Notes under the pieces: generated by a model
What the model was told of the DNA's origin: nothing
Database searches by the model: none
What the model saw: only the letters and a program-made list of their open reading frames with translations
Translations under genes and position numbers: made by a program
Origin: Cladocopium goreaui
Taxonomy: Eukaryota > Sar > Dinophyceae > Suessiales > Symbiodiniaceae
Assembly: GCA_947184155.2 (NCBI GenBank)
Contig: CAMXCT020001540.1
Span: forward strand, 1-64,000
DNA length: 64,000 bases
Direction of reading: 5' to 3'
Part shown: positions 1 to 64,000 of the stretch, piece by piece
Layout: each line of letters opens with the position of its first letter
Position numbering within the stretch: position 1 is the stretch's first letter

Positions 1-2034
1 GAATATCTATGGGATATATATGGAATATCTATGGGATATATATGGAATATCTATGGGATATATATGGAATATCTATGGGATAAATATGGAATATCTATGG
101 GATATATATATATATGGAATATCTATGGGATATCTGTGGAAAATCAATGGGATATCTATGGAATATCTATGGGATATATATGGAATATCTATGTGATATC
201 TGTGGAAAATCAATGGGATATCTATGGAATATCTATGGGATATATATGGAATATCTATGTGATATCTGTGGAAAATCAATGGGATATCTATGGAATATCT
301 ATGGGATATATATGGAATATCTATGTGATATCTATGGAATATCTATGGGATATATATGGAATATCTATGTGATATCTGTGGAAAATCAATGGGGAATATT
401 TATGGGATATCTATGGAATATCTATGGGATATATATGGAATATCTATGGGATATATATGGAATATCTATGGGATATATATGGAATATCTATGGGATATAT
501 ATGGAATATCTATGGGATATATATGGAATATCTATGGGATATATATGGAATATCTATAGGATATATATGGAATATCTATGGGATATATATGGAATATCTA
601 TGGGATATATATGGAATATCTATGGGATATATATGGAATATCTATGGGATATATATATATGGAAGATCTATGGGATATATATGGAATATCTATGGGATAT
701 ATATGGAATATCTATGGGATATATATGGAATATCTATGGGATATCTGTGGAAAATCAATGGGATATCTATGGAATATCTATGGGATATATATGGAATATC
801 TATGTGATATCTGTGGAAAATCAATGGGATATCTATGGAATATCTATGGGATATATATGGAATATCTATGTGATATCTGTGGAAAATCAATGGGATATCT
901 ATGGAATATCTATGGGATATATATGGAATATCTATGTGATATCTATGGAATATCTATGGGATATATATGGAATATCTATGTGATATCTGTGGAAAATCAA
1001 TGGGATATCTATGGAATATCTATGGGATATATATGGAATATCTATGTGATATCTGTGGAAAATCAATGGGATATCTATGGAATATCTATGGGATATATAT
1101 GGAATATCTATGTGATATCTGTGGAAAATCAATGGGATATCTATGGAATATCTATGGGATATATATGGAATATCTATGGGATATATATGGAATATCTATG
1201 GGATATATATGGAATATCTATGGGATATATATATATGGAATATCTATGGGATATATATGGAATATCTATGGGATATATATGGAATATCTATGGGATATAT
1301 ATGGAAAATCAATGGGATATCTATGGAATATCTATGGGATATATATGGAATATCTATGGGATATATATGGAATATCTATGGGATATATATGGGATATATA
1401 TGGAATATCTATGGAATATCTATGGGATATATATGGGATATATATGGAATATCTATGGAATATCTATGGGATATATATGGGATATATGTGGAATATCTAT
1501 GGAATATCTATGGGATATATATGGGATATCTATGGAATATCTATGGAATATCTATGGGATATATATGGGATATATATGGAATATCTATGGAATATCTATG
1601 GGATATATATGGGATATATATGGAATATCTATGGAATATCTATGGGATATATATGGGATATATATGGAATATCTATGGAATATCTATGGGATATATATGG
1701 GATATATATGGAATATCTATGGAATATCTATGGGATATATATGGGATATATGTGGAATATCTATGGAATATCTATGGGATATATATGGGATATCTATGGA
1801 ATATCTATGGAATATCTATGGGATATATATGGGATATATCTATGGAATATCTATGGGATATCTATGGAATATATGGAATATCTATGGGATATCTATGGGA
1901 TATATATGGGATATCTATGGAATATCTATGGGATATCTATGGGATATATATGGAATATCTATGGGATATCTATTGAATATCTGTGGAATATCTATGGGAT
2001 ATATATATATATAGGGTATATATATATATATGGA
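1..2034. repeat. 11-bp satellite array with higher-order repeats
   Basis: The whole stretch is built from two alternating 11-mers, GGAATATCTAT and GGGATATATAT, with variants such as GTGATATCTGT and GGAAAATCAAT. Variant monomers recur every 66 bp (for example at 193, 259 and 325, and at 980, 1046 and 1112), giving a 6-monomer higher-order unit. From about 1380 to 1850 a 44-bp (4-monomer) unit takes over. Because 33 bp is 11 codons without a stop, all frames stay open for hundreds of codons, so the long open frames here are artefacts. The array runs to the window edge and its true length is unknown. Confidence 0.97.
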
Positions 2035-2127
2035 ATTGTTTGAGTTCTGTGAACAAACTCCCGGATTCGAGTTGTTGTTGCCCATTTCTCTGGAACCTGG
2101 CCTGACTGGCCCATTAGAATCACGTAC

Positions 2128-2203
2128 AGTTTTCGGCGTGTTGAAATGTCGCCCCCTTAACGATGCGGAACGTACATGGCCATCCTTGGAAGGACTTCAT
2201 TCG
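2128..2203 (-). CDS. candidate exon, unknown protein
   Basis: On the minus strand an AG acceptor (CACCCAG) is followed by a frame reading RMKSFQGWPCTFRIVKGATF and ends at a GTACGTG donor-like site. It is GC-richer than its surroundings and has the same orientation as the next island. The boundaries are inferred and the family is unknown. Confidence 0.3.
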
Positions 2204-2354
2204 CTGGGTGAGTATCATGTTTCCATATTTTTTCCCATGAAAATGGCAAAAAAAATGAGCTCTAGACCCATCCAGTTTCGCCCAGAAACTACATGTTTTC
2301 GATGTTTTAAAGCACTCACAGCTATGGCCATGTCATGGCCATCCTCAGCTTCAC

Positions 2355-2445
2355 CTCGATGCGCTGTGGCACGATGTCGGTGTGGGCTGGGGCGAAGGAA
2401 CCGTCGTCAGAGTAGCAGATGTGGTAAATGCCACCCATCTTGAAC
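2355..2445 (-). CDS. candidate exon, unknown protein (GGIYHICYSDDG)
   Basis: The minus strand reads FKMGGIYHICYSDDGSFAPA followed by HTDIVPQRIE, between an AG acceptor (CGATCGAG) and a GTGAAG donor. The G-x-Y-x-x-C-Y-x-x-D-G pattern resembles beta-sandwich repeats in large alveolate surface proteins, but this is only an impression. The opposite strand is also open, so the strand choice rests on the splice signals and on its neighbours. Confidence 0.5.
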
Positions 2446-3073
2446 CTCGATCGACGACACTTGGACCCGACCCAACAGAAACGATGAAAAGTTTCCTATG
2501 AAATGGATAAACTGAGAGGAATTCTAGTTCTTGATATCTTCACCTATAATTAATATATATTAATCTTCACCTATAATGAGCGTATGATGTATGGCTAGTC
2601 ATGTTCCCCAAAGTTTCATGCGATGGCAACGAGGTGAGATTGTCACTAATCTATGAATCCACTATGCAGAAATGTCTGGAAACTCAGCTACCAGAATCTA
2701 CCAAATGGGAGGGTCATGTCGGACTTACCACGTATACTGGAGGTGAACCAACTAGCCATTCATAAAAATCATCAGCACAATTGGAGATAAATCCGTGTTT
2801 TAATTGAAGTAATGTGGTTAAAACAATAATAAACCAGCCCCCAAATCACCATTTTTATAGGTGCTATAAACCATTCCCAAATGGGTGGTTTATGGATGTT
2901 TATGGCATTGTTTTAACCACATTAAACAAGAACTGTAATAACCATCAACCACTTGACCATTTGAAAACGCCGAGCCTAATGATCCCATGAAACAGATCAA
3001 CCGTGGGATCCATCGTCCCAGTTCTAGGCTCCCCAAACGTCAATGGAATGAAGGTCTGCTGATCGACTTTCGC
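2446..3073. other. non-coding stretch with one MITE
   Basis: AT-rich sequence with no protein-like island on either strand. Its only recognisable content is the inverted-repeat element at 2810-2924. It may be intron or spacer. Confidence 0.4.
2810..2924. mobile_element. MITE family 2, copy 1
   Basis: An inverted repeat of about 115 bp. The left end ATGTGGTTAAAACAAT is matched perfectly by its reverse complement at the right end, and both ends are flanked by TA. The interior is partly palindromic (ATTCCCAAATGGG). It has no coding capacity. The TA flanks suggest a Tc1/mariner-type transposase acted in trans. A second copy lies at 5900-6000. Confidence 0.75.
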
Positions 3074-3142
3074 CTGCAAACTTCCTGCCGTGATTCCTGG
3101 GCTCCGCCGAAATCAGTTTCGCGATTTCATTTTGAAATGTAG
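3074..3142 (-). CDS. candidate exon, unknown protein
   Basis: A GC-rich island reading NEIAKLISAEPRNHGRKFAG on the minus strand after an AG acceptor (CCAG at 3146-3143). The best end is a GC-type donor (CAG followed by GCGAAA). GC donors are known in dinoflagellates. No family was recognised. Confidence 0.35.
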
Positions 3143-3368
3143 CTGGCGATATTCTCTATGCAACCGGCAGTGGGGATATTCCATACATCATCTATACAAG
3201 AAGTAACCTATTATACAAACAATTCCTATGTATCTTGAGCCCCTGAATCTAGCTGGAGAAAAAAAATGATACAACCCCTGGGTTGTCTCGTGTGAATCTT
3301 ACGCACCTAGGAATTCCCCGGACACCCAAGTACGTGTCATCCTTGGGACCCAGAGTAGATACTGAGGA

Positions 3369-3985
3369 TGTGGATGTTGTTGGTGTTGGTGTTGGTGTTG
3401 GTGTTGGTGTGTTGGTGTTGTTGTTGTTGTTGTCGTTGTTGTTGCTGCTGTTGTTGTTGTTGTTGTCGTTGTTGTTGCTGCTGTTGTTGTTGTCCTTGTT
3501 GTCCTTGTAGTTCTTGTTGTCCTTGTTGTACTTGTTGTACGTGTTGTGCTTGTTGTACTGGTTGCACTGGATGTGCTTGTTTGTACTTGTTTGTACTTGT
3601 TGTACTTGTTGTACTTGTTGTAATTGTTGTCCTTGTTGTACTTGTTGTACTTGCTGTGCTTGTTGTACTTGTTGTACCTGCTTGTTATACCTGCTGTACC
3701 TGCTGTACTTGTTGTACTCGCTGTACTTGTTGTACTTATTGTACTTCTTGTACTCGTTGTACTTGTTGTACTTGTGTGTACTTGTCTTACTTGTTTGTAC
3801 TTGTTGTACTTGTTGTACTTGTTGTCCTTGTTGTACTCGTTGTACTTGCTGTAGTTGTTGTACTTGTTGTTCTTGTTGTACTTGTTTGTACTTGCTGTAC
3901 CTGTTGTACTTGTTGTACTTATTGTACTTGTTGTACTACTTGTTGTACTTGCTGTACTTGTTGTCCTTGTTGTACTTGTGACCCA
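3369..3985. repeat. compound minisatellite (GTTGGT, TTG, CTTGTTGTA)
   Basis: Begins with (GTTGGT)n at 3376-3420, passes through (TTG)n, and becomes a 9-bp minisatellite, CTTGTTGTA and variants, to about 3980. Unit lengths that are multiples of three keep every frame open (Leu-Leu-Tyr or Cys-Thr repeats on plus, poly-Gln on minus). I do not regard these as genes. Confidence 0.95.
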
Positions 3986-4618
3986 GTAAGCAGAAAAAAA
4001 TCACAAAAAAATGTCATAGTTCGCTGTCGGCGACAAGGTTGTGTTTTTAAGGGATGATTCCCTCAATTCCAATCATCATCTCTAGCAACGCCATTATGAT
4101 TCAGCCAGAAATCATGTCTATCTGTTGGAAGATATGATCCTTCCGAAAAACGTCACCAACAAGGTGGGGGGGCTAAAAATGAAGATGCCTTGAGCTAAGA
4201 AAATTCATTCATAGCAGCCCCCATTTATGGTTCATAGTTAGAGATTATTTATGGCATTGTGAGTTTTATGGATTGCTTTCTGAGGAGTTTGATAGAACAT
4301 GAAAACTGGAAACAATTCGGACGTACTTCGTCCAGGCTTATCCCCCCTCACATATGAAAAGCGATGTGTTTTATCCATCCCCAAATCTCAGCTTAGGGTA
4401 AAGAAATGCTTTTTATGGGAAAATCACATAGCATTCTTCATGACGGACATAAAGTTCCATAGGGAAATGGTCACTCTTTGATATTCAAAACTTCTTGAAT
4501 AGGTGAAATACAACTCTATGGTTTTTTTTTTGCCATTCTTTGTGGCTAAAATCCAAGTCTTCTATGGATAAGATACCATATAAAAACATATAAAAACCAT
4601 ATTTCTGTTGCTCAACAC
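3986..4618. other. non-coding stretch, nothing recognised
   Basis: Ordinary AT-rich sequence. Short open frames occur on both strands but none has protein-like composition or splice signals that I trust. Confidence 0.4.
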
Positions 4619-4686
4619 GCTCCCGAAACTCCCATATTTCTCCAGGGCCCGCACCCTGCGTGATGGTGGAGGCACCGACGCCGGAC
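4619..4686 (-). CDS. candidate exon, unknown protein
   Basis: The minus strand reads SGVGASTITQGAGPGEIWEF and then RE, after an AG acceptor (CATCTAAG) and up to a GTGTTG donor-like site. The frame stays open beyond the proposed donor (RVEQQKY), so the 3' limit is uncertain. It is clearly GC-richer than its surroundings. Confidence 0.45.
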
Positions 4687-4734
4687 CTTAGATGCATGAG
4701 ACTTTTAGCGATGGGAACCGTTTTTGTAGAAAAT

Positions 4735-4965
4735 TCTAGTTTGGTATATTCTATATTCTATATTCTATATATATTCTATATATGTATATGTCTATTATTT
4801 ATATTATATATTTATTTATATATAATTATGAAGATTATTGTTATGACTACTATTATTATTGTTACTATTGTTATTATTGTTCTTACTATTATTATTATCA
4901 ATTATGATGCGTGCTGGAATAAATACCAAATTACAATATATCTATATATATATATTACCATACCG
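4735..4965. repeat. AT-rich simple repeats (TATTCTATA, TTATTATTG)
   Basis: Imperfect TATTCTATA units are followed by TTATTATTG/TTACTATTG units and a short TATA run. Low-complexity sequence with no gene. Confidence 0.85.
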
Positions 4966-5899
4966 ATGGGAACCAAACTACATACCAATAATATACATGA
5001 CAATTCTAGTTTGGTATTTCATTGGCATATTAGTAGTCCTGGAATAGATAGAATATTTTTAAAAAAACTTCTAAAATGAGATGTGTTTTTTGAAACTTAG
5101 AGATTCTATCTACTTCAGGGATGATTATAATTTTACTCATATGTTTCCAAATCGATATAATGGGACCTAGCGGCCAAGAGGGACAATTTAGTAGCCAAAT
5201 ATGGGGATATATTTATAGAATTTTATAGATGTGATGGGATGCATAGGCCAACACGATGAGATGTCTCTGAAACTTCAGTATGCCCTTGAAATTGCCATCT
5301 GGACAAAAGAATATGATGAGCAACCTTGGGATTTTGGGGTACTTCATTTTCAGACGAAGCTATTTAGCCAACGAATAGTTAGAATTCACCCACTGAACTT
5401 CCGTTCGCAAAGACGGCAGTTTGGAAAATGAACCACATTTAAGTTCAGGATCTACAGGTTTACTTCAGTATAACAAAACAATGACTTTCCTGCTGTCCCC
5501 AAATAGAATTATGGTTTTTTGTGTGTCCCATCCCTGTGCCATTGGGTAATCAGTGCCATGGTGGGAAATCATCACGTTGTGCCCCCCGTCTCGGCACGTC
5601 GCAAGCTTCGGAAAATTTACCGTAACTCGAATGCTGTGGAAAATACCCCATCGAGGGGAAATAGTCCAAAAGCGCACCTAAATATGTGTGTATGTGTATA
5701 ACATTAATATATATATATATATGTATAAATACCTCATTTGGCATTCTCCAAAGTAGCAATGACTCCGGCAATTGCTAACTTTTAGTACAAAGTAATCTTC
5801 CAAACCCCCAATTCAAGGCAGGACAACTCGTCACCATCCCTAGCTCCAAAACCGCCCAAAATTCTCTCCAGGCGTCCCAGAAAGAAAGTCGATGTCATG
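4966..5899. other. mostly non-coding; weak exon-like island near 5.6 kb
   Basis: Most of this stretch shows nothing. A minus-strand island at about 5575-5645 reads PKLATCRDGGHNVM in one frame after a possible AG acceptor, but I could not settle its boundaries and leave it unassigned. A short TATA run lies at 5707-5722. Confidence 0.3.
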
Positions 5900-6000
5900 T
5901 AATGTGGGTAAAACAATCATAATCTCCCAGTCATCACCATTTTTATAGGTAGTACAAACGATTCCCAAATGGGTGGTTTATTATTGCTTTACCCACATAT
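5900..6000. mobile_element. MITE family 2, copy 2
   Basis: Ends ATGTGGGTAAAACAAT and ATTGCTTTACCCACAT form a near-perfect terminal inverted repeat. The interior shares CACCATTTTTATAGGT and the palindromic ATTCCCAAATGGGTGG with the copy at 2810-2924. Confidence 0.75.
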
Positions 6001-6008
6001 AAATTCAT

Positions 6009-6112
6009 TACCTTCTGGTAATTTAACATAGCTATTGAAAATGGCCATTTATAGTGAGTTTTTCCATTAAAAATGGTGATTTTCCATAGTTATGTTAGTT
6101 TACCAGAGGGTA
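6009..6112. mobile_element. MITE family 1 (TACCCTCTGG ends), copy 1
   Basis: About 104 bp with inverted ends TACCTTCTGGTAA and TTACCAGAGGGTA and an A/T-rich palindromic centre (ATGGCCATTTATAG, ATGGTGATTTTCCAT). If the outer TA is a target duplication, the terminal repeat proper is CCCTCTGGTAA, which fits Stowaway-like Tc1/mariner MITEs. It starts only about 100 bp from MITE family 2 copy 2. Confidence 0.85.
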
Positions 6113-6136
6113 ATGTCTATCTGTTGGAGAGAAGAC

Positions 6137-6235
6137 CCCCGGGGTGAGGCGCCCCAGCCAGGGCTGATTCACAATGGCGGAGTGTGCACCATAGGCGAAG
6201 TTCCCATAGCGACACTGTCCCGCGTTGGCGCCAGC
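6137..6235 (-). CDS. candidate exon, unknown protein
   Basis: A GC-rich island. The minus strand reads AGANAGQCRYGNFAYGAHSA and then IVNQPWLGRLTPG, between an AG acceptor (GGATTAG) and a GTCTTC donor-like site. The Gly/Ala/Tyr-rich composition suggests an extracellular or structural segment, but this is a guess. Confidence 0.5.
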
Positions 6236-6696
6236 CTAATCCAAGAGCGAATTGGGTGTAGGGCGCAGGGCAGGAAAACCGCCGAAATATGTTTGATAGG
6301 AATTTATATGGTTTTATATTGTTTGATGTGTTTTTTATATGGCTTTATATGCTGCTATGATAGTCCGGTAGTATAATCCCTCATGGAAAAGAATGGGAAA
6401 AATCTGCCATAATCATGTTCCCGGTCCAAGCACATGGACTATGATAACCACCAGAATGGAAAGGATAGATGTAATCCCTCAAAAAGGTCTGTTCGTCTGC
6501 TTGGATGACCAAGGCATCAAACTAACTCCCAGTTCTCAGGGGAAATGGATGTACTCCTTATTTGAGAACATCGCTTTGATCATTTCAGTTGGGAAAGTAC
6601 AAATTCCTGGAATTCAGTCGATCTTGCTTTCTGCGACTGCTCATAACATATGAATGTCCTGTTGCTATGGTGCAGCCCTTCCCATGATCTTGGTAG

Positions 6697-6795
6697 TTAC
6701 CCGGTAAACTAACAGTTTGCTATTGAAAACATCCCATTTATAGTTGACTTACCTATTCAAAATGGTGATGTTCTATGGTTTTTTTGGAGGGTACT
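6697..6795. mobile_element. degenerate MITE family 1 copy
   Basis: Left end TACCCGGTAAACTAAC, internal GGTGATGTTCTATGG and right end GGAGGGTA resemble family 1 with several substitutions and a damaged right end. Confidence 0.5.
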
Positions 6796-7303
6796 TGGTT
6801 GAAATCTATAGACTTTGAACTTCTGATCATCCCAACGTCCTCTCTACTTTTCCTTACGCCCAGCATGCCCAAGATTGCAGATCGATGGGTCAAAACCCTA
6901 TCGTTTTACGTGAATGTTGGGGGATGACATCTATAAACAACAGAAATAAACAACAACCATGAGGTGATGTCCTCCAGTTGTAAGTTGATGTATACATGTT
7001 ATTCATTAGACTATATTATAGATATATCCTACCATACACCCAACAAAGTTAACCTAGTGAAATTACCAACTTGGGCCTATCATGTTTATCATATCGATCC
7101 GAGTCTTCTTGGCGCTTCAATTTTTCCAAGTTCCCTTCGTTCTAATTGAAAAAACCGATTGTTTTTTTCACCATTTCTGATGAGATTGGCTCATTGACCT
7201 TGATTTCTTCACCATCAGAAATCATGAAAAAATCCCAATGGTTTCCCAGGTTTCACGGTGAAATCGCCATGTTCCCCCTGTTTTTCATGCTTCAAATCCA
7301 TCC

Positions 7304-7405
7304 CTCGGGTGCCCGTGCGCGATCCACGGAGTCAAAGACGACTCGAAGCTTGGCGCCCGGGGCGTTAAAGCTGTCCGGGTCGATGATGATCTGAACGATG
7401 CAGAT
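7304..7405 (-). CDS. candidate exon, unknown protein
   Basis: One of the more convincing islands. The minus strand reads QIIIDPDSFNAPGAKLRVVF and then DSVDRARAPEG, with two possible AG acceptors (starting the exon at 7405 or 7390). GC content is far above the flanks and the protein has a normal soluble composition. The end is uncertain because no clean GT follows. A family 1 MITE sits just upstream on the same strand at 7426-7530, within the presumed intron. Confidence 0.55.
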
Positions 7406-7425
7406 CTGGACTTTTTATTGTGATT

Positions 7426-7530
7426 TACCCTCTGGTAAATTAACATAGACCCTGAAAATCACCAATTTTTAATGGAAAGTAGTCTTCCAACCCCTATCTG
7501 CCAGGGTCTATGTTAATTTACCAGAGGGTA
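7426..7530. mobile_element. MITE family 1, copy with perfect 29-nt ends
   Basis: Left end TACCCTCTGGTAAATTAACA continuing TAGACCCTG is repeated exactly in inverted orientation at the right end, so this copy has 29-nt perfect terminal repeats around a short unrelated core. This suggests a relatively young copy. Confidence 0.9.
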
Positions 7531-8007
7531 TGACGTGTTTTTTTAAGGGAGGGGACTGTTGTGGCCGCCTCTTTTTTAACTATTGTTGTCAAGTTTTTAA
7601 TTAACCATGAACTATTTCACTGGGAAACCTACACAAAAAAGTCATGAATAACTCTTGAACCATTGTTTAGCCAAATGTCTTGCAATTTTATTTGGTAAGT
7701 TCCAGGCAGTCTTGACAAATGTCATGGGACACATATGAAATTATTTCGTGAGAAACATTATTTGCAGCCTTTACCAAGTTTTGAAAAGGATCTGAAACTT
7801 TAGCAGCAATGGCCCTCAGGTTCATTTCATCAAAGTATCTTTGGTTCAGTTAGTGGTCTGCCTAAAAGGTCTTGCATGTGTATATATACTTTTTCTTTCT
7901 AAGTTGTCATCCTTGAAAATCACAAATTTTCTTGCAGCAGCAGTTCAAAATCTCAAGCTTTCAGCTTTCCAGGCATGTCAAAATCATTCAAAATCTGTAG
8001 ATTTTTG

Positions 8008-8177
8008 GTATGCAGTTTATATGCAGTTTATATGTAGTTTATATGCAGTTTATATGCAGTTTTCAAAACTGCATATAAACTACATGTAGTTTGGTCAAAA
8101 CTGCATATAAACTACATGTAGTTTTGAAACTGCATATAAACTGCATATAAACTGCATATAAACTGCATATAAACTTC
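8008..8177. repeat. inverted array of 12-bp monomers
   Basis: Monomers ATGCAGTTTAT run rightward from about 8008 to 8060, then turn into the reverse-complement monomer ACTGCATATAAA to about 8177, with ACTACATGTAGT palindromes inside. The two arms can pair into a long hairpin. Confidence 0.85.
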
Positions 8178-8424
8178 ATATAAAATTTATATGAAAATTC
8201 AAGGGCTGACATGTGGTTTTTAAGGATTTTGATTATACATTTGGACTTGATTCCACTGATTCCCAAACCTTTGGACACCAATATGGACATATAAAATTCA
8301 TAGTGTGATGCAATCAAAACTGGCAATGCCAGCAACTTGTTTCCTTTCCCAAAACTTTGAAACAATTGCAAGTGCAAAGGCCCAGTGCACTTGTTTACAA
8401 AAATGATTTGAAGAATCATAAAAG

Positions 8425-8830
8425 GTTATTTCTGTTCACAAGTAAGTAAGCATCTCTAAAGATCCAAGATCATCATATGTAAATCTCAAGTAAAGAGGTT
8501 TCAAGGAACCATAAAAGATTCTTTTGGCTCACAAGGAAACATCTGTACAGGCCCAGGATCATCCCCTACACATGTAAATCTCAAGTAAAGATGCTCTAAT
8601 ATACCACAAAAATCCAAGAACATCACATGTAAATCTCAAGTAAGGATGTTTTAGGCAGGACAATACAAGTTTCTGTTTGTGTTCACAAGTAAACATCTGT
8701 ACAGGTCCAAGAACATCACATGTAAATCTCAAGTCAAGAGGTTTTAAACAAAACAATAAACTTCTTTGTATTCACAAGTAAGCATTTGTACAGATCCAAG
8801 AGCATCACATGTAAATCTCAAGTAAGAATC
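8425..8830. repeat. tandem repeat sharing ATGTAAATCTCAAGT
   Basis: Five copies of ATGTAAATCTCAAGT occur at about 8476, 8574, 8627, 8719 and 8810, each with shared flanking pieces (TCCAAGAACATCAC, CACAAGTAAACATCTGTACA). It is a diverged minisatellite with units of about 50-100 bp. Confidence 0.8.
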
Positions 8831-9207
8831 TTTGGAGGAAACTGTCAGTGAACATATAGAGATTGAAGTGCTAGCTACTATTGGAAAAATGTATATGGAA
8901 AATCCAAAACTGTTTCAAGTATCCCCAGGTTTTTGCCTGCAACAAAGAAGCATGTTTCAAATGTTATGGATGCTTGGTCCCAAAATGGTAAAAAGACAAT
9001 GATATGATCTTTACATGAACCTGCGCCTGGCATAAAGTGCTCAGGCTTTGTTTGGAGGGTCACTTGATGGATCCTTAATTGAAGAAACTTCTATGTGCCA
9101 ATCTTTACTTGTGGATTCAAACAATATGGTATATATTTGATGGATCCTTACTTGAGGAAACTTCCATGTGCTAATGCTTACTTGTGGATTCAAACGACAT
9201 GGCCTAT

Positions 9208-9480
9208 ATTTGATGGATGACCAGAGAATATAGAAAATTAGCCAACCACATGCCATAGCTTCAGGAGTCCAGACACAGAGAGAGCGACGCTAAAAGCCAA
9301 TAAAGGCAGATGACTAGGGAATATAGAAAATTAGCCAACCATATGTTAGAAAGTAGTAGTTAAATAGATCTGATGATCTTAGATTAACTTGCTTCAGGAG
9401 TCCAGACACAGAGAGAGCGGCGCTAAAAGCCAATAAAGGCAGATGACCAGAGAATATAGAAAATTAGCCAACCACATGTT
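9208..9480. repeat. diverged direct repeats of about 130 bp
   Basis: The blocks GAGAATATAGAAAATTAGCC and CTTCAGGAGTCCAGACACAG recur two to three times in the same order, ending in ATAGATCTGATGATC. They look like a local tandem duplication. Confidence 0.75.
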
Positions 9481-9533
9481 AGTACTTAAATGTTAAATAG
9501 ATCTGATGATCGTAGATTAGCTTGGATTAATCT

Positions 9534-9741
9534 GGATTAATCTGGATTAATCTGGGACCAAAAAAAACAAAAAAACAAAAAAAACAAAAAAAAACAAAAA
9601 AAACAATGTTTTGGAGACTAGTCTAAAGATAGCCCTGATCCAAGTAGTCCTGAAAACATTGTTTTTTTTGTTTTTTTTGTTTTTTTTGGTTTTTTTGGTT
9701 TTTTTTGGTTTTTTTGGTCCCAGATTAATCCAGATTAATCC
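9534..9741. repeat. 208-bp foldback with A/T-rich arms
   Basis: The left arm GGATTAATCTGGATTAATCT followed by GGGACC and a long A-rich run (A7-9 separated by C) is mirrored by a T-rich run and the reverse complement ending at 9741. The stem is about 80 nt around a loop of about 45 nt. Confidence 0.9.
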
Positions 9742-9764
9742 TTGGGGCTTGAACAGATATCAAC

Positions 9765-9858
9765 ACACAAGTTATCGGAAGGGAATGTTGTGACACCCAA
9801 ATCTCACAAGAACACAAGTTATCGGAAGGGAATGTTGTGACACCCAAATCTCACAAGA
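9765..9858. repeat. two perfect 47-bp tandem copies
   Basis: The unit beginning ACACAAGTTATCGGAAGGGA is repeated head to tail with no visible change. Its CCCAAATCTCACA segment is inverted nearby at about 9881 (TGTGAGATTTGGG). Confidence 0.95.
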
Positions 9859-9924
9859 AGTATTCTTTATACATATTAAGTGTGAGATTTGGGCGGCCAC
9901 AACAGTCCTTTCTGTTTTTTAATG

Positions 9925-10450
9925 GGTTTGACCATTTTTTTTCTGGGTTTGATGATGTTCCTCATGGGTTTGATGATCTTGTTATGGGTTTGACTATGTC
10001 TTTATGGGGATGTATGATGTCTTTATGGGTTTGATTGTGTTTTTTTAATGGGATCTATGATGTTCTTTATGGGGTTTGATGATGTTTTCATGAGGATTTA
10101 TGATGTTTTTATGGGTTTGACGATGTTTTTTGGGGGTCCGGTGATGTTTTTATGAGGATTTATGATGCTTTTATGGGTTTGACGATGTTTTTTTTGGTTT
10201 GATGTTGTGTTTATTGGGATTTATGATGTCTTTAATGGGTTTGATGATGTTTTACAATGATTTATGATGTTTTTTGGGATGTGTAATGTTTTTTTCATGG
10301 GTTTGATGATGCTTTTATGGTGATTTATGTTGTTTTTACAATGGGTTTGATGATCGTTTGATGGGATTTATGATGTTTTTATGGATTTGAAGTTCTTTTT
10401 GTGGAGATTTATGATGTTTTTTATGGGATAGAATGAATGTGGTGTTTTAA
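9925..10450. repeat. imperfect minisatellite (ATGGGTTTGATGATGTTTT)
   Basis: Roughly 20-bp units with the theme ATGGGTTTGATGATGTTTT or GGGATTTATGATGTTTTT recur about 25 times with heavy divergence. Confidence 0.85.
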
Positions 10451-11868
10451 TGGTGATATAATGGGACTATGGGATTTATACTTGTTGGAAAGTTGATTTT
10501 CTGTGGGATAGATAGATGAAACGAACGGGGAAATGAACATAATACTATATTTTTTACCATAGACACTCTATGTATAATATATATATATAACACTTATCTA
10601 TAATATCAGTTCACATACTATCTTGTATACATAACTATAAATATATATATATATATCAGTTGATTATACATAGGTATTGATGTGTATATACAAGTATGTA
10701 TATATATATATATTGGATGTTGTATAGGTACGTACATTACCAAAAAATAATAAATCTATGCCGATGCCTTTTTTTGTACACGAAAATGTCAGGCAGTTTT
10801 TTAATCTGAATCTAGTGAATCCAGTGACCATTGAGGCCCCCATGATCTGTCGTGAAAGAATCCACCATGGCTTCCCAGTTAAGTGAGAGCCTCCAAATGT
10901 TCAGTGGCTGTTTTAAAAACTACAAGCTGGGGCCAAACGTTGTATTTCTTGGTTACCCCCATGACTAGTGGGTTACATCTACCATTAAGTTATATAAAAT
11001 TCAGGTTGCTTCGACCAACTTAGTCGTTGCCTCACAAGTACCGACGAAAAATGGGGCAGCGAAGACTCTGAGACCCAAATCAGTGGCCCTCCATATATGA
11101 ATCGGATTGCAAGTTGACCCTAATTGAATTTTCCACCGAGTCATTGAAGCCAAAGAACCAAAAAACTGTTCTTGAATTTACTCAGGTTTTCTTCTGAAAA
11201 AAGAATCGAAGGCGACCTAGCTTCACACAAAGACGTAGGGCAAGGCAGAAATGACGATGCTCCGATATCAAAAAATGAGTAACCACAAGAATCAGCCAAG
11301 ATTGGGGGGATTCAACCAATCACCTCTGTGATTTAGGCCTTGTTAAGGGCTTAACGACAACAGCTTGTCAACCATCAATGAAGTCGCAAATTTGCAAATG
11401 CAATGGAACGGGATGTAGTGAAACGTGGTTCTGCAATGCTGTGGTATGGGGTATGGCATGGGGTGTATGGGATGGGGCGGTAGGGTAGGGTAGAGTGTGT
11501 CAAGTTATTCTGTTTACGTTCGTATGCATGGATGAGACTACCCTAGGCCACATGAGATTGAGCGGAGATTGAAATGGGTATAGATGGTATAGATGGTATA
11601 GATATAGGATGATATAGGTATATTAGACATAGATGTAGATGTTTGATGTAGATGGTTGCGTCAAGAAATTGGGTGTACCGCGAAGTATTGCCATTTTGAT
11701 GATTCACCCTTGGAGGAAATGAGTTTTCTCATGTTTTCTCCCCATGAATCAACGGATTTTGGGTGTGTTCTGTTTAAAACACTTCCCTTGCACAAAAAAA
11801 GATGCCCAAAACTCGACGACGATTCCGAAAAAACACCTCCGGTTTCATGGCAAAGCCTTAGCCGGCCT

Positions 11869-11936
11869 CTACTCTGGAGATGGTGACACCGGCGTAAATT
11901 CCGGTGGCGGTTGGTTGACAGTCCGTGGGTTGACAC
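11869..11936 (-). CDS. weak candidate exon, proline-rich
   Basis: The minus strand reads GVNPRTVNQPPPEFTPVSPS and then PE and a stop, after an AG acceptor (TTCGAG). The plus strand is open too (GKALAGLYSGDGDTG), so neither strand nor coding status is secure. Confidence 0.25.
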
Positions 11937-12164
11937 CTCGAACTTCGTCGCACCCGAAAAACGAACTGAACTGAACGAAAAAGGATGGTAGGATTTTACC
12001 AACAAAGAAAAAAGTATAATAGTGGTTGGTAAATGTCCTAATGTTTCACCCAAATAAAAAGGGCATATAATCTCCAACAGATACTTGTTTTAGTGATGTT
12101 CAAAATCCCCCAAATGGGACCCTGTATAATGGGAATATAATGGGAAAAATGATGATTTAAACCC

Positions 12165-12268
12165 TCTGGCGATTTAAACGTTTGCTATGGTGATTGCCCC
12201 TTTAGTTCGATGATTTACCTATAAAAAGATGGTGATGTTCCATAGCCAGCAGTGAACTTACCACAAAG
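12165..12268. mobile_element. degenerate MITE family 1 copy
   Basis: AAACCCTCTGG at the left, GATGGTGATGTTCCATAG inside and a damaged right end. It has the same layout as family 1 with many substitutions. Confidence 0.45.
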
Positions 12269-12621
12269 TACCAAAAATCAAGCAGTGATTTGGGGTGGTG
12301 GATTCCTTTAGATACCCCTCCGGCCCCTCCGGCATCAAGAAAACCTGAACCACCAGGCCCCAAACCACCAATTGATCATTGCTTTAAACAAGTTCCTCTT
12401 GGTAAAAAATCAAGCAGCCAATCTGATTTACCATTGATCATCACGCACCTACTCGTTAAAGGGGCCGTCTCTGGGAGCAACCCCTCTTTCTTGATCAATC
12501 AAGCACTAAAAATTGGGCACCTGTGGTCCATTTGGTGCGTGGTGTTGGTGTCCTCCAAAAAAAATGAAGCCGCAACCCTCGTTGGGACGCCGACAAACCA
12601 TTTACTGAGGGATCATCCCAC

Positions 12622-12713
12622 CAATAAGCTCCTGGAAGCTCACTGGCATCACACCGTGGATTCTTTGGGGGGCCAGGTAGATCTTGTCCAAGTCTACTGG
12701 GGTTGGTCCATCA
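12622..12713 (-). CDS. candidate exon, unknown protein
   Basis: The minus strand reads GPTPVDLDKIYLAPQRIHGV and then MPVSFQELI, between an AG acceptor (ATATCAAG) and a GTGGGATG donor. It has a typical soluble-protein composition. A further open stretch upstream on the same strand (about 12745-12815, FTFINDIEFPLTLGNPRG) may be another exon. The plus strand carries a 142-codon frame (12290-12718), which I judge to be a shadow. Confidence 0.55.
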
Positions 12714-12894
12714 CTTGATATCCAGCCCAGCAAGCCCAACCCCTGGGATTTCCCAACGTGAGCGGAAATTCGATGTCGTTGATGAAGGTGAAGGAAAAAG
12801 AGGTCCGAGAATAGTCAAGCCTTGGGAATGTCAAAAAATGCTTTGACCCATGACTTGATGGCCAATGGATACAGTATCCCTCTTGCGAAGTGTA

Positions 12895-13111
12895 TATGTA
12901 TATATATATGTGTGTGTGTGATATATATATATATACATATGTGATATACATATATATATATGTGATATATATATATATATGTGATATACATATGTATATA
13001 TATACATATATATGATATATGATATATATATATATGATATATATATATATGTGTGTGTGTGATATATATATATACATAGGTGATATATATATATATGTAT
13101 GTATGTATGTA

Positions 13112-13154
<43 letters not shown>

Positions 13155-13670
13155 ATGTATGTATGTATGTGATATATATATATATATGTATATGTGATAT
13201 ATATATATGTGTGTATATATATATACGCCATATATATATATGTGTGTGTGTGCTTGTGATATAAATTTATATATATATGTGATATGTATATACATATGAT
13301 ATATATATATATATGATATATATATATATATGATATATATATATCAAAAAAATGTTATATATATAATATATATGTGTGTGTGTTATATATATATATACAT
13401 ATAGATATATGTGATATGTATACAGAAATGTGACATGTATATATATATATGATATGTATCTATATATGTGATATTATATATATATGATACATATATATAT
13501 ATATGGTGTATATATACATACATATATATGTGTGACGGATATATATATATATATATATATGATATATATATATGATATATATATGTGTGTGTGTGTGATA
13601 TAGATATATATATATATATATATATCATATACACATGATTATATGTATATATGATATTATATATATACAC
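12895..13670. repeat. compound microsatellite (TA, TATG, TGTC)
   Basis: Long runs of TATATATG/GATATATA with a (TGTC)n block at about 13112-13153. All long frames across it are low-complexity Tyr/Ile/His or Cys/Val strings and not genes. Confidence 0.95.
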
Positions 13671-14596
13671 AGTAATCCCGAAGAAACTGGGAAGTATAAG
13701 AGTGTAACATAGTCCAACCACTTATAAGCAGGAACATGGCTATTCTCTGGTACTTTTTGCTGGTGCAAAATGGCAGAGGTGGTGACATGAACTGAGTGAT
13801 GTCCCATTTTTTTTACATTTTGGAAGCCACCGAAGCCACAAAAACTGAACCAATCCTGCCAGGTCGGCAAATGGTTTATACCCCATTGAAGTATCATATC
13901 CCACAAAAGTGGGGGGTTCCAGGTCCAGCACCCCCAGGTGTCCCCAACTCTCCAGTGATGACCTGTGGGATGTGGGGAATCAATGGTGACCACAGGGTGG
14001 CCACACACCAAGATTTTCAGAAAATCAATGAGGAGGCTCTCCACGGTGCCCCAGCAAAAACTTTCAATCATCCCCAATGTTCCCCATTTTGGTTTTTCCT
14101 TTTGACATAGGTTATTCCCATGATTCACCAAGATCATGTGGTAAACCCAATCATGAACCATCCCATTCACCAACTATTTGGCGGTCACTTTACATCCCCA
14201 ATTTTTCGGGGTATCCCTTTTCAAAATCATCCCAGCGGGTCAGGGCTGCGAACTCGTGACCCAACTGCTCTTATTTCTTATTGCCGGCAATTTATATCAT
14301 ATTTTAAATATATTGGGGCATATAATATCATATTGTACAATTCATTATTGGGGCTAATCAATACTAATCGTAATACTAATGGTACATCCTAAAAAGATCC
14401 CTGCCCCTGTCGCCAGTGACCACTGCAATTCCACAAGAAATCTCGGAGGGTCAAATGACAGGTCGAGCTGAATCTAGCCGAATCTAGCGGAATCTAGCCC
14501 ATGTGTCATGTTTTGGGAAAATGACCCATCTCTGCTTCACAAGCATGAAATATTTCCATCAGCGGTACAAAACGATGTGAAAAAAACCTGGTTCAC
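13671..14596. other. no settled gene; possible minus-strand exon fragments
   Basis: A minus-strand frame at about 13735-14060 contains stretches such as VHVTTSAILHQQK and GTVESLLIDFLKILV, each near GT-like sites. Several frames are open at once, so I could not decide on exons. The rest, including AT-rich 14290-14390, shows nothing. Confidence 0.3.
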
Positions 14597-14656
14597 CGCT
14601 GGCCTTGGTGTCCTGCAAGCGTCGTGCCGCCTGAGAGAGTCCCAGCTCGGCCCCCA
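14597..14656 (-). CDS. candidate exon, unknown protein (helical)
   Basis: A 60-nt minus-strand island reading GAELGLSQAARRLQDTKAS, between a CAG acceptor (AATCCGCAG) and a GTGAACC donor. It is strongly GC-rich and the protein is amphipathic-helix-like. Confidence 0.6.
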
Positions 14657-15289
14657 CTGCGGATTTGCCGAAAAATCACCATTGTTCAGCTTGGAAATCA
14701 TCGAACTCAATGGAAAATGTCCATAGCCACGTGAAATATCGTGAAATCACCGGCTGGTCATTTTAACCGTGAATTTCACTATCCCAATTCCCAATGCATC
14801 TTGTGGAACAAAGACATGTAGGACCTATACAACATCACATATGCTAATGAACGATGACCATGGGAACATGGTGACTCAAAATGGGGCGCATCATCTGGGA
14901 TGCTACATAAGCGTCTGAAAGATCACGAGCATTTGCTTCCATGATATCTAGCCATTCTCAAATGGTGATTCCCTCAGACTGGGAAGCCCAGAAGTTCCCA
15001 AAGAGATCCCAGCATGTTCAACAGGACAACCATAATGTTGCAAAACATCATAGAAATGCCCGCCAAAAGCTGATGCTCAACCCTCCCATTTTTTTCAGGT
15101 GGAGATTCATGTGGATGCATCTTTGAGACCAAAAATCGGCATTACGCTGGACTATATGGGCATGTTCACCAAGGCATAGTTCAGGGTGTGTGATGTCATA
15201 TGTTGGGCTCTTTGATTTTTCTGAAACCAAAAAACATCGGACAGCTCACCATGTTCCAAGGCCGGGCTGTTTTCACCAGCTGCTGCCGC

Positions 15290-15331
15290 TCAGGTCTTGC
15301 GCTTCTTGGGTGTGGGTTCCACCTCCTGTGG
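15290..15331 (-). CDS. candidate terminal exon with basic C-terminus
   Basis: After an AG acceptor (CTTTCAAG) the minus strand reads PQEVEPTPKKRKT and a stop. PKKRK matches the classical monopartite nuclear import signal pattern, so this could be the end of a nuclear protein. The exon is short, so the stop could also be intronic if a GC donor (GCGCAAG) is used. Confidence 0.4.
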   Translation of the reverse strand, partial: PQEVEPTPKKRKT

Positions 15332-15837
15332 CTTGAAAGACAGTACTCATGTTGGACCAGGAAGTGCTTCACCACACTAGGGAGCAATAGAAGTCTGGGA
15401 TTGAAAAATTCAGTGATGTTGGTGTATAACCCCCATTAACTATAGATATATAACCCCCATAACCCTAGAAATATTGAAGATGGAACCGATTATGATGAGT
15501 TGTAGCTGATGTGAATCAGTGTTTGGCTTGACCTGACGGGGGTTGTCTGAAAATTTAGGGAAAACTCCATTCCATCCACCGGTCATTCCCCATTAAATGG
15601 AGAAGTTTGGGGGCTATACCCCATTTCCAGGTACCTAACCCATGTGCATGGTAGAGACTGTTGCCCATTCGATTGGTGACTCGCACACCAACCCATCCTC
15701 CCCAGGATGAATCCTCGTAGCTGAGATTGATGCTTGGTAGCTGGCTTCCAAACACACAACATATCCAATGAATCCAGTGCTAAGGGGCGGATCACTTACT
15801 AACCATCAATCCCAAGTTCCAGGGTCATCCAAGTATA

Positions 15838-15862
15838 CATGTGTGTATATATATATATGTAT

Positions 15863-15895
<33 letters not shown>

Positions 15896-15907
15896 CATAT
15901 ACACATA
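15838..15907. repeat. AT/ACATAT microsatellite
   Basis: GTATATATATATATG and ACATATACATATAC runs. Simple repeat without a gene. Confidence 0.9.
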
Positions 15908-15997
15908 TCTGTGAAGATATCTGTGTAGACACACACACTGACTGACTGGCGACTGACACTGACACTGACACTGCCCCTGCCATCCAACCCCGTAAAC

Positions 15998-16055
15998 CTC
16001 ATCTTCCTCACAATCTTCTTCTTCTCCACCCTCCTCATCAAGACCTTCTTCCGTA
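15998..16055 (-). CDS. candidate exon, acidic segment
   Basis: The minus strand reads TEEGLDEEGGEEEDCEEDE between an AG acceptor (TTTTTGAG) and a GTTTAC donor following GATGAG. The extreme acidic composition is typical of a disordered linker. Confidence 0.5.
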
Positions 16056-16221
16056 CTCAAAAATGACATCCATTCACCTCAGCCGTGCCGTTTTCAACCC
16101 TCAATGTCAATGACCTGGCAAAACTTCGAGCTACTTCTCTACCCCCACCCCATGTAAGGCTAAGGGTTGGTCTCAAAATCGTCCACCCCAAGAAATGGCG
16201 AGTAGAAATTAGCCTCCCCAA

Positions 16222-16376
16222 CTAGCACAGACCCTGCCAAGTACGGGGTTCAAAGACTACACAATCCTCTAGTAATTGGCAATCTTCAGGGTCTATCTTA
16301 ATCTTGGAAATGGTAAAACAACCTTTCTTCGCCGGCACCAAGGTGACATCGATGAAAGTTGTTGAATTGCATTTTT
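16222..16376 (-). CDS. candidate exon, unknown protein
   Basis: The minus strand reads EKCNSTTFIDVTLVPAKKGC, continues FTISKIKIDPEDCQLLEDCV and then VFEPRTWQGLC and a stop at 16222-16224. The acceptor is AG in ATACCAAG. A GTTGTT donor at 16322 would instead end the exon after PAKK, which makes the terminal half uncertain. Confidence 0.45.
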
Positions 16377-16560
16377 CTTGGTATATTGCAAGAACACGCA
16401 GACAAAGATATGATGTGTATATATATATATATAATGTGCATGTATATATATATATATATGTTATGAATTCTGAAACAATATCAAAGTGCAATCCTATATA
16501 ATGATATATATATAAAGAATTCATATTGCCAATGATCTATATTACTATGGTTCTTTCCAC

Positions 16561-16631
16561 ATGCTCGCCCAAGAGACCCACAGTCATTGGAAGCGGCAAC
16601 CTGGCATCCAACTCCGGACTTTCGTCTACAA
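16561..16631 (-). CDS. candidate exon, unknown protein
   Basis: The minus strand reads VDESPELDARLPLPMTVGLL and then GEH, between an AG acceptor (TTCGCAAG) and a GTGGAA donor. It has good composition and lies 184 bp upstream of the previous island on the same strand. A degenerate family 1 MITE adjoins at about 16646-16715. Confidence 0.6.
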
Positions 16632-16645
16632 CTTGCGAATTTACC

Positions 16646-16715
16646 ATGATTTACCGAACTTAAAGATGGTGATGTTCCACTTCGCTTACAGTGTAAACGT
16701 TTACCAGATTGGGTA
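16646..16715. mobile_element. degenerate MITE family 1 copy
   Basis: Contains TTTACCGAACTTAAAGATGG, GGTGATGTTCCAC and TTACCAGATTGGGTA, a worn version of the family 1 interior and right end. Confidence 0.4.
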
Positions 16716-16945
16716 ACATGATTCAAGTGAGGTCCAGGATTTCTTGGGATCCATAACTTTCACTACTCATTCCTTGGCGACCGTTTTCTCGGAACCCAGT
16801 AACCCAGCAGGGATCCCAGTTCCAGCAGAATCAGAAGCCAATCAGATTGATGGAATTCTCAGTTGGTAAGTGGCTAACCATGAATTTCATGAATCATAAT
16901 CCACTTAGATTCATGGAATATATCCCCGGCGAAAAAGGTAATTTC

Positions 16946-17027
16946 AGGCGCCCAGGCGCCCAGGCCTCTAGGATCCGAACTGCGCACATTGAACTTGGGG
17001 GTCAGCATAGGATGATTTTTCGAAGCG
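16946..17027 (-). CDS. candidate exon, unknown protein
   Basis: The minus strand reads ASKNHP followed by MLTPKFNVRSSDPRGLGAWA, in a GC-rich island after an AG acceptor (CAAAAG). The 3' end is approximate because no clear GT donor is seen. Confidence 0.45.
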
Positions 17028-17305
17028 CTTTTGGTGTTTAGAGCTGTACAAAATTCAAAGCCACAGCCAGACTGCTTGATAACTTCTTGATAAATTCAAT
17101 GTTCAATCAAGAATTTGACCACGTTTCTTGTTCCAGTCGGTTCAAAGTACTGGATCCAAATTCAAACTGGCCTGTTTCCGCCAACGGTCAAAACCGGGTT
17201 TTCTCTGAATGTGTACCCCAAAAATCCCTGGAAATATAGATGCTTTATTCCCTACTTGCTCTTTCATTCCTTGTCTTTTTGGGGCGTCCATTTTTTCGGA
17301 AGCAC

Positions 17306-17351
17306 CGCTTTTTAAGTTGGCCATCAACGCCCAGGCGTCTCTGTCGAGGAA
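17306..17351 (-). CDS. candidate small exon, unknown protein
   Basis: A 46-nt island reading FLDRDAWALMANLKS between a CAG acceptor (ACAGAACAG) and a GTGCTTCC donor. Short but well bounded. Confidence 0.45.
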
Positions 17352-18278
17352 CTGTTCTGTACTGAACTTTTTCTTATTCTTTTCCTGGGTTCAGCATTTT
17401 TGTCTGAAAAATGGTGGATTTACACCCCCTAAAATGGCTGATTACTGGATGGTTATTCCCCTAAATATGATAGTATTCATAGGGTTTGACCCATCCCCAT
17501 CTATCCCCATTTTTTTGCCATTCAAATGCTCCATTCAATGACGATGGACCATTTTTTTCTGGGAGTTGTCCCCCTAAAATGTTCAGACAAAGCCAAATAA
17601 TCGGTTTCGGCCCAGGGTTTCCCAATGCAGGGGCATTTCATATGACAACAGGTACCTCCTCAAAAGCAGGCATCACTCTGAAAACGGATGATTCTGTACG
17701 ACCCCATTTGACCTATGTGAAAACACACCCTTTCAGAAAGGGTGGAATGTCGGCAGTCTTAAATTTTGGAGTCCTATATCGTCTATCTTCCGGACAAAAT
17801 GGTCATCTTTTGGTCTAGCCATGAGCTTCAAAGGCAATCAACACAACCAGATCAACCTATGCATTGGTTGAATACCATCCTTGCTTGAAAGCCTTTCTTT
17901 GGTTGTCCCAGCGAAATGGTTGTTATCCAATCGGTGCTAAATGGATGGTTCACCAAAAACCCTCACAGTTTCCAGTTTAGTAACTATATAACTAGCTCAA
18001 ATAACACTATCCTTATGGTTGAATGACATGTTTAACCACCATACTGATTTTTTTAAAAATAGTGTTAAACAGTTGGAAAGAAGAAAAGAGTTTCTCCTTA
18101 CAGATCAAATCTCTCCATCAAATCTCACGACAGGTATGAATTTTGATGATAGTCTCAAACCTTTTGTTGAAAAATGTGGAGGTCAGTAGACCATGACTTC
18201 GTATTGAAACAAGCACGGTGACTTGAGGATCCCCAATTCTAAGAAACCTCCAGAATATATATATATATTATAATATTG

Positions 18279-18319
<41 letters not shown>

Positions 18320-18601
18320 TATAATATTGTATGTATATATATATAATCACAATTATCCACAGTATCAGTCCCATTACAAACAATTCTGGGATCATTTCCC
18401 TCTGGAAAACGATCGTCGACGAAAATCCCCAGGGGCCCCAGGTGTGGGTCATCCCATTTATATAATCCTCCATCTGTCCAGGAATTTTTCCCATATGTCT
18501 TCCATGGAAAATCCTCCATTTCGAGCTTTCCGAAGTGGGGATATATCCGGAAAATCCCATCTAGAAATGGATGATACCCCATTTTAAGCATCCATTTCTA
18601 C
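17352..18601. other. no settled gene; AT microsatellite
   Basis: No convincing exon was found. A TATA microsatellite lies at 18256-18350. A minus-strand stretch near 18405-18440 (HLGPLGIFVDDRF) is open but lacks clear splice sites. Confidence 0.35.
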
Positions 18602-18719
18602 AGGATGGTGCCCCCCAGTTATAAGTTGGTTTATAAACCCCATTAACTATAGTTATATCTGCCATAAACCATAGTTATGGGAGTTAGAAACCAACTTAGC
18701 TAACTATGGGGCACCACCT
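18602..18719. mobile_element. MITE family 3 (GGTGGTGCCCC ends)
   Basis: An imperfect 118-bp inverted repeat. The left end AGGATGGTGCCCCCCAGTTA with AAGTTGGTTT is matched by the inverted right end ending TATGGGGCACCACCTT. The centre carries a second palindrome, AACTATAGTT and AACCATAGTTATGG. Confidence 0.75.
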
Positions 18720-18768
18720 TGTAGACATGTTCATGGGATTTTCCACGAAACCATCGCTTTGGGGGTAC

Positions 18769-18842
18769 CCCCATAGCGGCCACCAAGGCGCGAAGAAGTC
18801 CGCCGCATTCACCATAGCCTTGACTGCTCCAAGGGCGCCCAC
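18769..18842 (-). CDS. candidate exon, unknown protein
   Basis: The minus strand reads VGALGAVKAMVNAADFFAPW and then WPLWG, between a CAG acceptor (TTGTCCCAG) and a GTACCC donor. It is GC-rich and hydrophobic to amphipathic. Confidence 0.55.
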
Positions 18843-18867
18843 CTGGGACAAGCAAAACGTTGTTGAT

Positions 18868-19075
18868 ATACAAATATATATCTCTATATATATATATACA
18901 TATGTGTATGTATATATATATAGAGATATAGATATAGATATATAATATTTATGGATATATATATATACACATGATATTCGGATTATAACTGACTGTAACA
19001 TAATGTATTCTGTACACATATAATATATCTAGTTAGGTTCACCTTATAGGTGTGTGTATAATATGTATATATATA
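18868..19075. repeat. AT-rich microsatellites
   Basis: ATATATATCTC and GATATAGATATA runs are interleaved with unique sequence. Confidence 0.85.
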
Positions 19076-19498
19076 TGGATTGGTTTAGGGGAAACTCGAC
19101 ACTGGAAACCGTGTTTTCGGTCCATCAAATATGAGAGTTTCAACCACAAATTCCCCAACCAATTTGCCCATCAATCCTGGTATATCCTCATTTTCATGGC
19201 TAAACCATGTTAAATCCCCCATGATTGGTACTCTCTTATCATTTCACCGTCTTCTAGCAAAAATCACCAATAAAAACAGTAGCTAAATCATGAAACTAAG
19301 TGGGCCATAGCATAAATCAACACAGGGCTAACATCACTATAGAAAGTGTCCCCATTATATCCCATTATACCAGTTATACCACTAGTTTTGGTGGTGAAGT
19401 CCCCCCATGTTTGCTGGAAAATCCTCATTTTTCATGGTGAAATCCCCCCTGGTTGAACCCTTGAAGCCCATGGGTTGATGGTGAACGGGAAAACTGGC

Positions 19499-19592
19499 CT
19501 TCTCTATGAGGTCCTCATAGCTGGTGGGACACTCTTCTCCTGTGACATCCACCGGGATCAGCACCGACTCATCATCCAGGTCATCAGGGTAC
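19499..19592 (-). CDS. candidate exon with GC donor, unknown protein
   Basis: The minus strand reads YPDDLDDESVLIPVDVTGEE and then CPTSYEDLIEK. The acceptor is AG in CCCACCAAG after a T-rich tract. The exon ends in AAG followed by GCCAGT, a non-canonical GC donor of the kind reported for dinoflagellates. It is one of the clearest coding islands in the left half. Confidence 0.65.
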
Positions 19593-19681
19593 CTTGGTGG
19601 GGAAAAATCATGGAGGACGAAGCGTTTCAACGGTTCGTATGACGAAAATCTCGGTGAAAATAAAAAGTTACTGTGGACGCT

Positions 19682-19786
19682 GTGGATGGGCCAGCGAAAT
19701 CCTGCACCGATAGCTGGATTATCCCATTCTTTATAGGCTTTCAGTCATCCTTTTGGTGGTGCAGAATTTCGCTGGCCCATCCACAG
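19682..19786. repeat. 105-bp inverted repeat beside an exon
   Basis: TGTGGATGGGCCAGCGAAAT continuing CCTGCACC is repeated in inverted orientation (28 nt, one mismatch) around a loop of about 50 nt. The right arm runs in frame into the candidate exon at 19796-19885 (reads DGPAKFCTTK on minus). Confidence 0.85.
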
Positions 19787-19795
19787 TATGTCTTT

Positions 19796-19885
19796 CTTTG
19801 GGTGTTTGGAGGACTTCAAGGAGCAAAATTTCAGACTCTGTGGCGCTATCGTTTGATTCGTAGTTTTCGAGGCGGGTAGGAGCCC
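19796..19885 (-). CDS. candidate exon, unknown protein
   Basis: The minus strand reads RLENYESNDSATESEILLLE and then VLQTPKERH. It is acidic and helical. No confident acceptor is visible and the open frame continues into the neighbouring inverted repeat. Confidence 0.35.
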
Positions 19886-20178
19886 CAAACACAGCAAGGA
19901 TTTAGTCCCTGGGAATTTCAGGATCCTAAAATGGAGGTACGTTAGTACCATAAAAGGCCATTTTTCTGTGGATATTCCCTTACATAGGCCTAAAAAATAG
20001 GCCTATGTTAATGGTCTCCAATCAATCGGTTCCTGTTGCATGGCCATTGATTTTTCAGGATGCAGCACCCCAACAATAAAATGGGGTTGTGAGTCCTAGT
20101 TGGGGAGGTTTTTTTGAGAAACTTGGGGGATCATCCCCCGCGGTTGTGGTGAAGAAGTGGGAAAACGGCTAGGGAACT

Positions 20179-20285
20179 TACCATCTGGTTATGACTAACA
20201 TAGCCATGGAAAATCACCATTTTTAATAGGTAAACCATCTATAAATGGGCCATTTCCCATGGCTATGTTAAATAACCAGAGGGTA
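20179..20285. mobile_element. MITE family 1 copy
   Basis: Ends TACCATCTGGTTA and TAACCAGAGGGTA, with paired inner segments ACATAGCCATGGAAAA and CCATGGCTATGTTA. It has the same layout as the other family members. Confidence 0.85.
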
Positions 20286-21156
20286 TTTACTAGGGCTCAT
20301 GTCCATGACAACCAGATATAAATATAAAACACGAAAAAAACAGGTAGATTTGACCTATCAATCGGCCCTTCCAATAGGCAAATCGTCCTGTAGTCCTCAA
20401 TCCCACCCCAACTTACTGGTCCAATCACATCAAACCCTTCACGTCCTCGCTAGTAATGTCCTTAGTCAGGGCCGATGGAACTGAGATACATGAGTCTTGA
20501 ACATGTGTTGTCACACTTGTCATACCGGTGTCTTTTTTCACATGTTTCATACCCCCAAATTGCATTTTTTCATAGGAAAAAGTGCTAATAAACAAAATAT
20601 CTTGGAGGTCACCTGTTTTCCGACAAACCCTCATGTGCAAGTTGGTCAAGTTACGATGGGTATAGGGCCCCTTTTGGCCATCCATCCCATAATGAAAATC
20701 CAGTGACACGCTGGCTATGTAAGTCCCTATTGATCAATGACCATTCTCCAGTGACCGTGTACCCAAGTTTTGACCGTGGCGCATATGGCAATGGCGACAC
20801 AAAACTGGGTGTGCCAGCCCAAAAGACTTGTCACTGCTAGTTACTAAAACATCCATTTTTTGGTGATAATTTTGAGCCACACCCATATAGTGATGGATCG
20901 AAATTTGCTTGGCTCCCACAATTGATTTCTTAGAAAATCTACAGGAACCAAAAAAATCATTGGTCCAAATTCAGTTCACCATGGTTTTAACAGTATTGCT
21001 CTCCTTCAAACAATCAATTCATTGGCCCTGGAAACCATAGATCTTGGTTAATGTCTGGGATGAACGTTGAGAACTGGGCTGTTTAGGAGGAACTCCCCAA
21101 TTTTTTTCAAGGGCAACATGATCAACATGAAAGCGAGATTGGCAGGACCAATTCAT
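20286..21156. other. non-coding stretch, nothing recognised
   Basis: No protein-like island with splice signals and no clear repeat. Confidence 0.35.
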
Positions 21157-21296
21157 AATGTCAACCCTGGATTAATAAACCCCTAGCCCGGCCGTGACTA
21201 ATTGGGAGGGTACCATTTGAGTATCAGATGAAATGACTATTGGAGGAATACCCCCCTAATTAATAAACCATGGTTTATTAATCCTGGGTTGACATT
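21157..21296. mobile_element. MITE family 4 (AATGTCAACCCTGG ends)
   Basis: 140 bp with terminal inverted repeats AATGTCAACCCTGGATTAAT and its complement ending TCCTGGGTTGACATT (about 24 nt, one or two mismatches). No coding capacity. Confidence 0.8.
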
Positions 21297-21677
21297 ACCC
21301 AAATACCTGGTGTGTTGACTCGGACCTGGCACAATGCTTACTCAAGTTTGACTCACAACCAAATTGATATGGCCATTTTTAGGGTGTTCTCCTTTTAACA
21401 GCTATCCTGGCTATCCTGGCTATCCTGGCTATCACTCTCAAGTGGCCCAAGGGCACAGTTCCGAGATCCACTGCCACCATTTTAAGTGATATTTGATATT
21501 TGCAACATGTTCACTGGATCAAAAAAAGAAAAGATCTTGGAAATCACATATCTGCGGGTCATGCAAATATGTACCCTGCCATCCCATTGTTTTTCTCTTT
21601 TGAGACCTGCAGAAAATACCCCGCCATCAGTCTACATCGCAACCAAGTAGAATTCATCGCCGCTGACACCTCCACAC

Positions 21678-21742
21678 CAACCCATCCAATAGTGGCTTCA
21701 CTGACTGCTGGATGCGCCGAGATTTTTGCCAAGCTTCAGCAC
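21678..21742 (-). CDS. candidate exon, unknown protein
   Basis: The minus strand reads AEAWQKSRRIQQSVKPLLDG and then LV, between an AG acceptor (GCAAAG) and a GTGTGG donor. Helical and basic. Confidence 0.5.
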
Positions 21743-21871
21743 CTTTGCTTTTTCCATTCATTTTCTTTTTCAACTCCTGCATCGGACCAGGGCACCAAAA
21801 AGTCCTGGATTTTTTAATGTGGTATGTTGCTCTTAAGTTAAACTTGAACTGCGGAAACGAGTTTTGCCAAC

Positions 21872-21929
21872 CTGCAATCGAACTTTGCTCACGTAGACAA
21901 TCCTCAGAAGCACAGACGGTGCGAACCAG
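21872..21929 (-). CDS. candidate exon, unknown protein
   Basis: The minus strand reads WFAPSVLLRIVYVSKVRLQ, bounded by a TAG acceptor (CCCCTAG) and a CAG/GTTGGC donor. The hydrophobic stretch could be a beta strand or part of a membrane segment. Confidence 0.55.
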
Positions 21930-22173
21930 CTAGGGGAGGGGACTGGTGGGAAAACAATTGTCAGCTTTGACATATATATATATATACACATATGTCCGGG
22001 TCTGGTGACAGTTGAACATCACAGTGCAGTGTTTCACCGCCAAGATGTGGGCAACTGAGATGATTTCTGAATTTCGTTGTATTCCCAAGTTCTCGCAGCC
22101 ACGGTGGGCTAAGGGCTACAAATGAATATCATCCCTCCGTGCAACAATGTTATCTTGAATGAGATCATTTAAC

Positions 22174-22361
22174 CACTGCTTCCAGGAGAATGAACCCCCC
22201 TCTTGTGATTCATCAGCAGTTTCTTCACCTTCATTCTTCACCTTCATGCACACGTCGTCCATCTTGAACGTACAAATATTCCCTACATCCTGGTCCGCTG
22301 GTTTCATTGCCGGAAACATAGTAAGGTCATTAGGAAAGTCCTCAGGACGTTCGTAGGACAA
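22174..22361 (-). CDS. candidate exon, unknown protein
   Basis: The minus strand reads FPAMKPADQDVGNICTFKMD, then DVCMKVKNEGEETADESQEG and GSFSWKQW before a GTTAAA donor-like site. The frame is open from an ATG at 22361, so this might include a start codon, but an upstream acceptor is equally possible. Confidence 0.45.
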
Positions 22362-22464
22362 TCATCGGCCGGTTGGTTTCATCCCATGTCAAGTTTTTGG
22401 TCGGGCATCATCTGACTATCAATGGGGCACTCCCCAAAATTGCAAAATGTCCAGAAATTGCGAC

Positions 22465-22558
22465 CTGGTCCGGAATGAGAGCCCACCAATAAAACCGCTG
22501 GCTTTGGGTTTTTCTTGACCCACTGAATTAGAGCAGGAATCCGAACCATCCGTCCCAA
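22465..22558 (-). CDS. candidate exon, unknown protein
   Basis: The minus strand reads LGRMVRIPALIQWVKKNPKP and then AVLLVGSHSGP, between a CCAG acceptor and a CAG/GTCGC donor. It has a well-balanced amphipathic composition and clear splice borders, and lies about 100 bp upstream of the previous island, so the two are probably consecutive exons. Confidence 0.65.
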
Positions 22559-22614
22559 CTGGATCATATCTGATGGGATCAGAACCTACTATGACACCTT
22601 TAAAAAAAAAACAT

Positions 22615-22724
22615 TACCCTCTGGTAAACTAACATAACTATGGAAAGATCCACCATTTTTAATGGGAAAACTCACTATAAATGGCCATTTTCAATAGCAA
22701 ACTGTTAGTCATTACCAGAGGGTA
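22615..22724. mobile_element. MITE family 1 copy
   Basis: Ends TACCCTCTGGTAA and TTACCAGAGGGTA, with inner halves ACATAACTATGGAAA and TTTTCAATAGCAAAC. It sits in the presumed intron between candidate exons at 22465-22558 and 22750-22804. Confidence 0.9.
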
Positions 22725-22749
22725 TGTGGTGTGTAATCCCTTCAAACAC

Positions 22750-22804
22750 CAAGGAACTTGTCGTAGGCCTCTCCTTCGGCCACAAAGCCTCGTGATTCAA
22801 GGAA
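22750..22804 (-). CDS. candidate exon, unknown protein
   Basis: The minus strand reads FLESRGFVAEGEAYDKFL, between an AG acceptor (CACCATGAG) and a GTGTTTG donor. Compact and well bounded. Confidence 0.55.
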
Positions 22805-23087
22805 CTCATGGTGGGAATCCGAGTTTGAGCTTTGTATATCCTTTGAGAAATGCAAAATTTGTGGTGTATGAGTTAGTCAGTTAGTTATTTCGTATTTTTG
22901 TCACCAAAAAAAAAACTTTTCGTCATCACGATGTCATCGCTGATACTAGATATCCTGAAGTACATCCTCATTCTTAGGAGGAAATGACACTAAATCCTCG
23001 ACTATGTGGCTAAAATGAGCCTGCAAAATCCATCCTTTATCTAGATGCTGACTCTGCCTCCTGTCGAATTCTTATTTCACATGACAC

Positions 23088-23174
23088 CAAGACATTTCCG
23101 AAAATGAATCACGTATGTTCCAGTCACCGTCGCTGCCGGCTCATGACCGCAGTATTTCGTCGTATTTTCGACCC
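23088..23174 (-). CDS. candidate exon, unknown protein
   Basis: The minus strand reads VENTTKYCGHEPAATVTGTY and then VIHFRKCL, between an AG acceptor (ATCCTGAG) and a GTGTCATG donor. Ser/Thr and Cys content and the beta-like pattern suggest an extracellular-type domain, but I have no family. Confidence 0.6.
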
Positions 23175-23556
23175 CTCAGGATAATCCCAGAGTATAGTTC
23201 GCGTATTGGTTTGTCATGGTTTGTCTATCAGTCAGAAGTAGAATAAGCAATGACAAAACTCGGAAGTGCTGGTGGCAACCGAAACGATGTTCACATGGCC
23301 ATCTCAAATGAGCCGGGCTTCACTTTTACGGATGTGGACGAGCATCCCCAACAGTCAAAATGGCTTTTAAAAAAACAGGAAACAGTAACTAAGCCAAGGT
23401 CAACCCATCCAACTGAGCACCCCCAACCATTGGCAGTGTTTGCCATGGTCAGATCTCCCCTTCTGACCCTCAGCGGATGGGGTTTTCAGCATCCCATGGC
23501 AGAAATCCTGATGGTTTGATTCACAGCATTCCAAGGGATTCCCTGATCTTTCAGGG

Positions 23557-23662
23557 TACCCTCTGGTAATGACTAACATAGCTATTGAAAATGGCTATTT
23601 ATAGTGGATTTTCCCATTAAAAATGGTGATTTTCCATAGTTATGTTAGTTTACCAGAGGGTA
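23557..23662. mobile_element. MITE family 1 copy
   Basis: Ends TACCCTCTGGTAATGACTAA and TTAGTTTACCAGAGGGTA with the usual palindromic interior. Complete copy. Confidence 0.9.
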
Positions 23663-23702
23663 TCTCTCCATCAGGATTCTGTGGTGATCAGCCTTCGGGA
23701 AC

Positions 23703-23758
23703 CTCTGTGAAACCACCGGCCCGGTACTGGCTGAAGGTACTGCTTTTGGGAAAAATCG
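23703..23758 (-). CDS. candidate exon, unknown protein
   Basis: The minus strand reads SDFSQKQYLQPVPGRWFH, between a CAG acceptor (CCCGGCAG) and a GTTCCCG donor. It starts 40 bp from the MITE at 23557-23662. Confidence 0.5.
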
Positions 23759-23927
23759 CTGCCGGGAAAAGGGCATACCACGACTACCATTGTTTACCTA
23801 TAGGATTCTATTGCTTATTAAACAAGGGATCATCACCTCTATTCTTCACCAACCAGAAAAGGACATCAATGTTCCTAATATTTCATCACAAAAATTAATC
23901 AACTGCTTGAGATCTGGCAAAACCCTC

Positions 23928-24030
23928 TGGTAATCTAACAATTTGTTATAATTTGCTATGACAATTCACCTTTTATGATAGGTCAATCGTCTATAAATGT
24001 GCCTTTTTCCAAGTCACCACTTACTTCTGG
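23928..24030. mobile_element. degenerate MITE family 1 copy
   Basis: Left end CCCTCTGGTAATCTAACA, followed by GACAATTCACCTTTTATGAT, with a poorly preserved right end near TCACCACTTAC. Confidence 0.45.
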
Positions 24031-24069
24031 TTTGATGTCCCCGTCGACTTCGCTTCGCACCCTCCTCAC

Positions 24070-24137
24070 TCAGCCGCTGCCCAGTGGCTTACAGCCCGCG
24101 CCCCCAAATTTCGGGTTGAACCACTGCGCGTCCCCAG
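24070..24137 (-). CDS. candidate exon, unknown protein
   Basis: A strongly GC-rich island bounded by AG (GCTCAAG) and GTGAGG, an excellent donor. Two frames are open: LGTRSGSTRNLGARAVSHWA, which reaches the donor, and AGDAQWFNPKFGGAGCKPLG, which meets a stop at the donor. The first is preferred if the donor is used. Confidence 0.45.
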
Positions 24138-24539
24138 CTTGAGCAGAGGCGGCACAGGATGGGAATGTCCAAAGTTGTGCCAATTTTCATGGGGAATGAA
24201 TAATGACGTTTATTAGCACTGGATTTGAGAGTACCCTACTTTCAGACAAACCCAAATACACACATTTATGTATCAATATATATATATACACATATACCCG
24301 GACATAAATATTCAGATGGGGTGTGATAGGCTCCTAACTACCCATAGGTTAAAAGAAATACACAAGAACTTGGGGCCCTGTCTGACTAGGCCCGACTAGG
24401 CCAACGGATGGCTAAGGTTTCATGATGTGGAAAGTAAGGACTGAAATGATCCCCAAAATCACTACGAATACGGTGGGTATGTGTTCCTCAACTCTCTATG
24501 CATGTGCATTTACATATACGTCTAGAAGCGTGTGCATAT

Positions 24540-25105
24540 ATGCAGTATCTCTATGTATGTATGTATATATATATACACCAAATTATACAGTATACATGTA
24601 AACATGTCAATGAATACATATACATGTACATATACATATACATATACATCTACATCTACATATACATCTACATCTACATCTACATATACATATACATATA
24701 CAAACACATACACATACACATACATATACATATACATATAAATATACATATACATATACATACATATACAAATACATATACATATACACACACATGTACA
24801 TATACATATACATTTACATATACATATACATACATACACATATACATATACATAAACATATACACATACATAAACATATACATATACATATACAAACACA
24901 TACACATACACATACACATACATATATACACACATACTTACATACTTACATACATACATACATACACACATACACACATACACACACAGACATACATTAC
25001 ATTTACATTTATATTTACATTTACATTTACATTACATTGCATTGCATTGCATTACATTACATTACATTCATACATTCATACATTTTACATTTACATTCAT
25101 ATTAT
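24540..25105. repeat. ACATAT/ACATTT microsatellite
   Basis: Over 500 bp of ACATAT, ACATCT, ACACAT and finally ACATTT/ACATTGC units. It is open in several frames on both strands for trivial reasons. Confidence 0.95.
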
Positions 25106-25139
25106 GTACATAGGGATATAAGCCTTGGGCTCAATGGAC

Positions 25140-25190
25140 TGTGCTCCCGGACCACCGGTGCTACAACGTCAGCCACAAAGTCCGATCTAC
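25140..25190 (-). CDS. candidate small exon, unknown protein
   Basis: The minus strand reads RSDFVADVVAPVVREH, between an AG acceptor (GCTCGAG) and a GTCC donor-like site. GC-rich and short. Confidence 0.4.
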
Positions 25191-25883
25191 CTCGAGCTCG
25201 TCGAGGGTGAGTCGAAGCATGGTTGAAGCGATTGGAACATTCAAAATAGTAACATGTTATGTATATAGATGAGGGGGGTCGACGTGAGGGGGGTGACCAT
25301 ATATATAGATATATATGGTTTGTGGCAGTGTAATCTCCTATGATATGGAAATGAATCGCGAAAATATGCCAAAATTTGTCTTATTTACTCGGGACTACCA
25401 GTTCATTGATTACGATAATGCTCAATTGCTCAATATCTGAAGGGTAGGTGAACAAAAAAAACTTATCAACCAGCGGATTTGTGAACTGCTCCGGGTCTAA
25501 ATGGGTCTGATCCACCCTAGATTCACTGGTAACATGTGTTCTATTTCAATGGCAATGGCAGTGGCATATCCCATTTTCTGACACTCCCATTTTCTGTGCA
25601 AATTCGCACTTGAGATTTTTAGCGCAGAAGCAGAATCTTAACACATGGCTGTGGCACTCAGAACCCTGGCGTCCCCACGGGTTGAGCATGGAATATAATC
25701 CCTTCCCCCTAGCATTAAATACACAAACAAACCCATTGTTTTAGTATTGGACAAACAATTGCAAGTCCAAAACAGTACAGTAGTAGCTAAATCAAAGGGA
25801 AACACCCTTTGCACTGCTCCTACTCAACAGTGGAAAAAATCAACTGGAAAGAATTGAAATCCCAAAAAAGTCCAGACATCCAC
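25191..25883. other. non-coding stretch, nothing recognised
   Basis: Presumed intron sequence. Only a short TATA run (25300-25318) stands out. Confidence 0.35.
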
Positions 25884-25941
25884 CACAGTTTTCCACGCAG
25901 CCGAAGGTGCTATGATTGAAGCCCCCTCGCGGAAACGAGAC
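25884..25941 (-). CDS. candidate exon, unknown protein
   Basis: The minus strand reads SRFREGASIIAPSAAWKT, between a TAG acceptor (AGCTTAG) and GT sites at GTGGTGGATG. The frame remains open past the donor. Confidence 0.5.
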
Positions 25942-26357
25942 CTAAGCTATGATGGTCACCATATCCTCGGATGAAATCCAAAGGTTACGGCTTCCCATTC
26001 CCTGTAAATATGTGGTTCCCACAACCCAACAGGTTATGACCCATAGATTGTTTGGAAATGAGCAGATGATGAGTATCTGGCTTTCCCAATGTATCCCAGT
26101 TGTTGGGGTTGTACCTCTTGTTTCTAACCATGGAGCCTAACTTCCAAGTCCCAAAAAGATCCGAAAAGGATGTCTAAGCGTTGATCTTTGAGGAAGCTGA
26201 TCTTCCTTGATGAAGTAGAGGCTCAATTCTTTAGGAATTAATAGCTATATATATAATATATATATATAACTTACAGGTAACCATAGGAATTTTACTGCTG
26301 CTAAAACCCTCTAAGCAAAACAAGCCATTGGTTGGAAGCGAAAAAGCTCGCCAGGTT

Positions 26358-26409
26358 TCAGGCGTTCAGCGGCGTCACATCATCAGAAGCCTCGAAAAAC
26401 GCCACTGGG
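26358..26409 (-). CDS. candidate exon, unknown protein
   Basis: The minus strand reads SPVAFFEASDDVTPLNA and a stop, after an AG acceptor (CTTCCAAG). It could be a terminal exon, or the stop could be intronic if an unseen donor is used. Confidence 0.4.
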
Positions 26410-26552
26410 CTTGGAAGATGAGTTTCCCTAAGAATTGACGATGTTCAAGGTCTTGTTCAAGGTCTATCAAGGTCTATGTTCATTTGGGAGGACGATTAGT
26501 CATAGTCTCTTTTCACGCTAGGTATTGACTACTGAGTTGTTCTCAGTTTGGC

Positions 26553-26613
26553 CTTCAGAGCTGAAAAAGATCGGCACAGCACAGACTATAACGACTTGTC
26601 GGATGACAATATC
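26553..26613 (-). CDS. candidate exon with GC donor, unknown protein
   Basis: The minus strand reads DIVIRQVVIVCAVPIFFSSE after an AG acceptor (CCCAAAAAG). The exon ends in GAAG followed by GCCAAA, a second instance of a GC donor. Hydrophobic, possibly a membrane strand or helix. Confidence 0.45.
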
Positions 26614-26665
26614 CTTTTTGGGAAAATAGAGGGGTCGGTGTGGTATATCATTTCTCATCATTTAC

Positions 26666-26814
26666 CTTATCAAAGTGTTGTTCAATGGAGGTAATCCCGC
26701 TATGAATCAAGAAATGGGAAAGGACATCTATGGCCTTTGAAATGTCAAGGTTTAGCGCCAGGGCCAGGCCACAGGTGGGTCCATTCCCCATGTTGAGCCA
26801 TAGCTCTGCATCCA
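26666..26814 (-). CDS. candidate exon, unknown protein
   Basis: The longest clean island, 149 nt. The minus strand reads ELWLNMGNGPTCGLALALNL, then DISKAIDVLSHFLIHSGITS and IEQHFDK. It is bounded by AG (AAAACAAG) and a good donor AAG/GTAAATGA. The pattern predicts alternating helices. No family recognised. Confidence 0.7.
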
Positions 26815-27097
26815 CTTGTTTTCTATGGGAGAGATTTGGCAAAACTGCATAGCATTTAAACATTTAAACCTAAAGAAACACCAACCTGTGGTCTCTGGAT
26901 TTTTTGATACAATTCGACCCATGGCCATATCTGCCGTGGTCAAGTTACAGAGGATTGATAGGGTTGGGTCATCCCCTCATCATGAGTGGGATTCCCAGAT
27001 AATAATGGTTATATAGTTAAGTTATATATGAAAATGGATTGAGTAGTATTGATTATTCCCACCCCCCAAGATGGGAAAATTGCTTGTGTAACTTGAC

Positions 27098-27160
27098 CAT
27101 GCAAGCCCGCCTGCGTCTGCCAGATTGCCAACAAGACTGGCGCTAGTCGCCAGGGCCCTC
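27098..27160 (-). CDS. candidate exon, unknown protein
   Basis: The minus strand reads RALATSASLVGNLADAGGLA between a CAG acceptor (GAAATTCAG) and a GTCAAG donor. Ala/Gly/Leu-rich. Confidence 0.55.
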
Positions 27161-27725
27161 CTGAATTTCAGGGGTCACCGTGACACCGTGCGTCCAAATG
27201 GGGAAAATGGGGAAGTGGAAAATCTAAGTTATCCTATGTCAGATTAGGATTCAAAGAAACACTGGGGATTGAAGCAATAGGATAGTGAAGTGGAAAACAC
27301 CGATTGGGGTTCTCAAATAGGATAACACTTTTAGAGGGAATCATTAGGCTTCTATCCTACGAAGCAATCCATAATTGTCCTTGTGAATGAGTTGTGTTCT
27401 CCCTCCACTAACAAAGGATAGTGACTGAAGCCGATGATAAAATAGCAATGATCCTAGACTAACCCTGTGGTGGCTTGGGGGATAACCCATGGATTTTCAC
27501 CGTAAACAACTGGGGATATCCGATCTTTTTGGATCAAATTGGCTTCCAATGAACTCATTCCAAGTGGAAATCTCAGTAGCAACACCTAGAATCTGCGAAG
27601 GCTGATGGGTCAAAATAGGTCATGAAATAGGTCCAGCACCAATGGAATTTCAGAGGTTGGTCAACAGTTAACTCTGAAGTCGACTGAAAAATCATCCGAT
27701 TTCGGAGGGGACCGAAAAAGCGAAC

Positions 27726-27850
27726 CGAGCTAGCCATTGATGCAATTTCCAGCAAAGCTTCTGATCTGTGGTAGACTGAGTCTCGGTCAAGGATTTTTTC
27801 AGGAGGTCAATAGTGTGTTTTTTAAACAATCCCATCTCTATCAAATACCT
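27726..27850 (-). CDS. candidate exon, unknown protein (helical)
   Basis: The minus strand reads RYLIEMGLFKKHTIDLLKKS, then LTETQSTTDQKLCWKLHQWL, between a CAG acceptor (CCATACAG) and a GTTCGC donor. Strongly helical composition. Confidence 0.65.
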
Positions 27851-28044
27851 CTGTATGGACCCAAAAAAAATCGACAGGTCCAATAACAAATCATCGTTTC
27901 TAAATTAGGGGGAGACATGATTTCCATGGATTATGCTTGAGCTGTGCTTCCTTTGTCATCCCCCAAACTGCTGGTTAAGAACGGCTTCCCCCTTTTTCTC
28001 TGCAATAACCAATTATCCACACTAAATCATTCTGGGTCCAAACA

Positions 28045-28172
28045 TACCCTTTGGAAATCAAACATGGTTTGCTGGAAAATCCCACAATTATCGATAGTTG
28101 TCCCTTGAATGCGCCCATTGATATAGTATATAGTGGATTTCCCAGTCAGCCATGTTTGATTACCAGAGGGTA
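28045..28172. mobile_element. MITE family 1 copy, longer variant
   Basis: Ends TACCCTTTGGAAATCAAACA and the inverted TGTTTGATTACCAGAGGGTA. At 128 bp it is longer than the other copies and its sub-terminal halves differ. It lies 22 bp from the donor of the candidate exon at 28194-28336, so it may influence that intron. Confidence 0.85.
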
Positions 28173-28193
28173 ACCATCAACACCATCAAACAC

Positions 28194-28336
28194 CTGGGAT
28201 GAACTGGTATTTAAGCGGTCGCTCAAGTGGTTGCTCTTGACCTTTGCTGTAACCACCAACGCATTTGGGAATCTTTGAGCACACTTCGGTTTCATCATGG
28301 CCGCTGCCACATCCTCAACGAAAAAATTGTGTTTCT
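28194..28336 (-). CDS. candidate exon, unknown protein
   Basis: The minus strand reads HNFFVEDVAAAMMKPKCAQR, then FPNALVVTAKVKSNHLSDRL and NTSSSQ. It is bounded by CAG (TTCCCAG) and a strong CAG/GTGTTT donor. 143 nt, one of the best supported islands. Confidence 0.7.
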
Positions 28337-28563
28337 GGGAAAATCGTCGCCTTGGCCACTCGGTCCAAGGGGCCAAGTCAATTCTAAGCTGAAAAAGGCG
28401 GCCATGGATGTTTTTTGAGAAGGATATCCAAGCAATGAGCAACCAATAATGGTGGCAAGGCGGCAAGACTTGGATTTTTGAGCAAAATCACCAAAATTCA
28501 GTGGTTTTTCGGATACAGAAATCCAAGTCCTACAATACATGTTGACCCCTCGACACGTCCTAC

Positions 28564-28615
28564 ATCGGATTGAACAGGCACATGGACCCTGCCTTTCCTT
28601 CGTGGAAAGCAACAT
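28564..28615 (-). CDS. candidate exon, unknown protein
   Basis: The minus strand reads DVAFHEGKAGSMCLFNPM, between a TAG acceptor (CCAATTAG) and a GTAGGA donor. Confidence 0.55.
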
Positions 28616-28703
28616 CTAATTGGAAAAGTCAAGGGGGGAAATGGTTTACGGAGCAAACAAAAAAAAAATGTCTCATCAGTATAGCTTGGAATGGGATCAT
28701 GAC

Positions 28704-28807
28704 TACCCTCTGGTAAACTAACGTAGCTATGGAAAATCACCATTTTTCATGGGTAAATCCACTATAAATGGTGATTTTCCATAGTTATGTTAGTTTACCA
28801 GAGGGTA
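28704..28807. mobile_element. MITE family 1 copy
   Basis: Ends TACCCTCTGGTAAACTAACG and GTTAGTTTACCAGAGGGTA. The two halves pair almost end to end (GTAGCTATGGAAAATCACCA with GGTGATTTTCCATAGTTAT). Complete copy. Confidence 0.9.
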
Positions 28808-29101
28808 ACATGCAGGTGCTATCTTCATGCAACTATGATGGAGTTCCAATGGTTTTTTTTTGGGGGTTTGCAATGAAAAAAATGCACCATTCCCAATCCA
28901 CTGGGTTCGGCAATATCCCCACATTCGTCTGGTAACCCGTCATTTTTGTACCTTTTATTCTCCCTTGAACTTAGGATCAACAGTTGTGAATTGGATTCCC
29001 ATTCCAAGACAACCCAACATATCCCAATATGTCCCACTGTACCCTAATATATCCCAATGTATCCCAATTGATGTGTCAATGTTTGCTCCCCAAAACTTCA
29101 C

Positions 29102-29149
29102 AATCTCCTCTGCACAAGACATGCATCCGCGCTGGGCGCGTTCGCTGAC
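29102..29149 (-). CDS. candidate small exon, unknown protein
   Basis: The minus strand reads VSERAQRGCMSCAEEI, between an AG acceptor (GAAATAG) and a GTGAAG donor. GC-rich relative to its flanks. Confidence 0.55.
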
Positions 29150-29817
29150 CTATTTCAAAGGCACATTTTTTTGGCATGTTGCACCAAAAATGTTCATCCG
29201 CAACCAGTGGGGAAAAAAATAAAACACAAAAACTCCAATTATAGCACGGGTACATGTGCCCCATAAGTTTGATGAAATGTAGAAGGGTTTGGTTCTGTAA
29301 TAGTGCAGGGGGTTGCCTGGTTTCCCTTTTCTCTACAAAATGCCATATATCAGACCAGTCATTGGATTGTGCAAACTGAAGGAAGAGTAGGAGTCATGAC
29401 ATGAGCGACATTCCCAACAACAGTTTTGCTACCAACACCATAAATACAAGGGTCAAAGCGGATAAAGAAAGTGTTCAAATCACCCGTTTACCCCTTAAAA
29501 TGGCTCTCATTTACCAAGAGTAAACTGGAACAACCTTCACCAATTGCATTTTTTTGTTCTATGGAACAAAACCTTCCCGTTATGCGGCACTAATGGGGAA
29601 CTAGTCATCCAAAGTCGGAAAAAATGGTATATGCATAGCCGCATATCCAACTACAGATACGTTTTTTTCCGAATTTGATGATCCAACGGTGTTCAGGAAA
29701 ACATTGGGTATCCCAACGAACCATCAATGTTTTCAAAAAAAATGCACATGGAAAACTCAAATGAAATAGTATATATATATATATATGCATAAAAATGAAA
29801 AGATCGCAATTGCGAAC

Positions 29818-29938
29818 TATATCGCTGCCAGATTCCATTGTAGGCCATGCCTATTTGCGACGCGTCAAAGGCAACTAGCTGTGCCAAATTGCCGCTACCA
29901 TCAGTTACGTTGGTGATGACCAATTGGGTAAAAATTTG
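29818..29938 (-). CDS. candidate exon, unknown protein
   Basis: The minus strand reads VITNVTDGSGNLAQLVAFDA, then SQIGMAYNGIWQRY, ending at a GTTCGC donor-like site. No clear AG acceptor is seen and the frame is open to about 29938. This is the most upstream candidate exon I found of the left-hand minus-strand gene(s). Confidence 0.55.
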
Positions 29939-31158
29939 TCACGAAATCATGCACGTACTATGAGTTTCATCCCAACTTGTTGTTGAAAATTCTGACTCAT
30001 CGAAATTGAAACTGTCACCTGTGATTGCCATGCACTTGTTGCTGTGCATAGTTCGAGCCTGGAAATTGTCGTCCTTCACACAAATTCATCGACAAGAAAA
30101 GGTGATGTGCGCATGTGTTTTCATCAGCGGCGCATTTCGGGACAAACAAAGGTGGCCTCATTCCATCCTATTCAATCATTTGCCCACCCACCATATCGCC
30201 CAAAATCACCTGAAATGCAAATCAAATTACCACATGCTTGTGGCACTCCAAGAAAAGTATTCCAAAAATTTTAACGACATCATTTTGACCGGCGCAAATG
30301 TTTCCAGCAAACAGCATATCAATGTTTCATACTGAACATTGGTGTAAGGTAGATCCATTTTTTTTGATGCGCAGTGGTTTTACTTTTTGCATTCACTGTG
30401 TTTGTTTTTGTCAACACCATGCCAAATTGGAACTCCCAAAAAAATTGACTACAACCGTGTGCTTTGTTTGCTTGGAAACGCGTTTAAAAAACTATTGGGG
30501 CCAGTGTTGGGGATTCTGTTTTTTCTTGCCAGGCATTCAATCGTAAACAATTGCAATTCAAAATATGGTTCAGCCCGCGGCATAGTCTCATACTATCCTT
30601 CTTTGCCCTGCCCGTAAAATGTTGTTTTTGTGAAAAGCGTCCCCATCATAGTTTGTGTGAGTTATTTCGTTCAACCTGAACAACCACTGCGAATCAAAAA
30701 TGAACGATGAATAGTGTGAAACACACAATGCACTCGTTGAAATTCAAAAATACATGTTGTTTATTTGCTTGATCCAAACTCATGCAGTGACATGGGAAAC
30801 GCAATGTGATTCTGATTGTTTTGTTTGCAGCAAAAGCGTCTCGGAAATACATTTCTTGATTTGTGCGTGTCGCGCTGCAAAAGAACTCAACATGACTGCT
30901 ACATGTTACATGTATGAAAAGGGATGCCAAATGCGTAAATGACAAGCACCCCGCCTCGATGCTGTCCTTTTGACATGCATCGCTGCATCGCAGCTACGCA
31001 TGAAAACTTTTGAGCAGCCAATCCATGTGTGGCTTTGGGGCAACGTTTTGTTGCGCCACTACTTCCATAGTTTTTTTGAAACTGTGAACAAACAGCTATC
31101 ACTCGCGCTGTTTTGTGCCAAGAAGGGCCTTACGATACAGATTCTGACGTGTTTCATG
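29939..31158. other. non-coding stretch, nothing recognised
   Basis: Several frames of 60-110 codons occur on both strands, but none has convincing composition or splice context. It could be the promoter or intergenic region between the left-hand gene(s) and the 31.2-31.95 kb region. Confidence 0.35.
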
Positions 31159-31302
31159 TCAAAGTGAAATGCATTGGACTCTCACACCTACGTCTCGTTT
31201 TGTGCCTGTCATCCTTGCATCCATGACTGTCATGCCGTCTATGAGCACTGTTTGAAGTCTTTCGTACTCCTCCTCAAAAGGGCTGAGTTTTGACTTGTAC
31301 TT
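31159..31302 (-). CDS. possible terminal exon of a small unknown gene
   Basis: The minus strand reads KYKSKLSPFEEEYERLQTVL, then IDGMTVMDARMTGTKRDVGV and RVQCISL before a stop at 31159-31161. It starts just after an AG (ACAAAAG). The composition is plausibly coding. It lies downstream of the frame at 31386-31950 on the same strand, with a T-rich tract and several AG sites between, so the two could be exons of one gene. Other frames are also partly open here. Confidence 0.35.
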   Translation of the reverse strand, partial: KYKSKLSPFEEEYERLQTVLIDGMTVMDARMTGTKRDVGVRVQCISL

Positions 31303-31385
31303 TTGTAAACTTCTTTGGCGTCAACGACGGTCTCTTCAGCGCTTCTTTCTGAAAAGCTATCAAATGAAAAAAACAGTTTTGAATT

Positions 31386-31950
31386 TCAACCACGCATGAT
31401 TCCATGTAGGTCTTCCACATACCTCAAATAGGCCCCTGCACGATCTCCATGGCCTCTGTTTCTGGCCAATCTGTGCAGCCTATTGAAAATTCCTCTGGTT
31501 GTTTCAATCACAACCATTGACATTCCAATCGGGTTTGCTCCAGCACTTGCGTCCAAGATTGTGATCAGAGCCAGAGCTCGTTGTATCAACGACGCATCTT
31601 CCCATGCTTCTCTTGCCAGTGCTATGTTTTGCTTTCTTCTCATTGCGTTCATCGAATTTTCCATGCCCTTTGTTGACGAAGGCTCCACCATGTAGCTGAT
31701 CCGGAAGCCGTTCAATCAGTTTAAATGGAATCCGTCGAGTGCGACTCCGAGAGGGATCAACTAAAATACCACCAAGCACCAGCTTGAAAGGGCCCTTGAT
31801 TGAATGTAGACGTGGCATACGTGGTGACATCAAAGAAAACTGTCGAGGCAAAATATTGGGGTCCTCCAGAACTTCATGGGAACTCTCATCAGAAGAGCTA
31901 ACATCACGCGGAATAGGCCGAGTTCGTGCTTTGGACGAAGAAGCAGCCAT
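31386..31950 (-). CDS. unknown protein gene, apparently frame-shifted
   Basis: An ATG at 31950 opens a frame starting MAASSSKARTRPIPRDVSSS that reads well to about 31730 (GGILVDPSRSRTRRIPFKLI). Beyond that the more protein-like frame is another one, reading NSMNAMRRKQNIALAREAWE, DASLIQRALALITILDASAG and ending YLRYVEDLHGIMRG at 31386. Either one base was gained or lost near 31720, or a short intron is spliced there. The first frame alone also stays open to 31504 but becomes Lys/Ser-rich and less convincing. The N-terminus is Ser/Arg-rich and probably disordered, and the C-terminal half is helical. No family recognised. Confidence 0.4.
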
Positions 31951-32676
31951 ATAGAATACAACCTGTAAACCAGGGTGGGAGGGTGTGGAAAAAATCAAGA
32001 AAACAATCCACAGTGTCTCAATTTGATCCAAAATGGACAGCATACAACATATCATCAGATGCCACCAGATAGTCCGCGCCGTCCAAGTCCACAAACAACT
32101 CATCTCATCCACCGAAGCATCGATCACAGAACCATCAAGCATCAACCCTACACATCAAAAACAAAATCAATAAAAACTTCGACCAAGAGTTCCAGTTTCG
32201 CAAGCCCAAGATTGAAAATAACAATTCAGAGCAAGATCACCAATCCACCATGATCCCATTATAGACTCAACGTTGTATACCTGCAGGGACTACATTACAT
32301 ACCCCCAACAAACCAACCTAATTTTCCCAATTAGTTTCATCACAAGGTTGAGGATTCTGATTCATAAGCATGCAGGTATTCATCACCTTGCGTTGCATAC
32401 ATAGAAGGTATTCACCACCTTCATCCTCACCTCGACTTTCTTTGTGCGGGACATTCAACTCCCTCGTTTCATTGTGCACCGGGTTTTTTGTTAAACCCTT
32501 TACGTCTTAGCCATAAAACTCTATTGGCAAGCCAACAAGAAGCTTATGGCACAACATGTGCACAATAAACGTTCACGCTATATACGCATTACTACAAACG
32601 CCTTACAAACTTATCTGTTGCACAACTCTCCTAACGCGACTCTCACTCTCGTCCAACAAACTTCAATCTCTCTCTT
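31951..32676. other. intergenic sequence up to the LTR retrotransposon
   Basis: Nothing recognised. It ends in a short pyrimidine run (TCTCTCTCTTT) that forms part of the insertion site. Confidence 0.4.
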
Positions 32677-32846
32677 TCTAAACTCCTTTTGAAACACCAA
32701 AGCCTCGGACATCACACGCATTCAACTGCTCATGCGTTTTGCATGACTGTTCTATTTTGGTTTGGTTTGCACCACATTGTGTGGAGTTGTTTTCAACTAG
32801 CAAACACTGTCACCAACGGCTAAAGCGGCATGGAAACATCTAGTTA
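32677..32846 (-). repeat. 3' LTR of copia element
   Basis: 170 bp, identical by eye to the copy at 40606-40775. It is short for an LTR. The sub-terminal AACT/AGTT pair is inverted, but no TG...CA ends are present. Confidence 0.93.
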
Positions 32847-32856
32847 CCCCGCCCTT
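32847..32856 (-). promoter_or_regulatory. polypurine tract
   Basis: AAGGGCGGGG on the minus strand directly abuts the 3' LTR, the expected position of the plus-strand primer for reverse transcription. It is interrupted by a single C. Confidence 0.65.
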
Positions 32857-33179
32857 GGTTTGTGAGCTATTTTGCTCATCACACCAAGCCTGCTAGATGG
32901 CTACATTGGTAAACCAAACAGCTCAAAAGAAAACTTCCGATTTCACGGAGACTGCTGCCAAAGTCTCAGTTCCAGGGTCGTGAAATCACACGGTAGAAAA
33001 ACAGCTTGTCACCTTAAGTGAAACGACTGCTACCTATTGGCTCTCATGTCTCCATGGGATCGCGTTAACCCATGGCAGACTTTTGAAGTCTTTTGTCTCT
33101 GTGGGATCGTGTTAACCCACAGCAGACTTTGAGAACACCTCTGTGGGATCATGTTAGCCCACAGCAGGTCACCTTTGTC

Positions 33180-36100
33180 TCAGGTTTCATTCTCACTTTC
33201 GTTTTCCGCACTTCCATGGTGTATCTCCATCCAAAGTTCTGGGTCAGAAGCTTCTTCTAACGGTATGTTCAAATACCTTCTCAGCTGCTCTGGAAGGTTT
33301 TCTGATCCAGAAGACTCTGAATTCATCTCGGTCTCTGCTGTAGTTTCATTTGCTTCTGCACTTTCACTTTGTCGATTCTCAGCATTGCGAATCCTTCTCA
33401 CCAAGTCCAAACCAACTTGGTAAGCTTGAAAAGCTTGAAAGATTTCGGTCTCTCTTTCATCCATTGACATTTGATGACGAGGAGAGGTTTCGTCATCTGT
33501 CAAGTCCGTCATCGCAACCACGTTGTCCATCATGTGTTGCGACTCACTTTCGGTCATCTCTTCAAAGCAGTAACACGCTCGTATCAGTTGTTGTAAGGTA
33601 TCCATGCGAAACCCATTGACAACGCGATTCACGTTCCTTCGCGCTCGTGCTTCGCATCGATGGTACATCCATACCAACATTCCTTCAACTCTGAACATTG
33701 GACCATTGATCACGCTGGCATAGATGTGACCTAATGATCTCCTGTTCATTGGGTATCTGGAAGTGAGTGGTTCTGCTGCTGGTTCTCGTTCTTGTTGTCT
33801 CTCATTTTCTTCTTCTGGTTCTGGTTCTCCTCCATCGGGTGTCATGAACATCACCCATCCAAGCAGTAGCATGAAAACGCAAACAAAACACATCATGGTC
33901 ATTGGGCTCAACTGCGGTAGCCAATGACCCAAGGCTTCACTGGTGTCTCCCCTCAAGGAGTTTCCAACTGAAACAGCATCTGTCACAACGTTTTCACCTT
34001 CTGCAAGCGACATCAAACTGCATGACGCCAAAATGCGTAGCACTTGCTTTGCTATCTTGTTCAGCTTTGAACCAGGCACTGCTTGATTCTTCTCCAAAAC
34101 AACCTCGCTCACAACCCTCACTTGCTGCTTCAACAGGTCACGGGTCTGCATTCTGGTGAACTCTGCTTCACCAACCTTTTCTCCATTCACAACAAACCCA
34201 AACATGTACAGCAAGCAGTAAAAGCGGTCTCTATTCAATGCCTTTGTGTTCAAGTCAGCTATATTGTGTGTTGTCTTCACCTGCTTGATCTGCAACTCAT
34301 TTGCCGCAACCTTGTCCTGCAGCCATAGCAATCTGCCTTTGATATGGCGCAACCGCCCTGCACCAAGTTTCACTGAAAGCATTCTGACTGCACTGTTGTC
34401 TGTGTGTAGCACCAGGCATCCAACATCATCGTCACACAAGAAAGACACAATGTGATGTAGGTAAAATCCATCACATGTTCCAGCACTGGCTGCATACCAC
34501 TCTGACTCAGTGCTTGACAAAGAAATGCACTTCTGTGTACGGCTTGTACTGTGGACTATCAGTCCATTCAAAACGTGGACTGCAGCGGAAGTTGAGCGTT
34601 GGCTCCCGCTGCCTGACCAGTCTGCATCTGAAAAGGTTTCGAGACAGTTTGGTCTGTCTCCTTCCAAATCACTGCAACCTGCATTCAACGCTTCAAGGAA
34701 ACTGCACCCTTTCACTGTCTGCTGCATCTCAAGCGCATGTAACTCAGTCTGTTTGAGGTACCCAACCAAGCGTCCAAGCTCAAACCATGCTCCAGTTGTC
34801 GGGGACTTCAAACTTGATGCTAAGGTTTTGACAGTGTACTGGATGTCGAAGCGCTGTTGGCTGACATACATTGCAAGGCCAACCAATGATCTGTACTCAG
34901 CTGCCATCGCATCTGAAAGTGGCTGCTGACTGGAAACATTGGTGGTTGAACTCGAAGGTGCACTGGGTGTCTTGCTAAGCTTTGCTGGCTTTCCATTGGC
35001 TTTTGCAAAACGGTCGTACATGGTATGAACATGCTTTGACTCTGAAAACACAGTCATTCCAGCATATCCAGGCTCAACAACATGTAGGCGCTTCAAGAAC
35101 TCAAAGCTCCCACCTTTCTGTCGGTCGACAACGCTGCTGGTCAAACGAAACTCTTGCTCCAAGCCAGGCAGGAAGGTTTCACAAATCCAACCTTGTTCAC
35201 CCAGAAAAAGAATATCATCCACATGCATGACCATTGCAACTTTTCTTTCCACCTTCAAAACACATGGCTGCTCTTTGCAAACGCTGGCACCAAAAAGCTT
35301 TTGCAACTTTTCCACGAAAAATTGGTACCACAACTTCGAAGCATCTCTTTGGCCGGGCAAACACTTCAGTATCACATAGTTGGTTGAACCAAGTCTCACA
35401 ACACGTGGTGTGCTTTGAGGCACCTGCAAGAAGGCATCGCCAATGTCCAAAGTACCCAACACGCTTTGCTCACAAAAACTGTTGGACATTGAAAGGGCTG
35501 GAAGAAGTTTCACTATTGCAGCACTTGAGGAAGGACTGTAAACATCATCACGTACATCCAACCAGTTGTATTCTCTTGCAACGAGTCTGGACCTTCTCAA
35601 CCACGCAGGTCCACTTGAAACCATTTTGCCCTCTGCGTCAAATTGGACACGGGATTTCTTTCTCCACGTTCTGACAAACTTGGCACTTAACTGAGTTCCC
35701 AGCTCCCCTTTGTAGTCTTCATGTTTGCACAAAACTGTCATTCCAAACAAACGCTGAATCTCCACTGTATCTGCAAAGTCATCAACACGTTGAAGTTCTT
35801 CTGAAGACAGCTCAGGCTCAAACTGAGAAAACGGTTGCCACAGGTCGTCCTCAGACATCTCGTTTTGCTGAGGTTCCTGTAAGTCACTCATCTCAACATC
35901 CACTGTGGCTTCCATTGCAAACTCAGAAAACTGCGCATCTGCAAGATACTCATCATTGTCCACATCCATGTGGTAAAGCTCTTCATCACCAACACGCATG
36001 ACTGAAAGTTTCTGGCGCTTTGCACTTGGTTCTGTTGTGTCTTCAACTTCCATGCCTACAGTTTCAACTGCTGGTCTGAGCATCTCCAACGGCGTCGCAG

Positions 36101-39100
36101 GTCCTGGGAGACCAAGGCTAGGAGCAGGATGCCCCGCCTCCTCAGTAGCTTCAGGCACCTGTGCATGAAGTTCAACATTGGGAATTGCTGCAACTGATTC
36201 TGTCGGTCTTTCACCATTTGGATCACTGACAACAGCACTTGCGGGTGGAGGTCTCATACCAACTGCAGGTTGAAGAGGCACAAAATCAGGAATTGGAGTT
36301 GGTGGAACTGTTTCCTCTTCCACATCATCTAATGGCTCTTCACCCATCTCATCATCCAATGGGGGCACTGCAATGCCACCTGTAGCAGTTGAACCTCGTA
36401 AGGTCGGCACGATTCTGTTGCCAATGGTTCCTTCCAGTTGCCATGGAAACACAAGCACCTGTCGATAGTCCTCCATGTGGTCTTCCCATTTTGGAAAAAT
36501 TGCCTTGATTGATCTGGTCAATTTCAACGTTCCTGCAACTGAAGTCAGATACATATCGTTTGTCAGCACCTTTCCAAGGAAAATGCCTGCTCTCCACTTT
36601 GCGTCTGTTTTCTGCTTCACACTGTCCCCAACATAAACCATGATGGGACAGCCAAACTCACAAAGCTTTGCATTGTACGCATGTCCAGCTATGAGTTCAT
36701 ATGGAGTCTGTCCCGCAATCACTCCAAAACGCGTCAAAATCCAGCTGCTATGAACAAAGGCCCAGGCAAATAACGGGTGTTGTGGAGGAATCTCAAAACC
36801 AATCTTCTGAGAAAGTTGATGCAGAAAAACTGAAGCTTGCAATCTGATCCTATCATTTGCCTTTTCCACTGCAGAATTTCCACCATGATCCAAAAGTTTT
36901 GAGTTCTCAACCACTGTACGCAAGTTTGATTGCTGCCGGGCTCTCTGCACGTACTTCTGGACTTGAAGTGTCGTTGGTTCCTGGTCACAACGCAGCATCA
37001 CATCACCATAACCAAGAAAGTTGATGAACCTCAAAATTTCAGCACTCATGTACTTGGTCTGCTTCTTGCTCTGTATTGGAATGCATTGCACTGCACCAGT
37101 ATGTGAATCGTGAACAACAAGCGCTGAGAGTTTTGCCTGTGCATCATCTTCACTGACAGCTTCACAGGTTTTCCCACTGAAACACAAATCCCATGAAATG
37201 ATTGGCAACTCACGGCGCTGCAAAGAACTGGGGTCTGTTCTGTGATGATCTGGGCGTCCCTTACTCATCACGCAAGCAGGACACCAGGGCTGATATGGCA
37301 TGTGTGTCAAGTTGTGGCTTGCCACAACTGCAGGGTCTGTCGGTGGCTCTGCAACCTGAATGCTGTCTGCCTTTCTCTGACTCTCATCAATGGCAACAGC
37401 TGCAAGTTCACGTTCAGCTTCAATTGCACGTTTGTCCAAAGTTGCAAGTATGCGCTCCCACAGTTTTGATTTGCTACCTGACTGACTCACCTGAAGGTAT
37501 GAACATGCAGCCTTCAGCACACTGATAGCTGAAGTGCAAGACACGTCAACTCCAGCAATCTTCACATTGTCTGGACGTGGGGCAATTGCAATTGTTTGTG
37601 GAATTTCAACTGCAACTTCAATGTCCTCCATTTCCTCTGCAACTGCTTCTTGCGCTTCTGGTTGAGGGCGTTGTGCACTCTGTTGCATAGCTGCTGAACC
37701 TGAAGATCTGTCACTGACAACAGGCTCTGAAATCACCATTCCAAAATCTGCAATTGACAGCACACTCTTCGAAAGAAGTGTCAACAAACGTCTGTATCCA
37801 CCTTCAACAATGGGCGCTGCTCTGTCAGACATTGGAAACAAGCGTTCACAGAGTTCAATTACTTCCCAACCTCTGATGTCATGGTATGCAAGTGTTGTGC
37901 GGTAAGGCCAATCCACCACCAAGTAATCTGAAGTGACATCAACAAAACGCTGAGCACCTGAGCTGCAGACTGGAAAGTCACCTACAGTGTACCAACCTGC
38001 CTTCAAGTTCTGCCAGGTGCGAGGAATGTCAACTGAAACTGCTCTCACATCTTGAACCATTCTGATGTCACCTTCAACAACCAGTGAATTGTTTCTGAAC
38101 CCAAGTTCAACGCAAGCTCCACTGCTGTGTGAAAGCACTGGTGGACTGTTGGAACCTGTTGACAAGATTCCCCAACCTGATTTGATCAGTTTTCCAAATG
38201 ACAGCAACGGCACATCCACCTTTTCACTGAAAAACGCTCTCTCCTTGACACGCACCATTTGGCCATCTGTCGATTGAAAAACAAATGTCACATCTCTTAC
38301 ATCAGTGGTTGTGATCTGTTTTCCTTGTGCATCCCTCAAAAACGTTTCTGAGCATGTTGCACTGGGCGTTCCAAGTCCTGACATTGAAAAAGGAAGCAAC
38401 GTGACGTCTGATCCTGAATCAAGCACAATGTCAGAATGTGAAGTTGTTGCAACTGCACGCACATGACACTCTTGTGAAGCTTTGCAACTGTGAACATCTT
38501 CTGAAGCTCTGCAAACGTGGAAACCATCAAACGTCCTACACTTGTCTGCTCTTGCACGTTCTTTCAGTTCACATGGTATGAAATCACTGTTGTAAACCTG
38601 TTTGCATGAAAACTTCATGGGGTCACCGTGCATGACATCGTACAAATCAAACCTGTATGAATTTGCAACACAACGCACGTAGTGCTCGAAGTCGTCAAGC
38701 TGAAAAAGCTCATGCAAGTTGTAAACATCACTGCAAGCACATGCATGGGTTTTGCACAGTGAAAATTCTCTGAAACCTGCATTGCAAACTTCTGAACCGT
38801 TGCAACTGTCTGCAACTCTGCCAGTTGCTGAGACTTTGCAACCTTCTTGAACGTTGTCAGCTGCCGCACTGTTGCAGCTGTCTTGCACTCTGCCAGTTGC
38901 CGCACTGTTGCAACTGTCTCTGCAAACCTTGTCAGTTGCTGAGATTTTGCATCCTTCCTGAATTCTGTCAGTTGCTGCACTGTTGCAACTGTCTCTGCAA
39001 ACATCTGGAAAATCACCTCTGAAAACGTCCGAAAATTCACTGTTTCTGCAAACCTCTGTTGAAACCATGTTCACATTGAAATTGCAAGTTCCATCACCAG

Positions 39101-40457
39101 ACATTCCAGTAAGATCGAAATCCAGCTGTCGAAAAGTCGTGCATGGCTCAGGTTCAAATAAAACGCGTTTGACATTGCCAGAATTGTTGGAAATAACGGG
39201 TTTGTCAGGTTTTGTTTCAGTTTGATTGTTGTTTGAATCATCATGACCTACCAAACGAACCCTACAATCCTTTGCATAGTGACCAAACTTTCCACATCTG
39301 TGACATGTCTGATTGCTCTTGCCAGTATCTTTGCCTTTCTGTCCTTTTCCGCTCTTTGAACCCTTGCTTGAACTGTCAGACTTGCCGGACCATCCAGAAT
39401 TCTGCACAGAGTTTTGTTGATTTCCCCATGAATTGTTCTGCTGAAAACCATAGCCCTTGCCAGAACTGTTGTAACCCTTCTCTCCAAACGATTTGCCCTT
39501 CTGTTTGCCTTTCCCTTTGTCTTTGCCTTTACCGGCATCCTTTGATTTTCCCTTTTTACCTTTTCCTTTCTCAACTCTGTCAACATCCATGGGCACTGCG
39601 GTATCGGCAGCATTGGAAACACTGGCACCTAACGACATGGAGTGGGTCCATCGTATGGTGCTTTGATCAAATCTCAAAGCTGCTTCCCGCAATTCCTCGT
39701 AGGATGTTGTCTCTTTCTTTGTAACCTGTAAAAACGTCTTCAACTGTCCCCCCAAGCACTTCATGAGGACAGCACATTTCAACTCCTCGTTCAACGGAGA
39801 GGCAATCTTCTCGTACTCACGGAAGGAATCCTCCATTTTGAGAACCTGTGGAAGAAGAGCATTTCGCATGTCATAGTTGGGCCATTGCATGATCAGATGC
39901 AAAAGGGCTAACGCTCTGTTCCTGGACGTCGGCTGACATGTTTTGAACAGCTGCCGCACTGCTTCTACTCCATTTCCTTGTTCAACACCTTTCAGCAAAA
40001 GAAGTGGCCGCTGACGCATCAGCGAAGCAAGTAAACCATATAAGAATCCGCTTCTCTTCGTTCTATCCGGCGACTGCTCGACCAAGGGCTGTTCTTCGTC
40101 CATGTGCGAACGAATGTGGTCAAAATCACCAGAAAACTTCGGATCCACTGCTACAACATATTGCTCGACTTGCCACCACCAGTCACGGAACTGTGACAGC
40201 TCTGCCTCGCGATCTTTTGGATCGAACATTCCAGGTTTCGGCAACACCTTAAACCAATCGCCACCTGTTGCTGGCGATGAACTCAAACTTGGAGACATAG
40301 CGTTCACAGCCATCGTTGCTGCAGTAGCTGCACTAGCTGCTGCTTCAGCTGCCTGCACCATTCTCCTGGCGATCTCTGCGCCATCCAAACCAGTAAGACC
40401 CTGGCCTGCTGATGCGGCCGGGCTCCCATCTGCCGTCGGACTGCCAGCTGCGCTCAT
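33180..40457 (-). CDS. copia-type gag-pol polyprotein with C-terminal extension
   Basis: 2425 residues in one frame. Gag fills roughly residues 1-380 and is followed by a Lys/Gly/Ser-rich linker and a CCHC zinc knuckle (C385, C388, H393, C398). A Cys-rich repeat region (about 485-560) precedes the aspartic protease (D680-S681-G682 in LDSGSDVTLLPF). The integrase has an H-x3-H/C-x2-C-like motif (HNLTHMPYQPWCPAC) and likely catalytic D1090, D1158 and E1198. RT carries LDIGDAFLQVP and HVDDILF (D1747-D1748). RNase H has D1944 in FSDADW, SSTESEW and LHTDNSA. Copia polyproteins normally stop soon after RNase H, but this one continues for about 300 residues with a membrane-spanning stretch (about 2186-2205, CFVCVFMLLLGWVMFM) and an acidic tail. 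The ATG at 40457 lies about 150 bp inside the 5' LTR. All expected catalytic motifs are present, so it may be active. Confidence 0.95.
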   Translation of the reverse strand: MSAAGSPTADGSPAASAGQGLTGLDGAEIARRMVQAAEAAASAATAATMAVNAMSPSLSSSPATGGDWFKVLPKPGMFDPKDREAELSQFRDWWWQVEQYVVAVDPKFSGDFDHIRSHMDEEQPLVEQSPDRTKRSGFLYGLLASLMRQRPLLLLKGVEQGNGVEAVRQLFKTCQPTSRNRALALLHLIMQWPNYDMRNALLPQVLKMEDSFREYEKIASPLNEELKCAVLMKCLGGQLKTFLQVTKKETTSYEELREAALRFDQSTIRWTHSMSLGASVSNAADTAVPMDVDRVEKGKGKKGKSKDAGKGKDKGKGKQKGKSFGEKGYNSSGKGYGFQQNNSWGNQQNSVQNSGWSGKSDSSSKGSKSGKGQKGKDTGKSNQTCHRCGKFGHYAKDCRVRLVGHDDSNNNQTETKPDKPVISNNSGNVKRVLFEPEPCTTFRQLDFDLTGMSGDGTCNFNVNMVSTEVCRNSEFSDVFRGDFPDVCRDSCNSAATDRIQEGCKISATDKVCRDSCNSAATGRVQDSCNSAAADNVQEGCKVSATGRVADSCNGSEVCNAGFREFSLCKTHACACSDVYNLHELFQLDDFEHYVRCVANSYRFDLYDVMHGDPMKFSCKQVYNSDFIPCELKERARADKCRTFDGFHVCRASEDVHSCKASQECHVRAVATTSHSDIVLDSGSDVTLLPFSMSGLGTPSATCSETFLRDAQGKQITTTDVRDVTFVFQSTDGQMVRVKERAFFSEKVDVPLLSFGKLIKSGWGILSTGSNSPPVLSHSSGACVELGFRNNSLVVEGDIRMVQDVRAVSVDIPRTWQNLKAGWYTVGDFPVCSSGAQRFVDVTSDYLVVDWPYRTTLAYHDIRGWEVIELCERLFPMSDRAAPIVEGGYRRLLTLLSKSVLSIADFGMVISEPVVSDRSSGSAAMQQSAQRPQPEAQEAVAEEMEDIEVAVEIPQTIAIAPRPDNVKIAGVDVSCTSAISVLKAACSYLQVSQSGSKSKLWERILATLDKRAIEAERELAAVAIDESQRKADSIQVAEPPTDPAVVASHNLTHMPYQPWCPACVMSKGRPDHHRTDPSSLQRRELPIISWDLCFSGKTCEAVSEDDAQAKLSALVVHDSHTGAVQCIPIQSKKQTKYMSAEILRFINFLGYGDVMLRCDQEPTTLQVQKYVQRARQQSNLRTVVENSKLLDHGGNSAVEKANDRIRLQASVFLHQLSQKIGFEIPPQHPLFAWAFVHSSWILTRFGVIAGQTPYELIAGHAYNAKLCEFGCPIMVYVGDSVKQKTDAKWRAGIFLGKVLTNDMYLTSVAGTLKLTRSIKAIFPKWEDHMEDYRQVLVFPWQLEGTIGNRIVPTLRGSTATGGIAVPPLDDEMGEEPLDDVEEETVPPTPIPDFVPLQPAVGMRPPPASAVVSDPNGERPTESVAAIPNVELHAQVPEATEEAGHPAPSLGLPGPATPLEMLRPAVETVGMEVEDTTEPSAKRQKLSVMRVGDEELYHMDVDNDEYLADAQFSEFAMEATVDVEMSDLQEPQQNEMSEDDLWQPFSQFEPELSSEELQRVDDFADTVEIQRLFGMTVLCKHEDYKGELGTQLSAKFVRTWRKKSRVQFDAEGKMVSSGPAWLRRSRLVAREYNWLDVRDDVYSPSSSAAIVKLLPALSMSNSFCEQSVLGTLDIGDAFLQVPQSTPRVVRLGSTNYVILKCLPGQRDASKLWYQFFVEKLQKLFGASVCKEQPCVLKVERKVAMVMHVDDILFLGEQGWICETFLPGLEQEFRLTSSVVDRQKGGSFEFLKRLHVVEPGYAGMTVFSESKHVHTMYDRFAKANGKPAKLSKTPSAPSSSTTNVSSQQPLSDAMAAEYRSLVGLAMYVSQQRFDIQYTVKTLASSLKSPTTGAWFELGRLVGYLKQTELHALEMQQTVKGCSFLEALNAGCSDLEGDRPNCLETFSDADWSGSGSQRSTSAAVHVLNGLIVHSTSRTQKCISLSSTESEWYAASAGTCDGFYLHHIVSFLCDDDVGCLVLHTDNSAVRMLSVKLGAGRLRHIKGRLLWLQDKVAANELQIKQVKTTHNIADLNTKALNRDRFYCLLYMFGFVVNGEKVGEAEFTRMQTRDLLKQQVRVVSEVVLEKNQAVPGSKLNKIAKQVLRILASCSLMSLAEGENVVTDAVSVGNSLRGDTSEALGHWLPQLSPMTMMCFVCVFMLLLGWVMFMTPDGGEPEPEEENERQQEREPAAEPLTSRYPMNRRSLGHIYASVINGPMFRVEGMLVWMYHRCEARARRNVNRVVNGFRMDTLQQLIRACYCFEEMTESESQHMMDNVVAMTDLTDDETSPRHQMSMDERETEIFQAFQAYQVGLDLVRRIRNAENRQSESAEANETTAETEMNSESSGSENLPEQLRRYLNIPLEEASDPELWMEIHHGSAENESENET
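38810..39004 (-). repeat. in-frame Cys-rich tandem repeat inside gag-pol
   Basis: Units of about 24 codons (CRDSCNSAATDR, QEGCKISATDKV and variants) recur two to three times between the zinc knuckle and the protease. At DNA level the block GCACTGTTGCAACTGTCTCT recurs. The repeats keep the frame, so copy number could vary without breaking the protein. Confidence 0.8.
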
Positions 40458-40587
40458 TGAGCAAAATCCCTGAGTTGTACCCTAGATTCCAGCTGTAAAA
40501 ACCAATGGCAGTATGGCTCGAGTCGCACCCAACAAACGGGCACTACAACCAACCTAGCCGGATGCCCTCACCGCAGTGTTTGCGGAT

Positions 40588-40605
40588 CCTCGGGCTCCGC
40601 TACCA
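40588..40605 (-). promoter_or_regulatory. primer binding site (initiator-Met-tRNA-like)
   Basis: Directly downstream of the 5' LTR the minus strand reads TGGTAGCGGAGCCCGAGG. TGGTAGCG is complementary to a tRNA 3' end ...CGCTACCA, as in the initiator methionine tRNA used by Ty1. The exact tRNA species is inferred by analogy, and only the first 8-10 nt match what I can recall. Confidence 0.65.
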
Positions 40606-40775
40606 TCTAAACTCCTTTTGAAACACCAAAGCCTCGGACATCACACGCATTCAACTGCTCATGCGTTTTGCATGACTGTTCTATTTTGGTTTGGTTTGCA
40701 CCACATTGTGTGGAGTTGTTTTCAACTAGCAAACACTGTCACCAACGGCTAAAGCGGCATGGAAACATCTAGTTA
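40606..40775 (-). repeat. 5' LTR of copia element
   Basis: Identical by eye to 32677-32846 and expected to carry the promoter of the element. I could not identify a TATA box with confidence. Confidence 0.93.
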
Positions 40776-40974
40776 CTCTTCCAATCTTTTTTTAATCCTC
40801 CCATTTGATATTACGCACTTCACTTTTCTCGGGGACAAATCAATTGAATCCATAATTCATCCATCTGCAACTTTGCGCATCTATACATTCTCAACCTGAT
40901 ACAGGTTTCATCCATGCAGTTGAAAACATCCACCACACAGGTAGCACAATACTCCCACTTCAGTTACGGCAACA

Positions 40975-41544
40975 TTACCATTGTACCAACGACTGTGCAA
41001 AAGTACACACCGGCATCGTAGCTTCGAATAACTCGAGGCCAGAAAAATCATCTCTGCTCGGACCATCAGCAATATTCGAATCGGAGGGCACTCTCGCAAA
41101 CCAAAAATATGTAGGGCCCCTCATCTCAATATATTCCAAACTCCGCAGCAACTCTCTCCACTCTCTCTCTCTCTCGGAAGATGTCCCTTTGATAAGAGAT
41201 CTCATCGACGGTATGATAACTCGGCGACCTTTCAAGAAAATATACCAATGATATCTCGCCAAAACAACCGCATATAATTCCACCAATCCAAAAATATACT
41301 TCTTGCCATCCATCCACCTGGTTACCAAAGAACCATCGAGGCGTCCACCAAAATATTGTCTGGTACCGCCGCATATCAAAACTCCTCCAACCGATGCCAC
41401 ATACGAGCCATCATCGGCCAGCTCGCACGCACCAGCCACACTCCGGAAAAAAAATGGCTGAGGAAAAACGACCGCAGTTTCAGCCGTGTTTACGCAGTTT
41501 GAGAACCAGGAATAGAATTTCCTCAACCTGTGAAGACGGCTCAA
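40975..41544 (-). pseudogene. RNase H domain remnant of another retroelement
   Basis: A 189-codon frame with the C-terminal half of an RT-linked RNase H. It contains a GGVLICGG core, the acidic helix VELYAVVLARYHW and the end motif WFARVPSDSNIADGPSRDD, as in YR-type and other dinoflagellate retroelements. The usual third acidic segment (FIDN-like) is replaced by IIPSM, and no RT precedes it, so it is a broken fragment. The copia element inserted about 200 bp downstream of its end. Confidence 0.6.
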
Positions 41545-41592
41545 GGCTTCGTCTGACGTGAGAAATTACAGAACCGTAACAGACACGTTACT

Positions 41593-41781
41593 TTAAAGGG
41601 ACTTAGTGTCAACTGACTGACCTTCGTGTTTGGCCTGTGTGGTCTGAGCGAAAAGTTGCTGAGCCAGCGTTGGTACTTGAGAAGTGTCAGGGTTGAACGA
41701 ACCTGTTTCTTTGTCCTTTAGGCGCTGCGCGCTACGCTGCCCCTTGTAGTGTACGAGTTTCGCAACTTTGATGCCGAGCAA
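41593..41781 (-). pseudogene. short coding-like frame upstream of the RNase H remnant
   Basis: 62 codons with protein-like composition (YKGQRSAQRLKDKETGSFN, VPTLAQQLFAQTTQAKHEGQ), ending 48 bp before the RNase H frame. It may be a piece of the same dead retroelement or an unrelated exon. Confidence 0.3.
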
Positions 41782-43013
41782 TCATTCGGAAAAAAATTGC
41801 AGCTGTTCACAACATTTACTGAAAACCGTCCATGTTCATTCATTCAGCTTGTTCAGATGCACCGACTTGTTGTGTTTTGTTTTTGGTTTTGAAGTTTGTT
41901 TTAATTTTCGATGGCGGTCAGAATATATGTCACCACGTCGTATTGCGTACGCGTTGGTTGTATAAACTTGTTCCTTGCGTACGGTCCATTGCCTCCAAAA
42001 ATAACTGTTGCTAATCCATTCTTTCCTATTATTAGAACTACCCTCCAAAAAAAAACAATAGGATTGGTGTGGCATTTCCATTCTTTTGGTTCGGCAGAAT
42101 TGGATTCTTCATTGTGGTAATTGAGAATCAATAGGGGGACAGGATGGTGAAACAATGGGTTCAACCCCGTACTAATAAAAATAAATTGCCACCCGGATGT
42201 TTTTTTATTAGGGTCCCATCTCACAAGTTTCATTGTTTTTAACATCAAGGTATTCATTGGAATATTGCGGGAACGCTTCGAAATCGAGTTTTTTGGCAAT
42301 ATTTTATATAGATATTAAAATATTATATAGATATTAAAATAAGAGATTTCATCCTTCACAGGCGCTCTTAGCTGAAGTTTGCAACAGGTCAAGAAATCAT
42401 TGCATTCAAACATGGCAATGTAGAGATATGAGAAGTGAAACGGAGTATGCAATGCCCACCAAGGATTCTGCAACCTCTGGCACAGCCACCCGGCTAGCCA
42501 GCTGGCTCACAATTGGAGTCCGCTGTGGTTGTACAAGGGAACAGCCAATGACAGCTGGGCCGGTAGCCGGGCTGTTGAACTCCAGGGAAAAATCAAACCT
42601 CCAAAAAGAAAAACTAGCAGTAGCAGATTTTGCTAAAAACTGGTGAGGGAGCGGCTCCAAAAAGAGCACGTGGAAAACGCACCAGCAGGCGAAATAAATT
42701 CAGGTCTGTTTTTTTTTCTCTGGTTTGGCCGATGTCGCTCTAAGGGTCGGTCCTGTAATTGGTATAAGCAGATAAAACGAATTTAAACGCGTCGACTGAA
42801 ACGCAGTGGTTCCAGCTGTACAATAAAATAAGTGACAAAAAAGCTATGAACAACCACGAGCAAACAGAAACCAAGACACCAGACGACCCGCAAATCCGCC
42901 AGCCAGATTGTGTTTCGCCACAGAAACGAAAAGCGGAACAACAAGAGAAGGGGGCCGGGGCCCAACACAAAACCAAACCAACACACACGGTTGCCACTAT
43001 GGAAATTGCAGCA
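41782..43013. other. non-coding stretch up to the YR retroelement
   Basis: Nothing convincing on either strand. The last 16 bases before element B, CTATGGAAATTGCAGC, are the ones that also occur in the tandem repeat to the right of the element and define its left border. Confidence 0.4.
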
Positions 43014-43500
43014 TTGTCTTCCATGGTGGGGTCCCCAGAAGTAGTCTACAGAGGGGGGAATGGCAAATGGGCGTGTGAGCGTGGGCGTGTGAGTGCAAGG
43101 TTAGTAAAACGCAATGGATCATCCAACGACCAACTGTCAAAATTGAAACTGCCGAAAACTGCCTTCTCTCAAAAAACTGTCATTCCAAAAAAAACGACAT
43201 CTGAAATAAACATGTGCAAGTCACAAACTGCATCTGACTGAATGAATGAAAACGAAAGCCACTCGCACCAACTCTTTTTGACCAGGGGGGATTGGACATC
43301 CTGCGCTGTCTGATTGCGGTCTCTCTCAAGTCCAAGCACGCTGGAAAAGGTCCAGCAAATTGCATTGCATTGAAAACATCTCAAAGAAAATTCTATGCAT
43401 TTCTCTCCATTCATCTCTGAAACATTCATCTCTGAAACACCTGCTGCAAGTCGTCACTGGTCGCGACGCATTTCGAATGGGGCATCTGTCTCATTGCCCC
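43014..43500 (-). repeat. split direct repeat B2 (outer right end)
   Basis: 487 bp that I read as identical to 44172-44658. It forms the 3' terminus of element B. Confidence 0.93.
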
Positions 43501-43769
43501 GGTAAGGCCAAGTGATATGGTTTGCTGACAAATCGTCTAAAGTATCGTGGAGATCCACGGCCACAGCAAAGCATGTACTGCGTAGTACGCAGAAGTCCCG
43601 TATTGTAAGAAAGCTAAAGAACATGAAGTTTTGGCGTTCGCCCATACCAAAAATGGTGCTCGTCAACTGCAGCTCGAACAGTTGCTCGTAGCGATCTAAC
43701 TGTTCCTCCGTTGTAACATCAACTCGAAACTGTTGAAGTTGATTCATCACCCAGGTGCGGGCGGGTGGG
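43501..43769 (-). other. unique 269-bp segment between A2 and B2
   Basis: Present once in the window. A minus-strand frame crosses it (43882-43454) and reads LQQFRVDVTTEEQLDRYEQL and FELQLTSTIFGMGERQNFMF, which looks protein-like. In textbook split-repeat elements A2 and B2 are adjacent, so this segment is either an extra small gene of the element or an acquired insert. Confidence 0.5.
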
Positions 43770-44171
43770 CAGCAAAATTTCTGCCTTTGAGCCAGTTTTC
43801 CCAAGTGAATCCTTTTCAAATTATGTCCATGAATTTCAGCTTCCGGTGGAACTCGAAGACTGTTGTAAATAAAGCAGGTCACAAAATTTCAAACATCTTG
43901 CACTGAAAAAAGGTGAGCAACGAAATTCAAAGTGACGATATCGCAAATTAAATAACCTCGAAGAATTCAACTGCATTGATTTGTTTGGTTGTCTTGTTGC
44001 GTCCAAGTTTGGGTTCAAGAAACTCATCCACGCAACGAACAGGCGACGTATTTGCAGGCGATCGCAACAGACCAACCAATAAGCAAAACCAAGAACCAAC
44101 CCGGCACACACACGCACACGCAACGCCAGCCCCACCCCTGCAGACAAACAACTGAGGCACGCCTAAGCAGC
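43770..44171 (-). repeat. split direct repeat A2
   Basis: 402 bp, about 99% identical to A1 at 59174-59576 (for example TTTTCCC versus TTCTCCC and CAGACAAACA versus CAGAAAAAACA). Confidence 0.93.
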
Positions 44172-44658
44172 TTGTCTTCCATGGTGGGGTCCCCAGAAGT
44201 AGTCTACAGAGGGGGGAATGGCAAATGGGCGTGTGAGCGTGGGCGTGTGAGTGCAAGGTTAGTAAAACGCAATGGATCATCCAACGACCAACTGTCAAAA
44301 TTGAAACTGCCGAAAACTGCCTTCTCTCAAAAAACTGTCATTCCAAAAAAAACGACATCTGAAATAAACATGTGCAAGTCACAAACTGCATCTGACTGAA
44401 TGAATGAAAACGAAAGCCACTCGCACCAACTCTTTTTGACCAGGGGGGATTGGACATCCTGCGCTGTCTGATTGCGGTCTCTCTCAAGTCCAAGCACGCT
44501 GGAAAAGGTCCAGCAAATTGCATTGCATTGAAAACATCTCAAAGAAAATTCTATGCATTTCTCTCCATTCATCTCTGAAACATTCATCTCTGAAACACCT
44601 GCTGCAAGTCGTCACTGGTCGCGACGCATTTCGAATGGGGCATCTGTCTCATTGCCCC
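44172..44658 (-). repeat. split direct repeat B1
   Basis: 487 bp, apparently identical to B2. It abuts A2 at TAAGCAGC/TTGTCTTCC, the junction expected to be restored in the circular intermediate. Confidence 0.93.
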
Positions 44659-44808
44659 TCCTTCAGAAACTGATGCCCAATCACCACGCTGTCTTGCTGG
44701 CCAACTTCTGTCTTTTGCTCTGTTTTCCTTCAGCTAGCTTCACATCAACCTGTGTTTCACGTAAACTCATAAACTCATTGCGGGAGGCACACAACTCCCG
44801 GGAAAAAC

Positions 44809-45395
44809 TTAACGGTAAATATCATCCAAAGAAAACTCCACCCGGTTCTTCACATCAAACAAGCTATGGTCGCCATTGGTGATGGCGTCTGCTGGAACAT
44901 TTTCTTCTCGCGGCCTCCAACGAAGCCTCATGCGCACACCGTTCGCCAAGAGCTGTGATGACACCTGCATATGAACAGCCAAGAGAGGCCATTTCGTTGA
45001 CATATTCTTTTCTTGTAAAGCCTGATTGGATTTATTGTCGGTACCACCTGTTATTGCCATCCTCAAGTTCTTTGATCCACCACCCTTCTCCAAATGTCCA
45101 AACGCAAAAGAAGCAGCGTAGGAGGCCAGTAACTCCGCCGCTGTTGAGCACCACTGTGATGCGCCATCTTCTTTGAAGAGCATTGGAAGTTGTTCCGGGA
45201 AAATTTCCAAGCTGAACCCATCTTGCCAATTTTAGGTTCTCCACACCATTCTCAGTGGACCAACCAGCCAAAACAATCCTGCCACTCTCACACTTCGCAT
45301 CTGTTCTGAAAGCCTCTTTGGGCGAAAACCAAGGAGCTGTCGCATTAACCCAGTGCCCATGTTCTGGTTCAAGTTGGCTTCCATCTATAATAGTT
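44809..45395 (-). pseudogene. RNase H part of element B, detached and frame-shifted
   Basis: Reads GSQLEPEHGHWVNATAPWFS, PKEAFRTDAKCESGRIVLAG from about 45385 to 45215 in one frame and then FPEQLPMLFKEDGASQWCST, AAELLASYAASFAFG in the next, ending RWRPREENVPADAITNGD. D in RTDAKC, E in AAELLA, D in GGTDNKSN and D in ADAITN fit the four RNase H acidic positions. A one-base slip near 45196-45210 (at AAATTTTCCCGG) breaks the frame. It lacks an RT of its own and is the missing continuation of the RT at 52857-54008, cut away by element A. Confidence 0.8.
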
Positions 45396-45684
45396 ATCTA
45401 TTTATATACAATAAACAAATAACACAACACATAAAAACCTAAACGATCACCCTGCGGTTCTCGAGGCCAAATGCTTTCTCTCTCTTTTCGACTGCCGATG
45501 GTAGATCCAATTTCGAAGCAACAAAGATCTGTTTGATCCAAGCAGCAAGTTTTATCCCAATGGTCTGATGGTCATACTTTCCCCCATTTTCTATCTGACT
45601 GTTGGGATACAAACGCAGTTAATACTCCCAATAAAAAGTGTTGGATTCCGGCAGTCGATGAGAAAGAGAGAGAAAAATCATATT

Positions 45685-46968
45685 CTACGGAGGTTCCCAG
45701 GAAAGAAAGGTTTCAGGCGGATGCAAAGAGACGGATGTCTCCGGATGCCAAAGTTGATGGAGAGATATTGGAAAACGGTTGTGCAGCGCATGATTGAATG
45801 GCGGTTCACTGATAAAGTCCCAACGGCTCAGTGCGTCAGCTTCTTCATTTCGATCGCCAGAAATATGCGATAAATCCAATTCCATTCCAGAAATTGTGCA
45901 TAGCAGCGTCAACTTTTCCAAAAAATGGTTCAAAGGAGGCTTAGTAGAAAATAATTTGTTGCCACCTGCTTCAGTGCCAGTGTTATCTGTTAATGAAGGA
46001 ATCCGTAATGGAAATCTGAAGCCAGGAGAGCTGCGACTGAAAATGTACAGAATGGCTATCTGAGCCAGGGTTTCAAAGGAAGCAATGCATTTCTGCATTT
46101 CTTTGGTGACCGGAATGTCCAAGGCAGCTAAATCATTGAAAGTGAATTTTTCACTGAACCAAATAACTGTGCCGGATGGGAAATAAATAAAGCCCCCAAT
46201 CTGACATATATCAGATGAGGCCATGGCATCTGCTGCACAACGACCTGACCAGAGTTGTTTGGGACGTAGACATTTAACCAGTGAAACAGATTGCAGCCAA
46301 TCTGCATAGAGTTGCAGGACTCGATGAGAGTCAGCACTTAACGATCTGCGAACTGAGGAAGGATCACGAACTCGAAGCCACGTCCTACGTTCAGATAAAT
46401 AAATTTGATGTAAATCTGCCTTGCAAGTGACAGCTTGATGTCGAACCGCCAGCAATTTGCTTCCAATCGGGATGCCTGTGCCTGTGGGAGTTTTGAAAAA
46501 TTGTAAATCATCATCCAAGCAATCAATGACATGTTTCCAGTGTCCTGGATCAATGCTGTAATGGCTGGCAGGAATATGATATAAATCGCGATACAAAATT
46601 GGGAGCCAACATCGCATGAGCAAAAATATTTGCGTGATCCAGTTCAGCAGTCCCACCAATTTCTCAAGGGATTTCTTGGATGTCCGGGAGGATTTCCGCA
46701 TCACGGAGATATACTCCCCAAGTTTGTCAACCTTGTTTTGTGGCAAGCTGATAAATCCAGCTGTGATGTGAAATTGCCAACCAATCCATTGAACCCGCGG
46801 GCCAAACTCAGTTTTGCGCCAAGAAATAGGAATGCGCAATACCTGTGCTAAAACGCAGCACATGCTTGACATAATCCAGGCAACCTTTTCAGGAAACAGG
46901 AAAAAGAAGTCATCAACGTAGATGAATCCAGCGTGTGTCCACCACAATAAAAAGTGGATGCAGCGCAA
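45685..46968 (-). CDS. RT C-terminal half and RNase H of element A
   Basis: 427 codons. It begins inside the RT palm with YVDD (D19-D20 of this frame), then thumb/connection sequence, and RNase H with D247 (AADAMASSD), E299 (SFETLAQ), D328 (LTDNTGTEA) and D378 (NEEADALSRW). The arrangement matches DIRS-type RT-RNase H. The true protein continues from the 48839-46848 frame. The first sensible residues of this frame are NGATFSAYHWTRVGSFILRC, upstream of the ATG at 46968 and in phase with it, so the ATG is not the biological start. It overlaps the upstream frame by about 120 bp. Confidence 0.85.
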   Translation of the reverse strand: MRCIHFLLWWTHAGFIYVDDFFFLFPEKVAWIMSSMCCVLAQVLRIPISWRKTEFGPRVQWIGWQFHITAGFISLPQNKVDKLGEYISVMRKSSRTSKKSLEKLVGLLNWITQIFLLMRCWLPILYRDLYHIPASHYSIDPGHWKHVIDCLDDDLQFFKTPTGTGIPIGSKLLAVRHQAVTCKADLHQIYLSERRTWLRVRDPSSVRRSLSADSHRVLQLYADWLQSVSLVKCLRPKQLWSGRCAADAMASSDICQIGGFIYFPSGTVIWFSEKFTFNDLAALDIPVTKEMQKCIASFETLAQIAILYIFSRSSPGFRFPLRIPSLTDNTGTEAGGNKLFSTKPPLNHFLEKLTLLCTISGMELDLSHISGDRNEEADALSRWDFISEPPFNHALHNRFPISLHQLWHPETSVSLHPPETFLSWEPP

Positions 46969-48839
46969 AATGAAGCTGCCAACCCTGGTCCAATGATAGG
47001 CACTGAAAGTGGCCCCATTACTTTATAAAAATAGATGGCCCCATCTAAAGTGAATCCCAGGAGTCCGCGGTCAGATTCGCGAATCACCACCAACTTGTGG
47101 GCTGATTTGATGTCGAGGGAAAATCCCACCATAGGTTCATTGGAGTTTCTTAAAGGGTATACACGCATGACGTCCTGAGCACTCGGAAGGGTTGTCTTCT
47201 CAGGTATGCTGCACCTGTTGTTGACTCCGCAGATTGATGAGTCAACAACTAATCTTGGCGGCCTGGTGTCACTTAATGCCAGGCCTAACTTCCCAATGGC
47301 AAGTTTGTCACCAAATTCGTGTTGAGCATCTTCCAGAGTGCCATCATATTTGTAAATCCAGCCCTTTTCCAGTTCTTGGAAGACAAGGTTGCGTGTAGTA
47401 GGCAAATCAGATTCTGCAGACTGCCAGTTGGTTGAATGCACTGACAGAGGTACCGTTTCATCACTCTTATCTTCTGTGTGGGGAAAACAACCAGAAGCAG
47501 GAATATCGCCATCGAAACCAGTGGGGGCCCCTGCCAGTAACATGGGAAATAATGTTGTATCTCGATCATCCAAAATACGAGATAATGCTGCCATGATCGA
47601 AAGCTGCATGGGTTGATCCGCTCTGATTGACCAATCAGGAACCAGTCCATGAGATTGGATGAATTCATTCAAGGTGTTTTTAAATGGGATCAAATCGTCT
47701 TCTGTAAAAGGTGGTTGAGCATCCCCTGAATTGAAAAAGGATTTCATTTTTTGAATCAACCCGTTATTTAACAATAGTTTCACCCATTGCCTGCGCAGAG
47801 ATTGAAATGTGTCGGGGACAGCTCGAAAAGGTCGACTCCAGTCGGGTTCAGAAAATAAACCGCCACCATGTTCATAGCTCACCGGTAGATCACTAAGTTG
47901 TTTGATGGGAATATATTGTTGCACGGACGATAAATCCAAAAGTCGTCCAGAATCCGGAGAGCAGAGTGGTGATATGATGTCCGCTATGGCAGAACACATC
48001 TCAGACGGATATTCAGCCGTTGCCCGACTCTTGTAAGATCCATCTGGATTCCGGGCTCCTGCAATTTGCTCGTGTGTGCCCGGAGGATGGCCACATACTG
48101 TACCCAGGGATTTCATGGCTGGGTATGTACATGCAAGAAGCCAGCTTTTGTACCAGTTACGATTGTAAGCACAGGCAGGAAAATTAACCAAAAATAGAGC
48201 ACAGAATTTTATGAATCGTCGTACCAGTGGTTCAAGCCAAGCCATGGAATTGGTGGGTTGCTCCAGGTGTCCGTGGCCTCCTGCTGCAAAAATTAGCTCC
48301 AAACACAATACGCTGCGAGCCATCAAGGTGTGGCTAGATTGAACTTTCTCCAAATCAGAAGGGCATAAGTTTGGTATGCCGTCCAAAAATTGTGGTGTAC
48401 GCAATGCTGGAGGTCCGCCTGGTTGAAGCTTAAGACGGCTGTACTCCCCACAATTCGGTGCTGCCGCACCATACCCTACGAGTCCAGAAGCACAGATGCG
48501 GAGCAGAGGTTCAAAGAAATTATTATCCAAAAGATCCATTTTTGCATCGATCAATTTATCCACCGGAAAACATTTGCATCCACGCTCGAGCATGGCTGAT
48601 GTCAGTGGGTGGCCTGCTCCTGCACAAATATCCAGAAAAATTCTGGATCCTTCAAGTGATGAAACATCCACAGAGGTTTGAACCGAATGCGGAATTGGCA
48701 AAGGAGGATGTGAAACTACTGGATCTGTCAAAGGGTCAACCATTGTTGAATCCTTGAGGATATCGTCCTGCGATCCAGTCTGTGCCATGGGCTGGTCCGT
48801 TGTATGTGAAACCATTGATGCCTCTGCATTATCATCCAA
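46848..48839 (-). CDS. methyltransferase-like plus RT N-terminal half of element A
   Basis: 663 codons starting 3 bp after the gag stop. Residues 67-240 look like a DNA methyltransferase fold: FLDICAGAGHPLTSAMLERG resembles the AdoMet-binding motif I and AAPNCGEYSRLKL (C130) sits where cytosine-C5 enzymes have their Pro-Cys motif. Residues 300-600 are RT fingers and palm, with PPRLVVDSSICGVNNRC and GFSLDIKSAH (catalytic D576). After residue about 605 the frame leaves the RT sequence, and the correct RT continues in the frame of 46968-45685. The change falls at 47013-47024 (AAAGTAATGGGG). Either one base was lost or a -1 ribosomal shift is used. Confidence 0.82.
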   Translation of the reverse strand: MDDNAEASMVSHTTDQPMAQTGSQDDILKDSTMVDPLTDPVVSHPPLPIPHSVQTSVDVSSLEGSRIFLDICAGAGHPLTSAMLERGCKCFPVDKLIDAKMDLLDNNFFEPLLRICASGLVGYGAAAPNCGEYSRLKLQPGGPPALRTPQFLDGIPNLCPSDLEKVQSSHTLMARSVLCLELIFAAGGHGHLEQPTNSMAWLEPLVRRFIKFCALFLVNFPACAYNRNWYKSWLLACTYPAMKSLGTVCGHPPGTHEQIAGARNPDGSYKSRATAEYPSEMCSAIADIISPLCSPDSGRLLDLSSVQQYIPIKQLSDLPVSYEHGGGLFSEPDWSRPFRAVPDTFQSLRRQWVKLLLNNGLIQKMKSFFNSGDAQPPFTEDDLIPFKNTLNEFIQSHGLVPDWSIRADQPMQLSIMAALSRILDDRDTTLFPMLLAGAPTGFDGDIPASGCFPHTEDKSDETVPLSVHSTNWQSAESDLPTTRNLVFQELEKGWIYKYDGTLEDAQHEFGDKLAIGKLGLALSDTRPPRLVVDSSICGVNNRCSIPEKTTLPSAQDVMRVYPLRNSNEPMVGFSLDIKSAHKLVVIRESDRGLLGFTLDGAIYFYKVMGPLSVPIIGPGLAASFCAASTFYCGGHTLDSSTLMTSFSCFLKRLPGLCQACAAF

Positions 48840-48842
48840 GAG

Positions 48843-50057
48843 TCAGTGAGGTTGTTGCTGATGATCAAATGCACTGTGTAGCTGTGCACACGCCTGTCCT
48901 GATGATAATGGATGGGCGCACAGGTGACTGAACTTGCAAGTGTCACCCTTCTGACATTTCCCGGATTGGTATTGCATGCAAAGCTGATGTCGTTTGCCTT
49001 GAACAGTGGCTTCGGTGACCCAAGTAGGACGAGAAGTAGTGTCGCCCTTTTTTCCGCCCTGTTTTGACTTCCCTTTGGATTTCCCACGACCTTTGGCCGA
49101 CACTGGGGCCGCTGTAGAGCTGGATGTGGATGTTGGACGAACTGATATCTTCGGCCGAGGTTGGAGTAGAGAAGCCATATCTGATCGCAGGTGGGTCACT
49201 TCATGCAAAGCGTTGTCCAACGTAAATTTCTGGTCAATCACCAAGTCATGAATCATTTGCCAGAGGGCTTTGTCAGCTGCTTGAGATTCCAGGACATTCG
49301 GTGGCCTGAGTCCCGAATCGGAGTCCAGGCGTTGTGTGAGGAACCCCATGAATTTCAAGGTGTAAGCTCGAAGTCGTTGCAAATGACAGGCCCCTACCAG
49401 AGCTAACGCAGTGTTATGCACCTCCAGCATGTTGCGGATGGCGTTCACGCCCATACCTTGATTGTTGATGTCCAAGGATGGAGGCTCATCCCAAATTAAT
49501 TGATGGAGTTGAAGACCTTCAATTTTCGGGATCTTTGGGCGTTGATAAATGACCATATCTTCCATTCTGGATTGTGTCATTCTGAATTTCCAGGGAATCC
49601 AGCGGTATTCCTGTTTGGAATGCTGATGGTGTGCAAGCGATAATAGTCTTGTCGATGGCATGGTCTCCATCGTAAGAACTTCACTAGGGTAATCTTCCAA
49701 AAATTGCTTCTTGAGTTTTGAAACTGTTGAGGATTGAATCTTGGGAGCAAACGACTCCGCCCAAGAACCCTCCTGCGAGACACCCGCTGATGGTGCTGCC
49801 GCTCCATCTGTTGATTCACGCACCGTAGACACAGTCTCCGGTTGAAGACGCTGCCACGCTACTTTCAAGTTTGCACGCTGAACCAGGGGAATCGGTTGAT
49901 CTGAGATTTCAGCCCAGATGTCATCTGTAAATCCTGCTTTGGAATCCACTATGGCTGCAAAGTTTTGTGAGTTCCAGCCACCTGAAATCAAATGAGACGA
50001 TAAGGCAGGATCCACGCCATTCTCTGCCAAATGATCTTCAAGATCGGGCAAAGCCAT
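48843..50057 (-). CDS. gag-like protein with CCCH zinc finger (element A)
   Basis: 404 codons, starting MALPDLEDHLAENGVD. Most of the chain is helical without a recognised motif. A basic Ser/Lys/Gly-rich linker precedes a C-terminal CCCH finger (C360-x7-C368-x5-C374-x3-H378, CMQYQSGKCQKGDTCKFSH). Its place between recombinase and methyltransferase/RT, the same as in element B, and the nucleic-acid-binding finger at the C-terminus indicate a capsid/nucleocapsid role. The finger type differs from the CCHC knuckle of LTR elements. Confidence 0.75.
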   Translation of the reverse strand: MALPDLEDHLAENGVDPALSSHLISGGWNSQNFAAIVDSKAGFTDDIWAEISDQPIPLVQRANLKVAWQRLQPETVSTVRESTDGAAAPSAGVSQEGSWAESFAPKIQSSTVSKLKKQFLEDYPSEVLTMETMPSTRLLSLAHHQHSKQEYRWIPWKFRMTQSRMEDMVIYQRPKIPKIEGLQLHQLIWDEPPSLDINNQGMGVNAIRNMLEVHNTALALVGACHLQRLRAYTLKFMGFLTQRLDSDSGLRPPNVLESQAADKALWQMIHDLVIDQKFTLDNALHEVTHLRSDMASLLQPRPKISVRPTSTSSSTAAPVSAKGRGKSKGKSKQGGKKGDTTSRPTWVTEATVQGKRHQLCMQYQSGKCQKGDTCKFSHLCAHPLSSGQACAQLHSAFDHQQQPH

Positions 50058-50412
50058 GAACCCCCAAGAGGAAGGTCGAAACGCAAGCTAACGCAAAGCA
50101 AAACGAAATAGCATGACTCAAATTGAATCTGTGAACTCCTGAAAGTATCTTACAGTTCAAGTTGTTGACATGAACACATGTATGCCTTCAAAGTTGCAGG
50201 TGATGAGTGGAAACAAAATTTGATATGATTAAAGCCTTTTTTGGTTTTTCTGGTTGGGCTTGAACCGTTAAGTCACGCCAAAGAAACATTTTTACCTGAC
50301 AGGGATGCCGTGCTCTGTGCAACAAACTTGAATTGTGACAAATGTGGTGAAATGCATTAAATCAAGCTGAGTCTGCTGCCGCAGGTTTTTTGACCATTGA
50401 AGAGGGAGTCTA
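50058..50412. other. spacer between recombinase and gag of element A
   Basis: 355 bp without a frame of interest. The equivalent spacer in element B is 265 bp (56875-57139). Promoter or splice-leader acceptor sites for gag could lie here, but I see no clear signal. Confidence 0.4.
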
Positions 50413-52341
50413 TCACTCTCCTAAAGCTGATACCTGTTGCCATCTTTTGAAGCAAGCTGCATGCCGACACATACCAAATGTCGGATTGAGCTGCGTGTCA
50501 AACACGCAATTGTCACGGGGCAGTCTGGCTCCACATGCTGCTCGGAAATGTTGGTCATTCCATTTGGGTTGGCAGCAATCATCTGTCACTAGCATCATGT
50601 GTTGAATCCGGGTAACTCGAGCAACAACCAACTCCTCTGCGTCACCAGGAGTGACTTCTTCGGTATCTGAGCCAGAAGCAGAAGATGAGGATGAGCTACT
50701 CGAGGATCCTGATGATTCCACTGACTCCGACATTGCCTGAGGAGCCGTGGTTGGATCATGCGAAGCCGGAATTCCTTCCAAAATTGGGTCAGTCGTGGCA
50801 TTGTTGAATTCGAAAAACTTCCAGTTATATGTTTGATACCCTTTTTTGAAACGCTCCAGCTGCACTGCCGGTTCCTGGATGGGTCGCTGAGATCCTCTGT
50901 GAAGAGGTGTCACAAACCTGTGACCACCTTGAACCTGCTGGATGAGGGTATCCTGTAGCGCCAACTGACCTGCTGTGTCATCCCGTGAGTAAAGCCGCAT
51001 GCTACCTTGACGATGATGACCTTGTAAATGACGCTGTTCTTCTGTAACCAAGCCCTTTTGTGCCAACTGATTTGACCAACTCAATGTGGTGGTCTTCAAT
51101 GAATGCAAAGTATAATCAGTAGGGTTGGCTGAGGCTGGCACCACTGAATTCTTCCAGGGAAGTGTGCAAAAATATCGAAGCCAGTGCAAAGCTTGGGAGT
51201 ATGGCATGGGCACCAATGGACATGAGAATCCGTCTCCATGTGTCATAGGCAGCAAAAAATCGCTTTCTGATGGGGTGTCATGCGGATAAGACCAAATGAT
51301 ATCCAATGACGTGAGCCACTGCGCAACCCAAGACCAGCTGCCGTGTGAAAGGAATCCACGGGCCTGGATGGCCCAAGGTTGTCCTGATTGTGAAGTTTTG
51401 GTCCGATAACATGAACCTCGCAACGCAGTGATGCACCATGACAATGATTTCAATGAAACGCGTTGTCCGTCAGCAAAACGAAGGCCACCCCATAATAAGC
51501 AAAGGAAACCGCCCAATATCACTTGTTCTTGAACTGAGCATTCCTTCATAAGGAGGCGTCTTTCCCACTGCACTACCAGAAACAAACTCAAAGGAATTGA
51601 TTCACGTCGTTCATGATTACTTGGATTGAAAAAAGAGTTGACAATCGGGTCATACAAGCTTTGCCATTCTGATATCATCAAAAGTTTCTGAGCCCATCGC
51701 AAAGCCTTGATGGCTGTGGAAGCACCAAAACCCCACTCGGAGTGTTTCCCTTCATGAGCGATTTGCAGCAAATCTGACAAACGATGACATCCAATGTCCT
51801 TCCAATTCCATGCGAAGTCCAATAAAATGCTGTAAATGCACTGCAATGTATTGATGTATTTGAACAAAGTAGAAGGTGCATATTTTTCCAGTAACCGTTG
51901 GCAATGCGTCTCAAATTGAGGGGATTGATGATATTCCTGCCAAATAGATGACAAACTGCCCACAGTGTTGATGAGAATCATCCAACGAGCGAGCAAATCC
52001 CTTGGAATGTTGGAGGCTCGTGCCACCAATGAACCTGCTTTGCATCCACGTGGTGCTGAAACATGTCGAGAAGACTTATGTTTACTGCTGTCCTGTGGCA
52101 TGTTGACTGGAGCATCCACTGTTGGCTCAGGACCCCACTGTCGCGCTGTCGGCGTTGGAGGAGTCGTCAAAGAAACTGGTCTGAAAAATTCAGGTGCCGG
52201 TCGACCTCCTCGTTTAAGAGGTTGTTCAAGACTGGTAGCCCTTCTACAAACTGGAATTGGAATAGTTTTGGGGGCACTTCGTTTCTTTGGAGTAGGTGCT
52301 GAAATCAGAATCCAGTCATCTGTCACACTGTCAACATCCAT
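50413..52341 (-). CDS. tyrosine recombinase of element A
   Basis: 642 codons. The N-terminal 90 residues are Pro/Lys/Arg-rich. Residues 95-260 form a helical SAM-like/core-binding region (LLEKYAPSTLFKYINTLQCI). The catalytic domain shows R288 (GGLRFADGQR), H413-x-x-K416 (LHSLKTTTLSW), H442/H443 (QGHHRQGS) and the nucleophile candidate Y451 (MRLYSRDD). This is the R...HxxR/K...H...Y set of tyrosine recombinases, with Lys replacing the second Arg. Towards the C-terminus is a Ser-rich stretch (about 545-560), then a Cys/His cluster (FRAACGARL…FGMCRHAACFKRW) that may bind zinc. It is the first gene of the element, 476 bp downstream of the spliced-leader relict. Confidence 0.85.
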   Translation of the reverse strand: MDVDSVTDDWILISAPTPKKRSAPKTIPIPVCRRATSLEQPLKRGGRPAPEFFRPVSLTTPPTPTARQWGPEPTVDAPVNMPQDSSKHKSSRHVSAPRGCKAGSLVARASNIPRDLLARWMILINTVGSLSSIWQEYHQSPQFETHCQRLLEKYAPSTLFKYINTLQCIYSILLDFAWNWKDIGCHRLSDLLQIAHEGKHSEWGFGASTAIKALRWAQKLLMISEWQSLYDPIVNSFFNPSNHERRESIPLSLFLVVQWERRLLMKECSVQEQVILGGFLCLLWGGLRFADGQRVSLKSLSWCITALRGSCYRTKTSQSGQPWAIQARGFLSHGSWSWVAQWLTSLDIIWSYPHDTPSESDFLLPMTHGDGFSCPLVPMPYSQALHWLRYFCTLPWKNSVVPASANPTDYTLHSLKTTTLSWSNQLAQKGLVTEEQRHLQGHHRQGSMRLYSRDDTAGQLALQDTLIQQVQGGHRFVTPLHRGSQRPIQEPAVQLERFKKGYQTYNWKFFEFNNATTDPILEGIPASHDPTTAPQAMSESVESSGSSSSSSSSSASGSDTEEVTPGDAEELVVARVTRIQHMMLVTDDCCQPKWNDQHFRAACGARLPRDNCVFDTQLNPTFGMCRHAACFKRWQQVSALGE

Positions 52342-52816
52342 TGAAGACCAAATTCAAGATGTGGCTGAGGCCGGAGACTGAGCTAAACTCGGAGTGTCCA
52401 CTGTTCGGAAGGTCACACAAGGACGATATACGGAAATGCAAGCAATGCTGAAATGGTACAGATCCAGATTCAAAGGTCCATGTACTGGAGGTTCAAAAGG
52501 CCAGTAGTCTAATGGAGGAATGTACAGAAAAGCAAAAATGATTGTACGAAGCTCTGCGAATTGAATCGATTGGTCAGTGAAAATCAACTGAAAATTTCGA
52601 TGGCCCACCACCGCTGGCCGAAGCATGAAGCGCCCCGCAAGCCCGAGAATGCAAACTAACGAGTTGACATGAAATGTTGTACTGTGAAGTGCCACAATTG
52701 ACAGAATCTTGGAATGAATGAACGCAAAAAAAGCAAAACCGTGTTGCTGAATGTTGAAGCTGAGAAAACATGAAGCAGTTAAACAAGAAAATAAGCAAAA
52801 AACGCATGAAAGCCAA

Positions 52817-52830
52817 CTTGAGCCAAAATG
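52817..52830 (-). promoter_or_regulatory. relict dinoflagellate spliced-leader sequence
   Basis: The minus strand reads CATTTTGGCTCAAG, identical to the last 14 nt of the 22-nt DinoSL carried by dinoflagellate nuclear mRNAs. The upstream bases no longer match (GTGGTAA instead of the CCGTAGC part). A genomic SL remnant marks the 5' end of a trans-spliced mRNA that was reverse transcribed and reinserted. A chance 14-nt match in 128 kb of strand is unlikely. It lies directly upstream of the element A recombinase and exactly where element B is interrupted. Confidence 0.8.
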
Positions 52831-52856
52831 TTACCACATTAGTAAATGAAGTCCCA

Positions 52857-54008
52857 CTACTCCAAAACATTAGTGAACAAGTACACTACACGTCTCTGAA
52901 GTTGTTCCTTCAAGAACCTCAAAGTGACGTAAACCAGCACGGGCACCCGCATCACCGTGCCTCTTGCAAGAACAGAGGACCAAGCAAAAAGGGGTGCCAT
53001 GAATGGCTTCAACCACGTTACTACCCTTGCCACAAAGGATAGTCTGCCAGTGAATTCTATGAATGCCCGGCCCTGCACCATCCAACCGTTACGCTCCAAC
53101 GTGTCGATCCATTGCAAGATCCACTCAGCTCTCTTGGTTGAGATACCAGCCACATGTCTGTCATATTCCAAACGGTACCCAACATAGTCCACTGAAAGAC
53201 CCCCTTTGAACTTCCTGTAAGAAAAGGGGGTTCCCATAACCTCATACGCCAGAATGCTCAACCACATGGTGACAAATTTATCAGGCCCTAGGCATAGCAA
53301 GTGAAGATCGTCCACGTAGGCCAGCTGCATAGACCAGCGTCGTCCCAGAACTCGGAGGACCCATCTTCCCACGCAACCAAATAGCCTAGTCCACCAATAA
53401 GCTGCACTTGAGACCCCAAAGGTCCCCACACAATTCAACCAAAGTGTGCGCGATTCAGCGCTGGATCTGCATGCCAGCCTGGCCCAGTCTGCTTTCCTAA
53501 TCAGTACACATCTATGCGCCTGTGCAATGTCTGCTGACAAACAAAATGCTGACTCCTTAGATTCCGCTGCCATGGCAACAAGCTCAATCACTTCCTCAGG
53601 GCCCGGAACTTCCAGGCGATCAAGTATGCGAATCTTGTTGTTCAGGTTTATGCCATGGGTCCCGTCATGAAGAGGTCTGATGGTGTTGTCGGGCTTCTGG
53701 ATAGCACCCATTGCTGCAACCAAGACTGCATCTGCGCCAAACTCCTGCTTCGCTTCCGCAAGAGTTGTAGGAACCATCCTACCAAGCTGTTCGTCTTTTC
53801 TGAAGTGATCCTCAAGTTGATCGGAGGACATCTCTGCAGTTGCATAGTTTTTCATGTCCGGCTGAAACTCTGATGTCCAACTGTCTGAACTTCTCCCGCT
53901 TTCTGAAGACCTGGGGTGTCCGTGGGAGTTCACGTTCCACTCCAACAGGGACTCCCTTTGAGAAACACTCTTCACCCTGCACCAAAATCTCCCAATCTGG
54001 ATCCCCAA
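52857..54008 (-). pseudogene. reverse transcriptase of element B, truncated by element A
   Basis: 383 codons. From about residue 70 it is RT: KQEFGADAVLVAAMGAIQKP, fingers with IRPLHDGTHGINLN, palm motif A FCLSADIAQAHR and motif C AYVDDLHLL (D233-D234). The chain ends RFLKEQLQRRVVYLFTNVLE just before the junction with element A, so thumb and RNase H are missing (they lie at 44809-45395). Its first about 65 codons overlap the methyltransferase frame, and the genuine reading probably comes from that frame with a shift at about 53812-53900. RT family: DIRS/PAT-like. Confidence 0.82.
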
Positions 54009-55464
54009 GTTTGCATAACGACTCGGCCAGGAGATGAAGGTAAAATTGTTGCCTGTATGGACAAGACAGCAAAGTATCTTCCTCTCCTGGCCTCAACAGT
54101 GATGCTATCTTGCGCCTCAATCCCTGTAGCTTGTCCTGATCAAAGGGTGAGCTGAGGTGATGACCAAGAGCCAGCTTGAATGCCTCCTTACGCAAGTCTC
54201 CTATTTCTTCTGTAAGAAATTCAAGTAGTAAAGATGCCACCTGCTCTGCATGGTTTGTCGCATCTTCACTGGCCAACTTGTTTCTTGCACCCGGCATCCA
54301 ACGTCCCGGAGAGCACAGTCCAAAACCGTCTGTAAATTCTCTGTGGCAGTTCTCATACCTACAAATAATGGGCTGTCCAAAACAAGCTGAAGTTGCTGGG
54401 TCAAAGGTTTCTGCATCTTGCTGTCCCAGGTCCTCTGGGCTCCCTGGTTGCTCATCTCCAGATGATATAACTATCTCTGATGCTGCTGCTGCGTCCATTG
54501 CTATTGCTGGAGTTGGGTTTTCCCCGAAAGAAGAAGGAGATGTTGAAGGATGAGGGCCAATCTGCACTGTTGATGTCTCTGCTGACATCACCGTAGCATG
54601 ATCTGTAGGAGAGGCTTGAAATGTTGAAGAGGAAGTCGATGCCGCTGAAGCATGCTCCCCCTGCATCGCCATGCAAAGTGGCAACGCTGACACCACATCC
54701 AAAGCTATAGCCTCACACAAGGCCTCCGGGTAGGCCGCTGAGCCAGCTGTTTTCCATTGTTGCAATTCAATGTTGAAGCCCAAAAGGGGCTCATGAAATT
54801 CATGTGGACATCGGCCCAATGGCCCTGCATAAAAACCATTGTCATCAAACACCGGCCATTGTAGCCCATATTGTTGGCAAGAGGGTAGGTTTGACATCAG
54901 CCTCGTGGGTTTGGAAGTGCTTGCCCCATAAACGCATTGATGTATCGCCCATGAAGCTGCTGATGTCAACTCTGCCAACTCCCTGATCAATGGAAGTTGC
55001 CAAATTGAGGCTGGGATATCCCCTGCCGCTGTCTTCCCTAAATCCTCCGGGTGTTCACACCAGTAAAATTTGCTTTGCAAATGCATTCTTCTTGCCGCTT
55101 CTGCACATTGGAATATAAAGAAATTTGCCGTTTGGGCCACTTCTTGGTCGCTTGACCTCAACCATGAAAACCCCAAAGGCCATGTCGACGATCTAAGAGG
55201 TCTGGGTCCCCCATGCTTGAAATGATGTCGCGCCCGGCTGAAAGTGTTGCAGGGCGGTGACCACAAAAGCACATCTACTTTGCCCTGGTCAATGTCTGCA
55301 TATAAATCGTCCCACAGCTTTGTCTTTGATAAATCATGTGAATGATGCTGTTCCAAATCAAGCTCTCTTAATTCAAGGTGAAACTGATCCTTGGCCAGCC
55401 GTTGCAATTGTTGTCTAATGTCACCGCGCCTTGATGCGCCCGCAAAAAGATACACCACTCGCAA
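53812..55464 (-). CDS. cytosine-C5-methyltransferase-like protein of element B
   Basis: 550 codons starting 24 bp after gag. The N-terminus MRVVYLFAGASRRGDI resembles the AdoMet-binding motif I and VLLWSPPCNTFSRARHHF (C72) the catalytic Pro-Cys motif IV of C5 DNA methyltransferases. EHPEDLG follows, a plausible counterpart of the motif VI Glu. The last 250 residues are helical and acidic and lead towards the RT, which continues in another frame. In DIRS elements a different (Dam-like) methyltransferase follows RNase H, so a C5-like domain ahead of RT is unusual. Its role may be modification of element or host DNA, but this is inference. Confidence 0.7.
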   Translation of the reverse strand: MRVVYLFAGASRRGDIRQQLQRLAKDQFHLELRELDLEQHHSHDLSKTKLWDDLYADIDQGKVDVLLWSPPCNTFSRARHHFKHGGPRPLRSSTWPLGFSWLRSSDQEVAQTANFFIFQCAEAARRMHLQSKFYWCEHPEDLGKTAAGDIPASIWQLPLIRELAELTSAASWAIHQCVYGASTSKPTRLMSNLPSCQQYGLQWPVFDDNGFYAGPLGRCPHEFHEPLLGFNIELQQWKTAGSAAYPEALCEAIALDVVSALPLCMAMQGEHASAASTSSSTFQASPTDHATVMSAETSTVQIGPHPSTSPSSFGENPTPAIAMDAAAASEIVISSGDEQPGSPEDLGQQDAETFDPATSACFGQPIICRYENCHREFTDGFGLCSPGRWMPGARNKLASEDATNHAEQVASLLLEFLTEEIGDLRKEAFKLALGHHLSSPFDQDKLQGLRRKIASLLRPGEEDTLLSCPYRQQFYLHLLAESLCKLGDPDWEILVQGEECFSKGVPVGVERELPRTPQVFRKREKFRQLDIRVSAGHEKLCNCRDVLRST

Positions 55465-55488
55465 TACTGGCAGCTCTCCGTCCGTTTG

Positions 55489-56874
55489 TCAGGTTTTGTT
55501 CGGTGGTGTCTCCGCAGCTCCTTTCTGCATCATGCCCTGGTAGTGCTGCCACATCGGATGCGATTTGCCGCATCCACGAACTCTGCAAATGTGAACACGG
55601 TTGCAACCTCCTGTGCATCCCTGCGCATTGTAAGCAAAGCAGATCTGTTTGTTGTCATCTGTAAATGAAACCAAAGAGTGCTCAGAGTTTCCCTTGCCTG
55701 TTCTCTGTTTCGATTTTCCTTTGTTGCCCTTCTTTCCACCTCCCTTGTGCCACTTTTGTGGCGGGCCTTGGTAGTTGGACCCTTCAGTCCTCCTCCAACT
55801 GCGGTTGCCTCCCAATGAAGGCTCCTCAGATCTGCCTGACCTCCCTTGCAAGGCAATGGGACTTGTGAAGTACTGCTCTTTGAGTTGTGCATCTGAGCAC
55901 ACCTCTTCCAAACATTCTCTCAAGGCTCTACCCTGTCTAAACGCCCTCTTGATGGCCTCCTTGCGTAGTTCGTATTCATATGACAACATCACGCTCCAAG
56001 GTGGTCGCAATGTGACCATCTCTGAGCTCCCCGCTGCTGCACCTGGTCCTGGAATTTTCAAAAGATAGCACTTGTCACCTAGCAGGTAGTTGGTGCACTT
56101 CATCCAGTCATCAGGTGTGAGCCCTTGCATCATCGGATTGTTGCGGTACTTGGCAGCAAGGTAACACCATGTATTGCCTTCAACTCTGAGGATGGTGCGG
56201 AGTTCCTCAGTGCCCTGCGGGAGCTGACCCTTCTGTCTGCTCTTGACAATTCTCACATGACCTGCACTATCCAGAGTTGTCTGAATGCCCATTGTCTTTG
56301 CAGTCTTTTTACTGGTTACTTCGGTCAGGTAGGAAGCCATAGGTTCGTGAGCTTCCAACTCCTCGATCTTCGTTGACAAGTAATCATCCGAAGGCTCAAA
56401 AGTCTCTTCAATTTCACCATGGGTTGCTACATATGCTGCTCTCATTGCCGCTCGATCTGTCTGGGTGACAGGCCGCGTGACGCCCAAGAGACGTGCTTCG
56501 GCCTTCAACTCTGCTTGTTTTGATGCATACTCCTTAGAGGCCTCCCAAGCAGCTACCACTCCAGCTACGGCTGCACGATTCTGCAAGTTATTCTCTTCGA
56601 CCTGCAAATCATCACGTAGTGCCTGTCTGACACCTTGCCTTGTATCTGCAATTGCACTGAAGCGTCTAAGTTGCGTGAAAACTTGAGTCAAATTGTATTG
56701 CAGTGCAAGTGGCACTCCGTTCTCCTGCAGTATGAAGGCCAAATCGCCTTCCACCCGGTCATGGATGTAGGCCTTCATGTCAGCCTCTGTTATCCCTGCC
56801 GGTGCATTCATGGCTGCTAAGTCTCTCAGCTTTCTGAGCCTACACAGCGCTGGGAATCTCAAACTTCTTCCCAC
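55489..56874 (-). CDS. gag-like protein with CCCH zinc finger (element B)
   Basis: 461 codons, starting MGRSLRFPALCRLRKLRDLA. A second ATG (MNAPAGITEADMKAYIHDRV) 22 codons in may be the real start. The helical body contains FILQENGVPLALQYNLTQVF. The tail is Lys/Gly-rich and carries Cys/His motifs: C412-x7-C420-x3-C424-x3-H428, followed by C430, C435 and H438. It has the same position and design as the element A gag, although the sequences are only distantly alike. Confidence 0.72.
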   Translation of the reverse strand: MGRSLRFPALCRLRKLRDLAAMNAPAGITEADMKAYIHDRVEGDLAFILQENGVPLALQYNLTQVFTQLRRFSAIADTRQGVRQALRDDLQVEENNLQNRAAVAGVVAAWEASKEYASKQAELKAEARLLGVTRPVTQTDRAAMRAAYVATHGEIEETFEPSDDYLSTKIEELEAHEPMASYLTEVTSKKTAKTMGIQTTLDSAGHVRIVKSRQKGQLPQGTEELRTILRVEGNTWCYLAAKYRNNPMMQGLTPDDWMKCTNYLLGDKCYLLKIPGPGAAAGSSEMVTLRPPWSVMLSYEYELRKEAIKRAFRQGRALRECLEEVCSDAQLKEQYFTSPIALQGRSGRSEEPSLGGNRSWRRTEGSNYQGPPQKWHKGGGKKGNKGKSKQRTGKGNSEHSLVSFTDDNKQICFAYNAQGCTGGCNRVHICRVRGCGKSHPMWQHYQGMMQKGAAETPPNKT

Positions 56875-57139
56875 GCGTCTTGAAACTGTTTCTCACAATT
56901 TTCCAAACTGATCAACCTAACTTCATGTCATTCCTGGTCTTTTCTCCAGGCTTGTCTGTGCAATCTCTAACATGACATGGGTGCGCTCGACTTCAATCTG
57001 AAAATGCAAACTGAAAACGCAAAACCTGAACCTACCTCCAAACATCCAAAACACAACTCGGCACCACTGAACTGCGCAGCAAGTTTTCCACTTTTGCGGA
57101 ACAAGTGTGCAAATGAAACATATGCTGAATGCTTTGCCT

Positions 57140-59146
57140 TCAGTCACTTGAGTCGGAACTGTCTGAGCTTGACGACGCCTCTTCTTCACCCTTCAACTTT
57201 GGTTTGCACAACTTGCAAACTGCGTCAGCTACATCACCAGTAATGCTGTAAACAGGTTGAGTGACAAGACAACGTTCCTGACGCACCGCACATGATTTTG
57301 AAACATGCAAGCGTCGAAAAAATGTCTTCCGAGAAATGGTGATGAAATAAGGTGCTTCTGGCAAGCTGTCATCATTTTGAGGATCCGGCTCTCCCTGAGT
57401 TGGAGCGTTTTCCATTCTCGCAGCAACTGGTCCTACCTCCAACAAAGGAAAGGTTCCTCCCAGGTGCCAAGCTCCTAAATTCAATGACCAAACCATGACA
57501 TTGTGCCTACGTGCAGTTGTGATGGGTCCTGCATTGACCCTTACTGCAAAGGCCTTGACCCGTTCCATGAGCTCCTCCTCGACCAAGCCTGGTGAAGGGG
57601 TTCCTTCAAGCAGGAAACGGCAAACATCTTTTTGGACCCGATGAACAACTTGTCTTGACGTCAAAACATAATCTTGAGAGCCATGCTTAGAATAACTCCA
57701 CCTACCAAGATAGTCACGACTCTCCTTTGGGATTTGTGCTGCTGCAGCCCAAGACGGCAACGTATGTCGTGCACTATGTCCAGTCCAAAATGAAGCCATC
57801 TCTGGTGAAATCAACAAATTACCATGGTTGAGTGCCAGGCCGCCACCACGTCGCACCACCGTCGGTAAAGTAAGGAGAAGCCTCCTCAACATGGTCGCCA
57901 ATCCTTCAGGTTCCAAGAAATTCGGCCCTGATTTCATCCAATCATCTGAAAATGAAACTGCAAAGAAATCCCTCTGAAAACTCACTTCATCATCTTCTAA
58001 AAGATCCATGCCCAATTTCAACCAGTCCACACCAGTCAAACTGACCTCACGTGCAATGAAACCGTGCAACTCCCCTACAGGCTTGCCAGGTCCACTAGTC
58101 TTAGTCCGGCGCAAAACGAACTTGAGGCCCAGCTGTGAAAGTTCCAGTGAAGATGGATCGACGTTCTGTAAATCATCACAACGCATCGTTCCCCAGAGCA
58201 AAGGCAAAAGCACAAATGAATAAAACCTCTGTCCAATCGGTGTGGTGAGATTATCCAAAACCAACTCTGAGCTCATCTCGATTGCTACTGTGTACAAGTC
58301 CGCCTGTCTCTTTGGCGGTGCATCACGGCTGAGCTCTGCTGTCCAAGCTTTCACTGTCTCCAGCCACAATCGATCTCCAGAAAGCCTATGTTCCGTGGGC
58401 ACCTGCCCCACCAACTCAAGCAACGACAATGTGGTATGTATGGACATGGGAACCGTCTTACCCATTGGCTGCACCTCATTACGCTCCTCAAGATACTGAA
58501 TCAGCTGTGCCACACTTTCAGGCCATGGTTTGCCTGTTGTAACCACGAACCAGTCCCTGACACGCTTCCAAGCTTTTGCACGATTGCGCAGTGTCTTTGA
58601 CCGCCGCGCACCAAATGCTCTCACCCATGCCGTGTTGACATTTGCCAGACCATTGAAAGAAGCCACAGCAGGAAGTTTTGATTCAGTGATAAACTCAGCC
58701 AAGACCAAAGCCCATTTCTTCTTCGCTAATTCCTCTGCATCTGACCTTGCAGTGCTGCTCGTTTTTGCCCTCTTAGCCAAACGACTTTCCAAAGCTGCCA
58801 AGCCCAAAGTGGGACTACCTGTAACAATGCTCTCATAGTTATCTGCCATCGTTGACACTAGACCAGACTGGTCCAACTGCTTCCCAAACTCAAGCCTATC
58901 CCTGACACCAAACAACTGCATCCTCTTCAACCTACGGTGAGAGGTTGCTTGCCAGTCGAACAATGCCTGCGCAATGGCCTCACGGCGGGCCACACCATAG
59001 CTATTTCCCAGTGCATCCTCGACCAGGTTTCTCGCACCCTCCAGATCATCAAATGCAGTTGCAACTTGTAATGCAGTTGGAAAACAAGGCTTCAATGCCT
59101 TTACCAAAGAAGCATCAATCCTATCCAGTTCAGTCCAGTCATCCAT
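57140..59146 (-). CDS. tyrosine recombinase of element B
   Basis: 668 codons starting MDDWTELDRIDASLVKALKP, 28 bp inside A1. A core-binding region (about 160-260) includes TLRNRAKAWKRVRDWFVVTT. The catalytic set is complete: R322 (GTMRCDDLQ), H457-S-A-R460 (WTGHSARHTLPSW), W483 (LGRWSY) and Y493 (GSQDYVL), a standard R-HxxR-W-Y arrangement. The C-terminus holds a possible zinc site (LHVSKSCAVRQERC … DAVCKLCKP) and a Ser/Asp tail. It presumably inserts the circular DNA copy at short matching sequences such as the GCAGC core at the element borders. The frame is intact. Confidence 0.88.
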   Translation of the reverse strand: MDDWTELDRIDASLVKALKPCFPTALQVATAFDDLEGARNLVEDALGNSYGVARREAIAQALFDWQATSHRRLKRMQLFGVRDRLEFGKQLDQSGLVSTMADNYESIVTGSPTLGLAALESRLAKRAKTSSTARSDAEELAKKKWALVLAEFITESKLPAVASFNGLANVNTAWVRAFGARRSKTLRNRAKAWKRVRDWFVVTTGKPWPESVAQLIQYLEERNEVQPMGKTVPMSIHTTLSLLELVGQVPTEHRLSGDRLWLETVKAWTAELSRDAPPKRQADLYTVAIEMSSELVLDNLTTPIGQRFYSFVLLPLLWGTMRCDDLQNVDPSSLELSQLGLKFVLRRTKTSGPGKPVGELHGFIAREVSLTGVDWLKLGMDLLEDDEVSFQRDFFAVSFSDDWMKSGPNFLEPEGLATMLRRLLLTLPTVVRRGGGLALNHGNLLISPEMASFWTGHSARHTLPSWAAAAQIPKESRDYLGRWSYSKHGSQDYVLTSRQVVHRVQKDVCRFLLEGTPSPGLVEEELMERVKAFAVRVNAGPITTARRHNVMVWSLNLGAWHLGGTFPLLEVGPVAARMENAPTQGEPDPQNDDSLPEAPYFITISRKTFFRRLHVSKSCAVRQERCLVTQPVYSITGDVADAVCKLCKPKLKGEEEASSSSDSSDSSD

Positions 59147-59173
59147 GCGCGCTGTAAGTCCCTAGCCTAAATC

Positions 59174-59576
59174 CAGCAAAATTTCTGCCTTTGAGCCAGT
59201 TCTCCCAAGTGAATCCTTTTCAAATTATGTCCATGAATTTCAGCTTCCGGTGGAACTCGAAGACTGTTGTAAATAAAGCAGGTCACAAAATTTCAAACAT
59301 CTTGCACTGAAAAAAGGTGAGCAACGAAATTCAAAGTGACGATATCGCAAATTAAATAACCTCGAAGAATTCAACTGCATTGATTTGTTTGGTTGTCTTG
59401 TTGCGTCCAAGTTTGGGTTCAAGAAACTCATCCACGCAACGAACAGGCGACGTATTTGCAGGCGATCGCAACAGACCAACCAATAAGCAAAACCAAGAAC
59501 CAACCCGGCACACACACGCACACGCAACGCCAGCCCCACCCCTGCAGAAAAAACAACTGAGGCACGCCTAAGCAGC
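59174..59576 (-). repeat. split direct repeat A1 (outer left end)
   Basis: 403 bp, about 99% identical to A2. It forms the 5' terminus of element B and probably carries its promoter. The outer end ...CCTAAGCAGC adjoins the flank AAGGAGAGAC. Confidence 0.93.
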
Positions 59577-59860
59577 AAGGAGAGACTTGGCTAGGATGAG
59601 GCAAGCCTCGAGGCAGGCCTCGAGGCTATGGAAATTGCAGCAAAGGAGAGACGTGCTTGGCTAGGATGAGGCAAGCCTCGAGGCAGGCCTCGAGGCTATG
59701 GAAATTGTCATTGATGCTATGGAAAGTGGAGCAAAACAGACACTTGGCTAGGATGAGGCAAGCTTCGAGCCAGGCCTCGAGGCAGGCCTCGAGGCAGGCC
59801 TTGAGGCTATGGAAATTGCAGCGCGGCAAAGGAGAGACTTGGCGACTCAGTTGGGCCGAG
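59577..59860. repeat. tandem repeat serving as target of element B
   Basis: Units of about 65-110 bp share CTTGGCTAGGATGAGGCAAG, CCTCGAGGCAGGCCTCGAGG and CTATGGAAATTGCAGC(AAAGGAGAGAC). Three to four diverged copies. The element B left flank ends in the same CTATGGAAATTGCAGC. Confidence 0.85.
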
Positions 59861-59913
59861 GCCCGCGTAAAAATTGCAAGAATGACCTTGACGATCAAAA
59901 CTTGACGGGAATT

Positions 59914-59937
59914 GGAGTAGTTTTCAACTAGCAAACA
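59914..59937 (-). repeat. short copy of copia LTR sequence
   Basis: GGAGTAGTTTTCAACTAGCA continuing AACA matches 23 of 24 bases of the copia LTR (at 32791 and 40720), followed by a weaker match (CTCCGCTAAGCG versus CGGCTAAAGCG). It may be a remnant of an older related LTR. Confidence 0.5.
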
Positions 59938-61633
59938 GCGCACCTCCGCTAAGCGTCACTGATAGCGCTATTGCCCCTTCCGCAAGGATGTTCTTTCAGC
60001 AGTTGCTCACATAGGTCCTACACAACACATCCCTTGACTTTGCCTTTCGCTCTTGCCTTCAACTATCTTTCACTGCCCCACTTCACAACCCCCATCTCAT
60101 TCAGGCAACAGTTGGAGCATAAAGCTCCGCAAAAATTGTGAAAGTCACATTGATGCGTCCCATTCACGGCAACCTTTAGTAGAAGGCGAAAGATTGGCGC
60201 GCTATGATGCGGAAAATTTAAACCCAAGTTGGTCTAAAAATCCTTTCTACGTAAATCCCAGGACCTACACCTAGATGCAGTTCCTACAACCTACGCAAAG
60301 CGAAGCTTACGCAAAAAACGCGGTCCCCACACAAGCTCTCAGGTTCGGAACAGCTCAACCCTTTTGGACACTCACTCAGAGGTGCGGTAGCAAAACACGA
60401 ACCAAAGCAAAACAAACAAGCTGGACTAAACCACGTGACTGTCTCAGACTACTTCTTTGCAGTTTCCTTGGCTTTGAGCCAAAAGCAACCATGCAGCTTG
60501 ACTGCAACAATTATTTAAACGTTCAAGATCCGAAGATCTTTCTCTCAAAAACTTTCTTCCACTAACCAGAGACAGGCAACAATGACACTGCGGTCGCTTC
60601 TGCCCCCCTCAGACGACCAGCACCCCATTTTGTCATCTCACCATGATGACGGGTGCTTGGTCTGTTGTCATCATTGAGGGGCATAGGCGACCACCGTCTC
60701 GAAGTTAACCTGTCAACCAACAAAACTCAAACGACGTGTCGACTATTCACAGTTACACACTCAGCTACAAAAAAGAAGCCACTCTAAACTCAGTTTAGTC
60801 CAAAGTTCAAAGTTCAAATTGGTTCACCACAGTCCGGAAACTTTCTATGAAAGTTTCCCACAAAAGTAAAGTTCACAGAACGCAACTTTCGCTGAAAAAT
60901 TCTGTGGGTTTCTGGAAACTCCATTCCAGGTTCTTTGAATTCATAAACACTTTCTATGCATACGATTCCACTTGCATTCAAATGTTCCCATTCTTGAATT
61001 ACTTCAAAATGCACTCATGCATTCAAACGTCCTCAATTCAGATTGATTCCCAACGCATGCAAACGTTCACAGCTCAATCCTGAACTCCTCAGTGTCATCA
61101 AGACATGTCCGAAAAGTGCTCCAGGCTTCGCATCTATTTACAAATATTCACGGTTACCATAAAACAGATCCCAACAGATAACAGTCTCACCGCATCCACG
61201 AATGTTATATCAATGCAATATCCAAACACAATCCTGAACACTAAGATGACACTACCTCAATCGGTCGGGCCAATTGATGTAGTCTCACCCGAGCATTCTT
61301 CCGGTGACCGGAGTCACGAATTCCAAATTGCTTCCTCAAAGAATGCCAGCATCGAATTCTCCAAAGCAGAATATGCACGCCCCACCAAAGCAGAACTCGC
61401 ACACTGTACCACTTCAGCTCGTTTGTCCAAATATGCACAAAGCCAGAAGCTTTCCTCGCTCACCAGCCACAAATACTGGATATTTCCACACCCCCTTTCG
61501 AGGGAAGCTTCGTCAATCCATGGCGTCGCTCGAACGGATACCCATACAGAGCTAAAACTGTTTCAACCCCCTACCAGCACCCCTAAGAAGACCCGCCAGG
61601 ATCAAACACTTCCTTACCCTCAAGTTAGCATGG
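59938..61633. other. non-coding stretch, hairpin at 60620-60680
   Basis: No convincing gene. GACCAGCACCCC and GGGTGCTTGGTC, together with flanking ATGATGAC/GTCATCAT, form a hairpin near 60620-60680, and GGAAACTTTCTATGAAAGTTTC at 60836 is palindromic. Part of this may be the 3' untranslated region or LTR of the copia element to the right, but no second LTR copy is available for comparison. Confidence 0.4.
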
Positions 61634-61831
61634 TTACGCGTTGCGTGACTTCAGCTGAAATTCAAAACAGTCCATACAAGGCCCTAAAAGCGTGGCATTT
61701 CTTGGCCTTCTCTGTACATGTCTACATCCCGCGAGATGATACTTAGCTCCCGTAGGAAAAACAGCAAGGTCACACACACCAGGTGAGACAAACGGATCAG
61801 TCTGAATCATCACATCCGTTTGGGGTTTCAA
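61634..61831 (-). CDS. small zinc-binding-like frame downstream of copia 2
   Basis: 65 codons reading LAVFPTGAKYHLAGCRHVQR followed by RPRNATLLGPCMDCFEF. G-x-K-Y-H-x-x-x-C…C-x-x-C resembles the short Ada-like metal-binding motif. Similar Cys/His endings occur at the C-termini of both YR recombinases in this window. It may be a separate small protein or a piece cut off from the polyprotein upstream (stop at 62161). Confidence 0.35.
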   Translation of the reverse strand: MKPQTDVMIQTDPFVSPGVCDLAVFPTGAKYHLAGCRHVQRRPRNATLLGPCMDCFEFQLKSRNA

Positions 61832-62160
61832 AGAAACAAAAAAACATCTTCCTCATCTTGGCAAACAGCCAACAGGTGAAAAATCCAGACAGCCAACCAC
61901 CAAGGAAGACCATCATCAAAAAACACCAGGATTTCTTCCATTCGGAAGATTCCCAAAAAGAAGTGGAAACGCAACAATTCGTCTAGCTAGATCCAAAAAA
62001 AACTTCCATTGCTACCCTTTGAGATTACTCGCAACAAACAACGCGTCCATTGTCTGTCCATACAGCTGTTCAACTGTCACATTCTGTTTGACTCTCTGTG
62101 ACATTTCATCACAAACAAACTGCAAATACATCAACTGATGTACACGCACATGTATGTGAT

Positions 62161-64000
62161 TCAGTGTGTGCCCTCCGCTCGCGCACACGTATACGCCGCA
62201 TTACACAGCGCCAACGCAAGTGACTTGTTGTACTTACCAGTCTCATTCCAGTTCACATCATTAAGATGCGCATGTTCCTTGCACCTGCACGCTTGGAAAC
62301 GCCTCAACGGTTTGACAAACTCCTCAGAGTCACACACAAACCTCAGCCTCTTTCCTACAGGTTTACCTGAGCGCGATACGTACCCAAGTTTGCACAACCT
62401 CACGACTGCTTCCTGTTTGAGACCTAGTTCATTCAGCAAGTCCTTCACGCCTGCATACGACCACAACACATTGTTCACTGGCCATTCTAAGCTGAACGTA
62501 TCAGCTCTCTTGCGGTACGACGGCAACCTTTTAAGAAGGGGTTCAAGTTCAGCGAACCGAATATCCTCAGAACCTGCATCCTGGCGCAAGTACCGTATTG
62601 GAGACCCAGACGCACATGGACAGCTCGCATGAAAATGCACGTGCGGACGCATCCCAAGACCCAACGCACTTGCACACAAGCGATCAACCCGTTCAAGCAC
62701 GCTTCGCAACGTCGAAGCTTCTTCCCCATCAGCGGTTACCCCAATGTACGCAAACGCTGTGTTGTGTTGTGACAGTGCACTCTGTTCATCGCAGCAAAAC
62801 TCAACGAAAATCAGTGCAATCGTTTTCTCACGAGGTTTCAGTGTTTGCAAAGGTTTGTCAAACCCTTTCAAACCCTTTGACCCTTCGGTTACTGCTGGGC
62901 TTTTCGGCTGAAATCCACAAGTTGCCCTATGAACAAAGTGGTAACTTGAACACTTAGTTAGGATATCTGACAAGTTTGTAGGACCCTCAATCCAACCAAG
63001 CTGAATATACCTCTCCAACTGTTCACGCAACCAAAAGATTCTCACTTCCGTATGTCTGGATTTCCGTGGAACATCAAGTGCTGAAAGCAACTGCTTGGCC
63101 GACTCGGAGTCGGTAAGCATCAAAATAGGAAACTTCCTACCTTCAAATCCAGCCAAGTCCCCAAAGAAGTCATTCACCATCTTTCTCACTAACGGTAAGA
63201 GACCCATAGCCTCCTGTGCCGTCTCTTGAATGGCAAACATCTCGGATTCGCAGCTTGACAGTGATGTGCACGTCTGATGACGTGAAAACCCTTTCACAAG
63301 CGAAGACAACACAAAAATAAAAGCTCCAGAGATACCCTTTCTTTGAGTCGCCCTCATGGGTGCATGTGACGCATCACAGGAAACCACCATCAATGGTTCC
63401 CCTGACACCTCTACAGAACCCTGAAACAAGGATTTCAAATTCCCAGGGGATGGAAAAGACAATTCTTGGTCACCATCAAACAACAGAAACCTAAGGACCT
63501 GCCTCATGGCCTTTTCATGACGACCATCCGGAGCATGTTGACCCGTAGCCAAATATGCTATGAAAATATGGAGATCCTCTCGAGTTTGTGACAACCATGC
63601 CATCTTCCCCAAACTCCTACGATATCTTTGATACGCTTCAGTGCTCAATGGTGGTTCCGGAGGACCATCAAGTGTTTCTCTCAAATTAGGCACAACTGCC
63701 TTTCCCAGTTTCATCTTTTCCATTCCATAATCACGATAACAAGAATCGAGATACCCTGTTGCGACTCCTACCAACAGTTCTTTTGCCCCAGCTTGCCGAC
63801 GAATCACCCTTCCAACAAACTTCATGGACCCCTCTTGATTCGGAAACAGTTGACCCGTGACTTTCGTGGGAACTACCGCATTCAACTTTTCCCAGATTTT
63901 CTTACCCATGTCAGGTTTGTTTGAGAAGATTAACAAATCATCCACATAAATGATCATGACTGTACCTGGTGCGGTAAACACACATGGACTAGTAACATCA
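62161..64000 (-). CDS. second copia-type polyprotein, 3' part (runs off window)
   Basis: Open from the window edge (reading DVTSPCVFTAPGTVMIIYVD) to the stop at 62161-62163, at least 613 codons. RT motif C is IIYVDDLLIF. Copia-type RNase H follows with VVSCDASHAP, SSCESEMFAI and LMLTDSESAK, and the usual end (GPTNLSDILTK). A further about 230 residues follow, including TIALIFVEFCCDEQSALSQH, a Cys/His cluster (HFHASCPCAS) and CRCKEHAHLNDVNWNETGKY, an extension not typical of copia. Gag, protease and integrase lie outside the window. The GTG at 63981 is not a start, because the frame continues upstream. It is unrelated in detail to the copia element at 32677-40775. Confidence 0.9.
   Translation of the reverse strand, partial: DVTSPCVFTAPGTVMIIYVDDLLIFSNKPDMGKKIWEKLNAVVPTKVTGQLFPNQEGSMKFVGRVIRRQAGAKELLVGVATGYLDSCYRDYGMEKMKLGKAVVPNLRETLDGPPEPPLSTEAYQRYRRSLGKMAWLSQTREDLHIFIAYLATGQHAPDGRHEKAMRQVLRFLLFDGDQELSFPSPGNLKSLFQGSVEVSGEPLMVVSCDASHAPMRATQRKGISGAFIFVLSSLVKGFSRHQTCTSLSSCESEMFAIQETAQEAMGLLPLVRKMVNDFFGDLAGFEGRKFPILMLTDSESAKQLLSALDVPRKSRHTEVRIFWLREQLERYIQLGWIEGPTNLSDILTKCSSYHFVHRATCGFQPKSPAVTEGSKGLKGFDKPLQTLKPREKTIALIFVEFCCDEQSALSQHNTAFAYIGVTADGEEASTLRSVLERVDRLCASALGLGMRPHVHFHASCPCASGSPIRYLRQDAGSEDIRFAELEPLLKRLPSYRKRADTFSLEWPVNNVLWSYAGVKDLLNELGLKQEAVVRLCKLGYVSRSGKPVGKRLRFVCDSEEFVKPLRRFQACRCKEHAHLNDVNWNETGKYNKSLALALCNAAYTCARAEGTH

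Follow-up and report, generated by a model that had tools for sequence, protein, structure and literature searches.

The window analyzed here, 64,000 nt of Cladocopium goreaui DNA (GCA_947184155.2, contig CAMXCT020001540.1, positions 1-64,000 of the forward strand), contains a genuine retrotransposon, element B, which entered the genome of this coral-symbiont alga recently and carries its own tyrosine recombinase (YR) and a predicted DNA-methylating enzyme. It occupies positions 59576-43014 of the minus strand, the strand of all features given below, in the layout A1, genes, B1, A2, B2, where 59576 is the outer end of A1 and 43014 that of B2, the same end points as in a preliminary description of this locus. 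Its genes, also as described there, run in the order YR, gag, C5-type methyltransferase (MT), RT and RNase H (RH), on which ORF positions and tblastn placement agree. This unusual order is a lineage trait that has been published in outline before. Taking these features jointly, element B is very probably a YR retrotransposon with split direct repeats from a Cladocopium-like dinoflagellate, belonging to a lineage with the usual order YR-gag-(MT-RT-RH polyprotein) and a circle-and-exchange cycle; a second element (element A) was nested into this copy later.

Split repeats, junction and probable insertion site

The left repeat A1 (59174-59576, extended with blastn) aligns to A2 (43770-44171) with 3 differences in 403 columns, and B1 (44172-44658) is identical to B2 (43014-43500) over 487 bp, which bears out the split-repeat arrangement proposed for this element. 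The exact repeat cores are 43799-44144 and 59203-59548 for the A copies and 44172-44658 and 43014-43500 (487 bp) for the B copies. B1 and A2 abut with no gap, and A2 and B2 are separated by a unique spacer of 269 bp (43501-43769), a second copy of which was absent from the repeat scans. Among the elements examined here, split repeats were seen in one copy only, namely element B of the window.

Judging by its flanks, element B seems to have entered a local repeat, with GCTGC as the core of the insertion site. The right flank GCTGCAATTTCCATAG (42997-43012) equals two tandem units past the left end of the element, within a left flank (59577-59841) that consists of the target tandem repeat and holds unoccupied units at 59626-59641 and 59807-59822; GCTGCAATTTCCATAG has 3 matches in the window versus 0 in each of 100 shuffles. 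The insertion chemistry of YR retrotransposons has mostly been inferred so far, and the short common GCTGC core provides a testable integration site for such an element.

The most likely cycle would begin with a transcript that starts in A1 and is translated and reverse transcribed. Base pairing of the A and B repeats would then yield a cDNA circle with one B/A junction, kept in the integrated copy as the observed B1/A2 junction, which would reproduce the circle junction. At the junction core, GCTGC, the Cre-like YR would swap strands with identical target bases, placing the core at both ends, where it is seen in the flanks. The N-terminal C5-MTase of Pol, as its predicted fold and conserved catalytic residues suggest, may methylate cytosines of the new DNA and thereby supply a self mark in a CG-methylated genome. 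Element A, from a related lineage of the same order, would have landed afterwards between the RT and RH of element B.

Coding regions of element B and the nested element A

YR-B (57140-59146) is an open ORF of 668 aa carrying the R-K-HxxR-W-Y signature of tyrosine recombinases, and R322, K349, H457, R460, W483 and Y493 are present in 37 of 37 aligned rows. Its predicted structure matches Cre/Xer/Flp folds, supporting a Cre-like YR; none of the 37 rows matches any Pfam family at E≤0.1. The putative gag-B (55489-56874, 461 aa), likewise an open ORF, contains a Lys/Gly-rich stretch and a C-terminus rich in Cys and His. Pol, by contrast with these open ORFs, is interrupted by nested element A and has three or more breaks of frame. 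It comprises an MT-B ORF (53812-55464; C5-methyltransferase domain at about 55458-54640, linker after it), RT-B with a YVDD motif (52857-54008; located by conserved blocks and by tblastn with P0093 and P0094, the B coding stopping near 52893 at the nested insertion), and RH-B (45364-44809), which together with the C-terminal tail of Pol-B covers 44684-45364 in shifted frames and was recovered by tblastn with P0094 in three pieces of 87.5, 95.5 and 95.6% identity. Element B thus contains both the RT and the RNase H of a split-direct-repeat YR retrotransposon. RVT_1 (RT) matches 7 of the 35 B-set members at E≤0.1, P0219 falls just under the cut-off (E 1.7e-6), the A-type Pol profile matches 8r0s_A with E 2.2e-9, and RNase HI matches are weak (E 0.03-0.1).

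Homology to element B ends at 52893 and restarts at 45364, and the entire insert between RT-B and RH-B (45365-52892) is element A, a second and diverged element. The preliminary description had recognized its shared gene order but did not stress its position inside element B. It encodes YR-A (50413-52341, 642 aa; aligned by hhalign with the YR-B profile over 193 columns at probability 94.8 and E 4.9e-8), gag-A with a CCCH zinc finger (48843-50057; zf-CCCH PF00642, E 1.1e-4, 22.5 bits versus a cut-off of 20.5), a single ORF of MT-A and the N-terminal part of RT-A (46848-48839; MT-A to MT-B profile, E 1.1e-19), and, in a shifted frame, the remainder of RT-A (YVDD) with RH-A (45685-47022; RT-A to RT-B, E 2.9e-20; RH-A to RH-B, E 4.2e-11). 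The A and B Pols are colinear in a profile comparison (probability 100, 847 columns), and gag-B and gag-A share 36% identity over 50 aa (E 0.001). By eye, YR-A has HxxK where YR-B has HxxR. The repeat scan found no split repeats of element A, though those of its host element B are nearly identical; the 320 nt of its 3′ end fold as a strong hairpin.

Gene order in relatives and in known YR retrotransposons

The recombinase-first order holds beyond this locus. Among 240 Pol matches scanned, all 215 listed proteins that hold both domains have MT ahead of RT, and YR comes first in all three gene models that combine YR with Pol domains: P0012 (YR-RT-RH by profile, with gag pieces by eye), P0043 (YR-MT) and P0298 (YR-MT-RT, with a YR match of just 23.8 bits and, on visual inspection, gag separating YR from MT). 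The preliminary description likewise regarded the order as a lineage trait.

Ngaro elements have YR after RT/RH, in the order gag-RT-RH-YR, and PAT elements have a DIRS-type MT located after RH. Both resemble element B in their A1-(ORFs)-B1A2B2 split direct repeats and in their YR, RT and RH. Ngaro, which is without MT, was rejected because element B has YR first and an MT, and a PAT-like assignment because the MT of element B is of the C5 type and precedes RT, with YR first. VIPER/TATE elements, with Gag-like, YR and RT/RH ORFs and RT in ORF3 (PMC6681497), also share split direct repeats and a YR ORF ahead of the RT/RH ORF; however, they carry no MT, and in element B YR precedes gag. DIRS1-like elements likewise contain YR, RT, RH and a methyltransferase domain, but in the outlined DIRS1 order the MT follows RH (PMC3266345). 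Unlike element B, DIRS1-like elements have inverted repeats, an internal complementary region and a Dam-like (N6-adenine type) MT after RH; no inverted repeats of at least 40 nt (exact seed 14) were found in 41000-62000, where direct repeats were found instead.

The preliminary description suggested that this may be an undescribed dinoflagellate YR superfamily. That the architecture is undescribed is not supported, because VIPER/TATE have YR before RT (PMC6681497), and the outline of repeats, DNMT in Pol and shuffled YR/Pol order is already contained in the account of SymbioDIRS-Dnmt3 elements of Symbiodinium (de Mendoza et al., 2018; PMC5890265). As outlined there, these elements have A-coding-B-A-B repeats, a C5-DNMT sharing the Pol ORF with RT, and YR on a separate ORF, and fall into two structures between which the order of integrase (YR) and Pol is shuffled. 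Element B shares the Symbiodiniaceae host, the repeats, the separate YR ORF and the cytosine DNMT with RT in one Pol ORF, and its lineage is closest in build to this group. The chance that elements A and B represent one of the two published structures, so that only the copy is new, is considerable, though short of even. The same host group, repeats, domain fusion and shuffled YR/Pol order speak for it. On the other hand, the group was detected with PF00145 and drawn with PF00589, according to its description (PMC5890265), and the MT and YR of elements A and B are too diverged for these Pfam models: PF00145 does not recognize the DNMT of element B, reaching E≤0.1 in 2 of the 35 members and staying below its cut-off, and none of the 37 YRs is matched by a Pfam family. 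Moreover, the two structures differ in order as described, while A and B are identical in it, so that at most one structure fits both. The same account infers independent Dnmt3 acquisitions for the two structures and reports DIRS elements lacking DNMT (PMC5890265), whereas MT-A and MT-B are homologous and occupy the same place; the elements scored as lacking DNMT could hold a diverged domain. These comparisons set elements A and B against the published description only.

It had also been proposed that the order arose by circular permutation, the linear form being cut at another B/A junction so that YR, formerly at the 3′ end, came to stand at the 5′ end. The idea fits the position of YR relative to Ngaro, since YR-gag-RT-RH is a rotation of gag-RT-RH-YR once MT is left out. 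The place of the junction relative to YR does vary, because the internal repeats of nematode-form Pat1 and Kangaroo lie between MT and YR in the published outline (PMC4157794). However, rotation leaves MT before RT unexplained, VIPER/TATE (gag, YR, RT/RH) exhibit YR moves that are no rotation, and an intermediate order was not found here; a moved linearization point is thus an unlikely source of the order. That the order is an artefact, produced by overlap or rearrangement of two elements, can be set aside with near certainty: although two elements are truly nested at the locus, the order of B is complete outside the insert and that of A inside it, YR also comes first in independent gene models, and 160 of the 240 listed Pol proteins have MT-RT-RH in one protein.

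A diverged methyltransferase at the front of Pol

Most CGs of Symbiodinium genomes are methylated, and these genomes contain hundreds of retrotransposon-borne methyltransferases, as summarized in PMC5890265. The MT of element B is predicted to adopt a Rossmann MTase fold, which supports a C5-MTase. This agrees with the preliminary assignment, as do the catalytic residues mostly kept in relatives with an MT match: the motif IV Cys in 102 of 113 B-type and 101 of 117 A-type proteins, and the motif VI Glu in 104 of those 113 and 110 of those 117, respectively. Foldseek alone gave no match to the MT model at E≤0.001, and its top rows were unrelated. The best PF00145 match in the MT-B set reached E 0.023 and 14.6 bits (cut-off 22), and PF00145 matched neither the element A ORF of the window nor the A-type proteins P0219 and P0298. 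The strongly diverged enzymes of element B look like a branch missed by standard searches. The CG observed/expected ratio of its main coding part (0.553) lies within the range of the six other stretches that were measured, 0.528-0.752, and accordingly gives no sign of self-methylation in element B.

A homologous MT in two deep lineages, with its catalytic residues mostly kept and its scores below the Pfam cut-off, suggests on sequence grounds one older acquisition and is possibly new. It is possible, though less likely than not, that dinoflagellate YR retrotransposons include a recombinase-first clade in which a C5-MT fused to the N-terminal end of Pol is ancestral. This MT would have been acquired once before the A/B split and have drifted past standard detection with its catalytic residues kept. 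Dinoflagellate elements classed as "DIRS elements lacking DNMT" would then frequently possess such a domain, and some relatives would have added a second nucleic-acid-modifying domain, of 2OG-dioxygenase-like type. If an old, widespread clade does bear a C5-MTase missed by standard searches, both the number of elements taken to carry methyltransferases and the idea that DNMT-free forms are ancestral need revising. The divergence of MT correlates well with that of RT among B-type proteins (rho 0.77) but only moderately among A-type proteins (rho 0.45).

Structure, insertion and state of element B

Element B occupies the minus strand from 59576 to 43014 in the order A1, genes, B1, A2, spacer and B2, and its preliminary description as a retrotransposon with the tyrosine recombinase (YR) gene first was sound. 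A1 (59576-59174, minus) differs from its partner A2 (44171-43770, minus) at 3 of 403 columns, B1 (44658-44172, minus) and B2 (43500-43014, minus) are identical over 487 bp, and a unique minus-strand spacer of 269 bp separates A2 from B2; the length and identity of both pairs rule out chance. In the usual model for Ngaro/PAT elements, as given in PMC6681497, the repeats are nearly identical at the time of insertion. Under this model element B would be young, because its split repeats are nearly identical.

The sequence across the left end of element B is CTCTCCTT-GCTGC-TTAGG and that across its right end is GACAAT-GCTGC-AATTTCCATAG; within the element, the B1|A2 junction is GACAA-GCTGC-TTAGG. 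The window holds three copies of the unit GCTGCAATTTCCATAG (one in the right flank, two in a tandem array past the left end), and none of 100 shuffled sequences contains it. Since it is found on both sides, element B most likely landed in one such unit, and the five-base core GCTGC is common to the circle junction, the target and both ends. A shared core is predicted for YR integration from a circle, for which we infer the exact strand exchange; relative to the nearest unit, the right end has one additional T and the left end one T fewer, both without explanation. The tandem repeat itself (59577-59841), of CAAGCCTCGAGG-type units, is probably the target.

The YR-B and gag-B reading frames are open, and the polyprotein Pol-B, which joins a C5-methyltransferase (MT), reverse transcriptase (RT) and RNase H (RH), is broken by the nested element A and at least three frame breaks. 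Intact relatives exist. The related protein P0095 (98% identity across 72% of the Pol-B query) keeps MT and RT in a single frame and terminates at the same insertion point, which argues against an assembly accident in the window, though P0095 may derive from the same species.

Element A and the gene order of both lineages

In two close relatives of element B (P0093 and P0094), RH directly follows RT. Homology to these proteins ends at 52893 and resumes at 45364, and the intervening element A carries YR-A, gag-A with a CCCH finger scoring above the Pfam cut-off, MT-A fused to RT-A, and RH-A. Profile comparison matched MT-A to MT-B (E 1.1e-19), RT-A to RT-B (E 2.9e-20), RH-A to RH-B (E 4.2e-11), YR-A to YR-B (probability 94.8, E 4.9e-8) and the whole Pol over 847 columns (probability 100); a control comparison of MT-A with RT-B gave no match (E 0.42). 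The gag proteins share 36% identity over 50 aa (E 0.001). Unrooted FastTree trees, each built from 28 rows of the A set and 27 of the B set, part the two sets with support of 0.926 for MT, 1.0 for RT and 1.0 for RH. Both lineages thus share these genes and their order. The three domains have similar mean pairwise identities, at 0.51 (MT), 0.52 (RT) and 0.51 (RH) in the A set and 0.46, 0.56 and 0.51 in the B set, and MT and RT divergence correlate with rho 0.77 in B and only 0.45 in A.

Domain scans, with profiles made from the very proteins scanned, assigned MT-RT-RH to 107, MT-RT to 6 and RT-RH to 7 of the best 120 of 575 Pol-B relatives; the best 120 of 139 Pol-A relatives comprised MT-RT-RH (53), MT-RT (48), MT only (15), RT only (2), RT-RH (1) and YR-MT-RT (1), and the 92 YR relatives YR only (90), YR-RT-RH (1) and YR-MT (1). 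Among the matches listed, MT precedes RT in 215/215 proteins that contain the two domains, and all three gene models joining YR to Pol domains start with YR: P0012, P0043 and P0298, the last with a weak YR match (23.8 bits). Together with the order common to A and B, this makes recombinase-first order very probably a lineage trait, as had been proposed. By eye, gag follows YR in P0012 and P0298 (both Cladocopium goreaui), and the longest contig is equal in size to the base in three YR/Pol pairs (116330, 282116 and 101777), which suggests YR-Pol linkage, short of proof. All relatives with an organism name are from Cladocopium or Symbiodinium; P0012 is the best named match to YR-B (98% identity over 28% of the query).

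A repeat scan found no split repeats of element A. Its last 320 bases (45365-45684) are predicted to form a strong hairpin, perhaps a MITE-like insertion, and its last 20 bases inversely match a stretch 68 bases inside its left end.

Published parallels and the methyltransferase

The proposal that this architecture is undescribed fails, as a 2018 paper had already outlined its features. According to PMC5890265, SymbioDIRS-Dnmt3 of Symbiodinium resembles element B in its A-coding-B-A-B repeats, a DNMT in Pol with RT, and YR on a separate ORF. The same paper reports "two distinct structures," which differ in Pol domain order and have a shuffled integrase/Pol order, are distantly related and gained Dnmt3 independently; DIRS without DNMT also exist, and the RT aligns badly to Pfam. 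VIPER/TATE elements (Gag-like, YR and RT/RH ORFs, with RT in ORF3) have YR before RT/RH and, in some copies, split repeats (PMC6681497), and PAT elements vary in internal repeats and YR orientation (PMC4157794). Among the open-licence papers examined, PMC5890265 is the sole one to treat dinoflagellate YR retrotransposons; PMC12721341 concerns Oxyrrhis viruses.

What is added here is a homologous C5-methyltransferase in the same place in two lineages, below the Pfam threshold and with catalytic residues mostly kept. If these lineages were among those scored DNMT-free, this would be at odds with DNMT-free forms as ancestral. By eye, the motif IV cysteine is replaced in P0106 (a Pol relative) and P0043. 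In P0103, P0106, P0107, P0113 and other Pol relatives (1154-1435 aa), MT and RT are separated by an additional domain in which H373, D375, H435 and R444 are invariant (alignment A4, 13 rows); it gave no Pfam or PDB profile match and by eye looks like a 2OG-Fe(II) dioxygenase.

Other features of the window

A Copia-like RT/RH ORF (by eye; RVT_1 only E 0.26) at 62161-63999 (minus) is truncated by the window end, and its C-terminal part, with FVEFCC...SCPCASGSP, is possibly another methyltransferase-like domain. An RNase H-like fragment (by eye) at 40975-41565 (minus) matched none of 15 A- and B-type proteins at E<=1e-3. A Copia-type LTR retrotransposon at 32677-40776 (minus) has a single 2425-aa ORF with RVT_2 under the cut-off and a CCHC knuckle, and the 171-bp repeats at its two ends are identical. 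At the window start, direct repeats are densely arrayed over 108-1936, a stretch with low GC, strong G-over-C skew and overlapping ORFs.
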